Notes: a model not told the origin generated them from the letters alone. A stretch of DNA of 64,000 bases from Hespellia sp. (GCA_028693555.1 JAQUVD010000014.1:1-64000), one strand, 5' to 3'; shown: positions 1 through 64,000, counted from the stretch's first letter. A program made the numbers and translations.

Positions 1-101
1 AGTTAGTAAGACCCCTTGAAGACGACAAGGTAGATAGGACAGAGGTGGAAGTGCAGTAATGTATGGAGCTGACTGTTACTAATAGGTCGAGGGCATAACC
101 A
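1..101 (+). rRNA. rrl: 23S rRNA, 3' end (partial)
   Basis: The first ~100 bases match the conserved 3' end of bacterial 23S rRNA, including the GACGACAAGGTAGATAGG block and the terminal ACTAATAGGTCGAGGGC stretch ending in ATAACC. Only this tail lies in the window; the rest is upstream. It is followed by 74 bases without a gene and then by tRNA-Asn, so the tRNA cluster is probably the distal part of the same rRNA operon. No 5S rRNA is seen between it and the tRNAs. The exact 3' end is good to a few bases. Confidence 0.92.
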
Positions 102-174
102 AACGGAATAGGTAAATGGATGTTTACAAAATCTTTGTATGAAGTTTTGAAGGTACATAAAGTACTTTTCATAT

Positions 175-246
175 TCCTCGATAGCTCAGTGGTAGAGCAT
201 TCGGCTGTTAACCGAAGGGTCGCTGGTTCGAGCCCAGCTCGGGGAG
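175..246 (+). tRNA. tRNA-Asn (GTT)
   Basis: A full cloverleaf can be drawn. The acceptor arms TCCTCGA and TCGGGGA pair over 7 bp, followed by discriminator G. The anticodon stem TTCGG/CCGAA holds loop CTGTTAA with anticodon GTT. The T-loop GGTTCGAGCC is canonical. The 3' CCA is not encoded. It is the first tRNA after the 23S rRNA. Confidence 0.96.
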
Positions 247-284
247 TTTTTTATGCAATATGTTTGCATAAAATAATTGAATAA

Positions 285-356
285 GGCTCCATGGTCAAGC
301 GGTTAAGACATCGCCCTTTCACGGCGGTAACCCGGGTTCAATTCCCGGTGGAGTCA
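285..356 (+). tRNA. tRNA-Glu (TTC)
   Basis: Acceptor arms GGCTCCA and TGGAGTC pair over 7 bp with one G-T, followed by discriminator A. The anticodon loop CTTTCAC gives TTC (Glu). The T arm CCCGGGTTCAATTCCCGG is canonical. CCA is not encoded. Confidence 0.96.
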
Positions 357-364
357 TTTGATGT

Positions 365-437
365 GCCGTTGTGGCTCAGTTGGTAGAGCAGCTGATTTGT
401 AATCAGCAGGTCATCGGTTCGAGTCCGATCAACGGCT
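365..437 (+). tRNA. tRNA-Thr (TGT)
   Basis: Acceptor arms GCCGTTG and CAACGGC pair perfectly. The anticodon stem CTGAT/ATCAG carries loop TTGTAAT with anticodon TGT (Thr). It starts only 8 bases after the Glu tRNA, which supports processing from one transcript. Confidence 0.96.
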
Positions 438-467
438 TAGTTCCTTTTTTGGGACGCACAAAATTTT

Positions 468-541
468 GGACCTTTAGCTCAGCTGGTTAGAGCAATCGGC
501 TCATAACCGATCGGTCCTGGGTTCGAGTCCCCGAAGGTCCA
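468..541 (+). tRNA. tRNA with CAT anticodon (Met or Ile2)
   Basis: Acceptor arms GGACCTT and AAGGTCC pair perfectly, with discriminator A. The anticodon stem ATCGG/CCGAT holds loop CTCATAA with anticodon CAT. The molecule is either elongator tRNA-Met or the tRNA-Ile2 whose C34 is changed to lysidine by TilS. From memory, the GGACCTT acceptor and GGCTCATAACC stem resemble Bacillus Ile2 more than its elongator Met, so Ile2 is a real alternative. It is not initiator-like, because the first acceptor pair is intact. Confidence 0.9.
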
Positions 542-561
542 TTTATAAAGTATTATAGCGA

Positions 562-635
562 GGCCCGGTGGCTCAGTTGGTTAGAGCGCCGCCCTGTCAC
601 GGCGGAGGTCGAGAGTTCGAGTCTCTTCCGGGTCG
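562..635 (+). tRNA. tRNA-Asp (GTC)
   Basis: Acceptor arms GGCCCGG and CCGGGTC pair with one G-T, followed by discriminator G. The anticodon loop CTGTCAC between GCCGC and GCGGA-type arms gives GTC (Asp). The T arm GAGAGTTCGAGTCTC is canonical. Confidence 0.95.
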
Positions 636-688
636 TTTAATAATTCATGCTTATTGAACTACTAATGTTCAATAAGATTATATTCCTT

Positions 689-761
689 GGGATCTTAGCT
701 CAGCTGGGAGAGCACCTGCCTTACAAGCAGGGGGTCACAGGTTCGAGCCCTGTAGGTCCCA
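689..761 (+). tRNA. tRNA-Val (TAC)
   Basis: Acceptor arms GGGATCT and AGGTCCC pair, with discriminator A. The anticodon stem CCTGC/GCAGG encloses loop CTTACAA with anticodon TAC (Val). The T arm CAGGTTCGAGCCCTG is canonical. Confidence 0.95.
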
Positions 762-782
762 TTTAAATAGTCTTAAGCCTGT

Positions 783-869
783 GCCGCAGTGGCGGAACTG
801 GCAGACGCACAGGACTTAAAATCCTGCGGGACTTATACTCCCGTACCGGTTCGATTCCGGTCTGCGGCA
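783..869 (+). tRNA. tRNA-Leu (TAA)
   Basis: An 87-base class II tRNA with a long variable arm. Acceptor arms GCCGCAG and CTGCGGC pair perfectly, with discriminator A. The anticodon stem CAGGA/TCCTG holds loop CTTAAAA with anticodon TAA. The variable arm CGGGACTTATACTCCCG forms its own stem. It is the last tRNA of the cluster. Confidence 0.96.
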
Positions 870-891
870 TAGACTTAAAGCTATTTATATC

Positions 892-924
892 AAGGTTTCA
901 AATCATTTGATTTGAAACCTTTTT
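892..924 (+). terminator. Rho-independent terminator of the rRNA-tRNA operon
   Basis: Arms AAGGTTTCAAATCA (892-905) and its exact complement (908-921) form a 14-bp stem with a 2-base loop, running into a T-tract. It lies 23 bases after tRNA-Leu. The palindromic ends (A-run before, T-run after) would let it work in both directions. Confidence 0.85.
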
Positions 925-1112
925 CTATTGTAAGAAAACAGATACAGCATACATGCTGTCTTTATAAAATCTTAATATGAATAAACATATGCTAATACTT
1001 TCTTTAATCGTGTCATGATAAAATTGTGATAAATATTCAGAGTAAATGAAATCTAAATTACAGCGATATACGGTGCGCTCTGAAAATAAGTAAAAGTTTG
1101 GTAGAGAACATC

Positions 1113-2462
1113 ATGAAACAAAAGAAAAATAAAATACATTTTTTACCGGATCAGATTATTGTATTGGGCTTTTTATGCGTAATTGCGATTGGCAGTATGT
1201 TGCTTATGCTTCCAATTGCAACGCAGGATGGAAGGTGCACAGGCATTATGGATGCAGCCTTCACGGCAACCTCCGCAGTATGCGTGACAGGTCTGGTGGT
1301 ACATAATACAGCTACCTATTGGTCCATGTTTGGACAGTTTGTCATTATTTGTCTGATTCAAATTGGTGGAATGGGAGTATGCACAGTCGCAGTTACAATT
1401 GCCATGGTTTCAGGACGTAAAATTGGACTGATGCAGCGAAGTGCAATGCAGGAGGCTATTTCAGCTCCGAATATTCGTGGTATTGTAAGACTTACTTATT
1501 TTATTATTCGTATGACGATCGGGACAGAGCTAATTGGTGCAGCTATTATGGCACCGATTTTTTGTGGAAAATTTGGATTTATAAAAGGAATCTGGTATGC
1601 CATATTTCATTCCGTTTCAGCGTTTTGCAATGCAGGATTTGATTTAATGGGAATACGAACACCATTTGTATCCTTAACAGAATTTTGCGGAGAACCGGTC
1701 ATTAATATTGTGATTATGTGTTTGATTGTCTGGGGTGGAATTGGATTTCTTACATGGGAAGATATATGGAGTCATAAATGGCATATAAAAAAATATAAAA
1801 TGCAAAGTAAAGTGATTATTGTAACGACGCTTATATTGATTGTGGTTCCTGCGCTTTATTTCTATTATGTTGAATTTGGCAGTTCAGCGTGGGGCGGGTT
1901 TTCACAAAAGGAACGTATTCTGGCATCTTTTTTCCAATCAATAACTCCGAGAACGGCAGGATTTAATACGGTTGACCTGAATCTGTTTCGCGGTGCCGGA
2001 AAGGCGATCATAATCACACTGATGTTAATTGGAGGTTCTCCCGGATCCACAGCCGGAGGAATTAAAACAACGACCATTGCTGTGTTGGCGGCATCCACCA
2101 TTGCAGTGTTTAAGCGCAATGAAGATGCACATTATTGTGGGAGAAGGATTGCGACAGAAACTGTAAAATATGCATCAGCAGTTTTCATTATGTATACGAT
2201 ACTATTTCTTCTCAGTGGGATTACAATTAGTACGATTGAGCAGATTCCTATAACGGAATGCCTGTTTGAAGCGGCATCAGCAATTGGTACGGTAGGTCTC
2301 TCATTAGGAATCACGGCGGAGCTTGGAACATTTTCAAAAATTATATTGATGTCACTGATGTATATGGGAAGAGTTGGAGGATTAACACTTGTTTTTGCGA
2401 CAACGATGAATTATAAGCACCCACAGTCTAGATATCCACAAGAAAAAATCACAGTGGGATAA
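1113..2462 (+). CDS. ktrB: Potassium uptake channel subunit, KtrB/TrkH family
   Basis: Membrane channel subunit of a Ktr/Trk-type potassium uptake system. Four pore-loop repeats are visible: TATSAVCVTGL (~residue 52), HSVSAFCNAGFDL (~170), ITPRTAGFNTVDL (~290) and EAASAIGTVGLSLG (~390). The third repeat is followed by the family loop GGSPGSTAGGIKTTT. At about 449 residues it matches KtrB better than the longer TrkH. An upstream in-frame TTG at 1098 would add five residues, but ATG 1113 has the better-placed GTAGAG. ktrA follows after 11 bases, so the pair forms the channel and its cytosolic gating ring. The downstream KdpD/KdpE-like pair suggests control by potassium or turgor. Confidence 0.9.
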   Translation: MKQKKNKIHFLPDQIIVLGFLCVIAIGSMLLMLPIATQDGRCTGIMDAAFTATSAVCVTGLVVHNTATYWSMFGQFVIICLIQIGGMGVCTVAVTIAMVSGRKIGLMQRSAMQEAISAPNIRGIVRLTYFIIRMTIGTELIGAAIMAPIFCGKFGFIKGIWYAIFHSVSAFCNAGFDLMGIRTPFVSLTEFCGEPVINIVIMCLIVWGGIGFLTWEDIWSHKWHIKKYKMQSKVIIVTTLILIVVPALYFYYVEFGSSAWGGFSQKERILASFFQSITPRTAGFNTVDLNLFRGAGKAIIITLMLIGGSPGSTAGGIKTTTIAVLAASTIAVFKRNEDAHYCGRRIATETVKYASAVFIMYTILFLLSGITISTIEQIPITECLFEAASAIGTVGLSLGITAELGTFSKIILMSLMYMGRVGGLTLVFATTMNYKHPQSRYPQEKITVG

Positions 2463-2473
2463 GGAGAAAGATC

Positions 2474-3121
2474 ATGAAAAATGTATTGTTAATAGGTTTA
2501 GGGAGATTTGGAAGACACATAGCAATCAAATTAGATACAATGAACCATCAGGTTATGGCAGTGGATATACAGGAAAAACGAGTCAATGCAGTTTTACCTT
2601 ATGTAACAAACGCACAGATTGGGGATTGTACAGATGAGGTATTTGTTAATTCGCTTGGAATCCGCAATTTCGATGTGTGTATTGTTGCAATTGGTGATGC
2701 ATTTCAGAGTTCGTTGGAAGCAACGGCATTATTAAAAGAACTGGGAGCCAAGCTGGTTGTTTCCAGAGCAACCCGGGATGTTCATGCGAAATTTCTATTA
2801 AAAATCGGAGCGGATCGAATTGTATATCCAGAGAAACAGATTGCATCATGGACGGCAATTCGCTATACATCGGATCATATTATAGATTATATCGAATTGG
2901 ATGAGGACCATGGAATATTCGAACTCTCTGTGCCGGAGTCATGGCTTGGAAAGACGGTTGGTCAGTTAGATATTAGAAAGAAATTTAATATTAACATCAT
3001 TGGAATCAGACAGAATCACAGATTGCATCTGTCTGTAAATATAGATACAACTTTGACAGACGATCTTACAATGCTTGTATCAGGCAACTTAAAGGACGTA
3101 CATAAATGCTTTCATATATAA
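2474..3121 (+). CDS. ktrA: Potassium uptake regulatory subunit, KtrA/TrkA family
   Basis: Soluble 215-residue gating subunit that forms an octameric ring under KtrB and binds nucleotides. The N-terminal RCK_N Rossmann fold starts at residue 3 with GLGRFGRH, has the acidic VDIQE at the end of strand 2, and extends to ~135. The RCK_C (TrkA_C) domain occupies about 140-215. Length is typical of KtrA (~220). Its ATG has a GGAGAAAG ribosome site, and the gene follows ktrB closely, so a single membrane complex is expected. There are no membrane segments. Confidence 0.92.
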   Translation: MKNVLLIGLGRFGRHIAIKLDTMNHQVMAVDIQEKRVNAVLPYVTNAQIGDCTDEVFVNSLGIRNFDVCIVAIGDAFQSSLEATALLKELGAKLVVSRATRDVHAKFLLKIGADRIVYPEKQIASWTAIRYTSDHIIDYIELDEDHGIFELSVPESWLGKTVGQLDIRKKFNINIIGIRQNHRLHLSVNIDTTLTDDLTMLVSGNLKDVHKCFHI

Positions 3122-3131
3122 GGGGTTTAGG

Positions 3132-3638
3132 ATGAAGATAATGATAGTAGTGATTGCCTGTATAATTGTGTTATATACGGGCTTCTGGATTATGAAGAAA
3201 ATTGATATTTTCATCGGGAATAATAGCAGTACAATGTATCGATCATTTGCAGATCAGGAATTGGTTGTAGGCTTTGACATGCCATTTCTGGCGGAAAACT
3301 TTATTTCAAAACTATGTGATTTTACAAAGGATCAGGATGAATATAAGTTCCGGTTATGTTCTGCGGATGCAGGAGAGTTGAGCAAATTGCTGGACGAGCA
3401 GAAGATTGATTGTGCGTTGATTGCATCTGACAGTATCAGATGGGTTGACGACAGGATGCAATGCAGAAACATGACTCTGATTCCCCAGCATCTGCGGATG
3501 AATTGTTATAACACCACAGTGGAGCCTGTCGTTTATCAGGAAAAAACAGTCAGGGTAATCTGGTATCCGGAGAACAAAACAGAAAAAAAGAAGTATTTGA
3601 ATGACATTTTATTGAAATTAGTTGATGATAAGAGTTGA
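3132..3638 (+). CDS. Small membrane-anchored extracytoplasmic protein of unknown function
   Basis: 168 residues. I do not recognise the family. One N-terminal hydrophobic segment (residues ~2-20) is followed by a lysine pair and a ~140-residue domain predicted outside the membrane. The stretch from VVGFDMPFLAENF to IDCALI has alternating strand/helix character like one lobe of a periplasmic-binding or LysR effector domain (inference). It has four cysteines in the outer part. It lies 10 bases after ktrA and just before a KdpD-like kinase, so an accessory sensor or Ktr subunit is the simplest guess. Confidence 0.6.
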   Translation: MKIMIVVIACIIVLYTGFWIMKKIDIFIGNNSSTMYRSFADQELVVGFDMPFLAENFISKLCDFTKDQDEYKFRLCSADAGELSKLLDEQKIDCALIASDSIRWVDDRMQCRNMTLIPQHLRMNCYNTTVEPVVYQEKTVRVIWYPENKTEKKKYLNDILLKLVDDKS

Positions 3639-3670
3639 TATTTGCAATCGGATAAACTATAGTTAAAGAT

Positions 3671-5260
3671 ATGAAATCAGTAGGAGTTCCCCACAGTAAA
3701 TGGAAACAAACGAATATGAATGCAAGAGATATCGCGTCAACTGTCGAGGTATTACTTTGTGCTACCGGAATTTGTCTTCTCTTTGACCGTCTTGGATTCA
3801 GTGCATCCAACATTATTATGGTGTATATTGTTGGTGTGTTGTTTACGGCAATCCTCACAAACTGGCAGGGATACAGTATCCTATCCTCTATCGTAAGTGT
3901 GCTGTTGTTTAATTTCTTTTTTATTGAGCCGCGCTATACGCTGTTAGCATTTGAAAAAGAGTATCCGCTTACTTTTTTTGTAATGTTACTTGTAGCGTTT
4001 ATTGCCAGCTCTCTGACCGTGAAATTAAAAAAGCATGCAAGAGAGGCAGCACAGGCAGCATATAGAATGCAGATTCTCTTTGACACAAATCGACTTTTGG
4101 AACGAGTGAAAAATCAAACGGAGATTGTAGCACTGACTGCCAAACAGCTGGGAAAATTATTGAATCGAAATCTGATTATCTACTTATGTCAGAATGGAGA
4201 ACTTGGAAAAGTGAATGTCTTTATGGCAGACGACAGCGTACCGGTCGATATTTATACATCTGAGTATGAGAAAAAGGCAGCATCATGGGTATTACATAAT
4301 AATAAACATGGTGGTGCGACAACCGATCACATGCCGGATGCAAAATGCATGTATCTGACCATTCGGGTAAATGAAATTGTATATGGTGTGATTGGTATTG
4401 CAATCGAAAAAACACGGTTGGAGGATTTTGAAGAAAGTGTTCTTTTATCTATACTCGGAGAGTGCGCATTCGCATTAGAAAATGAACAAACTCGGCGGGA
4501 GAAAGAAGAAGCAACTGCACTGGCGATTAAAGAGCAATTAAGAGCAAACCTGTTACGGTCTATTTCGCATGATTTGCGGACTCCGCTTACTTCAATTTCA
4601 GGGAATGCAAGTAATTTAATCTCCAATGGAGAAGAGCTGGATCAAAAGACAAAAGTCAAGCTGTATACAGATATTTATGATAACTCCATGTGGCTTATAA
4701 ACCTTGTGGAAAATCTGCTGGCAGTGACCAAGATTGAAGAAGGCAAAATGAATATCCGCATGGCACCGGAACTGATTGAGGATGTTCTAAACGAGGCACT
4801 GCACCATATGCAGAGAATGAACCAGAATCATGAGATTCATGTGGAGTATTCGGATGAACTTTTGATGGCGAAGATGGATGCAAAGCTGATTATACAGGTT
4901 ATCATTAATCTGATAGAGAATGCGACAAAATATACACCGGATGGCTCACAGATATGGATCATGTCGAAGAAGCAGGCAGATAGAATTTTAATCAGCGTGA
5001 AAGATGAGGGGCAGGGAATTCCGGATGACGAAAAGGAATATATTTTCGACATGTTCTACACTGGAGTACAAAAGATAGCAGATGGCAGGAGAAGTGTCGG
5101 ATTCGGACTCTTTCTCTGCAAATCAATTATTGAGGCACATGGCGGGACGATAACGGTTTCAGATAATCATCCTCATGGTTCGATATTTACATTTTCACTT
5201 GAGGCATATCAACCCAGAATGGAAGATTACAATGTGAATGGAGAGTTGTATGATGAATAA
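3671..5260 (+). CDS. Short KdpD-like sensor histidine kinase (DUF4118)
   Basis: A sensor kinase of about 529 residues. Four hydrophobic segments at ~25-118 correspond to the DUF4118 membrane block of KdpD. A GAF-like linker region follows to ~280, then HisKA with SISHDLRTPLTS (phospho-His near 299), an N-box NLIENATKYTPDG (~412) and the ATP lid DEGQGIPDD (~445). It lacks the ~370-residue KdpD-N/USP region of full KdpD (~890 residues), which senses potassium and c-di-AMP in other bacteria. The start is uncertain: ATG 3671 has no clear ribosome site and ATG 3719 is possible. It overlaps the response regulator gene downstream. The probable role is control of the ktr genes or another potassium response. 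Confidence 0.85.
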   Translation: MKSVGVPHSKWKQTNMNARDIASTVEVLLCATGICLLFDRLGFSASNIIMVYIVGVLFTAILTNWQGYSILSSIVSVLLFNFFFIEPRYTLLAFEKEYPLTFFVMLLVAFIASSLTVKLKKHAREAAQAAYRMQILFDTNRLLERVKNQTEIVALTAKQLGKLLNRNLIIYLCQNGELGKVNVFMADDSVPVDIYTSEYEKKAASWVLHNNKHGGATTDHMPDAKCMYLTIRVNEIVYGVIGIAIEKTRLEDFEESVLLSILGECAFALENEQTRREKEEATALAIKEQLRANLLRSISHDLRTPLTSISGNASNLISNGEELDQKTKVKLYTDIYDNSMWLINLVENLLAVTKIEEGKMNIRMAPELIEDVLNEALHHMQRMNQNHEIHVEYSDELLMAKMDAKLIIQVIINLIENATKYTPDGSQIWIMSKKQADRILISVKDEGQGIPDDEKEYIFDMFYTGVQKIADGRRSVGFGLFLCKSIIEAHGGTITVSDNHPHGSIFTFSLEAYQPRMEDYNVNGELYDE

Positions 5261-5954
5261 AACATTGATTTTAATGGTGGAGGATGACCGTTCGGTATGT
5301 AATTTAATCGCAACTACGTTAAAATTACATAATTATAGATATATTACGGCTACAAGTGGGACGGCGGCACTTCTCGAGATAAGCTCCCATAATCCGGACA
5401 TTATATTATTAGACTTAGGACTCCCCGACATGGATGGGGTAGAAGTAATCAAAAAAGTAAGAACCTGGTCGAATGTTCCGATTATTATTATAAGTGCCCG
5501 CAGCGAAGATACGGATAAAATCGAGGCTCTTGACGCAGGTGCGGATGATTATCTGACAAAACCATTTTCCATAGAAGAGCTGCTTGCAAGGCTGCGTGTT
5601 ACGGAGCGAAGAATGGCATATATCAATGCAGATATGGAAAAATCGTCCGTGTTCGTAAATGGGAGTTTAAGCGTGGATTACGGAGCGGGCTGTGCATATT
5701 TTGATGGAGTAGAGCTGCATTTGACTCCAATTGAATATAAGATACTTTGTCTTCTTGCGCAGAACGTCGGAAAGGTTCTGACCTATACATTTATTACTGA
5801 AAAAATCTGGGGAAGAAGCTGGGATAACGATATCTCCTCTCTCAGAGTTTTTGGGGCAACATTGAGAAAGAAAATCGAGAAAGAAAGAAGTTCAACACAA
5901 TATATCCAGACCCATGTCGGCGTGGGATATCGGATGTTAAAGGTAGAAGAATAG
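5250..5954 (+). CDS. KdpE-like OmpR-family response regulator
   Basis: Receiver domain at ~1-120 with the acidic pair VEDDRS, phospho-Asp in LLDLGLPDMDG and the conserved lysine in LTKPF. A winged-helix OmpR DNA-binding domain at ~135-233 ends in the typical GVGYRM. The start is placed at ATG 5250 or 5253, which have a GGAGAG site just upstream; ATG 5238 would overlap that site. The gene overlaps the kinase stop codon, showing translational coupling. It is followed by a strong terminator, ending the ktr operon. Confidence 0.88.
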   Translation: MMNKTLILMVEDDRSVCNLIATTLKLHNYRYITATSGTAALLEISSHNPDIILLDLGLPDMDGVEVIKKVRTWSNVPIIIISARSEDTDKIEALDAGADDYLTKPFSIEELLARLRVTERRMAYINADMEKSSVFVNGSLSVDYGAGCAYFDGVELHLTPIEYKILCLLAQNVGKVLTYTFITEKIWGRSWDNDISSLRVFGATLRKKIEKERSSTQYIQTHVGVGYRMLKVEE

Positions 5955-5959
5955 AAGTG

Positions 5960-6012
5960 AAAGCGGGAAAGATGACAAAAATGTAAGGTTTATGTCATCT
6001 TTCCCGCTTTTT
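5960..6012 (+). terminator. Rho-independent terminator
   Basis: The arm AAAGCGGGAAAGATGACA (from 5960) pairs with TGTCATCTTTCCCGCTTT (5993-6010). This gives a 17-18-bp stem with a loop of about 15 bases, followed by T's. It closes the ktr/kdp-like operon. Confidence 0.88.
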
Positions 6013-6094
6013 CGACAGGACAGATCAATGATATAATGTGATATGAATACATAAATGGATATTTTTTAAAGAATGAAAGGCGGAGAGATTGATT

Positions 6095-6538
6095 ATGGAA
6101 TGCAGAGGAGCAGGCAAGTTAAAAGTAGTTGGTATTATATTTATTATTATTGGAGCAATTGCTGTGGTTATCTACGGTATGGGATTGGCAGGCAGTGGCT
6201 TGATGGTTGGCATGAGCAGTAATATCGCAGAAGGAAGTTCTGCATCACAAACAACAGTGGCACAAGGTGGTTCACTGCTTATGGTTATGTCGGGTATTGG
6301 TTTGATTTATGGGCTGGTGGAACTCATTGCCGGAATTATGGGCGTGAAGAATTGCCGGAATAGGGAAAAAGCAAAATCTTTAATGGTTATTGGAAGTGTG
6401 CTTTTCATCCTGGCTCTTATCTCATCGATTATGTCAATGGTTTCAAATGGTTTTCATGTTTCTGGAATCATCGGACTTGCATTTGGAGTGCTGTTGCCGT
6501 TTCTTTTTATTCTTGGGGCAAAGCAGAATATGGCATAA
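6095..6538 (+). CDS. Small multi-pass membrane protein, function unknown
   Basis: 147 residues with four predicted membrane helices (about 8-30, 55-80, 92-110 and 118-140) rich in Gly, Ile and Met. No catalytic motif is seen. ATG 6095 is preferred over the in-frame TTG 6089 because AAGGCGGAGAG lies 7 bases before it. A TATAAT at 6032-6037 could be its -10 element, though the -35 is poor. A terminator follows directly, so it is probably monocistronic. It is similar in general form to DUF4064-like proteins, but this is not firm. Confidence 0.65.
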   Translation: MECRGAGKLKVVGIIFIIIGAIAVVIYGMGLAGSGLMVGMSSNIAEGSSASQTTVAQGGSLLMVMSGIGLIYGLVELIAGIMGVKNCRNREKAKSLMVIGSVLFILALISSIMSMVSNGFHVSGIIGLAFGVLLPFLFILGAKQNMA

Positions 6539-6548
6539 GAATAGAGGG

Positions 6549-6582
6549 TCAGGGTGGCTTGCTGCCCTGATTCTTTTTTTTT
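6549..6582 (+). terminator. Rho-independent terminator
   Basis: TCAGGG (6549-6554) pairs with CCCTGA (6565-6570), with partial extension inside the loop. A run of nine T's broken by one C follows. Confidence 0.75.
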
Positions 6583-6625
6583 GATGGATGACTGGAAAAT
6601 GAGAGAATAAGAGAGGGAATCTTGT

Positions 6626-8509
6626 ATGATAACAAGAAAGGATTTGAAGAGGAACGCAAAACATGTGTTTCGAAGACATTATGGATTATTACTTTTAGGA
6701 TGTCTGTTTGTTGCCGTGCTGGGAAATGAATTCAAAAATTCTACCACCTTTGTATCAATTGGCGTCGGAGTGGTAGAGGAAGAAAAAATCGTTTCAGGGA
6801 CTGCTATGACAACCATTCACACTTCAGAGGTGATTGAAAGAGTGCTGCAAGATGGTATCGCGGCGGGAAAACAGGAAGCAGAAGAAATTAAGGAATCGGA
6901 AATTGCGGAATCGACACGGGCAGGAGCCAGCAGAATATTGGGACACAGTCGTGGCGTGCTGGCGAATATCGTAAATTCGGTTACATCGGGGTCGGTGTTT
7001 ATTACACTTCTCTCTGCAGCCAATACACTGGTTCATTCCAGTGATGTTGCAATTATATTATTTATACTGGCTTGTGCCGGTGTTATGCTGGCGGCATGGT
7101 ATTTTGTCAAGAACACGCTGGCAGTGGTTTTGCGTAGAATTTCACTGGAATGCAGAACATACGAAAAAGTTCCGGTATCCCGTTTTATATTCTTGCTCCG
7201 CGTGCGAAGATGGTGCCGGGTTGCGGGCGATATGTTTGTATTAGCTTTTTTCAAATTTCTATGGAACCTTACGGTGATCGGTGGAATCATCAAACGCTAT
7301 TCGTACCGGATGGTCCCATTTATTCTGGCTGAGAATCCGGACCTTAAGGCAAGAGAGGCGATTACGCTGTCTCGCAGAATCATGAAGGGACACAAATGGG
7401 AATGTTTTATTTTGGATGTCACCTTTTGGGGATGGGATATTCTGGGCATTCTGACATTAGGAATCTCGAATGTATTTTTCTTGAATCCATACAAAATCTG
7501 CACCTTTTCCGAATATTATACAGAACTGCGCAGACTGGGCATTGAAAATGAAATCGAAGGTTTTGAAGCATTTTGTGACGTATATCTGTACGAAAAGGCA
7601 CCTAAGGACGTTTTGGAAAAAAGCTATGCAGATATAGAGGAACTGATCGAAAAAAATAAGCTCCCAATAGAAGAACGTAAAGGCGTTTTGCGTTTCCTGG
7701 CAGATGTTTTTGGTATTGTACTTGTTCTGGATGATACAGAAAAACAGAGGGAAGAGAGTCATGAACGGCGACTTAAAATTAGTTCTTATAAGGATTTCAT
7801 AGAAGGAAGAGCCTATCCAAACAGATTATTTGTGATTCCGGAAAAGAAAAAAGTGGCAAATGCGGAGAATATTTCGTATCTGCGATGTTACTCGCTAGCA
7901 TCACTGGTTCTGCTGTTCTTTGGATTTTCATTCATCGGATGGCTTTGGGAAGTCAGTCTGCACGTTGTGAAAGACGGTATGTTTATTAACCGCGGAGTGC
8001 TGCATGGACCGTGGCTGCCGATTTATGGAGCGGGCGGAGTATTGATTCTGGTTGTATTAAAGAAGCTTCGGGAGTATCCACCGGTAGAATTTGTGGCTGG
8101 GATGCTGCTTTGCGGCTGTGTGGAATATGTCTCTTCTTATTACCTGCAGGTGGCTCACAATGGAAAGAAATGGTGGGATTACAGTGGATACTTTTTAAAT
8201 TTGAATGGACGTATCTGCGCAGAAGGCGTCTTAGTGTTTGGACTTGGAGGAATGGGTATTGTGTATGTCCTTGCGCCACTTATGGATAATGTTATTCGGA
8301 AGATAAAACTACAGATTTTAATTCCGATTTGTGTGATACTTCTTGGCGTTTTTGTAGCGGATAATATATATTCATTGAAGCATCCGAATGCGGGAAAGGG
8401 AATTACTGACTATCGTCAGATACAATATCAAGGGTCAATGGTAGGATTGGACAGAAAAGAGGAAAAGAATGATTGCAATACTTTTATTACCACTATATAT
8501 TATATTTAA
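6626..8509 (+). CDS. DUF975 membrane protein fused to a CmpB-type putative ABC permease domain
   Basis: 627 residues. The N-terminal ~300 residues look like the DUF975 membrane family: helices near 15-35, 135-165 and 200-220, then the conserved segment around PFILAENPDLKAREAITLSRRIMKGHKW. The C-terminal ~200 residues match the CmpB-like 'ABC-transporter type IV' family, with GFSFIGWLWEV, INRGVLHGPWLPIYGAGG and the WDYSGYFLNLNGRI segment. The domains are usually separate or paired in gut Firmicutes; the role is unknown. It has an AGAGGGA ribosome site. The last 41 bases overlap the next gene in another frame, which supports co-translation. Confidence 0.75.
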   Translation: MITRKDLKRNAKHVFRRHYGLLLLGCLFVAVLGNEFKNSTTFVSIGVGVVEEEKIVSGTAMTTIHTSEVIERVLQDGIAAGKQEAEEIKESEIAESTRAGASRILGHSRGVLANIVNSVTSGSVFITLLSAANTLVHSSDVAIILFILACAGVMLAAWYFVKNTLAVVLRRISLECRTYEKVPVSRFIFLLRVRRWCRVAGDMFVLAFFKFLWNLTVIGGIIKRYSYRMVPFILAENPDLKAREAITLSRRIMKGHKWECFILDVTFWGWDILGILTLGISNVFFLNPYKICTFSEYYTELRRLGIENEIEGFEAFCDVYLYEKAPKDVLEKSYADIEELIEKNKLPIEERKGVLRFLADVFGIVLVLDDTEKQREESHERRLKISSYKDFIEGRAYPNRLFVIPEKKKVANAENISYLRCYSLASLVLLFFGFSFIGWLWEVSLHVVKDGMFINRGVLHGPWLPIYGAGGVLILVVLKKLREYPPVEFVAGMLLCGCVEYVSSYYLQVAHNGKKWWDYSGYFLNLNGRICAEGVLVFGLGGMGIVYVLAPLMDNVIRKIKLQILIPICVILLGVFVADNIYSLKHPNAGKGITDYRQIQYQGSMVGLDRKEEKNDCNTFITTIYYI

Positions 8510-9665
8510 TTATTACATTATCAGGAGAAGCTTGAAATGGTTAAAATCCTGCCATGAATTTTTTGGAAAAAAAGGGTTTATCTATACCTACATTGTTGTC
8601 TATGTATTACTGGCGGCTTCGCCGCTCATCGGGTTTTTGTGGCCGACGGACAATGTGCTTAAAAGAGGAATTATGCATGTCGCAAATTATTGGTTTGCCA
8701 TCTGCATCTATATGCTGCTTTTTGTAGTAGTAGCAGACATTCTTGTGAAAATTTTGTGGAAATGCAAAGTGATTTCCAGCGATCTTTATCATTCTAAAAA
8801 GGCCTTTTCTATTACCGGTGGCGTTGTTCTTGCCGCAACAGCAGCGATGTGCATTTACGGTGTGATCAATGCGAGAGTGGTACAGGTCAACAATTATGAA
8901 GTGGATGTTGAAAAAACATGTGAAGCGGGAGACGAATTAAATGTTGTTCTGCTTGCTGATTTACATATTGGCTATAATGTCGGATGTGCACAGATGGAAC
9001 GCATGGTTGAAAAAGTGAATGCACAGGATGCAGATATCATTGTCATTGCAGGTGATATGTTTGATAATAGCTATGAGTCTCTCGATGATCCAAAGCGCCT
9101 GAAAGAAATTCTTATGAGCATGAAGTGCAAGTATGGCGTTTACTGTGTCTATGGAAATCATGATATTGAAGAGCCAATCATCGGTGGATTTACCTTTGGC
9201 GGGAAAAAGAATAAGCTAAATGACGAGCGAATGACAGCATTTATTGAATCTATGGATTTTAAATTATTAAGAGATGAGAGCACTCTGGTTGATGATGCAT
9301 TTTACATCGTAGGCAGAAGAGACAAGGAACGTCCCGGAAATCCAAAGGAAGAGCGTCTGGATATTGCAGAATTGACAAAAGACCTGGATCAGTCCAAACC
9401 AATCATTGTGTTAGATCATGAACCGCGTGAGCTTCAGGAGACAGCGGATGCAGGCGCAGATTTGGATTTGTGTGGACATACACATGATGGTCAGATCTTT
9501 CCGGGAAATCTTTTTATTAAATTGTTTTGGGAAAACGCCTGTGGATATTTAAAAAAGGATGAAATGCATAATATTGTAACTTCCGGAGTCGGTTTATATG
9601 GACCGGATGTAAGAACATTTACTGATTCGGAAATCTGCAATGTGAAAGTAAATTTTGCGGACTAG
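8469..9665 (+). CDS. Membrane-anchored metallophosphoesterase (YkuE-like)
   Basis: 398 residues. The N-terminal ~140 residues hold about four membrane helices. The rest is a calcineurin-like phosphoesterase domain with the metal-binding motifs in order: LLADLHIG (~160), AGDMFDN (~195), YGNHDIE (~228), LDHEP (~316) and CGHTHDGQ (~336). These bind two metals and cleave phosphoester bonds; the substrate is unknown, but relatives act at the membrane surface, for example on UDP-diacylglucosamine or phospholipids. The gene starts inside the upstream DUF975/CmpB gene and ends 51 bases before the MprF-like gene, so an envelope-lipid function is plausible. Confidence 0.85.
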   Translation: MIAILLLPLYIIFNYYIIRRSLKWLKSCHEFFGKKGFIYTYIVVYVLLAASPLIGFLWPTDNVLKRGIMHVANYWFAICIYMLLFVVVADILVKILWKCKVISSDLYHSKKAFSITGGVVLAATAAMCIYGVINARVVQVNNYEVDVEKTCEAGDELNVVLLADLHIGYNVGCAQMERMVEKVNAQDADIIVIAGDMFDNSYESLDDPKRLKEILMSMKCKYGVYCVYGNHDIEEPIIGGFTFGGKKNKLNDERMTAFIESMDFKLLRDESTLVDDAFYIVGRRDKERPGNPKEERLDIAELTKDLDQSKPIIVLDHEPRELQETADAGADLDLCGHTHDGQIFPGNLFIKLFWENACGYLKKDEMHNIVTSGVGLYGPDVRTFTDSEICNVKVNFAD

Positions 9666-9716
9666 AAAATGAAGCATACCTGCCACAAAGGGCTGGAGAG
9701 TAGAGAGGAATTTGAA

Positions 9717-11465
9717 ATGAAAAAGAAAAATAGCAGAAGGTATTATCTGGAAAATGCTGCGATTGTCACCATAGTGATCGGCTCGATCTTACTGTTAGTA
9801 TTAAGCTTTGTACGACAGGGGGCTGTTGCGGAAGAAATGAAAGCTCTTCTGCATATGAATCGCATGGCAGAGCGTGTACTGGCGGTCCTGTTGTTAATTG
9901 TCAGTTATAATCTTTACAAAAGAAAGCGCGTACCATGGCTGATCGCGATTGGCCTTACGATTCTTAATCTGGCAGGGCACGCCACCAGAAGTAGTGATCA
10001 TATCGTACAATTGTTTATTTTCTTAGAGATTATGATCCTTGTGATTTTATTCTGGGGATGGAAGGATTTCTATAAGAAGTCAGATCCATGGTCAATGAAA
10101 AAAGGTCTTTTGCTTGCTCTTTTGATGCTTGTAGTTGTTTTTGTAAATGCACTTTTAGCACATTACTCATTGCTTGGTTCCCTTACCGGTGAAGCACCGG
10201 ATTTGTGGAAATGTATTACAATTACGATTTCCAGCATCTTTGGAAGTGCGAGCTTTGAAGGATTAAATGCAGCTTCCTATATGATGAGTGTGGAACATTT
10301 TATCTTCTGGATCAGCTGGGGATGCATTCTGCTTGCGGCTATATTTGCAATTGCGCCGTTCTTAAGCAAAAGAAAAACCACAAAAGAGGATTTGGAACAT
10401 GCTAGAAAGTTAGTGATGGCTTATGGTCAGAATCCAAGCGCTTATCTGACTCTGGAGGATGATAAGACACTGTTTTTTGGAGAGAAGGCAGACGGTGTTG
10501 TGCCTTATGGCGTTGTGGGAGATACCATGATCATAAACGGTGATCCAATTTGCGCAGATGAGGATTTTCCAGTATTACTTCAGGAATTGTATGACTTCTG
10601 TGAGACGTCTTCCTTACATATGTTTTTCCTGAGTACGACTGAGAAATATCTTGAGTATTACGAAAAGTACAACTTCAGCATTATCAAATGCGGAGAAGAG
10701 CCTCGATTCTATCTGCAGGAATATAATATTGCAGGAAAAAAGGGTCAGAAGATGAGAGCGAACATCAATCATGCAACAAAGGCAGGACTTGAGGTTCTTG
10801 AATATAAGGTGACAGAGCAGCGAAACCCACAGCTGGAACGGGAATTTGATCGTATTACCAGTGAATGGTTATCCGGAAAAAGCAGCGGAGAGCTGGTATT
10901 TACGCTGGGAGGCGTGGGACTTGACAATCCGATGGACAAGCGTTATTTTTATGCGCTGGATCCGGACGGCATCATGCAGGGCTTTATTGTCTTTACTCCT
11001 TTTAAGGGGGGATATATGGCGGATGTAACGAGACGTTCTGACCAGGCACCGAATGGAATTATGCAGAAAATCATGTATGAAGCTTTTCAGATATTTAAGG
11101 CAGAGGGCTATGAGTATGGAAGTATGGGACTTGCACCACTGGCAAACGTTGTGGAAGAAGGTCAGGAAGCAAAGCCGGCAGAAAAAATGCTGGAATTCAT
11201 ATACGAAAATCTGAATAACATTTATGGATTTAAAAATCTTCACCGTGCAAAGGAAGCATATAGCCCGAGTTCCTGGGAACCGGGGTATTTTATCTGGAGT
11301 AAGCCACTAACACCGCAAATGATGTATGCTGTGGTAGCAATACAGAATCCTCGCGGGGTGTTTGATTATGTAAAAGCATTTTTCAATGGTACCGGAAAGA
11401 AATTAAAAGAGCATGCAGCGAAAACCGTCGAAGCAATCAACCAGAACAGTAAAAAGGAGAAGTAA
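9717..11465 (+). CDS. MprF-like phosphatidylglycerol aminoacyltransferase, short form
   Basis: About 582 residues. The N-terminal ~240 residues contain 6-7 membrane helices. The C-terminal ~330 form an LPG synthase/DUF2156 domain of the GNAT fold, with PYGVVGDTMIINGDPIC, MFFLSTTEKYLEYY and the YEYGSMGLAPLANV segment. The family transfers lysine or alanine from aminoacyl-tRNA to phosphatidylglycerol, reducing negative surface charge and giving resistance to cationic peptides. Full MprF has ~14 helices and ~850 residues, so the flippase half is largely missing. ATG 9717 is chosen over 9669 because AGAGAGGA lies 7 bases upstream. It sits directly before the BceRSAB module, which fits a shared role in peptide resistance. 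Confidence 0.82.
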   Translation: MKKKNSRRYYLENAAIVTIVIGSILLLVLSFVRQGAVAEEMKALLHMNRMAERVLAVLLLIVSYNLYKRKRVPWLIAIGLTILNLAGHATRSSDHIVQLFIFLEIMILVILFWGWKDFYKKSDPWSMKKGLLLALLMLVVVFVNALLAHYSLLGSLTGEAPDLWKCITITISSIFGSASFEGLNAASYMMSVEHFIFWISWGCILLAAIFAIAPFLSKRKTTKEDLEHARKLVMAYGQNPSAYLTLEDDKTLFFGEKADGVVPYGVVGDTMIINGDPICADEDFPVLLQELYDFCETSSLHMFFLSTTEKYLEYYEKYNFSIIKCGEEPRFYLQEYNIAGKKGQKMRANINHATKAGLEVLEYKVTEQRNPQLEREFDRITSEWLSGKSSGELVFTLGGVGLDNPMDKRYFYALDPDGIMQGFIVFTPFKGGYMADVTRRSDQAPNGIMQKIMYEAFQIFKAEGYEYGSMGLAPLANVVEEGQEAKPAEKMLEFIYENLNNIYGFKNLHRAKEAYSPSSWEPGYFIWSKPLTPQMMYAVVAIQNPRGVFDYVKAFFNGTGKKLKEHAAKTVEAINQNSKKEK

Positions 11466-11472
11466 ATTAAGA

Positions 11473-11500
11473 TTGAAAAAAACCTGGGTCATAGTATAAT
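11473..11500 (+). promoter_or_regulatory. Sigma-A-type promoter for the bceRSAB-like operon
   Basis: TTGAAA (11473-11478), a 16-base spacer, then TATAAT (11495-11500), 35 bases before the response regulator start. It begins 7 bases after the stop codon of the MprF-like gene. No terminator is seen between them, so read-through is also possible. Confidence 0.65.
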
Positions 11501-11535
11501 AAAATGGTAAGAAAAACAAAAGATGAGGTACAAGG

Positions 11536-12237
11536 ATGGATCAGGTTGAAAAATATAAGATTATGATTATAGAAGATGATGTGGTCATTGCAGATCTGTT
11601 GCAGTCTCATCTTTGTAAATATGGGTTTTCCCCTTACTGCAGCAGGAAATTTGAAATGCTGGACGAGGAATGTAAGAAAATAGAGCCACATTTGATTTTG
11701 ATGGACATTACACTGCCATTTTATGATGGATATTACTGGTGTCATAAGATGAGAAAATTTACCTCATGTCCGATCATCTTTATTTCTGCAAGGAATGCAG
11801 ACAGTGACCAGGTTCTTGCCATGAGAAATGGCGGGGACGATTATGTGATAAAGCCATTCTCAATGGATGTGCTGATAGCCAAGATTGATGCACAGCTGCG
11901 AAGAGCATATGGAGAGTATGCCAGTGCAGGTCAAGATCAGATTATGTTTGCAGACTGTGCATTTTCCATGAACAAATTACAGATAACCAGAAAGAATCAA
12001 AGTGTGGAATTAACGAAAAATGAGGCATTGGTGATTCGCTGTCTGTTTGAGAAAGCTCCGGATGTTGTGACGAGAGAAGAGCTATTGAATCAAATATGGG
12101 ATGAAGATTGTTTTGTAGAAGAAAATACATTAAATGTTGCAATTAGCAGGATTCGAAAAAGAATGGAAGAGATCTCCTCCAAAATCGATATCAAAGCAGT
12201 TCGCGGTGTAGGATATCGTATGGGAGTGAAGGAATGA
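11536..12237 (+). CDS. bceR: OmpR-family response regulator, BceR-like
   Basis: 233 residues. The receiver domain has IIEDDVV, phospho-Asp in LMDITLPFYDG and the lysine in VIKPF. The OmpR winged helix ends in VRGVGYRMG. It is translationally coupled (4-base overlap) to an intramembrane-sensing kinase and followed by a FtsX-type ABC transporter. That is the order of Bce modules, which sense bacitracin-like or cationic peptides through the transporter. It would activate the ABC genes and perhaps the adjacent MprF-like gene (inference). Confidence 0.87.
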   Translation: MDQVEKYKIMIIEDDVVIADLLQSHLCKYGFSPYCSRKFEMLDEECKKIEPHLILMDITLPFYDGYYWCHKMRKFTSCPIIFISARNADSDQVLAMRNGGDDYVIKPFSMDVLIAKIDAQLRRAYGEYASAGQDQIMFADCAFSMNKLQITRKNQSVELTKNEALVIRCLFEKAPDVVTREELLNQIWDEDCFVEENTLNVAISRIRKRMEEISSKIDIKAVRGVGYRMGVKE

Positions 12238-13259
12238 AGAAGAGAGAACATCTGAAAAGATTCTGGAAAGATCATATCTGGGTGGTCGTGCTGTTCCTCA
12301 CGTTTCCGGTAGGATTCTTCTTTCTTTACGGATTTTTTCAAGATGCGGAAATGTTAGATGCAATCTACTATTGCGCAATCGATGTGATTGGGCTGGTTCT
12401 TGTCTTAACATGGAGGCTTTATGCCACATGGCAGGTATATGAATTATATGGAATCGAGGATTCCACTCAGGTGGACGATTTTCAGATTTCGAATCCAAGA
12501 AGCAATCAGGAAAAGGAAGTACAGCAGTTATTACAAAAGGTAAAGCTTCTGCACTATTATGAAATAGAGCGCATGGAAGCAGAACGCAGGGAACAGAAAC
12601 TGATGATTTATCAGTGGGTTCATCAGATAAAGACCCCTCTTTCTGTTATGAAGCTTCTGATGGGGGATCATGTACAAGATGAAGAATATGTCCACATAAC
12701 AGGTGGAATACGTCAGATTGAGTATCATTTGAACCAGATTATTTATATTTATGAGTTAGATGCAGTCGAACATGAATTCAAGGCAGAACGTGTGAATTTA
12801 TATCAGGTATGTAAGAAAAGTATCAACGAATTAAAAGAATATTTTATTTCAAATCGTGTGTACCCGAAGTTGTGCGTTGAGAAAGAGATCGAAGTATATT
12901 CCGATCCCAAGTGGCTGGAGATTATACTTTATCAGCTTCTTACGAATGCAGTAAAATACAGTGAGGCCGGGAGCAACGTGACACTTACGGTGGACAGAAG
13001 CGGAGAACGTGTCACTCTATCGATTAAGGATCAGGGGATGGGAATTTCCAGTGCGGACATAGATCGGATCTTTCGATTGTTTTTTGTGGGAAAGAATGGT
13101 CGGGAGACTGGGGAGTCCAGTGGAATCGGATTGTATATCGTGAAGCATATTGCGGATTACCTCGGGCATGGAATTGAGGTTGAAAGTAAACTGGGAGAAG
13201 GCAGTGTATTTTCGATTGTGTTTGAAAACCGAAAAAGTATCATAGATTTGGAAGGATGA
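12234..13259 (+). CDS. bceS: Intramembrane-sensing histidine kinase, BceS-like
   Basis: 341 residues. Two closely spaced membrane helices (about 14-32 and 40-60) with almost no outer loop are the hallmark of intramembrane-sensing kinases that depend on the BceAB transporter for their signal. The HisKA region has WVHQIKTPLSVMKLL (phospho-His ~128), then an N-box LLTNAVKYSEAG, a G1 box KDQGMGIS and a G2 box GESSGIGLYIVK. It starts in the ATGA overlap with bceR and ends 4 bases before the ATPase gene. Confidence 0.88.
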   Translation: MKKREHLKRFWKDHIWVVVLFLTFPVGFFFLYGFFQDAEMLDAIYYCAIDVIGLVLVLTWRLYATWQVYELYGIEDSTQVDDFQISNPRSNQEKEVQQLLQKVKLLHYYEIERMEAERREQKLMIYQWVHQIKTPLSVMKLLMGDHVQDEEYVHITGGIRQIEYHLNQIIYIYELDAVEHEFKAERVNLYQVCKKSINELKEYFISNRVYPKLCVEKEIEVYSDPKWLEIILYQLLTNAVKYSEAGSNVTLTVDRSGERVTLSIKDQGMGISSADIDRIFRLFFVGKNGRETGESSGIGLYIVKHIADYLGHGIEVESKLGEGSVFSIVFENRKSIIDLEG

Positions 13260-13263
13260 GAAA

Positions 13264-14022
13264 ATGAAGGTTTTATCAATAAAAGGACTGGAAAAAACAT
13301 ATGATGGAAAGGTGCCGGTTCGTGCACTCAGAGGAATTAATCTTGAAGTGGAGCGAGGTGAGATGATTGCTATTATGGGACCATCCGGAAGTGGAAAAAG
13401 TACATTTTTAAATGTGATATCCACGATCGATAAGCCAACGAGAGGGCGAGTCAGAATCGGAGGGAAGAATCCACATGAAATGAATGATGAGCAGCTGGCA
13501 TCTTTTCGAAGAAATACATTGGGATTCGTATTCCAAAATTTCAATTTGCTCCCAACATTGACGGTGGAAGAAAATATTATGCTGCCAATGACATTAGAGA
13601 AAGTTCCTGTGGGCGAAATGAAACAGCGTACCGTAGAAATCGCAAAGCTTTTAGGTATCGGGAAACTGCTGAAGAAGAGAACCTATGAAATATCAGGCGG
13701 ACAGGCACAAAGGACTGCTGTTGCGCGGGCAGTTGTTCAGGATCCTGCATTATTGCTTGCAGATGAACCGACGGGAAATTTGGATTCGAAAGCAGCAAAG
13801 GATGTGATGGAATTATTTGGTATGCTGAATAAAAAGAAAAAAACAACGGTTCTTATGGTGACGCATGATGCTTTGGTAGCGAGCTATTGTCAAAAAGTCT
13901 ATATTATCAAAGACGGTATGATTTATCAGGAAATCGTCAGGGAGGGAGATGCACTGGAATTCCAGGAAGAGATATTGAATGCGATGACATTGTTAGGAGG
14001 CGGCAGACATGACACTGTTTAG
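13264..14022 (+). CDS. bceA: ABC transporter ATP-binding protein, BceA-like
   Basis: 252 residues with all nucleotide-binding motifs: Walker A GPSGSGKST (~40), Q-loop FVFQNFNLLP, signature SGGQAQR, Walker B LLLADEPTG and H-loop VTHD. The LNVISTIDKPTRGRV stretch is typical of the MacB/BceA subfamily. Signature position 4 is QAQR instead of the common QQQR. It overlaps the permease gene by 14 bases. It forms the energy unit of a peptide detoxification and sensing transporter. Confidence 0.93.
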   Translation: MKVLSIKGLEKTYDGKVPVRALRGINLEVERGEMIAIMGPSGSGKSTFLNVISTIDKPTRGRVRIGGKNPHEMNDEQLASFRRNTLGFVFQNFNLLPTLTVEENIMLPMTLEKVPVGEMKQRTVEIAKLLGIGKLLKKRTYEISGGQAQRTAVARAVVQDPALLLADEPTGNLDSKAAKDVMELFGMLNKKKKTTVLMVTHDALVASYCQKVYIIKDGMIYQEIVREGDALEFQEEILNAMTLLGGGRHDTV

Positions 14023-15910
14023 TCTTGCCTGGAAAAACATTATTCGGGATACCAAAACATACATTTATTATTTTGCCAACTGTGTTTTTTCAGTGTTTAT
14101 CTTTTTTCTCTTTATCGCGCTGGCAGGACATCCTGTGTTTAAGGTGATCGATGTCAACAGTGCAATGTGGTATATTCTGGTTGCAGCACAACTGATTTCT
14201 GTTTGCTTCTCACTGTTTTTCATTACATATTCGGTCAAGAATTTTTCGAAAGCAAGGGGAAAACAATTTGGTATTATTGTCATACACGGTGGAACAAAAA
14301 AACAATTAAATCAACTGATCTTTTATGAAAATATTGTGATAGGTTTGGGCTCTATCATATTTGGTATTTTAATTGGAATGCTGTTCTTTAAGATCTTTTC
14401 ATCTGCGGCGGAAAGAGTCATCAGTGGAGTGGAATTGAATTTTTATTTTCCTGTAAAAGCAATTATAATGACAATCATCATCATGGGGGTTGTATTTTTA
14501 CTGATTTCCGTCATTGCGCCTAGACTGATAAGAAAAAGTAAAGTGGTTCAGCTGATCAAGGTAGAAGAAATGGCAGAAACAATGCCAAAGCGAATTGGGA
14601 TGTATGCTGTATTTGTCATAAGTACAGCCGCTATTATTGTAGGTCTGTTTGCTACAAAATATGAAGATATTGTGAGCTTTTTCCTGTTACCGGTTGGAGT
14701 GGTTGCAGTTGCATCTTTTATGTGTATTGTGGTATATGAAGGAATCCGTTTCTACATTTTCGTGTCAAAATCCAAGGGGAGCTACTATCAGGGGACGAGA
14801 CTACTGCTGATGTCAAACTTTATCAGTAAAATTCACAGCAATCTGCAGCTCATCACCATATCGGCGGTATTATATGGAATTACGTTCTTATCTGTCATAT
14901 TGATGGTGTCATCTACGGAACATGTAGAGGAACTGGTTCGCAAACAATGTCCGTCTGCGTATCTATATACATCGTGGGATGAGAGTGCAGATACAGAAGG
15001 AAACGTAGAGCTTATTAGGAAGACCATTCAGGATGAGCCTGGATATAAGGAAATAAAGATGCAGTTTTGGACAAATGATCCGGAGAGCAATTATGGTTCG
15101 ATGATCATGCCGGTCAGCATGTATAATCAGATTGCCCAATTCCTGAAGTATCCAAATGTCCGGCTGCAGGGAGAAGAAGCACTTGTGGCTGCAGGAGAGG
15201 TAAAGCAGAAGAATTTGGAAATACCGGATGTATATCAGGAACTGTGTGGGCAGCAGGGTTATCAATTAAAGAAAACAGGTACACAACAGAACCTGATCTG
15301 GCTGTCAGGGTATCTAAGCGAGACAACGGTTGTATCGGATGAAGTTTTTCAGAAAATCGAAGATCAACTGGCTGTCAAGGAGTTCTATGCTTTCGACGTG
15401 AACAACTGGACTTCGCTGAAGGATAAGACACACGATCTTTACCAGTATTTCCTGCCATTAAGAGACAAACAGCAGGCAACATTCATATCAGACTATACTT
15501 ATTATGAATCGGACCGGTTGGAAAAAGATCTGATACTCTATATCGGCAGTATTCTTTGTTTTTCATTCTTACTAGGAATCACAAGTTTTATCTACTCCAG
15601 ATTATACTCGACTATGGAAAAAGAATGCAATTACTATAAAAATATTGTGAAGATTGGTCTGTCGAAAAAAGAATTATCGAAGATCATAAATCGTAATATT
15701 GGGATTTTAATGTGGGTTCCATTTGTACTCGGTCTGCTCTTCTTATGGGGAGGGATTCTAGTGATCGACAGATCGAGCGTCATATCAAATCTGAGTACCG
15801 GAGTGATTTGCACTGTGATATATGGTGTGGGACAGGCACTGATGGTCTTAGTAGTGAACAAAATGTATAAAAAGAAAATAATGGAGGGTGTTTACGAAAC
15901 TTCTATTTAA
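14009..15910 (+). CDS. bceB: ABC transporter permease, BceB-like (FtsX family)
   Basis: 633 residues with about ten membrane helices. A long outer domain of ~200 residues (about 305-510) lies between helices 7 and 8, the region that binds the peptide or its lipid-cycle target in BceB proteins. FtsX-type helices near residues 55-160 and 510-620 carry the usual SVIAPRLIRKSKVVQLIK linker. It overlaps bceA and is followed by a terminator. Partner of the ATPase and of the kinase in signal relay. Confidence 0.88.
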   Translation: MTLFSLAWKNIIRDTKTYIYYFANCVFSVFIFFLFIALAGHPVFKVIDVNSAMWYILVAAQLISVCFSLFFITYSVKNFSKARGKQFGIIVIHGGTKKQLNQLIFYENIVIGLGSIIFGILIGMLFFKIFSSAAERVISGVELNFYFPVKAIIMTIIIMGVVFLLISVIAPRLIRKSKVVQLIKVEEMAETMPKRIGMYAVFVISTAAIIVGLFATKYEDIVSFFLLPVGVVAVASFMCIVVYEGIRFYIFVSKSKGSYYQGTRLLLMSNFISKIHSNLQLITISAVLYGITFLSVILMVSSTEHVEELVRKQCPSAYLYTSWDESADTEGNVELIRKTIQDEPGYKEIKMQFWTNDPESNYGSMIMPVSMYNQIAQFLKYPNVRLQGEEALVAAGEVKQKNLEIPDVYQELCGQQGYQLKKTGTQQNLIWLSGYLSETTVVSDEVFQKIEDQLAVKEFYAFDVNNWTSLKDKTHDLYQYFLPLRDKQQATFISDYTYYESDRLEKDLILYIGSILCFSFLLGITSFIYSRLYSTMEKECNYYKNIVKIGLSKKELSKIINRNIGILMWVPFVLGLLFLWGGILVIDRSSVISNLSTGVICTVIYGVGQALMVLVVNKMYKKKIMEGVYETSI

Positions 15911-15921
15911 AGGAATGAAAC

Positions 15922-15955
15922 AAGAGGCTGTCGCCATTTGCGCAGCTTCTTTTTC
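15922..15955 (+). terminator. Probable Rho-independent terminator
   Basis: AAGAGGCTG (15922-15930) pairs with CAGCTTCTT (15943-15951), with one G-T and partial pairing in the loop. A TTTTC tract follows. It lies 11 bases after the bceB-like stop codon. Confidence 0.7.
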
Positions 15956-16070
15956 TATGCCTTTTCTAAAATGATAATATGTGGTAAAATTTAAATATTA
16001 AGGAAAATATTGCTTTATGAAACATGCAGAGAACAATTTGGGATGGATTCATGCAGAAAGAGGAACTGTT

Positions 16071-18923
16071 ATGAAGGTGTCAAATCAAACAAGTCAATCT
16101 TTACAAAAAATACTTACCGGAGTGGTTTGTATTCTCGCCGGGCTCTCGCTGATATTGACACCGTGTGAAAAGGTACACGCGTCGGATGATGTAGCGCAGT
16201 CGGAACGTAAGGTAGTAAAGGTTGGATACAATCCGATGGAAGGATATTTTATGCAGTCGGAGGATGGCATGAAAAGCGGTTACGGATATGACATTACGCA
16301 AAAGATGCTTGTCTATGAAAATTGGCAGTACGATTATGTAGGATATGAAGAAAACTACAGTGAGAATCACATGTTTGATCTTTTGGAGTCCGGCCAGGTC
16401 GATCTGCTCGTTTATGCCTTGAAAACAGAGGATAGAATGGAGAAATTCAGCTATTCGACGCTGCCGGTTGGCTATATAGCCAGTCGGATTATTGCAAAAA
16501 CGGGAAATAATGAATTCTCGGTGAATAACTTCGAAAAATGGGATGGCATAAAAGTTGGTTTTCTTACGGACAGCAGCGAAGGGGAAGCCTTTAGTGAGTA
16601 CGCTGCAAACAACGCATTTACATATCAGGAGGTTGGATATGAAACCCGGGAAGCGTTGGAGAACGCTATCCAACAAGACGAAATAGATATAGCGGTAGCT
16701 CCTAATTTCACAACGTTTGAGAACGTCTGGATCTTGGATCAGTTCGATGAAATACCGGTTTATGCTGCTGTGAATAAAGAAAATTCGCAACTCTTGACGG
16801 AGGTCAATAGTGCACTATCTAAAATAGAATCGGATGACGCAGAGTTTCGGGAAGAACTTTATCGGAAGTATTACGCATCAGATATGGGCAGCGCAATTCC
16901 TTACACGCAGGAAGAAGCCGCTTTTGTAGAACAAAGTGCGAAGGAGAAAAAGGTTTATAAAGCATTAATCAATCCTGACCGAAAACCATTGTCCTATTAT
17001 GAAGAGGGAGAAATGAAGGGCCTTTTGACCGATATCTGTCAGACGATTTTTGAACGTTCAGGGCTCACAGTAGAGTTCATCGTCACGCAGACCCGGGATG
17101 AATATATGGCAGAGATGGATCAGGCTGATATCATATGTGATTTCACCGGTGATTATGGAAAAGCAGAATTGAATGGATTCATACGAACAGATACTTATTA
17201 TAACAGTGCGACGTCCATGCTTCGGCGAAAGGACTATGATGGAACGGGCAACCGGTGTGCAATTGTGGGGAGCAGTATCAGTGGATGGCTGCGGGACAAT
17301 CTGGACGCAGAGTTTATAAGCTATGATTCCGTCGAAGATTGTATACAGGCAGTGATAGATGGTGATGCCGATTTCCTGTATTCTTATACGCGATGTGTGC
17401 AGGACTGGGTCTACTCGGATGTGACGAATTCTCTCGTTGTGGTTGCAGATAATCATCAAAATACAGATTTTTCCCTTGCGGTCAAAGGGAACGAAAACAG
17501 CAATCTGTCCTCGATTCTGGTCAAGAGTATTGGAACCATTACAAAAGAGGATATTTCTAAGACAGCCGATGCCTACACCTATTATCAAAAAGGAAAACCA
17601 ACCTTACTGGCGATGATCTATGCACAGCCGGTTTTCTTTGTGATGGTCATTATATTCGTTGTTATTTTCTTTTTTGGTATGGGATTGTTTCTACTTGGTC
17701 TTCGCCAGAGAAAGCACGATAAAATAAGAAACAAAGAGTTATCACAGGCGCTCGATGATGCAGAAAAAGCAACGCAGGCAAGAGAAGATTTCTTTTCACG
17801 AATCAGTCATGATATGAGGACACCGATGAATAGTATTTTGGGGTTGGTTACTCTTTCCGCCGATGAAACAGATGCGAAGGTGTTAAAGGAAAATATGTAT
17901 AAAATCAGGGAATCAGGAACCTATCTTCTGGGGCTGATCAATGATACCCTCGATTATCAGAAATTTAACTCGGATCAAATGCAATTGCATCCTGAAGTGA
18001 TTTCTATCCGGAAATTGATCCATTCATGCACAGACATGGTAACAGAGAACGCAGATGAGAAAGGGATTACATTTCGAATTGTAAACAAAAATACAAATTT
18101 TGACGGATATGTTCTGGTTGATGTGATGTGCATCAGAAAAATCTTCTTAAATCTTCTTTCCAATGCATTTAAATTTACTGCGGCAGGCGGAACGGTAGAG
18201 CTTGTAGTCGAGGAGCTGGGAAGAGAAGGGAACCTTGTCCATGACCGGATTACCGTGAAAGATACTGGAAGTGGAATGAGTCCGGAATTTTTGGAAGATG
18301 GAATTTTCAAGCCATTTTCGCAGGAGAATAATACAATCACACCGCTGCATGAAGGCACGGGACTTGGTCTGTCTATCGTGAAACAGTTGACAGAGCTTAT
18401 GGGCGCAGAACTGAGTGTAGAAAGTAAATTAGGGCAGGGAACTACGTTTACCATAGAGATAGATTTCGAGACAGTGGAGCGGGGAAAGGCAGAAAACGCA
18501 GAAAATACAGAGCAGACAGAAAAAAACAGGGCGATGTGTCAAATAAAAGGCAAAAACATTCTTCTTGTGGAAGACCATCCTCTGAATGCACAGATCGTTA
18601 CAAAGCTGCTTGAAAAGGCGGGATGTAACGTTACATGGGCAAAAGATGGAAGTGTGGCAGTGGAGCTGTTTGAACAGTCTGAGTTGTCGCAATATGACCT
18701 TGTGTTAATGGATATTCGAATGCCTGTGATGAATGGACTGGATGCAACGAAATACATCCGAAAACTGGAAAGAGAAGATGCCAAAACGATACCGATTATC
18801 GCGTTGACGGCAAATGCTTATGAAGAGGATGTCAAAAAATATAGGGAGGCGGGCATGAATGAGTGTCTGATAAAACCCATTGATCCAAATAAATTGTATG
18901 TGACAATTGCAAGTGTTAAGTAG
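16071..18923 (+). CDS. Hybrid sensor histidine kinase with two extracellular SBP domains
   Basis: About 950 residues. A signal peptide (~1-37) is followed by two tandem solute-binding domains of SBP_bac_3 type (~45-265 and ~285-505), the kind that bind amino acids. A membrane helix (~512-545) leads to HisKA with ISHDMRTPMNS (phospho-His ~577), HATPase with LLSNAFKFT (~693) and GTGLGLSIVKQ, and a C-terminal receiver with phospho-Asp in LVLMDIRMP (~878). ATG 16071 follows AGAGGAA, so the ORF extension upstream to 16017 is not used. It opens a five-gene operon of signalling proteins. No DNA-binding or HPt domain is present, so its phosphate acceptor is unknown. Confidence 0.87.
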   Translation: MKVSNQTSQSLQKILTGVVCILAGLSLILTPCEKVHASDDVAQSERKVVKVGYNPMEGYFMQSEDGMKSGYGYDITQKMLVYENWQYDYVGYEENYSENHMFDLLESGQVDLLVYALKTEDRMEKFSYSTLPVGYIASRIIAKTGNNEFSVNNFEKWDGIKVGFLTDSSEGEAFSEYAANNAFTYQEVGYETREALENAIQQDEIDIAVAPNFTTFENVWILDQFDEIPVYAAVNKENSQLLTEVNSALSKIESDDAEFREELYRKYYASDMGSAIPYTQEEAAFVEQSAKEKKVYKALINPDRKPLSYYEEGEMKGLLTDICQTIFERSGLTVEFIVTQTRDEYMAEMDQADIICDFTGDYGKAELNGFIRTDTYYNSATSMLRRKDYDGTGNRCAIVGSSISGWLRDNLDAEFISYDSVEDCIQAVIDGDADFLYSYTRCVQDWVYSDVTNSLVVVADNHQNTDFSLAVKGNENSNLSSILVKSIGTITKEDISKTADAYTYYQKGKPTLLAMIYAQPVFFVMVIIFVVIFFFGMGLFLLGLRQRKHDKIRNKELSQALDDAEKATQAREDFFSRISHDMRTPMNSILGLVTLSADETDAKVLKENMYKIRESGTYLLGLINDTLDYQKFNSDQMQLHPEVISIRKLIHSCTDMVTENADEKGITFRIVNKNTNFDGYVLVDVMCIRKIFLNLLSNAFKFTAAGGTVELVVEELGREGNLVHDRITVKDTGSGMSPEFLEDGIFKPFSQENNTITPLHEGTGLGLSIVKQLTELMGAELSVESKLGQGTTFTIEIDFETVERGKAENAENTEQTEKNRAMCQIKGKNILLVEDHPLNAQIVTKLLEKAGCNVTWAKDGSVAVELFEQSELSQYDLVLMDIRMPVMNGLDATKYIRKLEREDAKTIPIIALTANAYEEDVKKYREAGMNECLIKPIDPNKLYVTIASVK

Positions 18924-18966
18924 AGAGTACGGTAGATAAAAAAGTTTGAAAGAGGGGATCGAGAAT

Positions 18967-21900
18967 ATGAGGGTACAAAAGAAAAAAAGGATTCAAAGAC
19001 TTATTTATGACGCTTTGCTGGCTGTTATCAGTTTAATACTTCTTTTTGTGCTGCTGATGAGCGTACAGACATATTTTGCGCTTCAGAATCAGCATGATAA
19101 TTCCATCGGAAAATTAAGTGTTGCGGAGCAGAGGTTGGTGACAAATCAGGAAGATGCAGAGGATGTGCTTGACAAATATGATGCATTTTCGCAGGCAAAG
19201 CTTGATACGATTGCATATTACTACCAGTTCAACAAGGATGAAACGATGGATGCGGCTGAATTGCGCAATATGGCAAATCAATGGGAGCTGGATGAATTAT
19301 ATGTGACGGATCAGAACTTTCAGATACAAAACACGTTTAATGGCAGAGAGATTCGCTTTGACAGTGATGATTCGCTGGGCGAAGGAATCAAAGCGGGCAC
19401 GGCTGTGACTGAGGGGGATCTGCGCTATTATGTCTCACAGATTGATTCTGAGAATTATCTGATTGGTGCGCGCAATATTTCCATGATGCAATACACGATG
19501 AGTGATATGACATCGCTGCCTTATTCCCTAAAAACAATCAAGATTGGGCAAAAGGGTTATATCATCGCAGTGAATGTGAAGGATCAGACAATCGCCTATC
19601 ATCCGGATGCTGATTTGATCGGACAATCTCTCAAAGATGCTGATTTTGATTCCTCTGTTATGTCAGATGGATACGAAGGCTGGGCGGAGCTTGGCGGTGA
19701 GAAGTTTTATTGCAATTCCCAGATAAGTGAGGCCTGTCCGGAGTATGAGCTAATAGCAGTCCGTCCACAGAAGATGATCTGGGATTCGATTATTCAGCTG
19801 GTCAATATCGGAATGCTGGTATTTGCTCTTATTATCGCAATTATGATTCTATATATTCATTTTATCCGGGAGGAACACAGCACATTCGATCCAGAATCCC
19901 AGAGTGAGATGCAGTATATTCGTTTCCGGGGGAAATATTATCTGAATCAAACTATGGGTGCCAGAATTGTGCATATTCTTACGTTGGGAGTTCTGATACT
20001 GTTCGGTGCATCCTTTTATCTGCAGTCGCTTTCTGTGCTGTCTACGCAGTTTGCGCATTTTAGTGATAAAAAGACCGATATTATGGCGATCTTTGATGAG
20101 AATGAAGCAAAATTGAAGAAACTGACGGCGGAATATAACACGGAATATGAGCAGCGGGCGTATAATATCGCGTATCTGTTAGCAAAAGATCCCACTCTCA
20201 TGGATGATGAAAAGCTGGACCAGTTTGCAAAGAGGGCGCAGCTGAAATATATTTATGTCTTTAATGGTGATGGTCTTGCGATTGCCGGCAATGGTATTGA
20301 TAAACAGTTTGTACTCAGTACGGATGCGGAATCGCAGTCCTATCAATTTTGGAATGTAGTAAAGGGACATCAGGAATCTCTGATTCAGGAGGCGCAGTCG
20401 GATGATTCATCAAAAGCAGATTACCTGCAGTATATTGGTGTCAGGCGCCCGGATGCAGAGGGCATGGTGCAGATTGCGGTTTCACCGCAGCGTCTGGAAA
20501 ACCGCTTAAAAGCAGTACAGACAAACCATGTATTGAAGCTGATTGCAGTAGAGAATAATGGCTTTTGCATGGCTGTAGACAGTGAGACAAAGAAGGTTGT
20601 ATATTATCCGGATTCTAATTATATTGGTACTTCTGCAACGAAATTGGGATTATCAGAGCGGGCTCTTTCTGATAATTACACAGGATACCAGACGCTGGCT
20701 GGCGTGCAATGTGCGGTGCGGTCGATGCAGTATCAGGATGACTACATCTACATTGTTGCGCCAAGAGCATCCATCACACAGGGACGTCTGGCCATTTCGC
20801 TGATTATCACGCTTGCAGGTTTCATTGTACTGCTTCTGATTACATTTTTCTCAATCATTGGAGATCCGGAGAAGATATCGAAGCAGAGTTTGACGGAAGA
20901 GGAAAATGACGCAAACAAAGAACCGAAAAAAGAACCAAAATCAAGCTTTGAAATCGTGACGGGAAGCGGTGAAGTGATTCAGGCAGATCCGATCCATGAA
21001 AGATGGCGCGCCAAAGCAGAGTGGAAGAGTATGAATGCAGAACAGAAACTGCGCAAGGTAATCAGTGTAACGATTGCCGGACTGGGCATATTGCTGCTGC
21101 TCTATATGATGCTGGGGATGCGAAGCTATGATAATACCTCGGTGTTGTCCTACATTGTTCATAAGAAATGGGAAAAGGTTCCGAACATATTCTCCTTTAC
21201 GTATATTGCAATGATCATGTTGGAGACAGTGGTTGTGTCAAGCATTGTTATCAAGCTGATCTCAATGCTTGTGACGAATTTGGGAGCAAAAGCAGAGACG
21301 GTTGCGAAACTGACATGCAATTTCATCAAATATATTTCGATCATTGGAGCAATCTTCTACTGCCTGACTTTTATCGGCATTAACGGAAAGACGCTTTTGA
21401 CTTCGGCGGGGCTGATGTCGCTGGTGGTTGGTCTGGGAGCACAGTCTCTCATTTCAGATATTCTTGCGGGAATCTTCATTGTATTTGAAGGCGAATTCCG
21501 CGTAGGTGACATTATTACACTTGGAACGTTCCGCGGTACTGTTTTAGAGATTGGAATCCGTTCTACAAAAATCGAAGACTTTAGTCAGGATATTAAGATT
21601 GTCAATAACTCAGATATTACGGGCATCGTGAATATGACGCGAAAGTATTCCTATGCATTCTGTGATGTGGGAATTGAGTATACAGAGTCACTGGAGCGTG
21701 TAGAAACAATTCTGCAGAAAGAGCTGCCACATGTAAAAGAACGACTTCCGGAAATTGAGGCAGGACCGTATTACCGGGGCGTGATCTCATTGGGGGATTC
21801 CAGTGTTGTGATTCGAATACTCGCACAGTGCCAGGAGGTGCATCGTGTGCCGCTTACAAGAGATCTGAATCGTGAAATCAAGCTGATTTTTGACCGGAAC

Positions 21901-22041
21901 AATATTAGTATTCCATTCCCGCAGGTCGTTGTGAACGAACCGCAAAAGAGATCTTCAACAATCAGTCAACACGATAAAATAGCTGCCTCAGAATTTGTTG
22001 CGGAACAAAAAGAAATTACGAAAGATATCCGTCCGCAGTAA
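18967..22041 (+). CDS. MscS-type mechanosensitive channel fused to two Cache-like sensor domains
   Basis: About 1024 residues. TM1 (~14-36), a Cache-like outer domain (~37-275), two helices (~274-300, ~333-355), then a second Cache-like domain (~356-607). Both outer domains end with paired motifs: GYIIAVNVKDQTIAYHPD and GFCMAVDSETKKVVYYPD. More helices follow (~607-631, ~697-717, ~740-805). The MscS pore helix LVVGLGAQSLISDILAGIF (~815-840) and beta domain (FRVGDIITLGTFRGTVLEIG) complete the protein, with the C-terminal IPFPQ typical of MscS. The role is probably a gated ion channel that reads small molecules outside the cell. ATG 18967 follows GAGGGG and is preferred to TTG 18946. The gene is 43 bases after the hybrid kinase. 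Confidence 0.85.
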   Translation: MRVQKKKRIQRLIYDALLAVISLILLFVLLMSVQTYFALQNQHDNSIGKLSVAEQRLVTNQEDAEDVLDKYDAFSQAKLDTIAYYYQFNKDETMDAAELRNMANQWELDELYVTDQNFQIQNTFNGREIRFDSDDSLGEGIKAGTAVTEGDLRYYVSQIDSENYLIGARNISMMQYTMSDMTSLPYSLKTIKIGQKGYIIAVNVKDQTIAYHPDADLIGQSLKDADFDSSVMSDGYEGWAELGGEKFYCNSQISEACPEYELIAVRPQKMIWDSIIQLVNIGMLVFALIIAIMILYIHFIREEHSTFDPESQSEMQYIRFRGKYYLNQTMGARIVHILTLGVLILFGASFYLQSLSVLSTQFAHFSDKKTDIMAIFDENEAKLKKLTAEYNTEYEQRAYNIAYLLAKDPTLMDDEKLDQFAKRAQLKYIYVFNGDGLAIAGNGIDKQFVLSTDAESQSYQFWNVVKGHQESLIQEAQSDDSSKADYLQYIGVRRPDAEGMVQIAVSPQRLENRLKAVQTNHVLKLIAVENNGFCMAVDSETKKVVYYPDSNYIGTSATKLGLSERALSDNYTGYQTLAGVQCAVRSMQYQDDYIYIVAPRASITQGRLAISLIITLAGFIVLLLITFFSIIGDPEKISKQSLTEEENDANKEPKKEPKSSFEIVTGSGEVIQADPIHERWRAKAEWKSMNAEQKLRKVISVTIAGLGILLLLYMMLGMRSYDNTSVLSYIVHKKWEKVPNIFSFTYIAMIMLETVVVSSIVIKLISMLVTNLGAKAETVAKLTCNFIKYISIIGAIFYCLTFIGINGKTLLTSAGLMSLVVGLGAQSLISDILAGIFIVFEGEFRVGDIITLGTFRGTVLEIGIRSTKIEDFSQDIKIVNNSDITGIVNMTRKYSYAFCDVGIEYTESLERVETILQKELPHVKERLPEIEAGPYYRGVISLGDSSVVIRILAQCQEVHRVPLTRDLNREIKLIFDRNNISIPFPQVVVNEPQKRSSTISQHDKIAASEFVAEQKEITKDIRPQ

Positions 22042-22085
22042 CTCAGGAAGATGGAATTGTTTATCAGATTGTAGGAGAAATAAGC

Positions 22086-23849
22086 ATGGAGTTTCAGAGT
22101 AAAAAATATTCATTTCAAAAAGAAGAATTTGAGGTCTATATACAGCCAAAATATAATTTGCATACGAAAAAAATCATAGGTGGTGAGGCGTTGGTTCGCT
22201 GGCAGCACCCCAAAAAGGGACTGCTCTCTCCGGATGATTTTATTCCGATGTTTGAAAAAAATGGTGATATCCTGCTTCTCGATGCATATGTGTGGGAAAA
22301 GACCTGTCAGTATATCGCAGAATGGAAGCAGAAAAAATATCCGCTGGTTCCGATTTCTGTGAACCTGTCTAGAAGTGATTTTGGAAATAAGAATATTGGA
22401 ACCTGTCTGGAAGAATTGATGAAAAAATACCAGTTGGATCACTCGGTTCTGGAGCTGGAAGTGACAGAGAGCATCTATGAAAAGGACAGCGGCTTCGTTT
22501 ATCATGAATTGGAACAATTACAGGACTTCGGATTTCGGATATTAATGGATAATTTGGGGAGTGGACATTCTTCCTTTCACATGTTGAAAGAAGCACCGAC
22601 GGATGCGCTGAAGTTAGACCTGAAATTTTTGCGAGGTTCGGATCAGAAGCATCGTGCGGACAAAATTCTGGCAGCAATGATGTATATGGCAAGACTGATT
22701 GGAATGCCTGTCATTGCAGAAGGGGTTGAGACAAAGGAACAGATTGAGTTACTTAAGGAGATTCGCTGTGATTTGGCGCAGGGATATTATTTTTCAAGAC
22801 CAATACCTGCGGAAGAATTCATAAAACTTCTTCTTTTGCAGGAAGAAGGCGAGGATATGATCGGATGGAGATGCGACGAAAAACAGTATTGCAGCTATGT
22901 CAGAAGCAAGGGAAGAAAACCGGATCAGAAGGGAACGATTCTGCTGGTCGATAAAGCCGGAATAAGCAGGGAGCTTTTGCATACGCTCTTTAAAGACACG
23001 TGCACCCTGGTGTCTACAGCTGACACAGAGGAGGCTGAGGCAATCATAACAGAGAATGATAAAACGATTGATTTAATATTGATCGATGTTTCGTTCATAA
23101 AAGAGAATCTGATCGACCGCTGGAGGAAGAAGCTGGGCAGTGCGAATATTCCGGTTGTGGCTATGACGCAGTCAGATGATGTATCGCAGGCGATATTTGC
23201 TCTGCAGTCGGGAGCTGTGGATTATATTGCAAAACCATTTATTCCTGAAATCGTCACCTCACGAGTGCATTATCTGTTAGAGACTTCTGCAAAAATGAAG
23301 AAGATTGCAAGAGAGCGAAAGAATTATCGATATAGAGCGTCGTTAGACCAGATGACACAGCTATATAACAAAGTCACAATGGAGAAGCTTACGAATGAGC
23401 TGCTTCGCGACTGTTCCAGCCAAAAGCACGCACTGCTGATGTTTGATGTGGATAACTTTAAAGAAATAAATGACACCGGCGGACATCTGGTTGGTGACGA
23501 AACAATCAGACAGGTATCCACCTTTCTTATGACGAATTTCCGGCATGAAGATCTGATCGGGCGAATCGGAGGCGACGAATTTGCGGTTCTGATGAAAGGC
23601 GTGCAGAGCAGACAGCAGGTGTGCGAAAAGGCAGAACGTATGATTCAGGAAATGAAAAATGGCATACTGGGGGACCTGGACAGGAAGGTAACGCTTAGCA
23701 TTGGAATTGTGCTCTATGAAGGAGAAGAAAATACGTATGAGGACTTGATGAAAAAAGCAGACCATGCACTTTATGAGGCAAAGCTTACCGGAAAGAGTAA
23801 ATGGGTTTGTTACAACAAGGAAAAAGAGGAACATGATTATGAAAACTAG
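22086..23849 (+). CDS. Cyclic-di-GMP enzyme with EAL, degenerate receiver and GGDEF domains
   Basis: 587 residues, no membrane segments. The N-terminal EAL phosphodiesterase domain (~10-250) has GGEALVRW, SVNLSR, ELEVTES, LKLDLKF, AEGVET and QGYYFSRP. The usual DDFG is DNLG, which loses one metal-binding Asp. A receiver-like domain (~285-400) has LLVDKAG instead of VDD but keeps the Asp in LILIDVSF and the lysine in IAKPF. The C-terminal GGDEF domain (~415-580) has a perfect RIGGDEF and an RHED inhibitory site, so diguanylate cyclase activity with product inhibition is likely. Its order (EAL first) is reversed from the common GGDEF-EAL. The coding end overlaps the next gene. Confidence 0.88.
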   Translation: MEFQSKKYSFQKEEFEVYIQPKYNLHTKKIIGGEALVRWQHPKKGLLSPDDFIPMFEKNGDILLLDAYVWEKTCQYIAEWKQKKYPLVPISVNLSRSDFGNKNIGTCLEELMKKYQLDHSVLELEVTESIYEKDSGFVYHELEQLQDFGFRILMDNLGSGHSSFHMLKEAPTDALKLDLKFLRGSDQKHRADKILAAMMYMARLIGMPVIAEGVETKEQIELLKEIRCDLAQGYYFSRPIPAEEFIKLLLLQEEGEDMIGWRCDEKQYCSYVRSKGRKPDQKGTILLVDKAGISRELLHTLFKDTCTLVSTADTEEAEAIITENDKTIDLILIDVSFIKENLIDRWRKKLGSANIPVVAMTQSDDVSQAIFALQSGAVDYIAKPFIPEIVTSRVHYLLETSAKMKKIARERKNYRYRASLDQMTQLYNKVTMEKLTNELLRDCSSQKHALLMFDVDNFKEINDTGGHLVGDETIRQVSTFLMTNFRHEDLIGRIGGDEFAVLMKGVQSRQQVCEKAERMIQEMKNGILGDLDRKVTLSIGIVLYEGEENTYEDLMKKADHALYEAKLTGKSKWVCYNKEKEEHDYEN

Positions 23850-26800
23850 ACGGAAGATGCTGATCGTAGATGATATAGAGACAAACAGAGAGCAGTTAAA
23901 AAGTCTGTTCGATGAGGAGTTCCATATCGTGATGGCGAGCGATGGAGCGGAGGCCATAGCACAGATTCGGAAATGGAATGAAGAAATTGCGCTTGTCTTA
24001 TTGGACGTCATTATGCCTGAAATGAATGGAATAGAAGTTCTCAACTGGATTAGAGAAAGTGAATATAAGCAGATACCGGTGATTGCCGTCACATCAGACG
24101 AGAGTTATCAGCTTAAAGCACTGGAGAGCGGCGCGTGGGATTTTATTGCAAAGCCGACAGACAACAGTGTCATACAGGCGCGTGTACATAATGTGATTGG
24201 CCGCTATGCATTTGAAAGAGAGAAGAAACTGGCAGAGACACTGGGATTTTATGACACGCTCGTGAATGAGTCTGATAATGGGATTTATGTGAACGATGCA
24301 CAGACATACGAGTTGCTACATATGAATAAGACGATGCTCAGGCTCATGGGAAAAATGGAGCTTGATTATGCAGGAAAGAAATGTTATGAATTTCTCTTTG
24401 GAAAAACTTCGCCATGTGAATTTTGCAGAATGGATGTGATGTCAGAGGATGCTTTTTTAGAACGTGATTTTGCTTATCCATTTACGAATAAAATCTACTG
24501 TATGCGAGGAAAAATGTCAATTTGGAATGGGATTCGTTCGCATGTGGAATATATTCAGGATGTCACAGAGAATCGAACCATTTCAAAGGAAAATCTGCGT
24601 CTGAAGAAACAGGCGGAGGAGACTTTGGAAAATTACCGGACGATTGTCAATACAGTGCCGGGTGCGATCGCATTATATGAGATAGAAGACGATAAAATAG
24701 TCACGAAGTATTATAGTGATGGATTATGTGCATTGTCTGGATACTCCAGAGAAGAAAGAGATGTTTATAATCAGAAAGATGCAACTGCATTGATTTATAA
24801 GGATGATGTATCTTATGTATTGGAGGAAATCAAGGCGGCTGTAGAAAAGAAATCGAATCTGGATCTGATTTATCGAATTCAAACCAAGAGCGGGGTGCCG
24901 CGCTGTATCAATCTGCGGGCAACGTATGTAGAAAATCCGGCAGGAAAAGTGGCGTTTCATGCGGTTTTCACGGATATAGATGAGCTGAAGCGTTTGGAAG
25001 AAGAGAAAAAGGAACAGCAGCTGCGTTACGAGGTGGCATTGAAAAGCTCCGGCATTAATGTGTGGGAATATGATATTGTAAATGATACGTTGATTGTGGT
25101 ATCGAATTCACCTCGTATCAAACAAAATTGTTTTCTGATTGAACATTATATCCCATCGACGATAGAAAAAGGCTATGTCAGAGAAGACAGCATTCTGGAT
25201 TTTTATGATATATTCAAACGCTTGAATGCGGGAGAAAAAGAAGTCAAAGCTGATATCTGGTATAAAACAAACGATAATCTCGGATTTTGGTGTGAACGTG
25301 TGATTTACACGTCTGTTTTTGATGAGCAGGGTGTTCCAATCAAGGCCTTTGGAGCAGGCAGAGATGTGACCCGCGAGAAAGAGGCGGAAGCCAAATTCAT
25401 GGAAGAAGTTGGATATCGGGAAGTGATTCAAAATCACAAGATTGCTTTTGCAAAGCTGAATCTGAGTAAAAATCTTCTGGTTGATGCAGAACGCGACAGC
25501 CGGCAGCCGGCACAGCTGCCAAAGGTCTGCACGGCTGATCTGTATTTTGAAAAAACATGTGAATCCGTGAGTGGAAATGAAAATAAAACGCGGTATCGAA
25601 ATCATTTTAACCGAAAAAGGCTGTTAAATAAGTTTAGCAGCGGAGAATATACAGAATCACAGAAGTTTACAGTGATTTTTGAGGGAAATCAGGTTTTTTG
25701 GATTGAATATTCCCTGCATCTGATTCAGAATTCGGAAAATCATGATGTCATTGCCTACATTATTTCCAAGGATATCACGGAAGAGATGATGATGCAGACA
25801 ATTATGGATACCGTTACAAAAATGGATTATGATTACTTTGTTGTTGTAAGCGGAGTGACAGATTCCGCACTGGAGTATGCACAGGACAAAAAAGAACGTC
25901 AGATGGATGGCACAGAACCTTTTGAAAAGAAGGCGGAAGAACTTGTTCGGCTTCATGTATGTGCAGAAGATGTAGAACGGGTGGTGGCAGCTTGTAAGAT
26001 TGATGCTGTCATGAATCAAATCAGCGACGGAACCGTGTATAAACTTAATTACAGTATCCAGGAAAAGGATGGCAGCCGCCGCCGAAAACAGCTCCAGTTT
26101 ACGCTGATTGATTTGGAACGGAAAGCGTTTCTAATGAGCCGGATTGATGTAAACGATATTTATCTGGAGCAAAAGAAGGTGCAGGAACAATTGCGCTCTG
26201 CGTTGGAAACGGCAAAACAGGCAAGTCAGGTGAAGTCCGAATTCCTTTCGAGAATGAGTCATGATATGCGAACTCCGATGAATGGAATCATTGGATTGAC
26301 GAATCTTTCCATGAATATCCCGGGGCTGCAGGATGAAATGATGAAAAATCTGTGTGCCATTGAGGATTCCAGTAAGTATCTTTTGAGCCTGATCAATGAT
26401 GTGCTGGATATGAGCAAGATTGAAAGCAACAAAATCGTGCTGAATCCACAAGTGGTTCACGCAGGTGAGTTAATCAACAATACGATTGCTTTTGTAACAC
26501 CGCTGGCGCAGGAAAAAGGGATTGCAATGAAATTCGTTCCGATTCATGTGGATTTGGGTTACATTCGAGTGGACAAGATGCGTCTGGAGCAGATCTTTAT
26601 CAACATATTATCCAATGCAATTAAATTCACACCGGATGGCGGGAAAATTCAGATTGAAATAGAAGCACTGAAAAGAGAGGGCTCCATGGTGGATACCCGA
26701 GTCAGTATTTCCGACACTGGAATTGGCATGACCGAAGAATTTCTGCCCAAATTATTTGAGCCTTTTGTTCAGGAGGAACGCAATGTCTCCACAAATTACA

Positions 26801-27381
26801 CGGGAACAGGACTTGGAATGTCGATCGTGAAAAATCTTGTAGATTTAATGGGTGGAAATATTGAAGTAAAAAGTAAATTGGGACAAGGAACAACGGTTCA
26901 CGTATTTATAAAATTTGAACGAATTTATGATTATGAAAAGATAGAAGAACGGCCTAAGAAAAAGACGAAGGTTTCCCTGCAGGGCAAAAAGATACTTCTC
27001 TGTGAGGATCATCCGTTAAATGCACAGATTGCTGAAAAATTGCTGGAAGGTAAGGGTTGTATTGTTACAATCGCAAGAAATGGAGAAGAAGCAGTTCGCA
27101 TGTTCCAAAAATCAGTCGAACGAGACTTTGATGCGATCTTAATGGATATTCGAATGCCGGTCATGGATGGTTTGGAAGCGTGTAGAAAAATCAGGAAGTT
27201 AAAACGTGAGGATGCCAAAGAGATACCGATTATCGCAATGACAGCAAATGCATTTGACGAAGATGTGAGAATGAGTAAAGATGCCGGAATGAATGCGCAT
27301 CTTGCAAAACCGATTGAACCGCAGAAGATGTTTGATACATTATCAGAGTACCTGAATGAAGAAGGGGGAAATGAAAGATGA
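23839..27381 (+). CDS. Cytosolic hybrid histidine kinase, REC-PAS-PAS-HisKA-HATPase-REC
   Basis: About 1180 residues with no signal peptide or membrane helix. An N-terminal receiver (~1-115, IVDDIETNREQ, LLDVIMPEMNG, IAKPT) is followed by two or three PAS-like domains (~130-235, ~270-390, ~395-520) and a further sensory region. HisKA follows with MSHDMRTPMNG (phospho-His ~806), HATPase with ILSNAIKFTPDG and GTGLGMSIVK, and a C-terminal receiver (phospho-Asp in LMDIRMP, ~1100). ATG 23839 lies 8 bases after AGAGGA and overlaps the end of the EAL/GGDEF gene by 11 bases. It may receive phosphate at the front receiver and pass it on; no final output domain is present. Confidence 0.87.
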   Translation: MKTRRKMLIVDDIETNREQLKSLFDEEFHIVMASDGAEAIAQIRKWNEEIALVLLDVIMPEMNGIEVLNWIRESEYKQIPVIAVTSDESYQLKALESGAWDFIAKPTDNSVIQARVHNVIGRYAFEREKKLAETLGFYDTLVNESDNGIYVNDAQTYELLHMNKTMLRLMGKMELDYAGKKCYEFLFGKTSPCEFCRMDVMSEDAFLERDFAYPFTNKIYCMRGKMSIWNGIRSHVEYIQDVTENRTISKENLRLKKQAEETLENYRTIVNTVPGAIALYEIEDDKIVTKYYSDGLCALSGYSREERDVYNQKDATALIYKDDVSYVLEEIKAAVEKKSNLDLIYRIQTKSGVPRCINLRATYVENPAGKVAFHAVFTDIDELKRLEEEKKEQQLRYEVALKSSGINVWEYDIVNDTLIVVSNSPRIKQNCFLIEHYIPSTIEKGYVREDSILDFYDIFKRLNAGEKEVKADIWYKTNDNLGFWCERVIYTSVFDEQGVPIKAFGAGRDVTREKEAEAKFMEEVGYREVIQNHKIAFAKLNLSKNLLVDAERDSRQPAQLPKVCTADLYFEKTCESVSGNENKTRYRNHFNRKRLLNKFSSGEYTESQKFTVIFEGNQVFWIEYSLHLIQNSENHDVIAYIISKDITEEMMMQTIMDTVTKMDYDYFVVVSGVTDSALEYAQDKKERQMDGTEPFEKKAEELVRLHVCAEDVERVVAACKIDAVMNQISDGTVYKLNYSIQEKDGSRRRKQLQFTLIDLERKAFLMSRIDVNDIYLEQKKVQEQLRSALETAKQASQVKSEFLSRMSHDMRTPMNGIIGLTNLSMNIPGLQDEMMKNLCAIEDSSKYLLSLINDVLDMSKIESNKIVLNPQVVHAGELINNTIAFVTPLAQEKGIAMKFVPIHVDLGYIRVDKMRLEQIFINILSNAIKFTPDGGKIQIEIEALKREGSMVDTRVSISDTGIGMTEEFLPKLFEPFVQEERNVSTNYTGTGLGMSIVKNLVDLMGGNIEVKSKLGQGTTVHVFIKFERIYDYEKIEERPKKKTKVSLQGKKILLCEDHPLNAQIAEKLLEGKGCIVTIARNGEEAVRMFQKSVERDFDAILMDIRMPVMDGLEACRKIRKLKREDAKEIPIIAMTANAFDEDVRMSKDAGMNAHLAKPIEPQKMFDTLSEYLNEEGGNER

Positions 27382-30300
27382 AATATGTAAAAAGACTGGT
27401 GTGTTATATTCTGATTGCCTGCATGATTGTCCAGATACCGATGACGGCAGTGGCAGCAGGGGAAGCAAAAACCGTGAAAGTTGCAGTCATCAATTACCCG
27501 AATTTTATTGAACGGAATGAAGATGACAGTGTCAGCGGTTACGCGGTAGATTATTTGAAAGAGATTGCCGGGTATACAGGATGGAATTACGAGTATATAG
27601 ATATGTCGTTCGGGGAGGCACTGCAGAAGCTTCAGGATGGTTCGGTTGATGTTGTGGCAGGCGTTCAAAAAGCTCCGGGACGTGAAGAACAGTATGATTT
27701 TTCGGAAAGCTCGATGGGCGAAAATGCGGCATTGCTTTGTGTAAAGGCATCAGACGAAAGATATGCGTATCAGGATTATGACAGTTTTTCAGGGCTTCGT
27801 GTTGGGGGAATTGCCGGTTCTGCATATGTTCCGCTTTGTGAAGCGTATATGGAAGAGAAAAATATACCGATTACGATGACGGAATTTCAGACCGATGCAC
27901 AGGCGCGTACAGCACTGCAGTCAGGGCAGGTGGACGCATTGATGATGGGGACGATTCGCTATACGTCCGATTATAAGGTAATTGCAGCGCTGAAGCCAAC
28001 CGATATGTATTTTGCATGTAATCCGCATGACCCGGAAATCAAAGCCGGAATTGATGAGGCACAGATTCAGATTCATGAAACGGATAAATATTATGAAATG
28101 TATCTGGATGAGGAATACTTTGGTGATGTGCAGAATTCTCAGGTGTTTAGCCAGTCAGAGCAGGAATATTTACAAGAGGTGGGTGAAATTAATCTAGGGT
28201 ATGCATCCATTCAGGATCCCGTGTCGTACAAGGATGCCAAAACTGGAGAATTTGCGGGGATGACACGTGCAATCTTAGACCGTATTTCAGAAATCAGTGG
28301 ATTAAAATTTAACTACATTGCTCTGCCGACCGGACCGATTGATTACGATTATCTAAGAGAGAATCATATTGGAATGGTGTCAAATGTGGAATATACGGAA
28401 ATCAACCGTCAGTCAAAAGGAATGATGCTTTCAAAGCCATACCTGAGTGCGCAGAAGGTGTTTGTGGGAAAGTCAGGGGAGGCGTTTGATAAGGATGCGC
28501 AGTATACGGTTGCAATGGCAACCGGCTCTGAGAACATAGAAAAATTTCTACAGACCAAATATCCAAACTGCAAAATTAAAGTGTATGATAGTGTCGAGAA
28601 GAGTTTTCAGGCGGTTTTAAATGGAGATGCGGATTTAGTGATGCAGAATCAGTATGTTGTGACCTATCTGCTGTCAAAACCTCAGTATGAGACTTTATCG
28701 GCATTTCCGGTGGAGGGACTAAGTGATCAGTTATGTGTGAGTTCGATTTATCTTACCGAAAAAGATGGAAGTCCGGATGCACTTCTGTTTGACCCGCGCC
28801 TGATTTCAATCATAAATAAAAGCATTGCACAGATCAGTACCGATGAAACATCAAAGATTATTGCTCAGTACACAACCGGAAAGCCATATCGTCTGAGCAC
28901 AAGTGATGTGTTATATAAGTTCCGGCTGCCATTTACGGTAATTGCGCTGCTGATCGTGATCTGTCTGGTACTGTTTGGGTGTATTCTTAGGATTCGCCAG
29001 AAAAATATGGAAAAAATGAAAGTAAAGAATCATCTTCTTGCGGATGCGGTGGAGCAGGCACAGCATGCGAATACGGCAAAGAGTCAGTTCCTTGCTCGGA
29101 TGAGTCATGAGATTCGCACACCGATGAATGCCATTGTGGGCATGACGGCACTTGCAAAGGCCAAGGTCAATGACGCAGAAAAGACAGTGGAATATCTTGA
29201 TAAAATTGATATGTCTTCCAAGGTATTATTGAATATCATCAATGATGTTCTGGATATGTCCGCAATTGAAAGTGATAAACTAAAGCTGGCTCATAATGAG
29301 TTTGATTTTAAAGAATTGATTACTTCGATTTCTGCACTTTATTATACACAGAGTAAAGAAAAAGGAATTGATTTTCGGATTGTACTGGATAATGTCACAG
29401 ATGAAACGCTGGTTGGAGACAGTTTACGGCTGAATCAGATTATCTTAAATCTGTTATCCAATGCATTAAAATTCACGTCAGCCGGAGGAAGTATTGAATT
29501 AGAAATCAATGAACGCTCCAGAAAAGAGGATAAAGCGTATCTGGAGTTTAAAGTTTCTGATACCGGATGTGGTATGGATGCCGATATGCTAAGCAGGCTG
29601 TTCCAGCCATTTGAACAGGAGAGTGCTGACACCGCACAGAAGCATGGTGGAAGTGGACTGGGGATGTCGATTACGCAGAATCTGATTACCATGATGCAGG
29701 GAACGATTCATGTTGAATCAGAAAAGAATAAGGGAACGACCTTTACGGTCAATCTTCCATTTGGAATTGGAAAAAGCAAAAGTAGTGAGACCACAGAAAA
29801 ACTCAAGTCTGTGAAGGCACTTGTGGTAGATGATGACGAAGGTACGCGTGAATATACGACCATAGTTCTTGACCGAATGAAGATTGCGCATGATCTGGCA
29901 GCCAGCGGACAAGAGGCTCTAGAAATGATTGAAAAAGCGCACGATAACGGCACCGGTTACGATGTGTGCTTTGTTGACTGGAAAATGCCGGGGATGGACG
30001 GAATTGAAGTGACCCGGAGGATTCGTCAGGTGTTTGATGAGGATACCATCATTATCATTGTATCGGCGTATGATTTGTCAGAAGTCGCGGAAGAGGCAAA
30101 AGAAGCAGGAGCAAATTATTTTGTGACAAAACCAATATTCCAATCTACTGTTTTTGACGTCCTGATGAACTTAAGTGGCGGACAACTGGCAGGACAGAAT
30201 ACCGATATGGCGACATATGACTTTGCCGGACACCGCGTATTATTAGCAGAGGACAACGCGATTAACAGAGAGATCGCAATTGATCTGCTTGGTCTGGTAA

Positions 30301-30611
30301 ATTTAGAGGTGGATGCGGTGACGAATGGGGAAGAAGCATATCAGGCATTCATGGAATCCGAGCAGGGAACATATGAAGCAATTCTGATGGATATTCAGAT
30401 GCCGATTATGGATGGTTATGAGGCAACGAAAATGATTCGAGCTTCGGAGCATGCACAGGCCGCCGATATTCCAATCTATGCGATGACCGCGAATGCATTT
30501 ACAGAAGATGTCAATGAAGCACTTAGCTGTGGCATGAATGGACATATTGCAAAACCGATCGATACAGAGATTTTATATGCAACACTTGCAAAATGCTTTG
30601 AGATGAAATAG
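27378..30611 (+). CDS. Hybrid sensor histidine kinase with two SBP domains and two receivers
   Basis: 1077 residues. Signal peptide (~1-27), two SBP_bac_3-type domains (~30-255, ~265-505), membrane helix (~515-538), HisKA with ARMSHEIRTPMNA (phospho-His ~576), HATPase with NLLSNALKFTSAGG (~692) and GSGLGMSI. Two receivers follow: the first with VVDDDEG and CFVDWKMPGMDG (~867), the second with LAEDNAINRE and LMDIQMPIMDG (~1004). It has the same plan as the first gene of the operon plus one extra receiver, so the two probably arose by duplication. Its ATGA start overlaps the preceding stop. It is the last gene before a terminator. Confidence 0.87.
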   Translation: MKYVKRLVCYILIACMIVQIPMTAVAAGEAKTVKVAVINYPNFIERNEDDSVSGYAVDYLKEIAGYTGWNYEYIDMSFGEALQKLQDGSVDVVAGVQKAPGREEQYDFSESSMGENAALLCVKASDERYAYQDYDSFSGLRVGGIAGSAYVPLCEAYMEEKNIPITMTEFQTDAQARTALQSGQVDALMMGTIRYTSDYKVIAALKPTDMYFACNPHDPEIKAGIDEAQIQIHETDKYYEMYLDEEYFGDVQNSQVFSQSEQEYLQEVGEINLGYASIQDPVSYKDAKTGEFAGMTRAILDRISEISGLKFNYIALPTGPIDYDYLRENHIGMVSNVEYTEINRQSKGMMLSKPYLSAQKVFVGKSGEAFDKDAQYTVAMATGSENIEKFLQTKYPNCKIKVYDSVEKSFQAVLNGDADLVMQNQYVVTYLLSKPQYETLSAFPVEGLSDQLCVSSIYLTEKDGSPDALLFDPRLISIINKSIAQISTDETSKIIAQYTTGKPYRLSTSDVLYKFRLPFTVIALLIVICLVLFGCILRIRQKNMEKMKVKNHLLADAVEQAQHANTAKSQFLARMSHEIRTPMNAIVGMTALAKAKVNDAEKTVEYLDKIDMSSKVLLNIINDVLDMSAIESDKLKLAHNEFDFKELITSISALYYTQSKEKGIDFRIVLDNVTDETLVGDSLRLNQIILNLLSNALKFTSAGGSIELEINERSRKEDKAYLEFKVSDTGCGMDADMLSRLFQPFEQESADTAQKHGGSGLGMSITQNLITMMQGTIHVESEKNKGTTFTVNLPFGIGKSKSSETTEKLKSVKALVVDDDEGTREYTTIVLDRMKIAHDLAASGQEALEMIEKAHDNGTGYDVCFVDWKMPGMDGIEVTRRIRQVFDEDTIIIIVSAYDLSEVAEEAKEAGANYFVTKPIFQSTVFDVLMNLSGGQLAGQNTDMATYDFAGHRVLLAEDNAINREIAIDLLGLVNLEVDAVTNGEEAYQAFMESEQGTYEAILMDIQMPIMDGYEATKMIRASEHAQAADIPIYAMTANAFTEDVNEALSCGMNGHIAKPIDTEILYATLAKCFEMK

Positions 30612-30619
30612 TGAGATTA

Positions 30620-30648
30620 AAAAAGAGCCTTTTTTCAGGCTCCTTTTT
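30620..30648 (+). terminator. Rho-independent terminator of the signalling operon
   Basis: GAGCCT (30625-30630) and AGGCTC (30637-30642) with flanking A and T runs form a stem followed by CTTTTT. It lies 8 bases after the last kinase stop codon. Confidence 0.85.
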
Positions 30649-30962
30649 GATGCTCTATGATAAAATTCACAGGCATTTCCGGGTGTAAAATCTTAAAGAT
30701 TCGATTGAAGCGGTTATGAAACCATTGATTCCGTTCTTCTTAGTTACCATTGCAATTCGTGCTAGAATCTTTGTTAAAAGCGAATTCTTTAAATAAATGG
30801 TTTTCCGTTGATATTTAAAGAAAAATTGTTGAAAAGTGCATGAGAAACTCTCTCTGAATTGCAATTTCTATAAATAAAAGAACTTGATAGCAATTTTACA
30901 GAGAAATGATAGAGGATTTTCTTTAAAAGAGAGAGTAAGATAACATATTTATATTATCTTGT
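30649..30962. other. Intergenic stretch without a supported gene
   Basis: AT-rich DNA between the signalling operon and hicAB1. A 65-codon minus-strand ORF (30667-30864) has no ribosome site and low complexity, so I do not call it. No tRNA, riboswitch or insertion-sequence end is seen. A weak hairpin (AGATAA...TTATCT) occurs near 30937-30959. Confidence 0.5.
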
Positions 30963-30993
30963 AAAAAGAATATATTTATGCTATTCTTTTTTT
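30963..30993 (+). terminator. AT-rich terminator-like hairpin
   Basis: AAAAGAATA (30964-30972) pairs with TATTCTTTT (30982-30990) and runs into TTTTTTT. It stands 32 bases before the TGGCGTATCGCCA motif and probably insulates hicAB1 from upstream transcription. Confidence 0.55.
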
Positions 30994-31024
30994 ATAAATA
31001 AGTGGTTCCTCTTATATTTAGTTC

Positions 31025-31046
31025 TGGCGTATCGCCAAATTATTCA
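31025..31046 (+). repeat. TGGCGTATCGCCA hairpin motif, third copy
   Basis: TGGCGTATCGCCA (31025-31037) followed by ATTCA (31042-31046). The same 13-mer plus ATTCA occurs at 62639-62659 and 63523-63543, each time after a terminator-like hairpin and 110-210 bases before a toxin-antitoxin gene. TGGCG and CGCCA pair as a 5-bp stem with a 3-base loop. Confidence 0.7.
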
Positions 31047-31111
31047 AACACATTTAAATTTAGGAAAATATATACCAATCTATTTAGTCAAAGCCGGAAA
31101 TTTTTTACGTA

Positions 31112-31140
31112 TTGACACGTGTGTAATTAGTGTGTATAAT
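31112..31140 (+). promoter_or_regulatory. Consensus promoter of hicAB1 with repeated operator-like spacer
   Basis: TTGACA (31112-31117), a 17-base spacer and TATAAT (31135-31140), a perfect sigma-A promoter 18 bases before hicA. The spacer carries the direct repeat GTGTGTA/GTGTGTA at an 11-base step and the palindrome ACACGTGT. This is where HicB or HicAB would be expected to bind for autorepression (inference). Confidence 0.8.
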
Positions 31141-31158
31141 TCAAGGGAGAAGATTAAT

Positions 31159-31329
31159 ATGAAACGTAGAATACTAATTCAAAAATTGCAAAGCATTGGT
31201 TTCAAACTGCAAAGAAATGGTGGGAATCATGATGTTTATACTAGGGGAAATGATAAGGAAATTATACCAAGACATAAAGAAATTGATGAAAGACTGGCAA
31301 AGGCAATTTTACATAAATGGGAATTGTAG
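31159..31329 (+). CDS. hicA: HicA-family mRNA interferase toxin
   Basis: 56 residues. Small double-stranded-RNA-binding fold of HicA: MKRRILIQKLQSIGFKLQR, then the catalytic histidine in GGNHDVY and the basic IIPRH segment. The family cuts mRNA and is neutralised by HicB encoded next to it. ATG 31159 follows GGGAGA; the longer reading from 31132 would run through the -10 box and is rejected. hicB starts 12 bases later. Confidence 0.87.
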   Translation: MKRRILIQKLQSIGFKLQRNGGNHDVYTRGNDKEIIPRHKEIDERLAKAILHKWEL

Positions 31330-31341
31330 GAGGAGAGCAAT

Positions 31342-31755
31342 ATGAAAATGGTATATCCTGTAATTTTTACACAGACAAAAGATAGAGTACTTGTAGAAGT
31401 GCCTGATATGAGTATCCTGACGGAAGGAAATGATTTGGCAGATGCAATTCTTATGGCGCGAGATGCCATTGGAGTTAAGGGAATTGCAATGGAAGATGAT
31501 GGAGAGAAACTACCAGATGCTTCAAACGTATATGCGATAGATTTAGCGGCAGGTGTATTTAAAGCAGAAGGAAAAGCAATCCTGTCTATGGTTGATGTTG
31601 ATTTTGATGAATACAGAAGACGAAATGATAATAAATCTGTCCGCAGAAACGTTACGTTGCCCAATTGGTTGAATAGGGAAGCTGAAAAGGAGAAGATTAA
31701 CGTTTCGAAAGTACTGCAAGAAGCGCTGATGTCGCGGCTGGGTGTATACAGATAA
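31342..31755 (+). CDS. hicB: HicB-family antitoxin with ribbon-helix-helix DNA-binding end
   Basis: 137 residues. The N-terminal half is the partly degraded RNase H fold of HicB (YPVIFTQTKDRVLVEVPDM, then the EGNDLADAILMARDAI helix). The C-terminal ~45 residues form a ribbon-helix-helix motif, VRRNVTLPNWLNREAEK...VLQEALM, used for autorepression. The AGGAGAG ribosome site is strong. It binds HicA and probably the promoter at 31112-31140. Confidence 0.88.
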   Translation: MKMVYPVIFTQTKDRVLVEVPDMSILTEGNDLADAILMARDAIGVKGIAMEDDGEKLPDASNVYAIDLAAGVFKAEGKAILSMVDVDFDEYRRRNDNKSVRRNVTLPNWLNREAEKEKINVSKVLQEALMSRLGVYR

Positions 31756-31823
31756 TTTTGGGGTTGTCAAAATGCTGAAAAACGATTAATCTAAAGACAG
31801 ACTTTAGGAGAAGAGGTGCAGCG

Positions 31824-32990
31824 ATGTATAATTTTGACAAGGTAGTAGATAGAAGGAACACAGGATCTTTAAAATGGGACGTGAAGGACAATGAACTTCC
31901 GATGTGGGTCGCGGACATGGATTTTGAGACTGCACCTGAGATTCTGGAGTGTATCAGGAACCGGGTATCTCACGGCATCTTCGGGTATCATATTATTACA
32001 GAGGACTGGTATGGGGCATATGTGAATTGGTGGAAGAAGATGCACCGGTTTGAAATGCAGAAGGAATGGCTTATTTTTGCAACGGGTGTGATTCCTATTT
32101 TGTCGAGTGCAGTCAGAAAGCTTACAACAGTTGGCGAAAATGTGGTGATTCAGACTCCCGTGTACAATAATTTTTTTAACTGCATCCAGAACAACGGAAG
32201 AAATGTACTGGAAAGTCCACTGATTTATGAAGAGGGAGTCTATCGGATTGATTTTGACGATTTGGAAAAGAAGCTTGCAGATGAACAGACCACACTGATG
32301 TTTTTATGTAATCCGCATAATCCGATCGGTAAGATATGGAACCGGGAAACACTGCAGAAGGTGGGCGAGCTGGCGGCGAAACATCATGTTATTGTCATTT
32401 CAGATGAGATCCACTGTGATCTTACGGCACCGGGAAAGGAATATGTTCCATTTGCTTCCGTGTCGGAAATCTGCCGTGAGAACAGCATCACCTGCATTGC
32501 ACCAACCAAAACATTTAATATTGCAGGAATCCAGAGTGCAGCGGTCGTGGTCCCGAATGAAGTGCTGAGACACAAAATGTGGAGAGCACTCAACACGGAC
32601 GAGGTGGCAGAGCCGAATACTTTTGCGATTCCAGCAGCCGTTGCAGCATTTGAAAAAGGTGGAGCATGGCTTACAGAATTGAAAAGTTATCTCCAGACCA
32701 ACAAGGAAATGGCAGAGCAGTTCCTGAAAGAAAATCTTCCAGAGCTTCGAATTGTGTCGATGGAAGCGACGTATCTCTTATGGATTGACTGCAGCAGAAT
32801 CACGAATGATTCCGGGGAGCTGGCAGAATACATCCGGGAAAAAACGGGATTGTATCTGACCAGGGGCGATGCATATGGTGAGAGCGGCAAAACATTTCTG
32901 CGATGGAATGTGGCGTGCCCCAAAGCGCTGCTTATAGATGGGCTGGCACGGATGAAAGATGGCGTGAATCAGTATAAAAACAGATTATAA
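31824..32990 (+). CDS. MalY/PatB-type PLP-dependent C-S lyase or aminotransferase
   Basis: 388 residues of fold-type I PLP enzyme. Family features: MWVADMDFETAPEI near residue 30, SDEIHCDL before the cofactor site, and the PLP lysine in APTKTFNIAG (~236). The N-terminal FDKVVDRRNTGSLKWD is typical of MalY/PatB. Members cleave cystathionine or cysteine to a thiol or H2S, pyruvate and ammonia, or act as transaminases. Nearby Rrf2/CymR, MetY and CysK suggest a role in sulfur amino acids. A second copy of this family lies at 47260. It has a GGAGAAGAGG ribosome region. Confidence 0.87.
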   Translation: MYNFDKVVDRRNTGSLKWDVKDNELPMWVADMDFETAPEILECIRNRVSHGIFGYHIITEDWYGAYVNWWKKMHRFEMQKEWLIFATGVIPILSSAVRKLTTVGENVVIQTPVYNNFFNCIQNNGRNVLESPLIYEEGVYRIDFDDLEKKLADEQTTLMFLCNPHNPIGKIWNRETLQKVGELAAKHHVIVISDEIHCDLTAPGKEYVPFASVSEICRENSITCIAPTKTFNIAGIQSAAVVVPNEVLRHKMWRALNTDEVAEPNTFAIPAAVAAFEKGGAWLTELKSYLQTNKEMAEQFLKENLPELRIVSMEATYLLWIDCSRITNDSGELAEYIREKTGLYLTRGDAYGESGKTFLRWNVACPKALLIDGLARMKDGVNQYKNRL

Positions 32991-33018
32991 TAAATGAACT
33001 ATAGAAAGGAAATATGTG

Positions 33019-33699
33019 ATGTCAGGAGTATGTTATATTATCAGCGGGGGCGATTTATATGGACCAAAGATTGAGAAGAGAGAAGAGGATTATATTATTG
33101 CAGCAGATGCAGGATATCGTCATCTGGATGAATTAAAGATAGAGTGTGATATGGTACTGGGGGATTTTGACTCGATTATGGCGGTTCCCCAGCACGAATA
33201 TCTGATGCGTCTGAATCAGGAAAAGGATGATACGGATACGCTTGCTGCGATTCGGATTGGCATGGAGAAGGGGTATCAGGAATTTCATATCTACGGAGCG
33301 ACCGGCGGGCTGCGCATTGACCATACCATGGCGAATATCCAGTGTCTTGCCTTCTTATTAGATAATGATAAGAAGGGATATCTGTATGATCATGATACAA
33401 TTATCACCATGATCCGCAATGGAAGAATGGAATTTGATGAGTCTTACCGGGGCTATGCTTCTGTTATGTCTTATTCGGAGATATCTACAAATGTGAATTT
33501 GCAGGGGTTCAAATATGAACTGGAGAATGCAACACTGATGAGTTCATTTCCGATTGGCGTCAGTAATGAATTTGCCGGTAAGCCAGGCATCATTGCAGTA
33601 AAGGACGGAACACTCTTTATTACATACGAAGATCAAACGAAATATGCGGAGCAGACGCAGGAAATGGAGCAGGAACATTCGGATGAAGATATCAACTAA
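33019..33699 (+). CDS. thiN: Thiamine pyrophosphokinase
   Basis: About 226 residues. Transfers pyrophosphate from ATP to thiamine, giving the active cofactor. Motifs: AADAGYRHLDEL, MVLGDFDS (~45), EKDDTDTLAAI (~70) and GATGGLRIDHT (~100), then the thiamine-binding C-terminal half with SSFPIGVSNEF. ATG 33019, rather than the in-frame GTG 33016, has AAAGGA 8 bases upstream. The C-terminal tail is acidic. It overlaps the following Rrf2 gene by 17 bases. Confidence 0.9.
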   Translation: MSGVCYIISGGDLYGPKIEKREEDYIIAADAGYRHLDELKIECDMVLGDFDSIMAVPQHEYLMRLNQEKDDTDTLAAIRIGMEKGYQEFHIYGATGGLRIDHTMANIQCLAFLLDNDKKGYLYDHDTIITMIRNGRMEFDESYRGYASVMSYSEISTNVNLQGFKYELENATLMSSFPIGVSNEFAGKPGIIAVKDGTLFITYEDQTKYAEQTQEMEQEHSDEDIN

Positions 33700-34102
33700 G
33701 GGAACCTATGCCATTGAGATTGTTGCGGATCTGGCAATCCATTCGGATGAGATGCATCTTGAAAGTCTGAAGAACATTGCAGCGAGAAGGCATTTTTCTG
33801 AAAAATATCTGGAACGAATCATCAAAGCACTCAAAGAGGGAGGAATCGTGCGAAGTGTGCGCGGTGCACATGGTGGCTACTCTCTGGCGAGGCAGGCAAA
33901 AGAGATGACGATTACCGAAGTGCTAAATGCAGTGGAGGGAGAACTTGCACCTGTGGCCTGTCTGACGGAGAAGACGGAATGTGGGATTGATTGTGATACG
34001 TGCCCGACAAGAGATACCTGGGGGGCGATGTGGAAAGAGATTCTGTCAGTGACGGATTCTGTAACAATTGCGGATATTGTCGGTTATAGAACAAAACTAT
34101 AA
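33683..34102 (+). CDS. Rrf2-family regulator with cysteine cluster (IscR-like)
   Basis: 139 residues. A winged helix (MKISTKGTYAIEIVADLAIH to SVRGAHGGYSLAR) is followed by ACLTEKTECGIDCDTCPTRD, a cluster of four cysteines where IscR-type proteins hold a [2Fe-2S] group. The start at 33683 overlaps the thiN stop; the longer ORF from 33644 lies inside thiN and is not used. It could sense iron-sulfur status or redox state. It is separated by a promoter from a second Rrf2 gene that lacks these cysteines. Confidence 0.83.
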   Translation: MKISTKGTYAIEIVADLAIHSDEMHLESLKNIAARRHFSEKYLERIIKALKEGGIVRSVRGAHGGYSLARQAKEMTITEVLNAVEGELAPVACLTEKTECGIDCDTCPTRDTWGAMWKEILSVTDSVTIADIVGYRTKL

Positions 34103-34123
34103 CCAACAATTGCTTTTTTCTAT

Positions 34124-34152
34124 TTTACATTTGCAATGTTTTGTATTATACT
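34124..34152 (+). promoter_or_regulatory. Promoter of the CymR-like gene
   Basis: TTTACA (34124-34129), 17-base spacer, TATACT (34147-34152), 60 bases before the start. Downstream, ACTTATAAGTTAAGT and TAGGAATTAC (about 34167-34190) could be an operator; a TAGGAATAC half-site also precedes metY, suggesting shared control. Confidence 0.6.
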
Positions 34153-34212
34153 TACGAAGTAATCACTTATAAGTTAAGTAGGAATTACAAAAAAACAGAT
34201 CGGAGGTGTCGA

Positions 34213-34653
34213 ATGAAAATATCTACAAAAGGAAGATATGGACTCAGAGCTTTGGTTGACATGGCGGCCAATACAGATGGAAAGCCGATGTCACTGACGA
34301 GTGTAGCAAAGAGACAGTGTATCTCATTGAATTATCTGGAGCAGGTATTTGGAACACTTCGTAAATCTGGAATTGTAACAAGCACGAAAGGTTCTAACGG
34401 AGGTTATCTATTGAAGAAACCGGCAACGGACATCACCGTGCGGGAAGTACTGCAGGCACTTGAGGGTGAGTTCACAATTGTTGAGCGCAGCGCAGAGGCA
34501 ATGCAGGACCCACTTCAGCAGGCAATCCAGACGCTGTTGTGGGATGAGATCGATGCAAAGGTAAACGCATTGCTGGAGATGCGGACATTAGAACAACTGG
34601 TCAATGAATATAAAAGTACGATCGATCAGGGAAATGAAATGTTTTATATTTAA
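34213..34653 (+). CDS. Rrf2-family regulator, CymR-like
   Basis: About 146 residues. Winged helix [20 protein letters not shown], recognition region [20 protein letters not shown], and a C-terminal dimerisation helix. It has no cysteine cluster, as in CymR, the repressor of cysteine metabolism that acts together with CysK. ATG 34213 follows GGAGG; the longer reading from 34141 crosses the promoter -10 and is rejected. The metY and cysK genes directly downstream strongly support the CymR assignment, though the name rests on context. Confidence 0.82.
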
Positions 34654-34718
34654 ATTTTTTAAAATTAAAACCTACCAAAACGATAGGAATACTATTTAAC
34701 AGAAAAGAGGACAAAGTT

Positions 34719-36008
34719 ATGAGTGAAAAAAGAGAATACAAATTTGAGACATTACAGTTACATGTAGGACAGGAAAATCCAGATCCGGCAACCGATGCAA
34801 GAGCGGTTCCCATTTACCAGACAACATCATACGTGTTCAAAAACTGTAAACACGCTGCAGACCGCTTTGGTCTGGCAGATGCAGGAAATATATACGGGAG
34901 ATTGACGAACTCAACACAGGGAGTATTTGAAGAGCGTATCGCAGCACTGGAGGGTGGATCAGCAGCACTGGCGGTTGCATCAGGAGCCGCAGCGATTACG
35001 TATACAATACAGAATCTGGCATCTCAGGGAGATCACATCGTCTCATCGAAATATATTTATGGTGGAACTTACAACCTGTTAGAGCACACACTTCCACAGC
35101 AGGGCATCACGTCAACGATTGTAGATACGGATCATCTGGATGAAGTGGAAGCAGCGATTCAGGAGAACACAAAATTAATATACATCGAATCGATCGGTAA
35201 CCCAAATGCGAATCTGGTAGATATTCAGAAGATTGCAGACATTGCTCATAAGCATGGAATCGTACTGGTAGTGGATAGCACATTTGCAACTCCTTACCTT
35301 CTTCGCCCGTTTGAATACGGCGCAGATATTGTCGTACATTCTGCAACAAAATTCATCGGTGGACATGGATCTTCACTTGGTGGAGTAATCATTGAAAGTG
35401 GAAAATTTGACTGGAAAGCATCCGGCAAGTATCCAAAGCTGACAGAACCAGATCCAAGTTACCATGGTGTCGTATTTGCAGATGCATGTGGAGAAGCAGC
35501 TTTTGTAACGAGAATCCGTGCTGTCATTTTAAGAGATACAGGTGCAACATTGGCGCCGCTCAACGCATTTCTCTTCATTCAGGGAATTGAAACGTTATCT
35601 CTTCGCGTAGAACGCCACGTTGAAAATACAAAGAAGGTAGTTGAATTTCTTGCCAACCACCCGAAGGTTGAGAACGTGAACCACCCATCACTTCCGGACA
35701 GCCCGTATCATGAGCTCTATAACCGATACTTTCCAAATGGCGGTGCGTCAATCTTTACATTTGAAGTTAAGGGCGGAGAAAAAGAGGCACATGAATTTAT
35801 CGATCATTTGAAAATATTCTCATTACTGGCAAATGTGGCGGATGTGAAATCATTAGTCATTCATCCGGCAAGCACCACACATTCACAGATGAGTGAAGAG
35901 GAACTTAGCAATTCAGGTATTAAGAAAAACACGGTAAGATTATCAATTGGAACGGAACATATTGATGATATTATCTATGATTTGGAGCAGGCGTTAGAAG
36001 TAATTTAA
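34719..36008 (+). CDS. metY: O-acetylhomoserine (thiol)-lyase
   Basis: 429 residues, Cys/Met metabolism PLP family. It joins O-acetylhomoserine with sulfide or methanethiol to give homocysteine or methionine. Features: [50 protein letters not shown], the aspartate in [11 protein letters not shown] and the PLP lysine in [11 protein letters not shown] (~211), and the long C-terminal half with [12 protein letters not shown]. Length is as expected for MetY. An AGAGGAC ribosome site is present. cysK follows after 30 bases, forming a sulfide assimilation pair. Confidence 0.92.
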
Positions 36009-36038
36009 CAAGCAGATTCTATTAGGAGGAATATGATT

Positions 36039-36971
36039 ATGTCAAAAATATATGTAAGCATTACAGAATTAATTGGAAAGACACCGCTTTTAGAAGTAAA
36101 GAATATCGAAAAAGAATTAGATTTAAAAGCAAAGGTACTTGTGAAACTAGAATATTTTAATCCGGCAGGAAGTGTGAAGGACAGAGTTGCCCTCAATATG
36201 GTGGAGGATGCAGAGAAGAAAGGGCTGATTCAGCCCGGTGCGACCATCATTGAGCCAACAAGCGGAAACACAGGAATCGGTCTTGCATCTGTGGCAGCAG
36301 CGAAAGGCTATAAAGCGGTATTTACGATGCCGGAGACGATGAGTATCGAGCGCCGAAAATTATTGTTAGGTTACGGTGCAGAAATTGTACTGACAGACGG
36401 AAAAGCAGGAATGAAAGGTGCGATTGCAAAAGCAAATGAGCTTGCGGACGCGGATGATAATGCAATTGTTCTTGGACAGTTCATCAACCCTGCAAATCCA
36501 GCGGCACATCTTGCGACAACAGGTCCGGAAATTTGGAGTGAGACAGATGGCGAAGTAGATGTCTTTATCGCTGGGGTCGGTACAGGTGGAACGGTTACCG
36601 GAACCGGAACATATCTAAAAGAACAGAAGCCATCCGTTAAGGTTATCGCTGTGGAACCTAAAAATTCAGCCGTATTAAATGGCGGACAGCCGGGACCTCA
36701 CGGACTGCAGGGAATCGGAGCCGGATTTGTGCCGGATGTACTGAACACAGAAATCTATGATGCAGTGGAGGATGTGGAAAATGAGGAAGCATATGCAGCA
36801 ACCAAATTGCTCGCGAAGAAAGAGGGCGTGCTGGTAGGAATTACATCGGGTGCGGCACTTCATACAGCGATTAAAGAGGCACAGAAGGAAGAAAATGCGG
36901 GTAAGACGATTGTGGCATTGCTTCCGGATACTGGGGAGAGATATTTGTCTACACCGTTGTTTGAAGGGTGA
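36039..36971 (+). CDS. cysK: Cysteine synthase A
   Basis: About 310 residues. PLP enzyme making cysteine from O-acetylserine and sulfide. Motifs: GKTPLLEVKNI, the PLP lysine in NPAGSVKDRVALNMV (~43), PTSGNTGIGLA (~70) and GTGGTVTGTGTYLK (~178). ATG 36039 lies 9 bases after AGGAGG and is preferred over ATG 36033, which is only 3 bases away. In Bacillus, CysK also binds CymR to form the active repressor, so the neighbouring cymR-like gene may use it as partner. No serine acetyltransferase gene is in this window. Confidence 0.93.
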   Translation: MSKIYVSITELIGKTPLLEVKNIEKELDLKAKVLVKLEYFNPAGSVKDRVALNMVEDAEKKGLIQPGATIIEPTSGNTGIGLASVAAAKGYKAVFTMPETMSIERRKLLLGYGAEIVLTDGKAGMKGAIAKANELADADDNAIVLGQFINPANPAAHLATTGPEIWSETDGEVDVFIAGVGTGGTVTGTGTYLKEQKPSVKVIAVEPKNSAVLNGGQPGPHGLQGIGAGFVPDVLNTEIYDAVEDVENEEAYAATKLLAKKEGVLVGITSGAALHTAIKEAQKEENAGKTIVALLPDTGERYLSTPLFEG

Positions 36972-37060
36972 AATTCATGTTTGTCGGGCTGGTTGAGGAC
37001 CATCTGTGAAAACGGACAGCACTGTGGCGGGGGACGTCATAAAGGTTAAGAACTGCTAGA

Positions 37061-37185
37061 TAAAAAGAGGCGAATCTATGCGAATCGTGATGAGGCGAGC
37101 AAGAATCTGATGATTCTTACTCTTCGCATCACTTGAAATTTGTACTTGAAGTACAAATTTCATCGCACAGATTCGCCTCTTTTTA
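37061..37185. repeat. Three-way-junction palindromic element
   Basis: The outer stem is T plus AAAAAGAGGCGAATCT (37061-37077) with its exact complement (37169-37185), 17 bp, extended by TGCGA/TCGCA. Inside are two further hairpins. In one, GTGATG and CATCAC close AAGAATC/GATTCTT (37087-37132). The other is a nearly perfect TGAAATTTGTACTT palindrome (37134-37162). It ends in TTTTT, so it could terminate transcription from cysK, but it is far more elaborate than a terminator. It may be a repeat family member or a structured RNA. Confidence 0.7.
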
Positions 37186-37434
37186 TTAACCAGTTCTAGG
37201 CTGTTAGAGAGAACCAAAACAAGCTGGAGAAAGTAAGTGAATATGGTAAGTTTAGACAAAATGGGCGAAGATCTGAAAACTGAAGGATATATTGCCCAAT
37301 ATAAATCATCATGGTATAGTTTTGGGCTTTAGGTATTATTTTTAAGCTTTTTCACCCAAAGTCTAAAATGAGAGCCGACAAATTACAGTCAATACTGGTA
37401 ATCTGCCAGCTCTCGTTTTATTTCTTCTGGAACA
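37186..37434. other. Intergenic stretch with one doubtful short ORF and a converging terminator
   Basis: A 29-codon ORF (37243-37332, starting MVSLDKMGEDLKTEGYIAQY) has no clear ribosome site and may be a gene remnant. Near 37370-37425, AAAATGAGAGC pairs with GCTCTCGTTTT across a long loop, a possible terminator for the minus-strand cyclase gene. Nothing else is supported. Confidence 0.35.
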
Positions 37435-39333
37435 TTACCTGTTTGAGGATTGAACGTTACCTGATTTCCTTTTTTGTTTTTCGAGGTACATTGTTGCGTC
37501 CGCTTTTTTCACATATTCTTCCAAAGATTGGCGGTCATCTGGATTCGCACATACGTAACCGATACTTACAGAGATTTCATATGCAAGCTGGAGTTTCTTA
37601 TTTGCCTTTTCAAGTTCAGAGTTGATTCGATTTTTCAAAAATTCACCGGTGTTATCGTTACACTTTGATACAACGATTACAAATTCATCTCCACCATATC
37701 TTACAATAATAGAATTCTCCAGACAGGCGGATTTCAATGCATTTGCAACGGTAATAATGGTCAAATCTCCACTTTTATGTCCGTAAGTATCGTTGATAAT
37801 CTTGAGATAATTTACGTCAATGAAGACGATCAAGGTATGGTGCAGAGCAAACCGGTCGGTCTGTAGGAGGTTTTCGGCATGTCTTGTCAATCCGATACGG
37901 TTGTATACTCCGGTCATGGCATCTTCGACACTGAGTGCATCAAGAACCGTATTTGCCTGCTTGAGGGACATTCGTTCTAACATAATTTCCATTGACATAT
38001 TGATACTGTGAGTCCAACTGAATAAACTTTGATTATCAACCATTTTAAGACTGTCAACGATGACGCAATATCCAATTTCTTTTTCCTGAAAATGAATTGG
38101 CAGTATCAGAAAAGTATGGCTCTCAGAATCTTCATAGTCTCCGGGAAATAAATCTCTTACGTTTAAAAACTCGCGATAAGTTTTTTTTGCTCCATTTTCC
38201 CATGCGAATAGAACAGAAAGCTTTTCATCAAATCCCGTCTGCGTGGTACTCTTATCAGCATATGGATGCAGATATTCCTGGCGATTTAACATAATGTACA
38301 TGGAAGGACATCCAATTGCAGGAATGTAACGCACCAGTTGTTCTGTATATTCATTCCAGTCTGTAGATTGAACAAGTTCCTTGTGCATCTTTTGTACGTC
38401 GCCTCGCAGCTGTGTCTGGCGAAGCATGGATTCAATGATATGTTCGCGCCCGTGTTTGATTTCACTGGCATCACCCCTGCATCCACAACTGGAACGGTAG
38501 ATAACATGACTGCCCAAGGTCGTATTAAGTGGAACGACTTCTCCCTGAATCAGCCGGAACAGAATATCGCAGCTGTGATATCCCGCATCAACCTTTTCAC
38601 GGTCGACGGTAGTCAAACGAGGTCGATAAGTCTCAGAGAATCTGGAATTGTCGAAACCACCGATGAGAAAATTATCCGGGGCGTAGAGTTCTTGCTCGCT
38701 GGCGGCAGCGCAATAGCCAACTGCCATCTCATCATTTGCAGCAATGATACAATCAGGAATGCCACAGCCGGCAGCCTGAAAATCATAAAAAGCCTGATAA
38801 CCATCCTGATAGACATAATTATAATGGCGAAACCATTTGTCATCCATCGATAAATGGGCGGCCGACATCGCATCCTGCACACCCTTCATACGAAGCTGCG
38901 TTTCATAATTATCCTTTGGTCCACCAATGAAAAAAATCTTTTTTGCGCCATGCTTTTCAATCATATGTGTTGTCATCTCACGCACAGTCCAATAGTTTTC
39001 ACAACCGACAGAGTGCAGACCTTCTAAGGCATGTTCCATGCTGACAGCAGGCTTGCCACTGGTGACGAGCATCTTACGCAGCTTTTCACGCTCTACGGAC
39101 GAAATGATATTATTCGATGCCATAATAAATCCATCATAATCTTCACAATTAATCAGAGTGAAGATATTATATTCACCCTGGTTATAAAGCGGATCTTCAT
39201 TTTCGCCACCATAGCAGTTGAAAATATAAAGATCTGCATGCTCCTCTTCGATGCGCTTTCGAATTCCCCGTGTGACGTATTTCATTACCTCACCGTTAAA
39301 TCCACCCTGCAATAAAGCGATCTTCTTTTTCAT
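37435..39333 (-). CDS. Diguanylate cyclase with LacI-type sugar-binding sensor domain
   Basis: 632 residues. The N-terminal ~270 residues have the periplasmic-binding-protein-like fold of LacI regulators: IALLQGGFNG, DGFIMASNN, KKIFFIGGPKDN, DCIIAANDEMAVGY and LIGGFDNSRFSETYRPRLTTVD. No helix-turn-helix and no signal peptide are present, so it should sense a ligand in the cytosol. A linker follows, then a GGDEF domain (~470-620) with VRYGGDEFVIV. The RxxD inhibitory site is replaced by LENS. It is 17 bases downstream of a co-oriented AraC gene next to alpha-galactosidase. This suggests a link between sugar supply and cyclic-di-GMP. Confidence 0.85.
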   Translation of the reverse strand: MKKKIALLQGGFNGEVMKYVTRGIRKRIEEEHADLYIFNCYGGENEDPLYNQGEYNIFTLINCEDYDGFIMASNNIISSVEREKLRKMLVTSGKPAVSMEHALEGLHSVGCENYWTVREMTTHMIEKHGAKKIFFIGGPKDNYETQLRMKGVQDAMSAAHLSMDDKWFRHYNYVYQDGYQAFYDFQAAGCGIPDCIIAANDEMAVGYCAAASEQELYAPDNFLIGGFDNSRFSETYRPRLTTVDREKVDAGYHSCDILFRLIQGEVVPLNTTLGSHVIYRSSCGCRGDASEIKHGREHIIESMLRQTQLRGDVQKMHKELVQSTDWNEYTEQLVRYIPAIGCPSMYIMLNRQEYLHPYADKSTTQTGFDEKLSVLFAWENGAKKTYREFLNVRDLFPGDYEDSESHTFLILPIHFQEKEIGYCVIVDSLKMVDNQSLFSWTHSINMSMEIMLERMSLKQANTVLDALSVEDAMTGVYNRIGLTRHAENLLQTDRFALHHTLIVFIDVNYLKIINDTYGHKSGDLTIITVANALKSACLENSIIVRYGGDEFVIVVSKCNDNTGEFLKNRINSELEKANKKLQLAYEISVSIGYVCANPDDRQSLEEYVKKADATMYLEKQKRKSGNVQSSNR

Positions 39334-39350
39334 TGGATATGCCCTCCTTC

Positions 39351-40199
39351 TTATACCATTTTATTTTCGTTGCGCCATTGTCGGGGGGAAGTGCCATATA
39401 CATTTTTAAAGGCACGGGAGAAATGTAACTGATTGGGATACCCAACCGCATTTCCAATATCAGCAATGGAAAGTTTGGTAAGCTTTAAGAGCTCGGCGGC
39501 CTTGGACATACGATAATTAATTAAAAATTCCTGTGGACTTTTACCAACATGGTCACGAAAAATCTTGCCAAAATAGCTGCGATTCAAATTGCAAAAATGG
39601 GATATGTCTTCTATGGAGATATCATTCTGAAAGTTCTGTTCAATAAAAGAAAGTGATTCTTTGATATAGAAATCACTCATTTTTCCACTCATAAGCATCT
39701 TTCTTGATGTACTGGATTTGGTCAGGTAGTCAAGAAAAAGGTATAGATGACCAATCAGGTGAAAAGGAGACTCTTTCGAGTGGTTGGCAATGTAGAGCAT
39801 GGTATCTTTTAAATTAGATGACATGGATTTGTCATTAGAGCGATATATCGGAGCGTCGATAGACAGTCCGGCAAGAGAGAGTGCCTCTTTTACTCGAAGT
39901 CCATCAAACTCCAGCCAGGTATATTCCCAGGGATGGTCTTTATCAGCAGAATAGGTGGTAATCTGCTTTGGAGAAATTAAAAATCCCTGACCACTTCGAA
40001 TGGTATATTTTTGTGAAATACCATTCGAGTCCATAGCAGTTAAGGTGCCGGTACCTGAAATTACATAATGAAAAAGATAATGATTTCTGGCAAAAGGTCC
40101 ATAGGAATGCAGCGGTTCACATTCTTCCCACCCATATTGATATAAACTTAAATCTACAAATCGTTCATTTGGAAAAATAGAAAAGAGTACATCGCTCAT
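39351..40199 (-). CDS. AraC-family regulator, probably of the alpha-galactosidase gene
   Basis: About 282 residues. A cupin-like sugar-binding N-terminal half (HYVISGTGTLTA, FLISPKQITTYSADKDHPWEYTWLEF) is followed by two helix-turn-helix motifs (ISIEDISHFCNLNRSYFGKIFRD and LSIADIGNAVGYPNQLHFSRAFK). ATG 40199 follows AAGGGAG and is preferred over 40268. It is divergent from the GH36 gene, with ~180 bases of shared upstream region. It resembles MsmR/RafR-type activators of melibiose or raffinose use. Confidence 0.86.
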   Translation of the reverse strand: MSDVLFSIFPNERFVDLSLYQYGWEECEPLHSYGPFARNHYLFHYVISGTGTLTAMDSNGISQKYTIRSGQGFLISPKQITTYSADKDHPWEYTWLEFDGLRVKEALSLAGLSIDAPIYRSNDKSMSSNLKDTMLYIANHSKESPFHLIGHLYLFLDYLTKSSTSRKMLMSGKMSDFYIKESLSFIEQNFQNDISIEDISHFCNLNRSYFGKIFRDHVGKSPQEFLINYRMSKAAELLKLTKLSIADIGNAVGYPNQLHFSRAFKNVYGTSPRQWRNENKMV

Positions 40200-40381
40200 T
40201 GTGGCTCCCTTCAAGTAGCATAATGTATTTATTGAACCATTATATATCAAAATGCTAGGTGACTTCAACCTCTAAATGTAAAAATAGCATTATGGTATAA
40301 AAGCGGAATAATATATGCATTTTAGCAATTGAGAATGAATGGTATGATTGTCTCAAGATCAACGACAGGAGGAAAATAAAA

Positions 40382-42556
40382 ATGAAAACAATTACAATAC
40401 AGACGAAAAATACAACTTATCAGATGGGAATTACAGATACCGGCTTTTTACTGCATCTGTATTATGGGAAAAAATTAAATTCAGAGTGTGACATGAGTTA
40501 TCTGCTGACCTACTATGATCGTGGATTTTCGGGAAATCCATATGATGCAAAAGATGACAGAACATTTTCCATGGACGTGCTGCCGCAAGAATACCCCGGC
40601 TATGGAAATGGTGATTATCGTACAACAAGTATCAATGTGCAGGATATCAATGGAGTATACGGGTGCGATTTACGATACTGCTCGCACCATTTTAGTGATG
40701 GGAAATACAGTCTCCCAGGTATGCCGGCTGTGTACGCCGACATTTCGGAATCACAGACATTGTCTGTGGTTCTTAGAGATAAGGCATCCGGTATAGAAGT
40801 AACACTTTTATATGGCATTTTGCCAGCAGTGGACGTCATAACAAGGGCGGCAATTATTAAGAATATCGGAACAAATGAAGTGATTCTAGATAAAGCATAC
40901 AGTGGTTCTTTAGATTTTTTGAATGGAAATCATGATATTTTGCATTTTCACGGACGACATGGGATGGAGCGGATAATGGAGAGAAATCCTGTGATACACG
41001 GGGTACAAAGTTTTGGGAGTAAACGTGGCACTTCCAGCCATCAGCATAATCCGTTTGTGATTCTGGCGGAAAAGGATACGACAGAGGATTATGGGAATTG
41101 TTATGGCATGTCGCTGCTGTATAGTGGAAACTTCAAATGTGAGATAGAAAAAGATCAGTTTAATCAAACCAGAATTGCCATGGGAATTCTGGATGAAATG
41201 TTTGCATATCCCTTACAGCCGGGAGAAACCTTTGAAACCCCAGAAGTGGCATTTATCATGTCTGCAAATGGCTTTACCCATTTGTCTCATCAATACCATG
41301 AGTTAATTCGATATCATGTATGCAGAGGAAAATATAAAATAGAAAGAAGACCAGTCTTAATCAATAATTGGGAAGCAACTTACTTTGATTTTGATGGAGC
41401 TAAGATTGTGGACATTGCAAAACAGGCGTCTGCATTAGGCGTTGAAATGTTAGTCTTAGATGATGGCTGGTTTGGGAAAAGAGATTCCGACAATCGTGGT
41501 CTGGGAGATTGGTTCGTAAACGAAGAAAAGATGGGCGGTCCATTGGCTGAGACCGTGGAAAAAGTAAATAAGCTGGGAATGAAATTTGGGCTATGGATCG
41601 AACCGGAAATGGTATCAGAAGACAGCGATCTGTATCGCGCACATTCAGACTGGGCGTTTTCAATTCCAGGGAAAAAACCGGTAACGAGCCGCAATCAGTT
41701 CGTCTTGGATTTCTCAAGAAAAGAAGTGGTAGACCATATTGTAGACCAGATTACGAAAGTAATCGATTCTGCACATATTGAATACATTAAAATGGACATG
41801 AACCGTAGTATCTGCGATGTATATAGTGCCGTAAACGGAATGCAGAACTATGGAAAAATTATGCATCAGTATGTATTGGGTGTGTATGATTTTATGGAGC
41901 GCCTATTAGTAAGGTATCCGAATATATTGTTAGAAGGCTGCAGTGGCGGGGGTGGCAGATTTGATGCCGGAATGTTGTATTATTGTCCTCAAATCTGGTG
42001 CAGTGATAATACAGATGCGATCGAACGGATAAAGATTCAGCATGGAACTTCTTTTGGTTATCCAATTTCAACGGTAGGTTCCCACGTGTCTGCGGTTCCC
42101 AATCATCAGACAGGCAGAACCACAAAAATCAAAACCAGAAGCACGGTAGCAATGGCTGGCAGTTTTGGCTATGAGTTAGATTTGAGTCTTATTTCTGAAG
42201 AAGAAAAACAGGAAGTAAAGCATCAGATTCTTGATTATAAAAAATACTGGGATTTAATTCATAATGGTTTATACTATAGGCTTCATCTTCCAGAAGAAGA
42301 TCGGGAAACGGCGGCATGGATGTTTAGTTCCAAGGATCAAACGGAGGGACTGCTCAATGTTGTTACCTTGGACACGCATTGTAATGGCCCGATTTCATAT
42401 ATAAAATGTAAAGGTTTGAATGAGAACAGTCAATATATAATTGAAGGAAAATCACAGATCTACTGTGGAAGTGCACTGATGAGCGTGGGCTTGCCGATTC
42501 CTGTGATGCAGGGTGAATATCAGGCATTGCAATTACATTTTATAGAAGTGAAATAG
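40382..42556 (+). CDS. aga: Alpha-galactosidase, GH36
   Basis: 724 residues. Removes terminal alpha-galactosyl groups from raffinose, melibiose and similar sugars. The N-terminal beta-sandwich is followed by the barrel with LVLDDGWFGKRD (~365), WIEPEMVSEDSDLY and the nucleophile Asp in YIKMDMNRS (~467). LLEGCSGGGGRFD follows, then acid-base Asp in CSDNTDAIER (~540). No signal peptide is present, so it acts inside the cell. AGGAGG precedes ATG 40382 by ~8 bases. No transporter gene is adjacent. A strong terminator follows. Confidence 0.93.
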   Translation: MKTITIQTKNTTYQMGITDTGFLLHLYYGKKLNSECDMSYLLTYYDRGFSGNPYDAKDDRTFSMDVLPQEYPGYGNGDYRTTSINVQDINGVYGCDLRYCSHHFSDGKYSLPGMPAVYADISESQTLSVVLRDKASGIEVTLLYGILPAVDVITRAAIIKNIGTNEVILDKAYSGSLDFLNGNHDILHFHGRHGMERIMERNPVIHGVQSFGSKRGTSSHQHNPFVILAEKDTTEDYGNCYGMSLLYSGNFKCEIEKDQFNQTRIAMGILDEMFAYPLQPGETFETPEVAFIMSANGFTHLSHQYHELIRYHVCRGKYKIERRPVLINNWEATYFDFDGAKIVDIAKQASALGVEMLVLDDGWFGKRDSDNRGLGDWFVNEEKMGGPLAETVEKVNKLGMKFGLWIEPEMVSEDSDLYRAHSDWAFSIPGKKPVTSRNQFVLDFSRKEVVDHIVDQITKVIDSAHIEYIKMDMNRSICDVYSAVNGMQNYGKIMHQYVLGVYDFMERLLVRYPNILLEGCSGGGGRFDAGMLYYCPQIWCSDNTDAIERIKIQHGTSFGYPISTVGSHVSAVPNHQTGRTTKIKTRSTVAMAGSFGYELDLSLISEEEKQEVKHQILDYKKYWDLIHNGLYYRLHLPEEDRETAAWMFSSKDQTEGLLNVVTLDTHCNGPISYIKCKGLNENSQYIIEGKSQIYCGSALMSVGLPIPVMQGEYQALQLHFIEVK

Positions 42557-42557
42557 A

Positions 42558-42606
42558 AAATACGGACAAAACTCATAGAAAATCGAGTTTTGTCCGTATT
42601 TATTTT
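42558..42606 (+). terminator. Rho-independent terminator
   Basis: AAATACGGACAAAACTC (42558-42574) pairs exactly with its complement (42585-42601), a 17-bp stem with a 10-base loop and T-rich tail. It could also serve the converging minus-strand ridA gene. Confidence 0.9.
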
Positions 42607-42653
42607 AAATTCCGATTCTAATGTAATCTGCTGACAATGCTTCGAAAATACAA

Positions 42654-43028
42654 CTAGAAATTCTTCACTGCAATTGCTTCAACCTCACACAGAACTCCCT
42701 TTGGAAGATCCTTCACAGCAACACAGCTGCGGGCTGGTTTGGATGTGAAATATTTTGCATATTCTTCATTGAATGTTGCAAAATCACCCATGTCTGCCAG
42801 GAAACATGTGGTTTTGACAACCTGATCATAGCCAATTCCGGCAGCCTTTAAAATCTCACCAACATTTTTACAGCTCTGAATTGCCTGAGCGGTGATGCCC
42901 TCTGGAATCTCGCCAGTTTCCGGAATAACCGGAATCTGTCCGGATGTAAATACCATACCATTTGCTACATAACCCTGAGAATATGGTCCGATTGCGCCAG
43001 GGGCTTTTTCTGTACTAATTATTTTCAT
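42654..43028 (-). CDS. ridA: RidA-family enamine/imine deaminase
   Basis: 124 residues. Hydrolyses reactive enamine and imine intermediates such as 2-aminoacrylate released by PLP enzymes. Typical signatures: STEKAPGAIGPYSQG, VFTSGQIPVIPETGEI, VVKTTCFLADMGDFATFNEEY and the C-terminal PARSCVAVKDLPKGVLCEVEAIA, including the catalytic arginine. It lies downstream of the LacI-PfkB gene on the same strand with ~110 bases between. PLP enzymes nearby (two MalY-like genes) could supply its substrates. Confidence 0.93.
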   Translation of the reverse strand: MKIISTEKAPGAIGPYSQGYVANGMVFTSGQIPVIPETGEIPEGITAQAIQSCKNVGEILKAAGIGYDQVVKTTCFLADMGDFATFNEEYAKYFTSKPARSCVAVKDLPKGVLCEVEAIAVKNF

Positions 43029-43138
43029 TGTAATCTACCTCGCTTTCCTCTTTTTCAGTAAATGAACTGATCTAAAATAAATTTATAACATATTCTTGTT
43101 AATTGCAAGTAGAATTGTAGTAGTTATCTAGAATTGTT

Positions 43139-45037
43139 TTAGTGAAGATTTATCTCAAGTAAATCGGATTCCTGCTGATTGATGTGGGCTTCTAGACTGT
43201 TCTTATCTACGAGAGAAGAAACGACGCCTTCACGTGCAACACAAAAACCGGCAGCATAGACTGCGATTCTTACGGCTTTTGAAACTGAATAACCATAGAG
43301 GAGATAGGAAGCAAAAGCACTAATAAATGCATCACTGGCACCTGTTGTATCGATAGCTTGAAAATTAGCGGCAGGAATATATTGCTCGAGATCGTGAGAT
43401 CTCACATAGCAGCCGCGACCACCCAGAGTTACAATCACGATTTCAATTCCCAAATTTAGAAGATATGCTGCCTGTTGTTCCATACTTGAAATATCAGGAC
43501 ATAATTCCATCAATTCATCTTCGTTTGGTATTAAAATATCAATTTTAGAGAGAAAATCTTCTGTTACTTTTCCGTGTGAAGATGGCTTCAAAATGGTTTT
43601 GGCACCATATTCATGGGCAATCAGACAGGCAGCTTCAATTGTCTGCAGTGGAATTTCGGATTGCAGAAGACAGTAAGCAGCGTCTTTGAACAGTTGCTGG
43701 TTATTGCGAATATCAGTTGGCGAAAAGCTATAATTTGCACCTGAAAGAAGTGAAATCATAGAATCGCCTTTGGAATCAATGAAAATATATGCTTTTCCTG
43801 TTTCTTCTAGAGGACAGCGTTTTACACCTGTGGCATCTACATTATTTTCCTTCAAAGTTTTGTAAATGTGAATAGAATCTAAATCAGCGCCCACATTACC
43901 AATTAAGGAAACACGATGTCCAAGCCTGGTGGCAGCAATCGACTGATTCAGAGCCTTTCCACCCGGATAGGTAAATGAAGTCAATGTCGATACGGTTTTT
44001 CTAGTGTGTGGCAGGCTGGCAACATTTAGGTAAGTATCCATGTTGATACTCCCAACTACTGTAATCTTTTTTGATGTAGTCTGGAATGGAGCACTTATTG
44101 TTGCAAGACTGTCTAGTCGAAAATCCTGCTCAAATTGTTTTGGCGTCTGATGACGGGACTCTATTTTATCTATTATTTTTGAACATAGGTATTGACCGTA
44201 TTGGTTGTATTCGTTTGTATAAGTAGAAATTTTTGGAAATGCAGGCGTAGTAATCTTATCGCTCTTTAATGAAATCAGTGAGAAATCATTTGGAATATTG
44301 TAGTGAAGAAATTCCATATATTGATAGAATTCCAATGATTTCAAATAATTAGACGAGATTACAGCACTGATACGTTGTGTGTCAAACCGAAAAACAATCT
44401 CATCCGAAAATTCTGTAAAAACTAATTCTTTATCAAGACTAATATGGTGATCGAACAGACACTGATTGTATCCTCGAATAAAAGAATCTCTGCATCGACC
44501 GGGTGTAACGAGACATGCAATATTATGATGACCGTGTTCGATCATGGTTTGGGTCATATGATAGGCTATCTTTGTGTAAGGAAATTCTGAAGAGGACTCG
44601 TCACCGTCAGGTCCAAGTGTAATATAAGGAATCTCTTTTTTGTTGATATATTCAAAGGAAGTAGTATCTGTCATGGAAATCGGTTCCCAGATAATTCCAT
44701 CAATCTGATCCTTGCACAGTAAAGTGAGACTCTTTAACTCCTGTTCGGCATCCGAAGCACTGTTGCATATAATTGTGCTATATCCGTTTTTTTGTGCTTC
44801 CGAGACAATTCCATCAAGAACTGAATCAAGGGACGATGAGGAACGGAATAGTACGCCAAGACGCCATGTCTTCTGGGCAGATGGAACCGAACCATAAGGA
44901 GTGTAATTATATTCTCTCACAATTCGCATTACTTTTTCGCGGGTATCATCGCTGATGCTGCTGTCCTTTTGATTAATAATTTTGGAGACGGTTGAAACGG
45001 ATACGCCTGCACGTCTAGCAATTTCTTTTATAGTCAT
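43139..45037 (-). CDS. LacI-family regulator fused to a PfkB/ribokinase domain
   Basis: About 632 residues. An N-terminal LacI helix-turn-helix (MTIKEIARRAGVSVSTVSKI) leads into a sugar-binding domain (~55-310). A full PfkB kinase domain (~325-620) follows, with TVVGSINMDTYL, PGGKALNQSIAATRLG and DTTGASDAFISAF. The kinase motif normally reads GAGD; here it is GASD, keeping the base Asp but changing the anion-hole Gly. It is divergent from an operon with a stand-alone PfkB kinase and a nucleoside hydrolase, so ribose or ribose phosphate is the likely signal. ATG 45037 has AGGAGG 6 bases upstream; the longer frame from 45067 is rejected. Confidence 0.88.
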   Translation of the reverse strand: MTIKEIARRAGVSVSTVSKIINQKDSSISDDTREKVMRIVREYNYTPYGSVPSAQKTWRLGVLFRSSSSLDSVLDGIVSEAQKNGYSTIICNSASDAEQELKSLTLLCKDQIDGIIWEPISMTDTTSFEYINKKEIPYITLGPDGDESSSEFPYTKIAYHMTQTMIEHGHHNIACLVTPGRCRDSFIRGYNQCLFDHHISLDKELVFTEFSDEIVFRFDTQRISAVISSNYLKSLEFYQYMEFLHYNIPNDFSLISLKSDKITTPAFPKISTYTNEYNQYGQYLCSKIIDKIESRHQTPKQFEQDFRLDSLATISAPFQTTSKKITVVGSINMDTYLNVASLPHTRKTVSTLTSFTYPGGKALNQSIAATRLGHRVSLIGNVGADLDSIHIYKTLKENNVDATGVKRCPLEETGKAYIFIDSKGDSMISLLSGANYSFSPTDIRNNQQLFKDAAYCLLQSEIPLQTIEAACLIAHEYGAKTILKPSSHGKVTEDFLSKIDILIPNEDELMELCPDISSMEQQAAYLLNLGIEIVIVTLGGRGCYVRSHDLEQYIPAANFQAIDTTGASDAFISAFASYLLYGYSVSKAVRIAVYAAGFCVAREGVVSSLVDKNSLEAHINQQESDLLEINLH

Positions 45038-45089
45038 AAACATCCTCCTGTATAGGGGTATATACATAATAAAAAAGATTTATATACTT

Positions 45090-45118
45090 ATGATAGAGAA
45101 ATTAGAAAGGATTGTCAA
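45090..45118 (-). promoter_or_regulatory. Minus-strand promoter of the LacI-PfkB gene
   Basis: On the minus strand TTGACA (45118-45113), 17-base spacer, TATCAT (45095-45090), about 50 bases before the start at 45037. Confidence 0.7.
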
Positions 45119-45194
45119 TAGTTTTCATGTACTGTCAATTTGCACAAATATAAAGAGAATATATTGGATAATTTGACGTTTTTAATAAAAACAG

Positions 45195-45261
45195 TTGACA
45201 TTTTCATATTAGCTGTGTTAATTTTACGTTAGGAAAACAATTTAGGAAAATGATTTCCTAA
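45195..45261 (+). promoter_or_regulatory. Promoter and LacI-type palindromic operator of the ribokinase operon
   Basis: TTGACA (45195-45200), 17-base spacer and a weak TTAATT (45218-45223). Just downstream is the perfect 20-base palindrome TTAGGAAAATGATTTCCTAA (45242-45261). A third TTAGGAAA half-site lies at 45229-45236. Placement at the transcript start fits repression by the divergent LacI-PfkB protein (inference). Confidence 0.7.
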
Positions 45262-45299
45262 GAAAGCAGGATAATAAATTAAAAACAAGGTAGGGATAA

Positions 45300-46235
45300 A
45301 TGATGAGAATACTAAATTTTGGCTCATTAAATGTAGATAAAATTTATTCAGTGGATCATCTTGTGAAATCGGGAGAGACGATTAAAGCATTCCGATATAA
45401 GGAGTGTTGTGGCGGGAAAGGTCTGAACCAATCCATAGCACTTGCGAGAGCTGGTGCTATGGTATGTCATGCGGGAAGCGTTGGAAATGATGGTGGCGAA
45501 CTTTTGACAATGCTTGAGGATGCGGAAGTAAGTACGAGCTATATTAAAATAAGTGACAAGCCAAGCGGTCATGCTATTATTCAGGTTGATTCGATGGGAC
45601 AGAATAACATCATCATCTATGGAGGTGCTAACAATGATATCACAACCGAGTATATGGATGAAGTCTTTTCGCTTTTTTGTAGGGATGATATTCTGCTTCT
45701 TCAAAATGAGATATCAAATGTTGATTATGCAATTTTAAAAGCAAAAGAGAGTGGCATGAAGGTGGTCCTCAACCCATCACCAATCAATGAAGAATTAGTA
45801 AATTATCATTTGGAGTGTGTGGACTGTTTTATTTTAAATGAAATAGAAGGGAAAATTTTAGCTGGAATAGAGAGTGAACATCCAGAGGAAATTATAAAGA
45901 ATCTAAAAGAAAATTTCCCAAAAGCAGCATTTGTTCTTACACTCGGAATCAACGGATCCTACTATTTTGATCAGAATCAGACCGTATTTCAGAAAATATA
46001 TCAGACAGATACGGTTGATACAACAGGCGCGGGAGATACATTTTGTGGATATTTTCTGTCTTGTATGGCAGCTGGAAATGAAATTCGTGAAGCATTAGAA
46101 ATTTCCAGCATGGCAAGTGCTATTGCTGTTAGTCAAGCTGGTGCAGCGCCAAGTATTCCGGAAAGGAGGAATGTACTTCATAAATTAAAGTGTTGGGACA
46201 AAGAGTTGGGGGAAGAACATGGGACAAAGATTTAG
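45300..46235 (+). CDS. PfkB-family carbohydrate kinase, ribokinase-like
   Basis: 311 residues. Motifs: NFGSLNVDKIYSVD at the start, CCGGKGLNQSIALARAG (~40) and the catalytic DTTGAGDTFCGYF (~247) with intact GAGD. It phosphorylates a sugar, most likely ribose, given the nucleoside hydrolase next in the operon. Two ATGs (45300 and 45303) are possible after AAGGTAGGGA. The gene is the first of four co-directed genes behind a LacI-type operator. Confidence 0.85.
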   Translation: MMRILNFGSLNVDKIYSVDHLVKSGETIKAFRYKECCGGKGLNQSIALARAGAMVCHAGSVGNDGGELLTMLEDAEVSTSYIKISDKPSGHAIIQVDSMGQNNIIIYGGANNDITTEYMDEVFSLFCRDDILLLQNEISNVDYAILKAKESGMKVVLNPSPINEELVNYHLECVDCFILNEIEGKILAGIESEHPEEIIKNLKENFPKAAFVLTLGINGSYYFDQNQTVFQKIYQTDTVDTTGAGDTFCGYFLSCMAAGNEIREALEISSMASAIAVSQAGAAPSIPERRNVLHKLKCWDKELGEEHGTKI

Positions 46236-46262
46236 AAAGACAGAAAGCGAGGATGGATAGTA

Positions 46263-47234
46263 ATGAAAAAAATAATTTTAGATGTTGACACAGGCTCGGA
46301 TGACGCGATTGCAATTATGACTGCGGTTTTGAGCCCGGAGTTGGATGTACTGGGAATATGCACTGTAAATGGCAATCGCTGTGTAGAAAACACAACGGAA
46401 AATACTTTGAGAGTTGTAGAATATATAGGAAGCAATGTGCCGGTATATAAAGGATGTGCACTCCCAATGGTTGTTTCGTTAACGAAAGGAAGACGTGAAT
46501 GCGTACCGTTTGAGGGACAAAAAAATAAGAAGGAAGATGTACACGGTGATTATCTTCCGATTCCAGAATCAACAATCACTTATGAAAAAGAATGTGCGGT
46601 TTCATGGCTGGTAAAAACACTGATGGATTCAGATGGAGATATTTCGTTGATTGACGTTGGGCCATTGACGAATCTTGCAATGGCAATGCGTATTCAGCCG
46701 GGTATTATCGATAAGATTGATACACTTTATATTATGGGCGGTGGCTGGCGAGAGCAGAACATTACACCAGCAGCGGAATTTAATTTCTGGATTGATCCGG
46801 AAGCAGCAAAGATTGTAATAAACAGTGGTTGTAAGATTGTAATGGTTCCATTAGATGCAACACATGCAGGTGCTATCTCAATTAAAGATGCAATGGAATT
46901 AAGAGAAGAAAGTTCACCGGGGGCGAAGCTAACTGCAGCTTTAATAGAACAAAGATTAAAAGGCTATAACAATTGGCAGCCGATGCAGGATCAGACAACA
47001 GTACCAATCCATGATGCGCTTGCTGTTTGTGCGGCAATTGACATGGACGTACTCGCTGATGTCAGGTATATTCATGTAGATGTAGATGCAGGCGGTGGAA
47101 TATGTGATGGGCAAAGCGTATGTGATGTGGAACATAAAGATAAGGAAGCAGAGCCTAATGTTCATATCGCGTTAAATGCAAATGTAGGACGATTTGCTGA
47201 ATTGCTAAAAACCACTTTGAAAAGAACAGTATAG
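46263..47234 (+). CDS. Inosine/uridine-preferring nucleoside hydrolase
   Basis: 323 residues. Splits ribonucleosides into base and ribose. The calcium-binding DVDTGSDDAIAI motif is at residues 6-17, followed by GICTVNGNRCVENTTENTL, VPVYKGC, HGDYLP, LIDVGPLTNLA and the C-terminal IHDALAV. It has no signal peptide. Ribose released would feed the preceding ribokinase-like enzyme. The substrate (purine or pyrimidine) cannot be set from sequence alone. Confidence 0.9.
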   Translation: MKKIILDVDTGSDDAIAIMTAVLSPELDVLGICTVNGNRCVENTTENTLRVVEYIGSNVPVYKGCALPMVVSLTKGRRECVPFEGQKNKKEDVHGDYLPIPESTITYEKECAVSWLVKTLMDSDGDISLIDVGPLTNLAMAMRIQPGIIDKIDTLYIMGGGWREQNITPAAEFNFWIDPEAAKIVINSGCKIVMVPLDATHAGAISIKDAMELREESSPGAKLTAALIEQRLKGYNNWQPMQDQTTVPIHDALAVCAAIDMDVLADVRYIHVDVDAGGGICDGQSVCDVEHKDKEAEPNVHIALNANVGRFAELLKTTLKRTV

Positions 47235-47259
47235 TTTTCCACATAAAGGAGGAAAAAGT

Positions 47260-48435
47260 ATGTACGATTTTGAAACATTAGTGGATAGGCATGCCATGAA
47301 TTCTAATAAATGGGCAAATATGTACCGTGTGAATCCAGATGTGCCAAAGGGGATTGTTCCTTTTTCAATTGCTGATATGGAGTTTAAAAATGCACCGGAA
47401 ATTATGGAAGGGCTTCGAGAGTTTCTGGATACAGCAATCCTTGGCTATGCGGCGGCTGGTGAAGATTTTTTAGGTGCAGTATGTGACTGGATGCAAAACA
47501 GACATGATTGGCATATAGAAAAAGAGTGGATTGCGGTATCAATTGGTGTAGTACCGGCACTTTCAAATATTGTTGCTGCATTTTCTGAGCCGGGTGACGG
47601 CGTATTATTAATGACTCCAGTCTACTTCCCGTTCAGCGAATCAATTGAAAGGAATGAGCGAAAAGTCGTTAAGAGTCCTTTGATTATACAGGATGGAAAA
47701 TATGTCATTGATTTCGATGATTTTGAAGCAAAAGCAAAAGACCCTAAGAACAAAATATTGCTATTCTGTAGTCCGCATAATCCGGTGGGGAGGGTTTGGA
47801 CAAAAGAAGAGCTTCGGGAAGTTGCGAGAATATGTCTTGAAAATGATGTACTGATTGTTTCCGATGAAATTCATTTTGATTTGATTATGCCCGGCTATAA
47901 GCATACAGTGATGGCAACACTTTCACCGAAAATCACAGACCACTGTATCACTTGTACATCTGCAAGCAAAACATTTAATTTAGCCGGGATGCAGGCATCG
48001 AGCATTATTATTCCAAACGAAGAACTTCGGAAAAAATTTGTTACACAAATGGAACGGGCGGGGCATTTTGGGTTAAGCATACTTGGTTATAAATCTTGCC
48101 AGTTGGCTTATACGAGAGGTGAGCCATGGTTAGAGGAATTAATAAATATATTACAGGATAATGCGACATTCGTAGAAGAATATATGAAGAAATTCATTCC
48201 TGAAATTAAAGTTTTTCCGCTGGAGGGAACCTATTTGCAATGGTGGGACTGTCGTGAGTTAGGGTTTGACTATAAGGAATTGTCTCACATTATGACACAT
48301 GAAGCATATATATTCATGGATGAAGGCTTCATGTTCGGGGAAGAAGGAGAAGGGTTTGAAAGAATGGATCTAGCTTGCCCGCAGTATGTCATAGCAGATG
48401 CGTTAGACCGGCTTCGATGTGCACTAAAAAGATAA
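47260..48435 (+). CDS. MalY/PatB-type PLP-dependent C-S lyase or aminotransferase (second copy)
   Basis: 391 residues, same family as the protein at 31824 but with a diverged sequence. Visible features: VPFSIADMEFKNAPEI, SDEIHFDLIMPG and the PLP lysine in SASKTFNLAGMQ (~239). It sits between the nucleoside hydrolase and an APC permease, 25 bases after the former, behind an AAAGGAGGAAAA ribosome site. A role in nucleoside breakdown is not obvious; sulfur-containing nucleosides or amino acids are possible substrates (inference). Confidence 0.87.
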   Translation: MYDFETLVDRHAMNSNKWANMYRVNPDVPKGIVPFSIADMEFKNAPEIMEGLREFLDTAILGYAAAGEDFLGAVCDWMQNRHDWHIEKEWIAVSIGVVPALSNIVAAFSEPGDGVLLMTPVYFPFSESIERNERKVVKSPLIIQDGKYVIDFDDFEAKAKDPKNKILLFCSPHNPVGRVWTKEELREVARICLENDVLIVSDEIHFDLIMPGYKHTVMATLSPKITDHCITCTSASKTFNLAGMQASSIIIPNEELRKKFVTQMERAGHFGLSILGYKSCQLAYTRGEPWLEELINILQDNATFVEEYMKKFIPEIKVFPLEGTYLQWWDCRELGFDYKELSHIMTHEAYIFMDEGFMFGEEGEGFERMDLACPQYVIADALDRLRCALKR

Positions 48436-48458
48436 AGGGATAAAAAGGAGGAAGATAC

Positions 48459-49790
48459 ATGAGTAGTACAACAAAAGAATTAAAACGGGTTTTAAAGTTT
48501 AAGGATTTGCTTGGTGTAGCAATCGGGCAGATTATTGGTGCAGGAATCATGTCATTGATGGGTGTGGCTATCGGAATGACAGGACGAAGTGTACCGTTTG
48601 CCTTTTTAATTGCAGCGGTATTATCTATTATTAGTATTATTCCGACCATCATTGTTGGAGGAACATTGAGACTGCGAGGCGGCCATTACACAATGTCGGC
48701 ATTGCTTGCAGGAAAACAGTTTGGTGGTGTGTATATTGTATTGTTCATTATCAGTAATATGACGATTGCCATGATGGCGTTGTCCTTTGCGTCATATCTG
48801 CTGGCTTTTTTACCGGGAGCAAATCATCAGATTATTGCCCTTATATGTCTGACAGTATTTTATGTACTGAACATGTTTGGAATTGATAAAATGGCGAAAG
48901 TCCAAAATGCAATCATCATTATTATGTGTATCGCACTTGGTCTTTTGGCAGTATTTGGAATGCCTCATGTTACACCAACTTATTTTCAAGAAGATTTTAT
49001 GACAGGTGGTTTTCTAGGATTGATGAGTGCAGGTTCATTACTTACATTCGCAACGGGGGGAGCATTTGTTATTATAAACTTAAGTGCAGAGGCAAAGAAT
49101 CCAACAAGAGATATTCCATTTGCCATTATTGTAGCAACACTGGGGGTTGGTGTGTTATACGGTGCAATCTCGTTTGTTGCGGCAGGTGTACTTCCAATCA
49201 CAGAAGTTGCCAATGAATCATTGGGAAAGGTTGCAGCAGCTGTTTTTCCAAAGCCTCTTTATATTTTCTTCATGGTCGGTGGTGCAATGTTTGCTTTGAT
49301 CTCTACATTGAATGCAACCTTTGCAAGTGCGACCAAACCGGTACTGCAGGCTTGTGTTGACGGATGGTTTCCAAAGAAGCTGGCATACATTCATCCGAAA
49401 TATAAGACACCTATGATTCTTCTCACACTCTTTTACATTATTGGATTGATTCCAATTATTATTGGATTCGATATTGGAATTCTTGGAAGTCTGACGAACA
49501 TTATTTGTCAATTGATTTTCATTATTATCAACATTGCACTCTGCAGGCTGCCCAAACTGGTACCGGAAGAGTGGGCAAAATCGAAGTTTAAAGTAAAGAA
49601 TCCAACCATGATTTTCCTATCGGTATTATCGGTTGCTGGCTGTGTTTTGCAGATTGTATTACTTGCAAAAGATATGTCCAAAGGAATCCTGATTGGAAAC
49701 GGTATTCTCATGGTAGGTGCAGTGATTTATGCACTTCTTAGATACAGGAGTGGTAAAGTGGAAATGGAAATAAGTTATGAATCACATTAG
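48459..49790 (+). CDS. APC-superfamily amino acid permease
   Basis: 443 residues with about twelve membrane helices. The first helix has GVAIGQIIGAGIMSLMG, the broken-helix substrate site of APC transporters. Helix 6 has AGSLLTFATGGAFVIINLSAE. An AAGGAGG ribosome site lies before ATG 48459. It is the last gene of the nucleoside operon and ends before a strong terminator. The substrate is unknown; an amino acid for the MalY-like enzyme is the simplest idea. Confidence 0.85.
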   Translation: MSSTTKELKRVLKFKDLLGVAIGQIIGAGIMSLMGVAIGMTGRSVPFAFLIAAVLSIISIIPTIIVGGTLRLRGGHYTMSALLAGKQFGGVYIVLFIISNMTIAMMALSFASYLLAFLPGANHQIIALICLTVFYVLNMFGIDKMAKVQNAIIIIMCIALGLLAVFGMPHVTPTYFQEDFMTGGFLGLMSAGSLLTFATGGAFVIINLSAEAKNPTRDIPFAIIVATLGVGVLYGAISFVAAGVLPITEVANESLGKVAAAVFPKPLYIFFMVGGAMFALISTLNATFASATKPVLQACVDGWFPKKLAYIHPKYKTPMILLTLFYIIGLIPIIIGFDIGILGSLTNIICQLIFIIINIALCRLPKLVPEEWAKSKFKVKNPTMIFLSVLSVAGCVLQIVLLAKDMSKGILIGNGILMVGAVIYALLRYRSGKVEMEISYESH

Positions 49791-49810
49791 AATTCTCTAA
49801 TATATAAATA

Positions 49811-49864
49811 AAAACAGGATAGCAATAAACATGGAAAGTAATGTTTATTGCTGTCCTGTTTTTG
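49811..49864 (+). terminator. Rho-independent terminator
   Basis: A 21-22-bp stem, AAAACAGGATAGCAATAAAC plus two bases (49811-49832) with its complement (49841-49862, one mismatch), and a T-tail. It lies between converging genes and could act both ways. Confidence 0.9.
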
Positions 49865-49912
49865 TTATCAGATAATAAAAGAAAATTGTCAGTGGTAATT
49901 CTAGCAGGTTTA

Positions 49913-51205
49913 TTACGATATCTTTTCCATCGCAGTAAGAATCATATCTGCAGTGTTTTCCACGCCGTATAGATCGGTCTTTATAATCAGATCATAGGCA
50001 GAGGAAGCGCCCCATTCTTTTCCGAGGAAATGTTTACAGTAGTTTTTACGCTCTGTCTCGACTTTTTTGATTTTATTTTCTGCCTCTTTGCCGGTAGAGA
50101 TATTTTCACGCTTCATCACTCGTTTTACTTTCGCGTAAGCAGAAGCAGTTACAAAGACATGGAACGCATGATGATTCTCTTCTAGAATAAAGTTGCCGAG
50201 CCGTCCGATGATGACGCAGGGCTCTTTGGCTGCAATGGCCTGGATAGTCTTAACCTCTGCATGGAAGAGCGCATCATATTTTCCCTCTTCTCCATTGACA
50301 TATGCACAATTCTGGGAATACAGGCTGTATAAAATGTTGTGATCTAATTTTTGTTCATGCTCACGCACATATTCATCGGAATAACCGAGCTCTTGTGCTA
50401 CCTGAAAAATGAGCTGGTCATCGTAGCATGGAATTCCAAGCTTCTTGGCAACGGCCTTTCCGACCTCACGCCCACCACTTCCATATTCTCTTCCAATTGT
50501 GATGACAAGTGGCTGTGCACTTCCGGGAGCAGGGACAGCTGTATCTGTGGAATCTGCTTTTGCAGGGAAGAGCAGCAGCGTTAATGGTTTTAACAGTTTT
50601 CCTAAAAATCGTGCAATCATTCCGACAATCAGTGCAGCAATGATCGTACCTTCACGAACACCAGTGAGTGTGTGGAACAGTACAAAAGACAAAATACCCG
50701 CCACAATTGCCATAGAAGCATCAAAACAAACCTTTGTGGTACCGAAATCAGTTCCGAATTTCCTGGTGATTGCAGTGACAAATGCTTCACCCGGCAGCAT
50801 GATGACATCTGCAATTACTTCAAAATAAACACCAATACCAAGGATGAGACACCCAACTAGCAAGGAAATGATTTTAAAATAGTAAGCTTCCGGTCTTAAC
50901 CATCCAAGGACAATCATAGAAAAATCAATGAAGTATCCAAATAGAATAGAAACAGGAATCTGCAGTAACTGAATTTTTTGAAAATCTTTTCGCAAAATGA
51001 TCACCTGCAATGCAATCAGAAATAAACTGAAAAATATGGTAAATTGTCCAAGTGTTGGTTTGAATCCCAGACTTAATACATAGGGGATACTGGAAATTGG
51101 TGAAGTACCAAGGTCTGCCTTTGTGACAAAACTGACTCCGAAAGAACTGATAAATAGTCCGATTAAAAATACAATATAACGTTTTACTAACTCTCTTTTG
51201 CTCAA
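49913..51205 (-). CDS. YczE-like membrane protein fused to a cytidylate-kinase-like domain
   Basis: About 430 residues. The N-terminal ~215 residues have five or six membrane helices of the YczE/YitT-like type (FGVSFVTKADLGTSPISSIPYVL). The C-terminal ~200 residues match the cytidylate-kinase-like family (Cytidylate_kin2): ITIGREYGSGGREVGKAVAKKLG with a P-loop, YDDQLIF, CVIIGRLGNFIL and RMKRVMKRE-like basic segments. Whether it phosphorylates a nucleotide is not known. TTG 51205 lies 8 bases after AAGGAG and is preferred; GTG 51214 overlaps that ribosome site. Confidence 0.82.
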   Translation of the reverse strand: MSKRELVKRYIVFLIGLFISSFGVSFVTKADLGTSPISSIPYVLSLGFKPTLGQFTIFFSLFLIALQVIILRKDFQKIQLLQIPVSILFGYFIDFSMIVLGWLRPEAYYFKIISLLVGCLILGIGVYFEVIADVIMLPGEAFVTAITRKFGTDFGTTKVCFDASMAIVAGILSFVLFHTLTGVREGTIIAALIVGMIARFLGKLLKPLTLLLFPAKADSTDTAVPAPGSAQPLVITIGREYGSGGREVGKAVAKKLGIPCYDDQLIFQVAQELGYSDEYVREHEQKLDHNILYSLYSQNCAYVNGEEGKYDALFHAEVKTIQAIAAKEPCVIIGRLGNFILEENHHAFHVFVTASAYAKVKRVMKRENISTGKEAENKIKKVETERKNYCKHFLGKEWGASSAYDLIIKTDLYGVENTADMILTAMEKIS

Positions 51206-51412
51206 ATAATTCACTCCTTTTTTTATATGCTTTCACTTACTAAAGTGTAGCAGTTAAAAAAAATGATGTCAACTGTCGGCATTTGTATCGCCCTCAAACA
51301 AGAAAATAAGAGACAAAATCAGTACAAAAATAGCGAAATAAGAGCATACTATGTTAAAATATGCGTGATGGCAATGAGCAGTGCCGGAAGAGGACAGTGA
51401 GGAGTGAAGAAT

Positions 51413-52606
51413 ATGGAGTATTTACTAAGAAGAATTTCGATACTAAATACGGTTGGAATTTTCTGTATAGGGAAAGAGGAAGACGCGGTGCAGAGTTTTC
51501 AGGAGCACAGCGAATATAATCCAATCGCACAGAGTGAAGCGTTAAGACAGCGTCTGATTGGCGGTGCGAAAAGGCAAAAGGAGCCGTATATCTGCAAAGA
51601 TGATTTGTCTGTGTACTTCGCATGTATTCAGCAGGAAGAGCATTTTTATATGATTGGTCCGATGAGTCTGAAGCTGCTGGACCGTGTGGAGCATTATCAG
51701 TATTACCGAAGCTATGGAATGGCGGATTTTTCTGAAAAACGCCTTGTGCATTTTACATTTTCGGAGATGCTGGATATTGTTGAGCTTGTGACTAATATTC
51801 TGTTGAAGGAGGAATATACCGATAATGACTTGATTTATGCAAATCAGCTCGTACAAGAGACGAAAGAGCAGGAAGAGCAGGAACAGGTCTTATATGATAT
51901 GAAGGAAGGGGAGGAGGAACTCTATCATCATACCTATCAGGAGGAACGAAAGCTTCTTGACAGTATCAGGGAAGGTCGGATTGAGGAGACACTTCGGTAT
52001 TCCAGAAATATGGATGCCGATCTTGGCAAGCTGTCCAGCAAGGAGTTAAATCATTGGAAGAACGTTGCGATTGTGGCGATCACACTCTGTACACGTGCAG
52101 CCATCGACGGTGGCATTTCCCCGTCAATTGCATACCGAATCAGTGATTTTTATATTCAGAAGAGTGACGGCTGCAATGATATTGCACAGGTCATCAAATA
52201 CCGCGACCATGCAGTCGAGGAGCTGACGCAGCAGGTGCAGAAGAAAAAGGGCAGAAAGACTTCCAGCTATGTAGAACGATGCAGAGATTATGTGGAGAAG
52301 CACTATCGAAATAAGATTTATCTAGCGGATATTGCGGACACATTGGGATTGAGTGAGACATATCTGTCGCGGTTATTTAAGAAAGAAACAGGTGTGCGTC
52401 TGCAGGACTATATTGTGGGAATCCGGTTGGAGCATGCGGCAAATCTCCTGAAATATTCGGAGGAAACCATTTCCAATATTGCGGAGTATGTCAATTTTCC
52501 GTCGCAGAGCTATATGGGGAAGGTGTTCAAGGAGAAGTATCAGATGTCACCGAAGAAGTACCGGGAGCAGAACAGTCCGACGGAGTACTTTACCGTCAAG
52601 CAGTGA
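51413..52606 (+). CDS. AraC-family regulator of the glycoside operon
   Basis: About 397 residues. The N-terminal ~280 residues form an unassigned sensory region. The C-terminal ~100 residues carry two helix-turn-helix motifs (IYLADIADTLGLSETYLSRLFKK and ETISNIAEYVNFPSQSYMGKVFK) followed by MSPKKYRE. ATG 51413 lies 8 bases after GAGGAG; the GTG at 51404 overlaps it. It precedes the transporter and hydrolase genes on the same strand and probably activates them. Confidence 0.86.
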   Translation: MEYLLRRISILNTVGIFCIGKEEDAVQSFQEHSEYNPIAQSEALRQRLIGGAKRQKEPYICKDDLSVYFACIQQEEHFYMIGPMSLKLLDRVEHYQYYRSYGMADFSEKRLVHFTFSEMLDIVELVTNILLKEEYTDNDLIYANQLVQETKEQEEQEQVLYDMKEGEEELYHHTYQEERKLLDSIREGRIEETLRYSRNMDADLGKLSSKELNHWKNVAIVAITLCTRAAIDGGISPSIAYRISDFYIQKSDGCNDIAQVIKYRDHAVEELTQQVQKKKGRKTSSYVERCRDYVEKHYRNKIYLADIADTLGLSETYLSRLFKKETGVRLQDYIVGIRLEHAANLLKYSEETISNIAEYVNFPSQSYMGKVFKEKYQMSPKKYREQNSPTEYFTVKQ

Positions 52607-52619
52607 TGTTATCGTAAAA

Positions 52620-52931
52620 GTGGATACAAAGATAGAGAAAAACGTCGCAGTCTATGAGAATATCGTCGGGATATATAAAAGCCATGCGGCAATGGATGAT
52701 GCATTAGGTATGGAACAATGGAAAATTGAAAATGGAATTGTTTTTTGCTCAGGAAATCTGGAAAAACAGGATCATATTACGTATTTGCCATGGTATATGT
52801 CAATGTTTATGGAACAGAAAAAAGTGGAAACCGGGTTTATTGTGGATGTCAATTTGGAGGGATTGAATTATATCAAGGAAGAGCATAATGAAATAGAATG
52901 GGATAAAATAACGACAAGAAATGCAAAATAA
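52620..52931 (+). CDS. Short hypothetical protein or gene remnant
   Basis: An open frame continues into the AraC gene in another frame; a GTG at 52620 would give ~103 residues (VDTKIEKNVAVYENIVGIYK...). I do not recognise it. No ribosome site precedes the GTG. Composition (acidic, with an aromatic YLPWYMSMFMEQKK segment) looks like real protein, so it could be a decayed gene. It lies between the regulator and the symporter. Confidence 0.4.
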   Translation: MDTKIEKNVAVYENIVGIYKSHAAMDDALGMEQWKIENGIVFCSGNLEKQDHITYLPWYMSMFMEQKKVETGFIVDVNLEGLNYIKEEHNEIEWDKITTRNAK

Positions 52932-53011
52932 GAATATACCAAAAAACGAAAAATGGATAAGATGTGTGTTGTAAGGAAGCAGAGCAAGACATTTATAAAG
53001 GAGGAGAAAAA

Positions 53012-54424
53012 ATGTTAAATCTAGCTACAAAACACAATGATCCAGAAAAGACTCTGGGTTGGGGCGAGAGAGTCGGTTATGGTTCGGCAGCATTTGGCTG
53101 GAACATGATCAATGGTATTCTTGGTACGTTCCTCACGGTTTACTTCACAAACGTTGCATTCTTAGATGCAGCAATTATCTCAACTATCATTGCTATTTCA
53201 AAAGTATTTGATGGTATATCAGATTTGATTGTCGGCCGTATGGTAGATAATACAAAATCAAAGATGGGAAAAGCAAGACCATGGTTACTTCGTATGTGTA
53301 TTCCATTTGCGATAGCAACAATCCTGTTGTTCTTCGTACCGCCAAGCTTTCCGACAGCAGCAAAATATGTATACGTATTTATCATGTACAATCTGGTTAA
53401 TACGGTTTGCTTAACAGCCATTCAGGTACCATATTACTCATTGATCTCGTTATTAACAAGAAATGCATATGAGAGAGGTTTCCTTGGAAATCTTCAGCAG
53501 ATTTTCCAAACATTAGGAAATGTATTCATCAACTCTGTATTTACAATTATGCTTGTGAAATTTGCAGGAAGTGCAGAAAACTACATGACACAGAAAGCAT
53601 TTACACTGACAATCGCAGTTCTCTGTCTGCTCATGGTAGTAGTCATTATATTCTCTACATTCTGTACAAAAGAGCGTGTAATAGATAAGCCATCTGGAGA
53701 TTCAGAGAAACCAGAAGAGAATGTAAGCGTAATGACAGCAGTAAAATCTCTACTTACAAATAAATACTGGGTTATGATGTTCTTTGCAATGCTTGCGATT
53801 TTCTTTGTAATCATCTTCTATTCGATCGGTGGTGTTTACTATGCAATCTACATCCTCGGTGATATGGGACAGATCAGCTGGATGAACAATGCAATCTCAA
53901 TTGCTCAGTTCGCAATCATGTTCGCAACACCTTTCTTCATGAAGAAAGTTGGAAAGCGTCCAATCTATGCGGCTGGATTCCTCTGCATGACAATTGGATT
54001 CGTTGGATTTGGATTTGTAGATACAAGTGTTCCGCTTATGATTGTATGTAATGTATTAAAAGGTCTTGGGCTTGGAATGTCTGGTGGTATGGCTATGGGT
54101 ATGGTAGCTGATGCAATCCTTTACGGACAGTTAAAATCAGGCATCAATGCAGTTGGTATGGGAAATGCCGGAACTTCTGCAGCACAGAAAATTGGTCTTG
54201 GTTTTGGTCAGGCAATCTTTGGGTGGGTTCTCTCAGGCGCTGGATTCAATCCTGCATTAGATGCACAGGGAACTGCTCAGCCAGAGACTGTTATGACGGC
54301 AATCAAGTTTATGTACAACTACATTCCTGCAGTCATCTGTACATTGATCTTCATCATGATGGCAGTATTCTTTAATCTTGATAAAGACTTAAAGAAACTC
54401 AAAGCAGAAAAAGGAATTGAATAA
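53012..54424 (+). CDS. GPH-family sugar symporter (MelB-like)
   Basis: About 470 residues with twelve membrane helices. The glycoside-pentoside-hexuronide family signs are GERVGYGSAAFGWNMI at the start, VFDGISDLIVGRMVDNTKSKMGKARPWLL with the cation-site Asp, and PYYSLISLLTRN. It imports a glycoside with H+ or Na+. ATG 53012 follows AAGGAGG; the longer reading from 52964 is not used. It is the entry point of the glycoside operon. Confidence 0.9.
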   Translation: MLNLATKHNDPEKTLGWGERVGYGSAAFGWNMINGILGTFLTVYFTNVAFLDAAIISTIIAISKVFDGISDLIVGRMVDNTKSKMGKARPWLLRMCIPFAIATILLFFVPPSFPTAAKYVYVFIMYNLVNTVCLTAIQVPYYSLISLLTRNAYERGFLGNLQQIFQTLGNVFINSVFTIMLVKFAGSAENYMTQKAFTLTIAVLCLLMVVVIIFSTFCTKERVIDKPSGDSEKPEENVSVMTAVKSLLTNKYWVMMFFAMLAIFFVIIFYSIGGVYYAIYILGDMGQISWMNNAISIAQFAIMFATPFFMKKVGKRPIYAAGFLCMTIGFVGFGFVDTSVPLMIVCNVLKGLGLGMSGGMAMGMVADAILYGQLKSGINAVGMGNAGTSAAQKIGLGFGQAIFGWVLSGAGFNPALDAQGTAQPETVMTAIKFMYNYIPAVICTLIFIMMAVFFNLDKDLKKLKAEKGIE

Positions 54425-54463
54425 TAGGAGACGAAATACATAGTATCCTAGACTGAAAAATTG

Positions 54464-54507
54464 AGGCGATGAACCATGGGATAAAAGAGTACCAAGGGGC
54501 ATCGCCT
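54464..54507 (+). promoter_or_regulatory. Intercistronic hairpin
   Basis: AGGCGATG (54464-54471) pairs with CATCGCCT (54500-54507). No T-tract follows, so it is not a normal terminator. It may protect or divide the mRNA between the symporter and hydrolase genes, setting different expression levels (inference). Confidence 0.5.
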
Positions 54508-54541
54508 TAGACAATATTTCAAATGGAAGGCGGATCATCTT

Positions 54542-57292
54542 ATGAAACGATTGAATGAAGTTTTACAAGGAAAAGAAGGAAATTACATGCTCCCATTTTT
54601 CTGGCAGCACGGAGAAGACGAGGTGACACTGCGCAAATACATGCATGTAATACATGATGCAAATATTGGAGCGGTCTGCATCGAGTCTCGCCCACACCCG
54701 GACTTCTGTGGTGATAAATGGTGGACTGATATGGACATTATCTTAGACGAGGCAGAGAAACTGGATATGAAAGTCTGGATTTTGGACGATTCGCATTTCC
54801 CAACAGGCTTTGCTAATGGTGCGGTAGAAAAGGCACCAAAGGAATTGCATCATCAGTACATGGTGCATCGGACTCTTGAGATGGCGGGTCCGGTAAAGTC
54901 AGCCAGTTTTTCTGTAAAAGAATATATGCAGCCGGCACCGCTTCCCCCATGGATTCCAGCACCGCTAAAATCAGATGATCCATTTGATGATGATAAACTG
55001 ATGCGAATCTATGCGTGTGAAATCTTAGAAGGAGAAGTGATTGGTACACCAATCGATTTGACAGACAGAATCGATGGTGATGAGATTACATTTGATTTAG
55101 GAGAAGGCTACTTCCGAATCTATGTGACTTATATTACAAGAAATGCAAAGGGAAGAAATGATTATATCAATTTCTTAGATAAAGAGTCCTGCAGACTGCT
55201 GATTGATGCGGTATACGAGCCACATCTCGCACATTATGAGAGCTATTTCGGAAATGTCATTGCCGGATTTTTCAGTGATGAACCTCCGGTAGGAAACTCG
55301 GAAGGCTATATGCCGATCGGACCAATTGGATCGGTCACAAGCGAGAATCTTGCGTGGTCAAGAACGGCAGAAGAATGTATGACAAAAATCTATGGCAACG
55401 AAGACTGGAAGGACTTCATTCCTTATCTTTGGACGACAGCGAAAGATAAAGAAGAACAGGCAAAAGTCCGCAATGCTTACATGGATATGGTAACAACACT
55501 TGTTGCAGAGAACTTTTCCGCACAGAATGGAGCATGGTGTGAGGAACATGGTGTGGAGTATATCGGACATATGGTAGAAGACTGTGACTTAAGCATGAAC
55601 CTTGGGACGAGCATGGGGCATTTCTTCCGTGGATTATCCGGTCAGCATTGGGCTGGCGTGGATAACATCGGTGGTCAGGCTATGATAGGTGGACAGAATG
55701 TACCAAGACATGCTCAGCCGGTATGCAAGGATGAAGCTGGATTTTATCAGTATGTGGATGCGAAACTTGGAGCAAGTCACGCAGCAATTGATCCGAAAAA
55801 ACGTGGCATCTGTATGTGTGAGAATTTTGGTGCTTATGGGTGGCAGTCAGGAACGAAAGAGCAGAAGTTCTTGATGGATCACTTTATGGTAAGAGGTGTA
55901 AATCGATTTGTTCCACATGCATTTTCGCCAAAGGATTTCCCAGATCCGGATTGCCCGCCACATTTTTATGCACAGGGAGAAAATCCACTATACCGCGCAT
56001 TTGGTAAACTGATGGCTTATAATAACCGCGTATGTCACTTGATTGACGGCGGGAAATCGATTCCGGATGTCGCACTTCTTTACAGCTCAGAAAGCATCTG
56101 GGCGGGGGATGCGGCAAGTAATATTCCAGCAGCGAGATATTTATCACAGTCACAGGTTGATTTTCATATTATTCCCGCAGATGTATTTGCTGAGAACGAA
56201 GAATATCCTTGCAGTTTTGATGGCGAGAAATTAATGGTCAATGGCGTAGCGTATGGTGCACTTGTGATTTCCGGATGTAATTTTTTGGAGGAACATGCGG
56301 CTGCATTCGTCATGGCTGCAGCAGAAAAGAACTTTCCAATTGTATTTACGAATCAGAAACCACAGGGGATCATCAGGAAAAGCGAAGAAGAAAATGCGCA
56401 GTTCGCAGTGGCAGTCGAAGGCTGTACGGTGGTACCTGTAAATGAAGTTGGAATCTATTTCCTTGAGTTAGAGAAAGAAAATGAAGCGTTCACACTTCAG
56501 ACGGTTGCAAATCCTGCTAATGACAGACTGACGACGTATCATTACCGCACAGATGCAGATACATTCTTAATCTTAAATGAGCGGTCACAGAGTATCTATG
56601 AAGGAACATTGACGTTACAGGCAGCAGGTGTACCTGTCCGCTATTATCCTTGGGGGAACAGAACGGAAGCAGTCGCTTATGAAAACGCCGATGATTGTAC
56701 GGTAAAAGTTTCTGTGAAAATCGCCCCATTGGAATTGTGTATCATCTGTTTTGCCGAAATACTGCCGGAAGTAAGGGACGTGCTTACATATGAAGAAGAG
56801 GGCGTTCAGATTCAAGAGTTTGCAGTGAACGCGGTAGATTCCAAAACGTATCTGGAACAGTTAGAGGCAGCAGGGAAAGGAATTTTTGAAAAGAGATGTT
56901 CTGTAAACTTGGATGCAGCGCAGGCGGAGCTGGTTGCAGCACCATTTACAGGAATGCAAAAAGCACATCCGGAATTCTCAGGTTACTATATCTATGAAAC
57001 GAACCTTACATTAGAGGCAGGCAAGGCATACAGACTGGTTATGGATGAAGTAAATGAAAGCGTGGAAGTATTTTTAAACGGCAGAAGTCTTGGAATGAAA
57101 CTGCAGGCGCCATTTGCATTTGAACTTCCGGCAGAATTGGTAGAAGAGGACAATGATATTCGCATCGAAGTGGCAACGTTAAATGAGCGTAAGGTGAAAG
57201 CGCTGGGGGCAGATATTTCCTGCATGTCTGTGGAGCGTCCGCTTTCAGCAACCGGACTTGTTGGAAATGTAACCGTGTACGAAGCCTTGTAG
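54542..57292 (+). CDS. GH106-like glycoside hydrolase (putative alpha-L-rhamnosidase)
   Basis: 916 residues, no signal peptide. An N-terminal alpha/beta-barrel region (FFWQHGEDEVTLRKYMHVIH, ANIGAVCIESRPHPDFC, EAEKLDMKVWILDDSHFPTG) resembles the GH106 family pattern of an aglycone-side barrel. A conserved acidic FFSDEPP occurs near ~240. The C-terminal ~120 residues form a jelly-roll carbohydrate-binding domain (GYYIYETNLTLEAGKAYRLV, VFLNGRSLG). GH106 enzymes remove alpha-L-rhamnose; the exact linkage here is unknown, and a different glycoside hydrolase is possible. It is cytosolic and would act on the sugar imported by the symporter. Confidence 0.6.
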   Translation: MKRLNEVLQGKEGNYMLPFFWQHGEDEVTLRKYMHVIHDANIGAVCIESRPHPDFCGDKWWTDMDIILDEAEKLDMKVWILDDSHFPTGFANGAVEKAPKELHHQYMVHRTLEMAGPVKSASFSVKEYMQPAPLPPWIPAPLKSDDPFDDDKLMRIYACEILEGEVIGTPIDLTDRIDGDEITFDLGEGYFRIYVTYITRNAKGRNDYINFLDKESCRLLIDAVYEPHLAHYESYFGNVIAGFFSDEPPVGNSEGYMPIGPIGSVTSENLAWSRTAEECMTKIYGNEDWKDFIPYLWTTAKDKEEQAKVRNAYMDMVTTLVAENFSAQNGAWCEEHGVEYIGHMVEDCDLSMNLGTSMGHFFRGLSGQHWAGVDNIGGQAMIGGQNVPRHAQPVCKDEAGFYQYVDAKLGASHAAIDPKKRGICMCENFGAYGWQSGTKEQKFLMDHFMVRGVNRFVPHAFSPKDFPDPDCPPHFYAQGENPLYRAFGKLMAYNNRVCHLIDGGKSIPDVALLYSSESIWAGDAASNIPAARYLSQSQVDFHIIPADVFAENEEYPCSFDGEKLMVNGVAYGALVISGCNFLEEHAAAFVMAAAEKNFPIVFTNQKPQGIIRKSEEENAQFAVAVEGCTVVPVNEVGIYFLELEKENEAFTLQTVANPANDRLTTYHYRTDADTFLILNERSQSIYEGTLTLQAAGVPVRYYPWGNRTEAVAYENADDCTVKVSVKIAPLELCIICFAEILPEVRDVLTYEEEGVQIQEFAVNAVDSKTYLEQLEAAGKGIFEKRCSVNLDAAQAELVAAPFTGMQKAHPEFSGYYIYETNLTLEAGKAYRLVMDEVNESVEVFLNGRSLGMKLQAPFAFELPAELVEEDNDIRIEVATLNERKVKALGADISCMSVERPLSATGLVGNVTVYEAL

Positions 57293-57311
57293 AGTAAAGG
57301 AGTGTAAAAAA

Positions 57312-58139
57312 ATGGAATTATTTACAGCTGAAAAAATAAATGAAAACCTGACTTGTATTCGTCTGAAATCAGGAGAACTGCTGTATCTTCTGGAAGGAAA
57401 AGAGAAGTGCGCATTAATTGACTGCGGCTATGGAGCCGGACATTTGGGTGAGTACGTGAAGACACTGACCGAGAAACCGGTGACAGTGTTACTGACACAT
57501 GGACATATTGATCACGCAATGGCAGCTCCGGAATTTGAAACTGTATATATGAATAAAAAAGATATCTCATTTTATCAGAAACAGTGTTCAGTGGAAGAAA
57601 GAATGGGATATGCGCATGCAGGACTTGGACCTGCAGCAGATGAGTTGAAGTTAGACGATTATACTCCCGCAGAACCGGATAAGGAATTTTTTGACTTAGA
57701 AGATGGAATGATGTTTGATTTTGCGCCATTTCATATTGAAGCACATGAATTTCCGGGACATACGCCGGGAAGTATGGTGTTCTTGATTCCGGAAATGAGG
57801 ATTCTGATTCTCGGGGATGCATGCAACAATGCTACATTTATGTTTGACGAAATGTGCCTGCCACTGAATGAATACAAAAAAATACTGGTTGTAGTGAAAG
57901 ACAAGTTAGAAGGAAAATATGACCGGGTGCTTATTTCTCATCACGTGATGGATGCAGATGTGGATATTATGGAACAGATGATAGAAGTATGCGATGAAAC
58001 ACTGGCAGGGAAAGCGGATGATCTTCCATTCGAATTTATGGGGATGAAGGCTTTCATTGCAAAGAAATGTAACGAACGATTCGAACGAGAAGATGGGAAG
58101 TTTGCGAATATTATTTATAATAAAAATAAATTATTTTGA
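57312..58139 (+). CDS. MBL-fold metallohydrolase
   Basis: 275 residues with the metallo-beta-lactamase fold: metal-binding THGHIDHAMA (~63), GHTPGSM, ILGDACNNA and a late SHHVMD. It probably hydrolyses an ester, lactone or thioester; the substrate is not predictable. It has 19 bases to the hydrolase before it. The context suggests processing of the sugar or aglycone released by the operon enzymes. Confidence 0.85.
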   Translation: MELFTAEKINENLTCIRLKSGELLYLLEGKEKCALIDCGYGAGHLGEYVKTLTEKPVTVLLTHGHIDHAMAAPEFETVYMNKKDISFYQKQCSVEERMGYAHAGLGPAADELKLDDYTPAEPDKEFFDLEDGMMFDFAPFHIEAHEFPGHTPGSMVFLIPEMRILILGDACNNATFMFDEMCLPLNEYKKILVVVKDKLEGKYDRVLISHHVMDADVDIMEQMIEVCDETLAGKADDLPFEFMGMKAFIAKKCNERFEREDGKFANIIYNKNKLF

Positions 58140-58172
58140 CACGATGAAGGTGGCGTGAGAAAGGAAAAGTAA

Positions 58173-62551
<4,379 letters not shown>

Positions 62552-62553
<2 letters not shown>

Positions 62554-62700
62554 ACAGTATTTACAGGAAATAAAAGCTGTGCTATAGTGATGATACATTT
62601 CAGGGGAAATCTATTCCTCATGTATCATCACTTTTTCTTGGCGTATCGCCATGTATTCAAAGAAAAAGCTAACAACAAAAGAAGAGGCAGGTGGTTGTAT
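62552..62700 (+). repeat. Direct repeat copy 1, upstream of hicAB2
   Basis: About 149 bases matching 63436-63590 at a regular 884-base offset up to the TGGCG motif, with small indels after it. It begins at the OYE stop codon and holds a long terminator hairpin, the TGGCGTATCGCCA motif (62639-62651) and a conserved GAGGCA-GTGGTTGTAT end. TTTACA (62560-62565), 17 bases and TATAGT (62583-62588) look like a promoter in both copies, but the hairpin overlaps it. Confidence 0.85.
62587..62636 (+). terminator. Terminator hairpin in repeat copy 1
   Basis: GTGATGATACAT (62587-62598) and ATGTATCATCAC (62620-62631) form 12 bp, with an inner GGGG/CCTC and AAT/ATT stem, then TTTTT. It lies 34 bases after the OYE stop codon and closes the glycoside operon. 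Confidence 0.88.
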
Positions 62701-62729
62701 TGGAGAAACAAAAAGAATTTATTTCATTC

Positions 62730-62758
62730 TTGACAATGCGCATAGTACGCATTAAAAT
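62730..62758 (+). promoter_or_regulatory. Promoter of hicAB2 with an inverted-repeat operator in the spacer
   Basis: TTGACA (62730-62735), 17-base spacer, TAAAAT (62753-62758). The spacer contains AATGCG and CGCATT separated by 7 bases (62735-62753), a symmetric site well placed for HicB autorepression. Confidence 0.8.
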
Positions 62759-62781
62759 AAAACTACAGCGAGGTGATGTGC

Positions 62782-62964
62782 ATGAGGTTTCGTGAAGTAG
62801 AGAAACTAATAAAGCAGGACGGCTGGTATGAAGTAAGACAAAAAGGTTCACATCATCAATATAAACATCCAGTGAAAGCAGGGACGGTTACAATACCGGA
62901 ACATGGTGGAGACCTAAATATAGATACTGTGAAGTCGATTATGAAGCAAGCGATAATATTGTAG
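62782..62964 (+). CDS. hicA: HicA-family mRNA interferase toxin (second module)
   Basis: 60 residues. Fold and motif of HicA: MRFREVEKLIKQDGWYEVRQ, catalytic histidine in GSHHQYKHP and the VTIPEHGG segment. ATG 62782 lies after GAGGTG; two in-frame ATGs upstream are less likely. It belongs to a more typical HicA type than copy 1, with low sequence similarity to it. hicB follows after 27 bases. Confidence 0.9.
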   Translation: MRFREVEKLIKQDGWYEVRQKGSHHQYKHPVKAGTVTIPEHGGDLNIDTVKSIMKQAIIL

Positions 62965-62991
62965 TGGAAGAGTAGAAAGGAGAGTGAATTT

Positions 62992-63390
62992 ATGAAATTG
63001 ATTTATCCAGCAGTTTTTTATCCGTTTTCAGATGGCAGTGGGGGTTATGTTGTGGAATTCCCAGATTTACCGGGGTGTGTAACAGAGGGGAAAAATCTAG
63101 AAGAGGCATTCGAAATGGGAAATGATGCAGCAAGTGGCTGGATTTTAGGTGAGATGGAGGAAGGTAATTTAATTCCGGAAGCATCTGCTTATGAAACGGT
63201 TCCGAAAAGGACTGGTGGGCAGGTTAACATGATGATTCTTGATATGGATGCTTATGCAGAAAAATATGGGGAAAAGGCGGTGCGGAAAAATCTGACTATA
63301 CCTGCATGGCTGAATACATTTGCGGAAAAACACAGTATTAATTTTTCACAGGTATTGCAGGAGGCCTTGATGAAAAAAGCAAAAAGGTAG
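62992..63390 (+). CDS. hicB: HicB-family antitoxin (second module)
   Basis: 132 residues. N-terminal HicB fold YPAVFYPFSDGSGGYVVEFPDLPGC with the EGKNLEEAFEMGNDAASGW helix. The C-terminal ribbon-helix-helix VRKNLTIPAWLNTFAEK...VLQEALMKK is similar to that of the other HicB. AAAGGAGAG precedes ATG 62992. The gene lies between the two direct repeats. Confidence 0.92.
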   Translation: MKLIYPAVFYPFSDGSGGYVVEFPDLPGCVTEGKNLEEAFEMGNDAASGWILGEMEEGNLIPEASAYETVPKRTGGQVNMMILDMDAYAEKYGEKAVRKNLTIPAWLNTFAEKHSINFSQVLQEALMKKAKR

Positions 63391-63435
63391 TTTGATGTAC
63401 TGTTGTATTGGATAAAGTTATGTAAACTCAAGAAA

Positions 63436-63590
63436 AAACAGCATTTACAGGAAATAAAAGCTTTGTTATAGTGATGATACATTTCAGCGGGAATCTATTC
63501 CGCGTGTATCATCACTTTTTCTTGGCGTATCGCCATATATTCATAGAAAAGGATTAAACAAAAGAAAAATGAAGAGGCAAGTGGTTGTAT
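63436..63590 (+). repeat. Direct repeat copy 2, downstream of hicAB2
   Basis: About 155 bases matching copy 1 with only scattered changes. The TTTACA-17-TATAGT pair, the long hairpin and TGGCGTATCGCCA (63523-63535) are all kept. It begins 45 bases after the hicB stop codon. Confidence 0.85.
63471..63520 (+). terminator. Terminator hairpin in repeat copy 2
   Basis: GTGATGATACAT (63471-63482) pairs with GTGTATCATCAC (63504-63515). The inner GCGG/CCGC replaces GGGG/CCTC of copy 1 with pairing kept. TTTTT follows. Confidence 0.88.
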
Positions 63591-63640
63591 GTGAACAGTA
63601 ACAGTTAAAATACCAAATAAAAATGAATAATTAAAAGATG

Positions 63641-63712
63641 TTGACGTTATATTTATGTGGAGATATAATAAAAATGAAGTAAATATCCGTAAAAGAATAA
63701 ATTATACGGATA
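63641..63712 (+). promoter_or_regulatory. Promoter and inverted-repeat operator of the AbiEi-like gene
   Basis: TTGACG (63641-63646), 17-base spacer, TATAAT (63664-63669). Downstream, TATCCGTA (63684-63691) and TACGGATA (63705-63712) form an exact inverted repeat with a 13-base gap, about where the transcript starts. AbiEi antitoxins repress their own operon through such repeats (family knowledge). Confidence 0.75.
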
Positions 63713-63735
63713 ACGAATGAAATGAGGCGATTAAC

Positions 63736-64000
63736 ATGGTATTATCCTATAACGAATGTGTAAAAAAATATAGTAGCAATTATAAATTAAAGAAAGCTCT
63801 AGATGGAGGGGAATTGTATAAGCTTGCTCCAGGCATATATTCGGAAAAAAAGAATGTGCTGGATACTGCAATTATAAAAAAGAAATATCCAAATTCAGTT
63901 TTTACATTGAATAGTGCGTTTTATTATCAGGGATTAACAGATACTATTCCATCATTATACTATCTTGCAACAGACAAAGATGCAACAAAAATAAGAGATA
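63736..64000 (+). CDS. AbiEi-like type IV antitoxin/regulator (partial, cut by window end)
   Basis: 88 codons read open to the window end: MVLSYNECVKKYSSNYKLKK, then GGELYKLAPGIYSEKK and an AVFTLNSA-like FTLNSAFYYQGLTDTIP segment. This N-terminal winged-helix pattern resembles AbiEi-type regulator/antitoxins, whose partner AbiEii is a nucleotidyltransferase toxin expected just beyond the window. AGGCGA lies 6-12 bases before ATG 63736. The truncation prevents a firm family call. Confidence 0.65.
   Translation, partial: MVLSYNECVKKYSSNYKLKKALDGGELYKLAPGIYSEKKNVLDTAIIKKKYPNSVFTLNSAFYYQGLTDTIPSLYYLATDKDATKIRD

Follow-up and report, generated by a model that had tools for sequence, protein, structure and literature searches.

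In Pseudomonas, the Roc network comprises the hybrid kinases RocS1 and RocS2, the c-di-GMP phosphodiesterase RocR, the RocA regulators, and HptA (PMC12051241). A run of five genes (P1–P5) that we found in a genome of 3.59 Mb of Hespellia, a gut-type bacterium of the Lachnospiraceae, within a 64-kb stretch of DNA referred to below as the window, resembles this network in the linkage of sensor hybrid kinases to a receiver-EAL c-di-GMP enzyme, Roc itself being branched and having its HPt in trans (PMC12051241). It differs from Roc in that its enzyme, P3, is an EAL-REC-GGDEF protein with a damaged receiver, and in that the run has no linked HTH regulator but includes a channel gene. The kinases P1 and P5 are similar to BvgS of Bordetella in carrying tandem Venus-flytrap (VFT) sensors of the SBP3 type on a hybrid kinase. 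Unlike BvgS, they are devoid of a C-terminal HPt, have one (P1) or two (P5) receivers instead, and no PAS domain was detected in either of them. The channel, P2, shares the pore helix and beta domain with members of the MscS family (3t9n/3udc, E. coli MscS, MscK, and YnaI), whereas its pore is preceded by two large, predicted extracellular dCache sensors, which are chemoreceptor-like. Channels of the MscS family are usually seen as tension valves. Stimulation of transmembrane receptors by free solute-binding proteins (SBPs) is known (PMC9602780); compared with such SBP-assisted receptors, the candidate receptor here is an MscS channel, and it is linked to an SBP by gene adjacency only.

The five co-oriented ORFs (Table 1) span positions 16071-30611 on the + strand and are all open across 14.5 kb. 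P1 is separated from P2 by 43 nt and P2 from P3 by 44 nt, while P3 and P4 overlap by about 11-17 nt and P4 and P5 by 4 nt (ATGA). Alternative starts exist for P1 (a longer one, ATG at 16017), P2 (a possible TTG at 18946), and P4 (23833 or 23839). The initial annotation, made from the sequence of the window, had described five head-to-tail genes with gaps of 43-44 nt or overlaps and one terminator at their end, and this was confirmed by the ORFs and by the hairpin after P5. No terminator hairpin comparable to that at 30625 was found on the + strand of the P1-P5 intergenic regions, and the number of terminator-like and promoter-like matches across the operon region was close to the chance level. 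The spacing makes it probable that P1-P5 form a single operon; the sizes of gaps by themselves do not establish a single P1-P5 transcript. The count of three His kinases and of five intact receivers with one degenerate was upheld by our motif and Pfam check: H-, N-, and G-boxes are all intact in P1, P4, and P5, and the receiver motif DD...D...T/S...K is intact once in P1, twice in P4, and twice in P5, the single receiver of P3 being the degenerate one. The Pfam scan of the five proteins also agreed with the annotation in finding no HTH and no HPt match in any of them.

Table 1. Features of the five-gene run and its 3' surroundings (positions in the window).
Feature	Position	Strand	Basis
P1, SBP3-SBP3-TM-HisKA-HATPase-REC hybrid kinase	16071..18923	+	Pfam
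P2, predicted TM-dCache-TM-TM-dCache-TM + MscS channel	18967..22041	+	Pfam, relatives, AlphaFold2 model
P3, EAL-REC-GGDEF enzyme	22086..23849	+	Pfam, motif comparison with 15 relatives
P4, cytosolic REC-PAS-PAS-(unassigned)-HisKA-HATPase-REC hybrid kinase	23833..27381	+	Pfam
P5, SBP3-SBP3-TM-HisKA-HATPase-REC-REC hybrid kinase	27378..30611	+	Pfam
Probable intrinsic terminator, GAGCC..GGCTC hairpin (30625-30642) + CTTTTT	30625..30648	+	Sequence
Stretch missing in congener G003 (P3-P5, HicAB, aminotransferase)	22042..33000	+	Protein-comparison synteny, junction alignment

Results of our analysis make it moderately likely that two modules, P1-P2 and P3-P5, have been joined in a lineage-specific manner to give P1-P5; the fluxes and ligands, the choice of partners, and the activities of enzymes that we assign to them below are all inferred. 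The gene order was compared in four Hespellia genomes, that of the window included, and the order P1-P5 was found in none of the three other ones (G001, G002, and G003), so that the check in relatives proposed in the initial annotation turned out against a conserved order. G001 has an ortholog of P1 (88%) in matching surroundings and nothing of P2-P5 there, G003 has P1 (85%) and P2 (88%) followed, 121 nt on, by a homolog of the window gene 33016, and G002 has only a homolog of P2 (64%), which stands alone. We counted this occurrence of P1 alone, P1-P2, and P2 alone for the division into modules. Full-length relatives of P2 in G029, G267, G111, G227, G178, G352, G194, and G357 have no P3-P5 adjacent to them. 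Since P2 of G003 is followed by the homolog of gene 33016, the intervening stretch of the window is absent there in one piece. The short intergenic region after P2 in G003 contains 46 nt that resemble the first receiver of P5 (78%, 35.6 bits), and none of 2000 dinucleotide shuffles scored as high. This footprint, which is a single and short similarity, speaks for the loss of a kinase gene from this place in G003 and not for a gain in the window, and hints that the five-gene order may be older than one lineage. Horizontal acquisition of P3-P5 was considered on the grounds of base composition and dismissed, as GC and GC3 showed no difference from the neighbours.

The region 3' of the rRNA/tRNA cluster is highly variable. 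A block encoding a two-component system as well as an ABC transporter whose permease is of the FtsX type (Bce-like; window 6089-15910) is present in G001 and missing from the matching place in G003. A HicA toxin/HicB antitoxin pair, identified with Pfam (window 31156-31755), lies just 3' of the operon, within the stretch missing from G003. On the opposite strand, a gene encoding a periplasmic-binding-protein domain fused to GGDEF (window 37435-39333) has no homolog on the G003 contig. In the P1 ortholog of G003 (L171 5607-8500), a small deletion shifts the reading frame at the phosphorylation motif of the receiver, which represents either a true loss or an assembly error in a low-coverage MAG.

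In SBPs specific for amino acids, an Arg holds the carboxylate and an Asp holds the alpha-amino group of the ligand. Tandem VFT sensors precede HisKA-HATPase-REC in both P1 and P5, and the second VFT of P5 matches best VFT2 of BvgS (4q0c, E 6e-13). In a MAFFT alignment to AncQR, the Arg/Asp positions read R/P in the first VFT of P1 and R/G in that of P5, and both residues are missing in the second VFT of either kinase. The Asp is missing in every one of the 36 VFT domains compared, which come from the kinases and from one fused enzyme. As the VFTs of P1 and P5 lack the Asp, amino-acid ligands appear less likely for them than for the solo SBPs described below, and the amino-acid-like ligands initially proposed for the kinases were not borne out. 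In an SBP-SBP-GGDEF-EAL fusion (G000:C36, L149 164-3082), the same VFT sensors are connected directly to a c-di-GMP enzyme, with no kinase in between.

The most unusual member of the operon is P2. Its MscS pore and beta domain can be assigned from sequence with certainty, the Pfam family PF00924 (MS_channel_2nd) being matched above the cut-off (5.6e-16) and the MscS structure 3udc being matched by the P2 profile at 2.4e-54. Pfam called no Cache domain in P2, and the dCache_1 matches of its relatives are all under the Pfam cut-off of 45 bits. The AlphaFold2 model of P2, built on an 11-sequence alignment (pLDDT 74.7, pTM 0.54), matched in the Foldseek search both MscS 3t9n and the dCache chemoreceptor McpB (E 2.8e-8), and it is with moderate strength that we assign both extracellular parts of P2 as dCache-like. 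Full-length members of the P2 family occur in about 12 Clostridia genomes among those sampled, and our literature search for the combination of Cache and MscS gave no relevant paper.

In G111, G178, G227, and G352, a solo SBP_bac_3 gene is located directly upstream of the P2-type channel gene, the two genes overlapping or being 12 nt apart, and no ABC transporter genes were recognised beside these pairs among the neighbours scanned. Because the respective genomes contain only 4, 4, 4, and 10 SBP_bac_3 domain matches, chance is an unlikely cause of this repeated adjacency, yet three of these pairs are clearly orthologous to one another, their SBPs being 57-60% and their channels 52-59% identical. 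The solo SBPs of G111, G227, and G178 keep both the Arg and the Asp in the alignment to AncQR, and for this reason their ligands are likely to be amino acids. In G111 (L059 7554-12260), the solo SBP_bac_3 gene, the dCache-MscS channel gene, and an aquaporin-family gene follow one another on the same strand.

Module 1 would comprise an extracellular-ligand hybrid kinase and, beside it, a channel that bears two dCache sensors on the outside of the cell. Most likely, P2 would release solutes or ions when a ligand, or an SBP domain loaded with its ligand, binds to these sensors, and this would either supplement or replace opening in response to tension. Tentatively, and with more doubt than confidence, one may propose that dCache-dCache-MscS proteins are ligand-gated channels driven by a dedicated SBP, and that Hespellia has swapped the solo SBP for a VFT hybrid kinase, thereby joining gating to phospho-signalling. 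An SBP together with a dCache-MscS channel would in that case be a two-gene bacterial analogue of glutamate-receptor channels, by function and not by descent. That the VFTs of P1 are recent kin of the solo SBPs was ruled out by BLAST, so the adjacency of P1 and P2 may have nothing to do with the pairing of solo SBPs and channels. Moreover, P2 is not linked to P1 in G002 and G029, which argues that P1 is not essential to P2.

Most relatives of P3 from Hespellia and G029 are REC-GGDEF-EAL-REC-GGDEF enzymes of about 860-1040 aa, in which the N-terminal receiver is intact, the first GGDEF is degenerate, the EAL domain has the DDFG motif, and the second GGDEF is intact. P3 is without the N-terminal REC and the first GGDEF, and by this comparison it is a shortened enzyme of the same type, which has lost its phosphorylatable receiver. 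Its EAL domain retains EALVR, LK, AEGVE, and QG, and has DNLG in place of DDFG, the latter being kept in nearly all of the 15 relatives compared. In a solved EAL enzyme, the M2 metal is bound by the second Asp of DDFGTG (PMC5301497); hydrolysis is not necessarily abolished by the D-to-N replacement in this motif. The P3 receiver, in which VDK replaces VDD and the phospho-Asp, Thr, and Lys are retained, was not classed as phosphorylatable, and it forms a long branch in the receiver tree (2.6 changes per column). The D13K variant of CheY is poorly phosphorylated and constitutively active, and the same change inactivated EpsW (PMC4671073); as these outcomes differ, the effect of VDK in P3 is not predictable with certainty. 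With one receiver damaged and the other lost, phospho-control of P3 is doubtful, and of the five proteins P3 is the least suited to it. In the cyclase part, GGDEF and the RxxD I-site are intact (RHEDLIGRIGGDEF). Probably, P3 is a diguanylate cyclase uncoupled from its receiver, and within module 2 it would most likely act as such, being inhibited by its product, weakened as a phosphodiesterase, and subject to little phospho-control. The host genome encodes 20 GGDEF domains, so P3 is one among many. No c-di-GMP riboswitch was found within the window, and the genome-wide search for the c-di-GMP-I riboswitch gave no match, the control set being equally silent, which makes the latter result uninformative.

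The route of the phosphate may be approached through P4 and the HPt genes. P4 matches at 50-51% the REC-PASn-hybrid kinases that head kinase dyads or triads in G001, G002, and G003. In a tree of 105 receiver domains, the finer forks of which are limited by few columns, the N-terminal receiver of P4 falls within the receivers of c-di-GMP enzymes (40 rows, support 99/86), whose group is distinct from that of the kinase-tail receivers (43 rows, support 96/92). Hybrid kinases adjoin c-di-GMP enzymes in six further loci of four genomes (L129, L137, L138, L142, L143, and L151). In one of them, an HPt gene of G029 (L142 3811-4179; G029:C98:45954; Pfam Hpt 2.3e-10) lies between two SBP hybrid kinase genes, just upstream of a REC-GGDEF-EAL-REC-GGDEF enzyme gene. 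L143 encodes a kinase that matches HPt weakly, two genes upstream of another such enzyme. The HPt identity of a 139-aa ORF between the kinase and the enzyme in L138 of G002 was rejected. The host genome has only two HPt genes, both single-domain orphans located on other contigs (C74 and C80), versus at least 13 hybrid kinases, counted in the loci examined. These two genes and the HPt gene of the matching G029 cluster deprive the lack of HPt in the operon of the meaning ascribed to it in the initial annotation. The HPt gene inside the G029 cluster supports a kinase-receiver-HPt-receiver relay, in which, as we infer, HPt acts in trans in Hespellia. Our search for literature on hybrid kinases and c-di-GMP in Lachnospiraceae gave nothing relevant. 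Triads of hybrid kinases, composed of REC-PASn-HK-REC, PAS-HK-REC-REC, and SBP-SBP-HK-REC, are conserved in G001:C122 (L131), G002:C44 (L141), and G003:C47 (L135); the genes of these triads overlap and are accompanied by no other output gene. A kinase dyad is present in G003:C52 (L136).

Module 2 would be a c-di-GMP enzyme surrounded by hybrid kinases, which would autophosphorylate in response to a ligand or to cytosolic PAS cues and pass the phosphate to their own C-terminal receivers, from there to the unlinked single-domain HPts, and finally to receivers elsewhere. The targets of HPts may include the N-terminal receiver of P4, the intact receivers of the paralogous REC-GGDEF-EAL-REC-GGDEF enzymes with degenerate first GGDEF, and possibly transcription regulators. 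That the kinases feed mainly the two orphan HPts, by way of which they would reach unlinked DNA-binding response regulators, with the channel and the enzyme co-regulated and not phospho-controlled, seems rather unlikely to us: the excess of hybrid kinases over HPt genes and the HPt branch points of the Roc network (PMC12051241) speak for it, but the recurrent linkage of kinases to c-di-GMP enzymes points to c-di-GMP as one output at least.

We consider quite unlikely the integrated circuit of the initial annotation, i.e., one dedicated complex of P1-P5 through which ligand and membrane tension would set the level of c-di-GMP and the flow of ions, with neither an HPt nor a transcription step. 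It agrees with the tight spacing, the single terminator, and the operon being free of HTH and HPt, and a part of it stands, namely the coupling of kinase genes to c-di-GMP enzymes, which recurs in the six further loci and to which the c-di-GMP-enzyme type of the P4 N-terminal receiver may be added; the G003 footprint suggests, in turn, that a kinase gene formerly followed P2 there too. However, the five genes are not one conserved unit in any of the three congeners, the damage to one P3 receiver and the loss of the other make its phospho-control doubtful, and HPts are encoded in trans in the host and in cis in G029. Two observations that the annotation itself had listed as contrary to its proposal, the absence of the order in relatives and an HPt partner gene elsewhere, were partly made, the latter in the G029 cluster. 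It is very unlikely that the run is a decaying or accidental assembly whose members have little function in common, with an inactivated P3 and unrelated neighbours, since the long branch of the P3 receiver and the unconserved gene order, which would fit it, are opposed by five ORFs open over their whole length, by intact kinase, GGDEF, and I-site motifs, and by translational overlaps between genes.

In the reading preferred by us, that of two joined modules, the five genes form a patchwork that is specific to the lineage and made up of known modules. The cluster illustrates the shuffling of hybrid kinases, HPts, and c-di-GMP enzymes in Lachnospiraceae, where such signalling has been little studied. 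Of greatest interest is the MscS channel that carries sensors and has an SBP neighbour in relatives; with two chemoreceptor-type sensors and a co-encoded SBP, the nutrient response of some MscS channels becomes directly testable.
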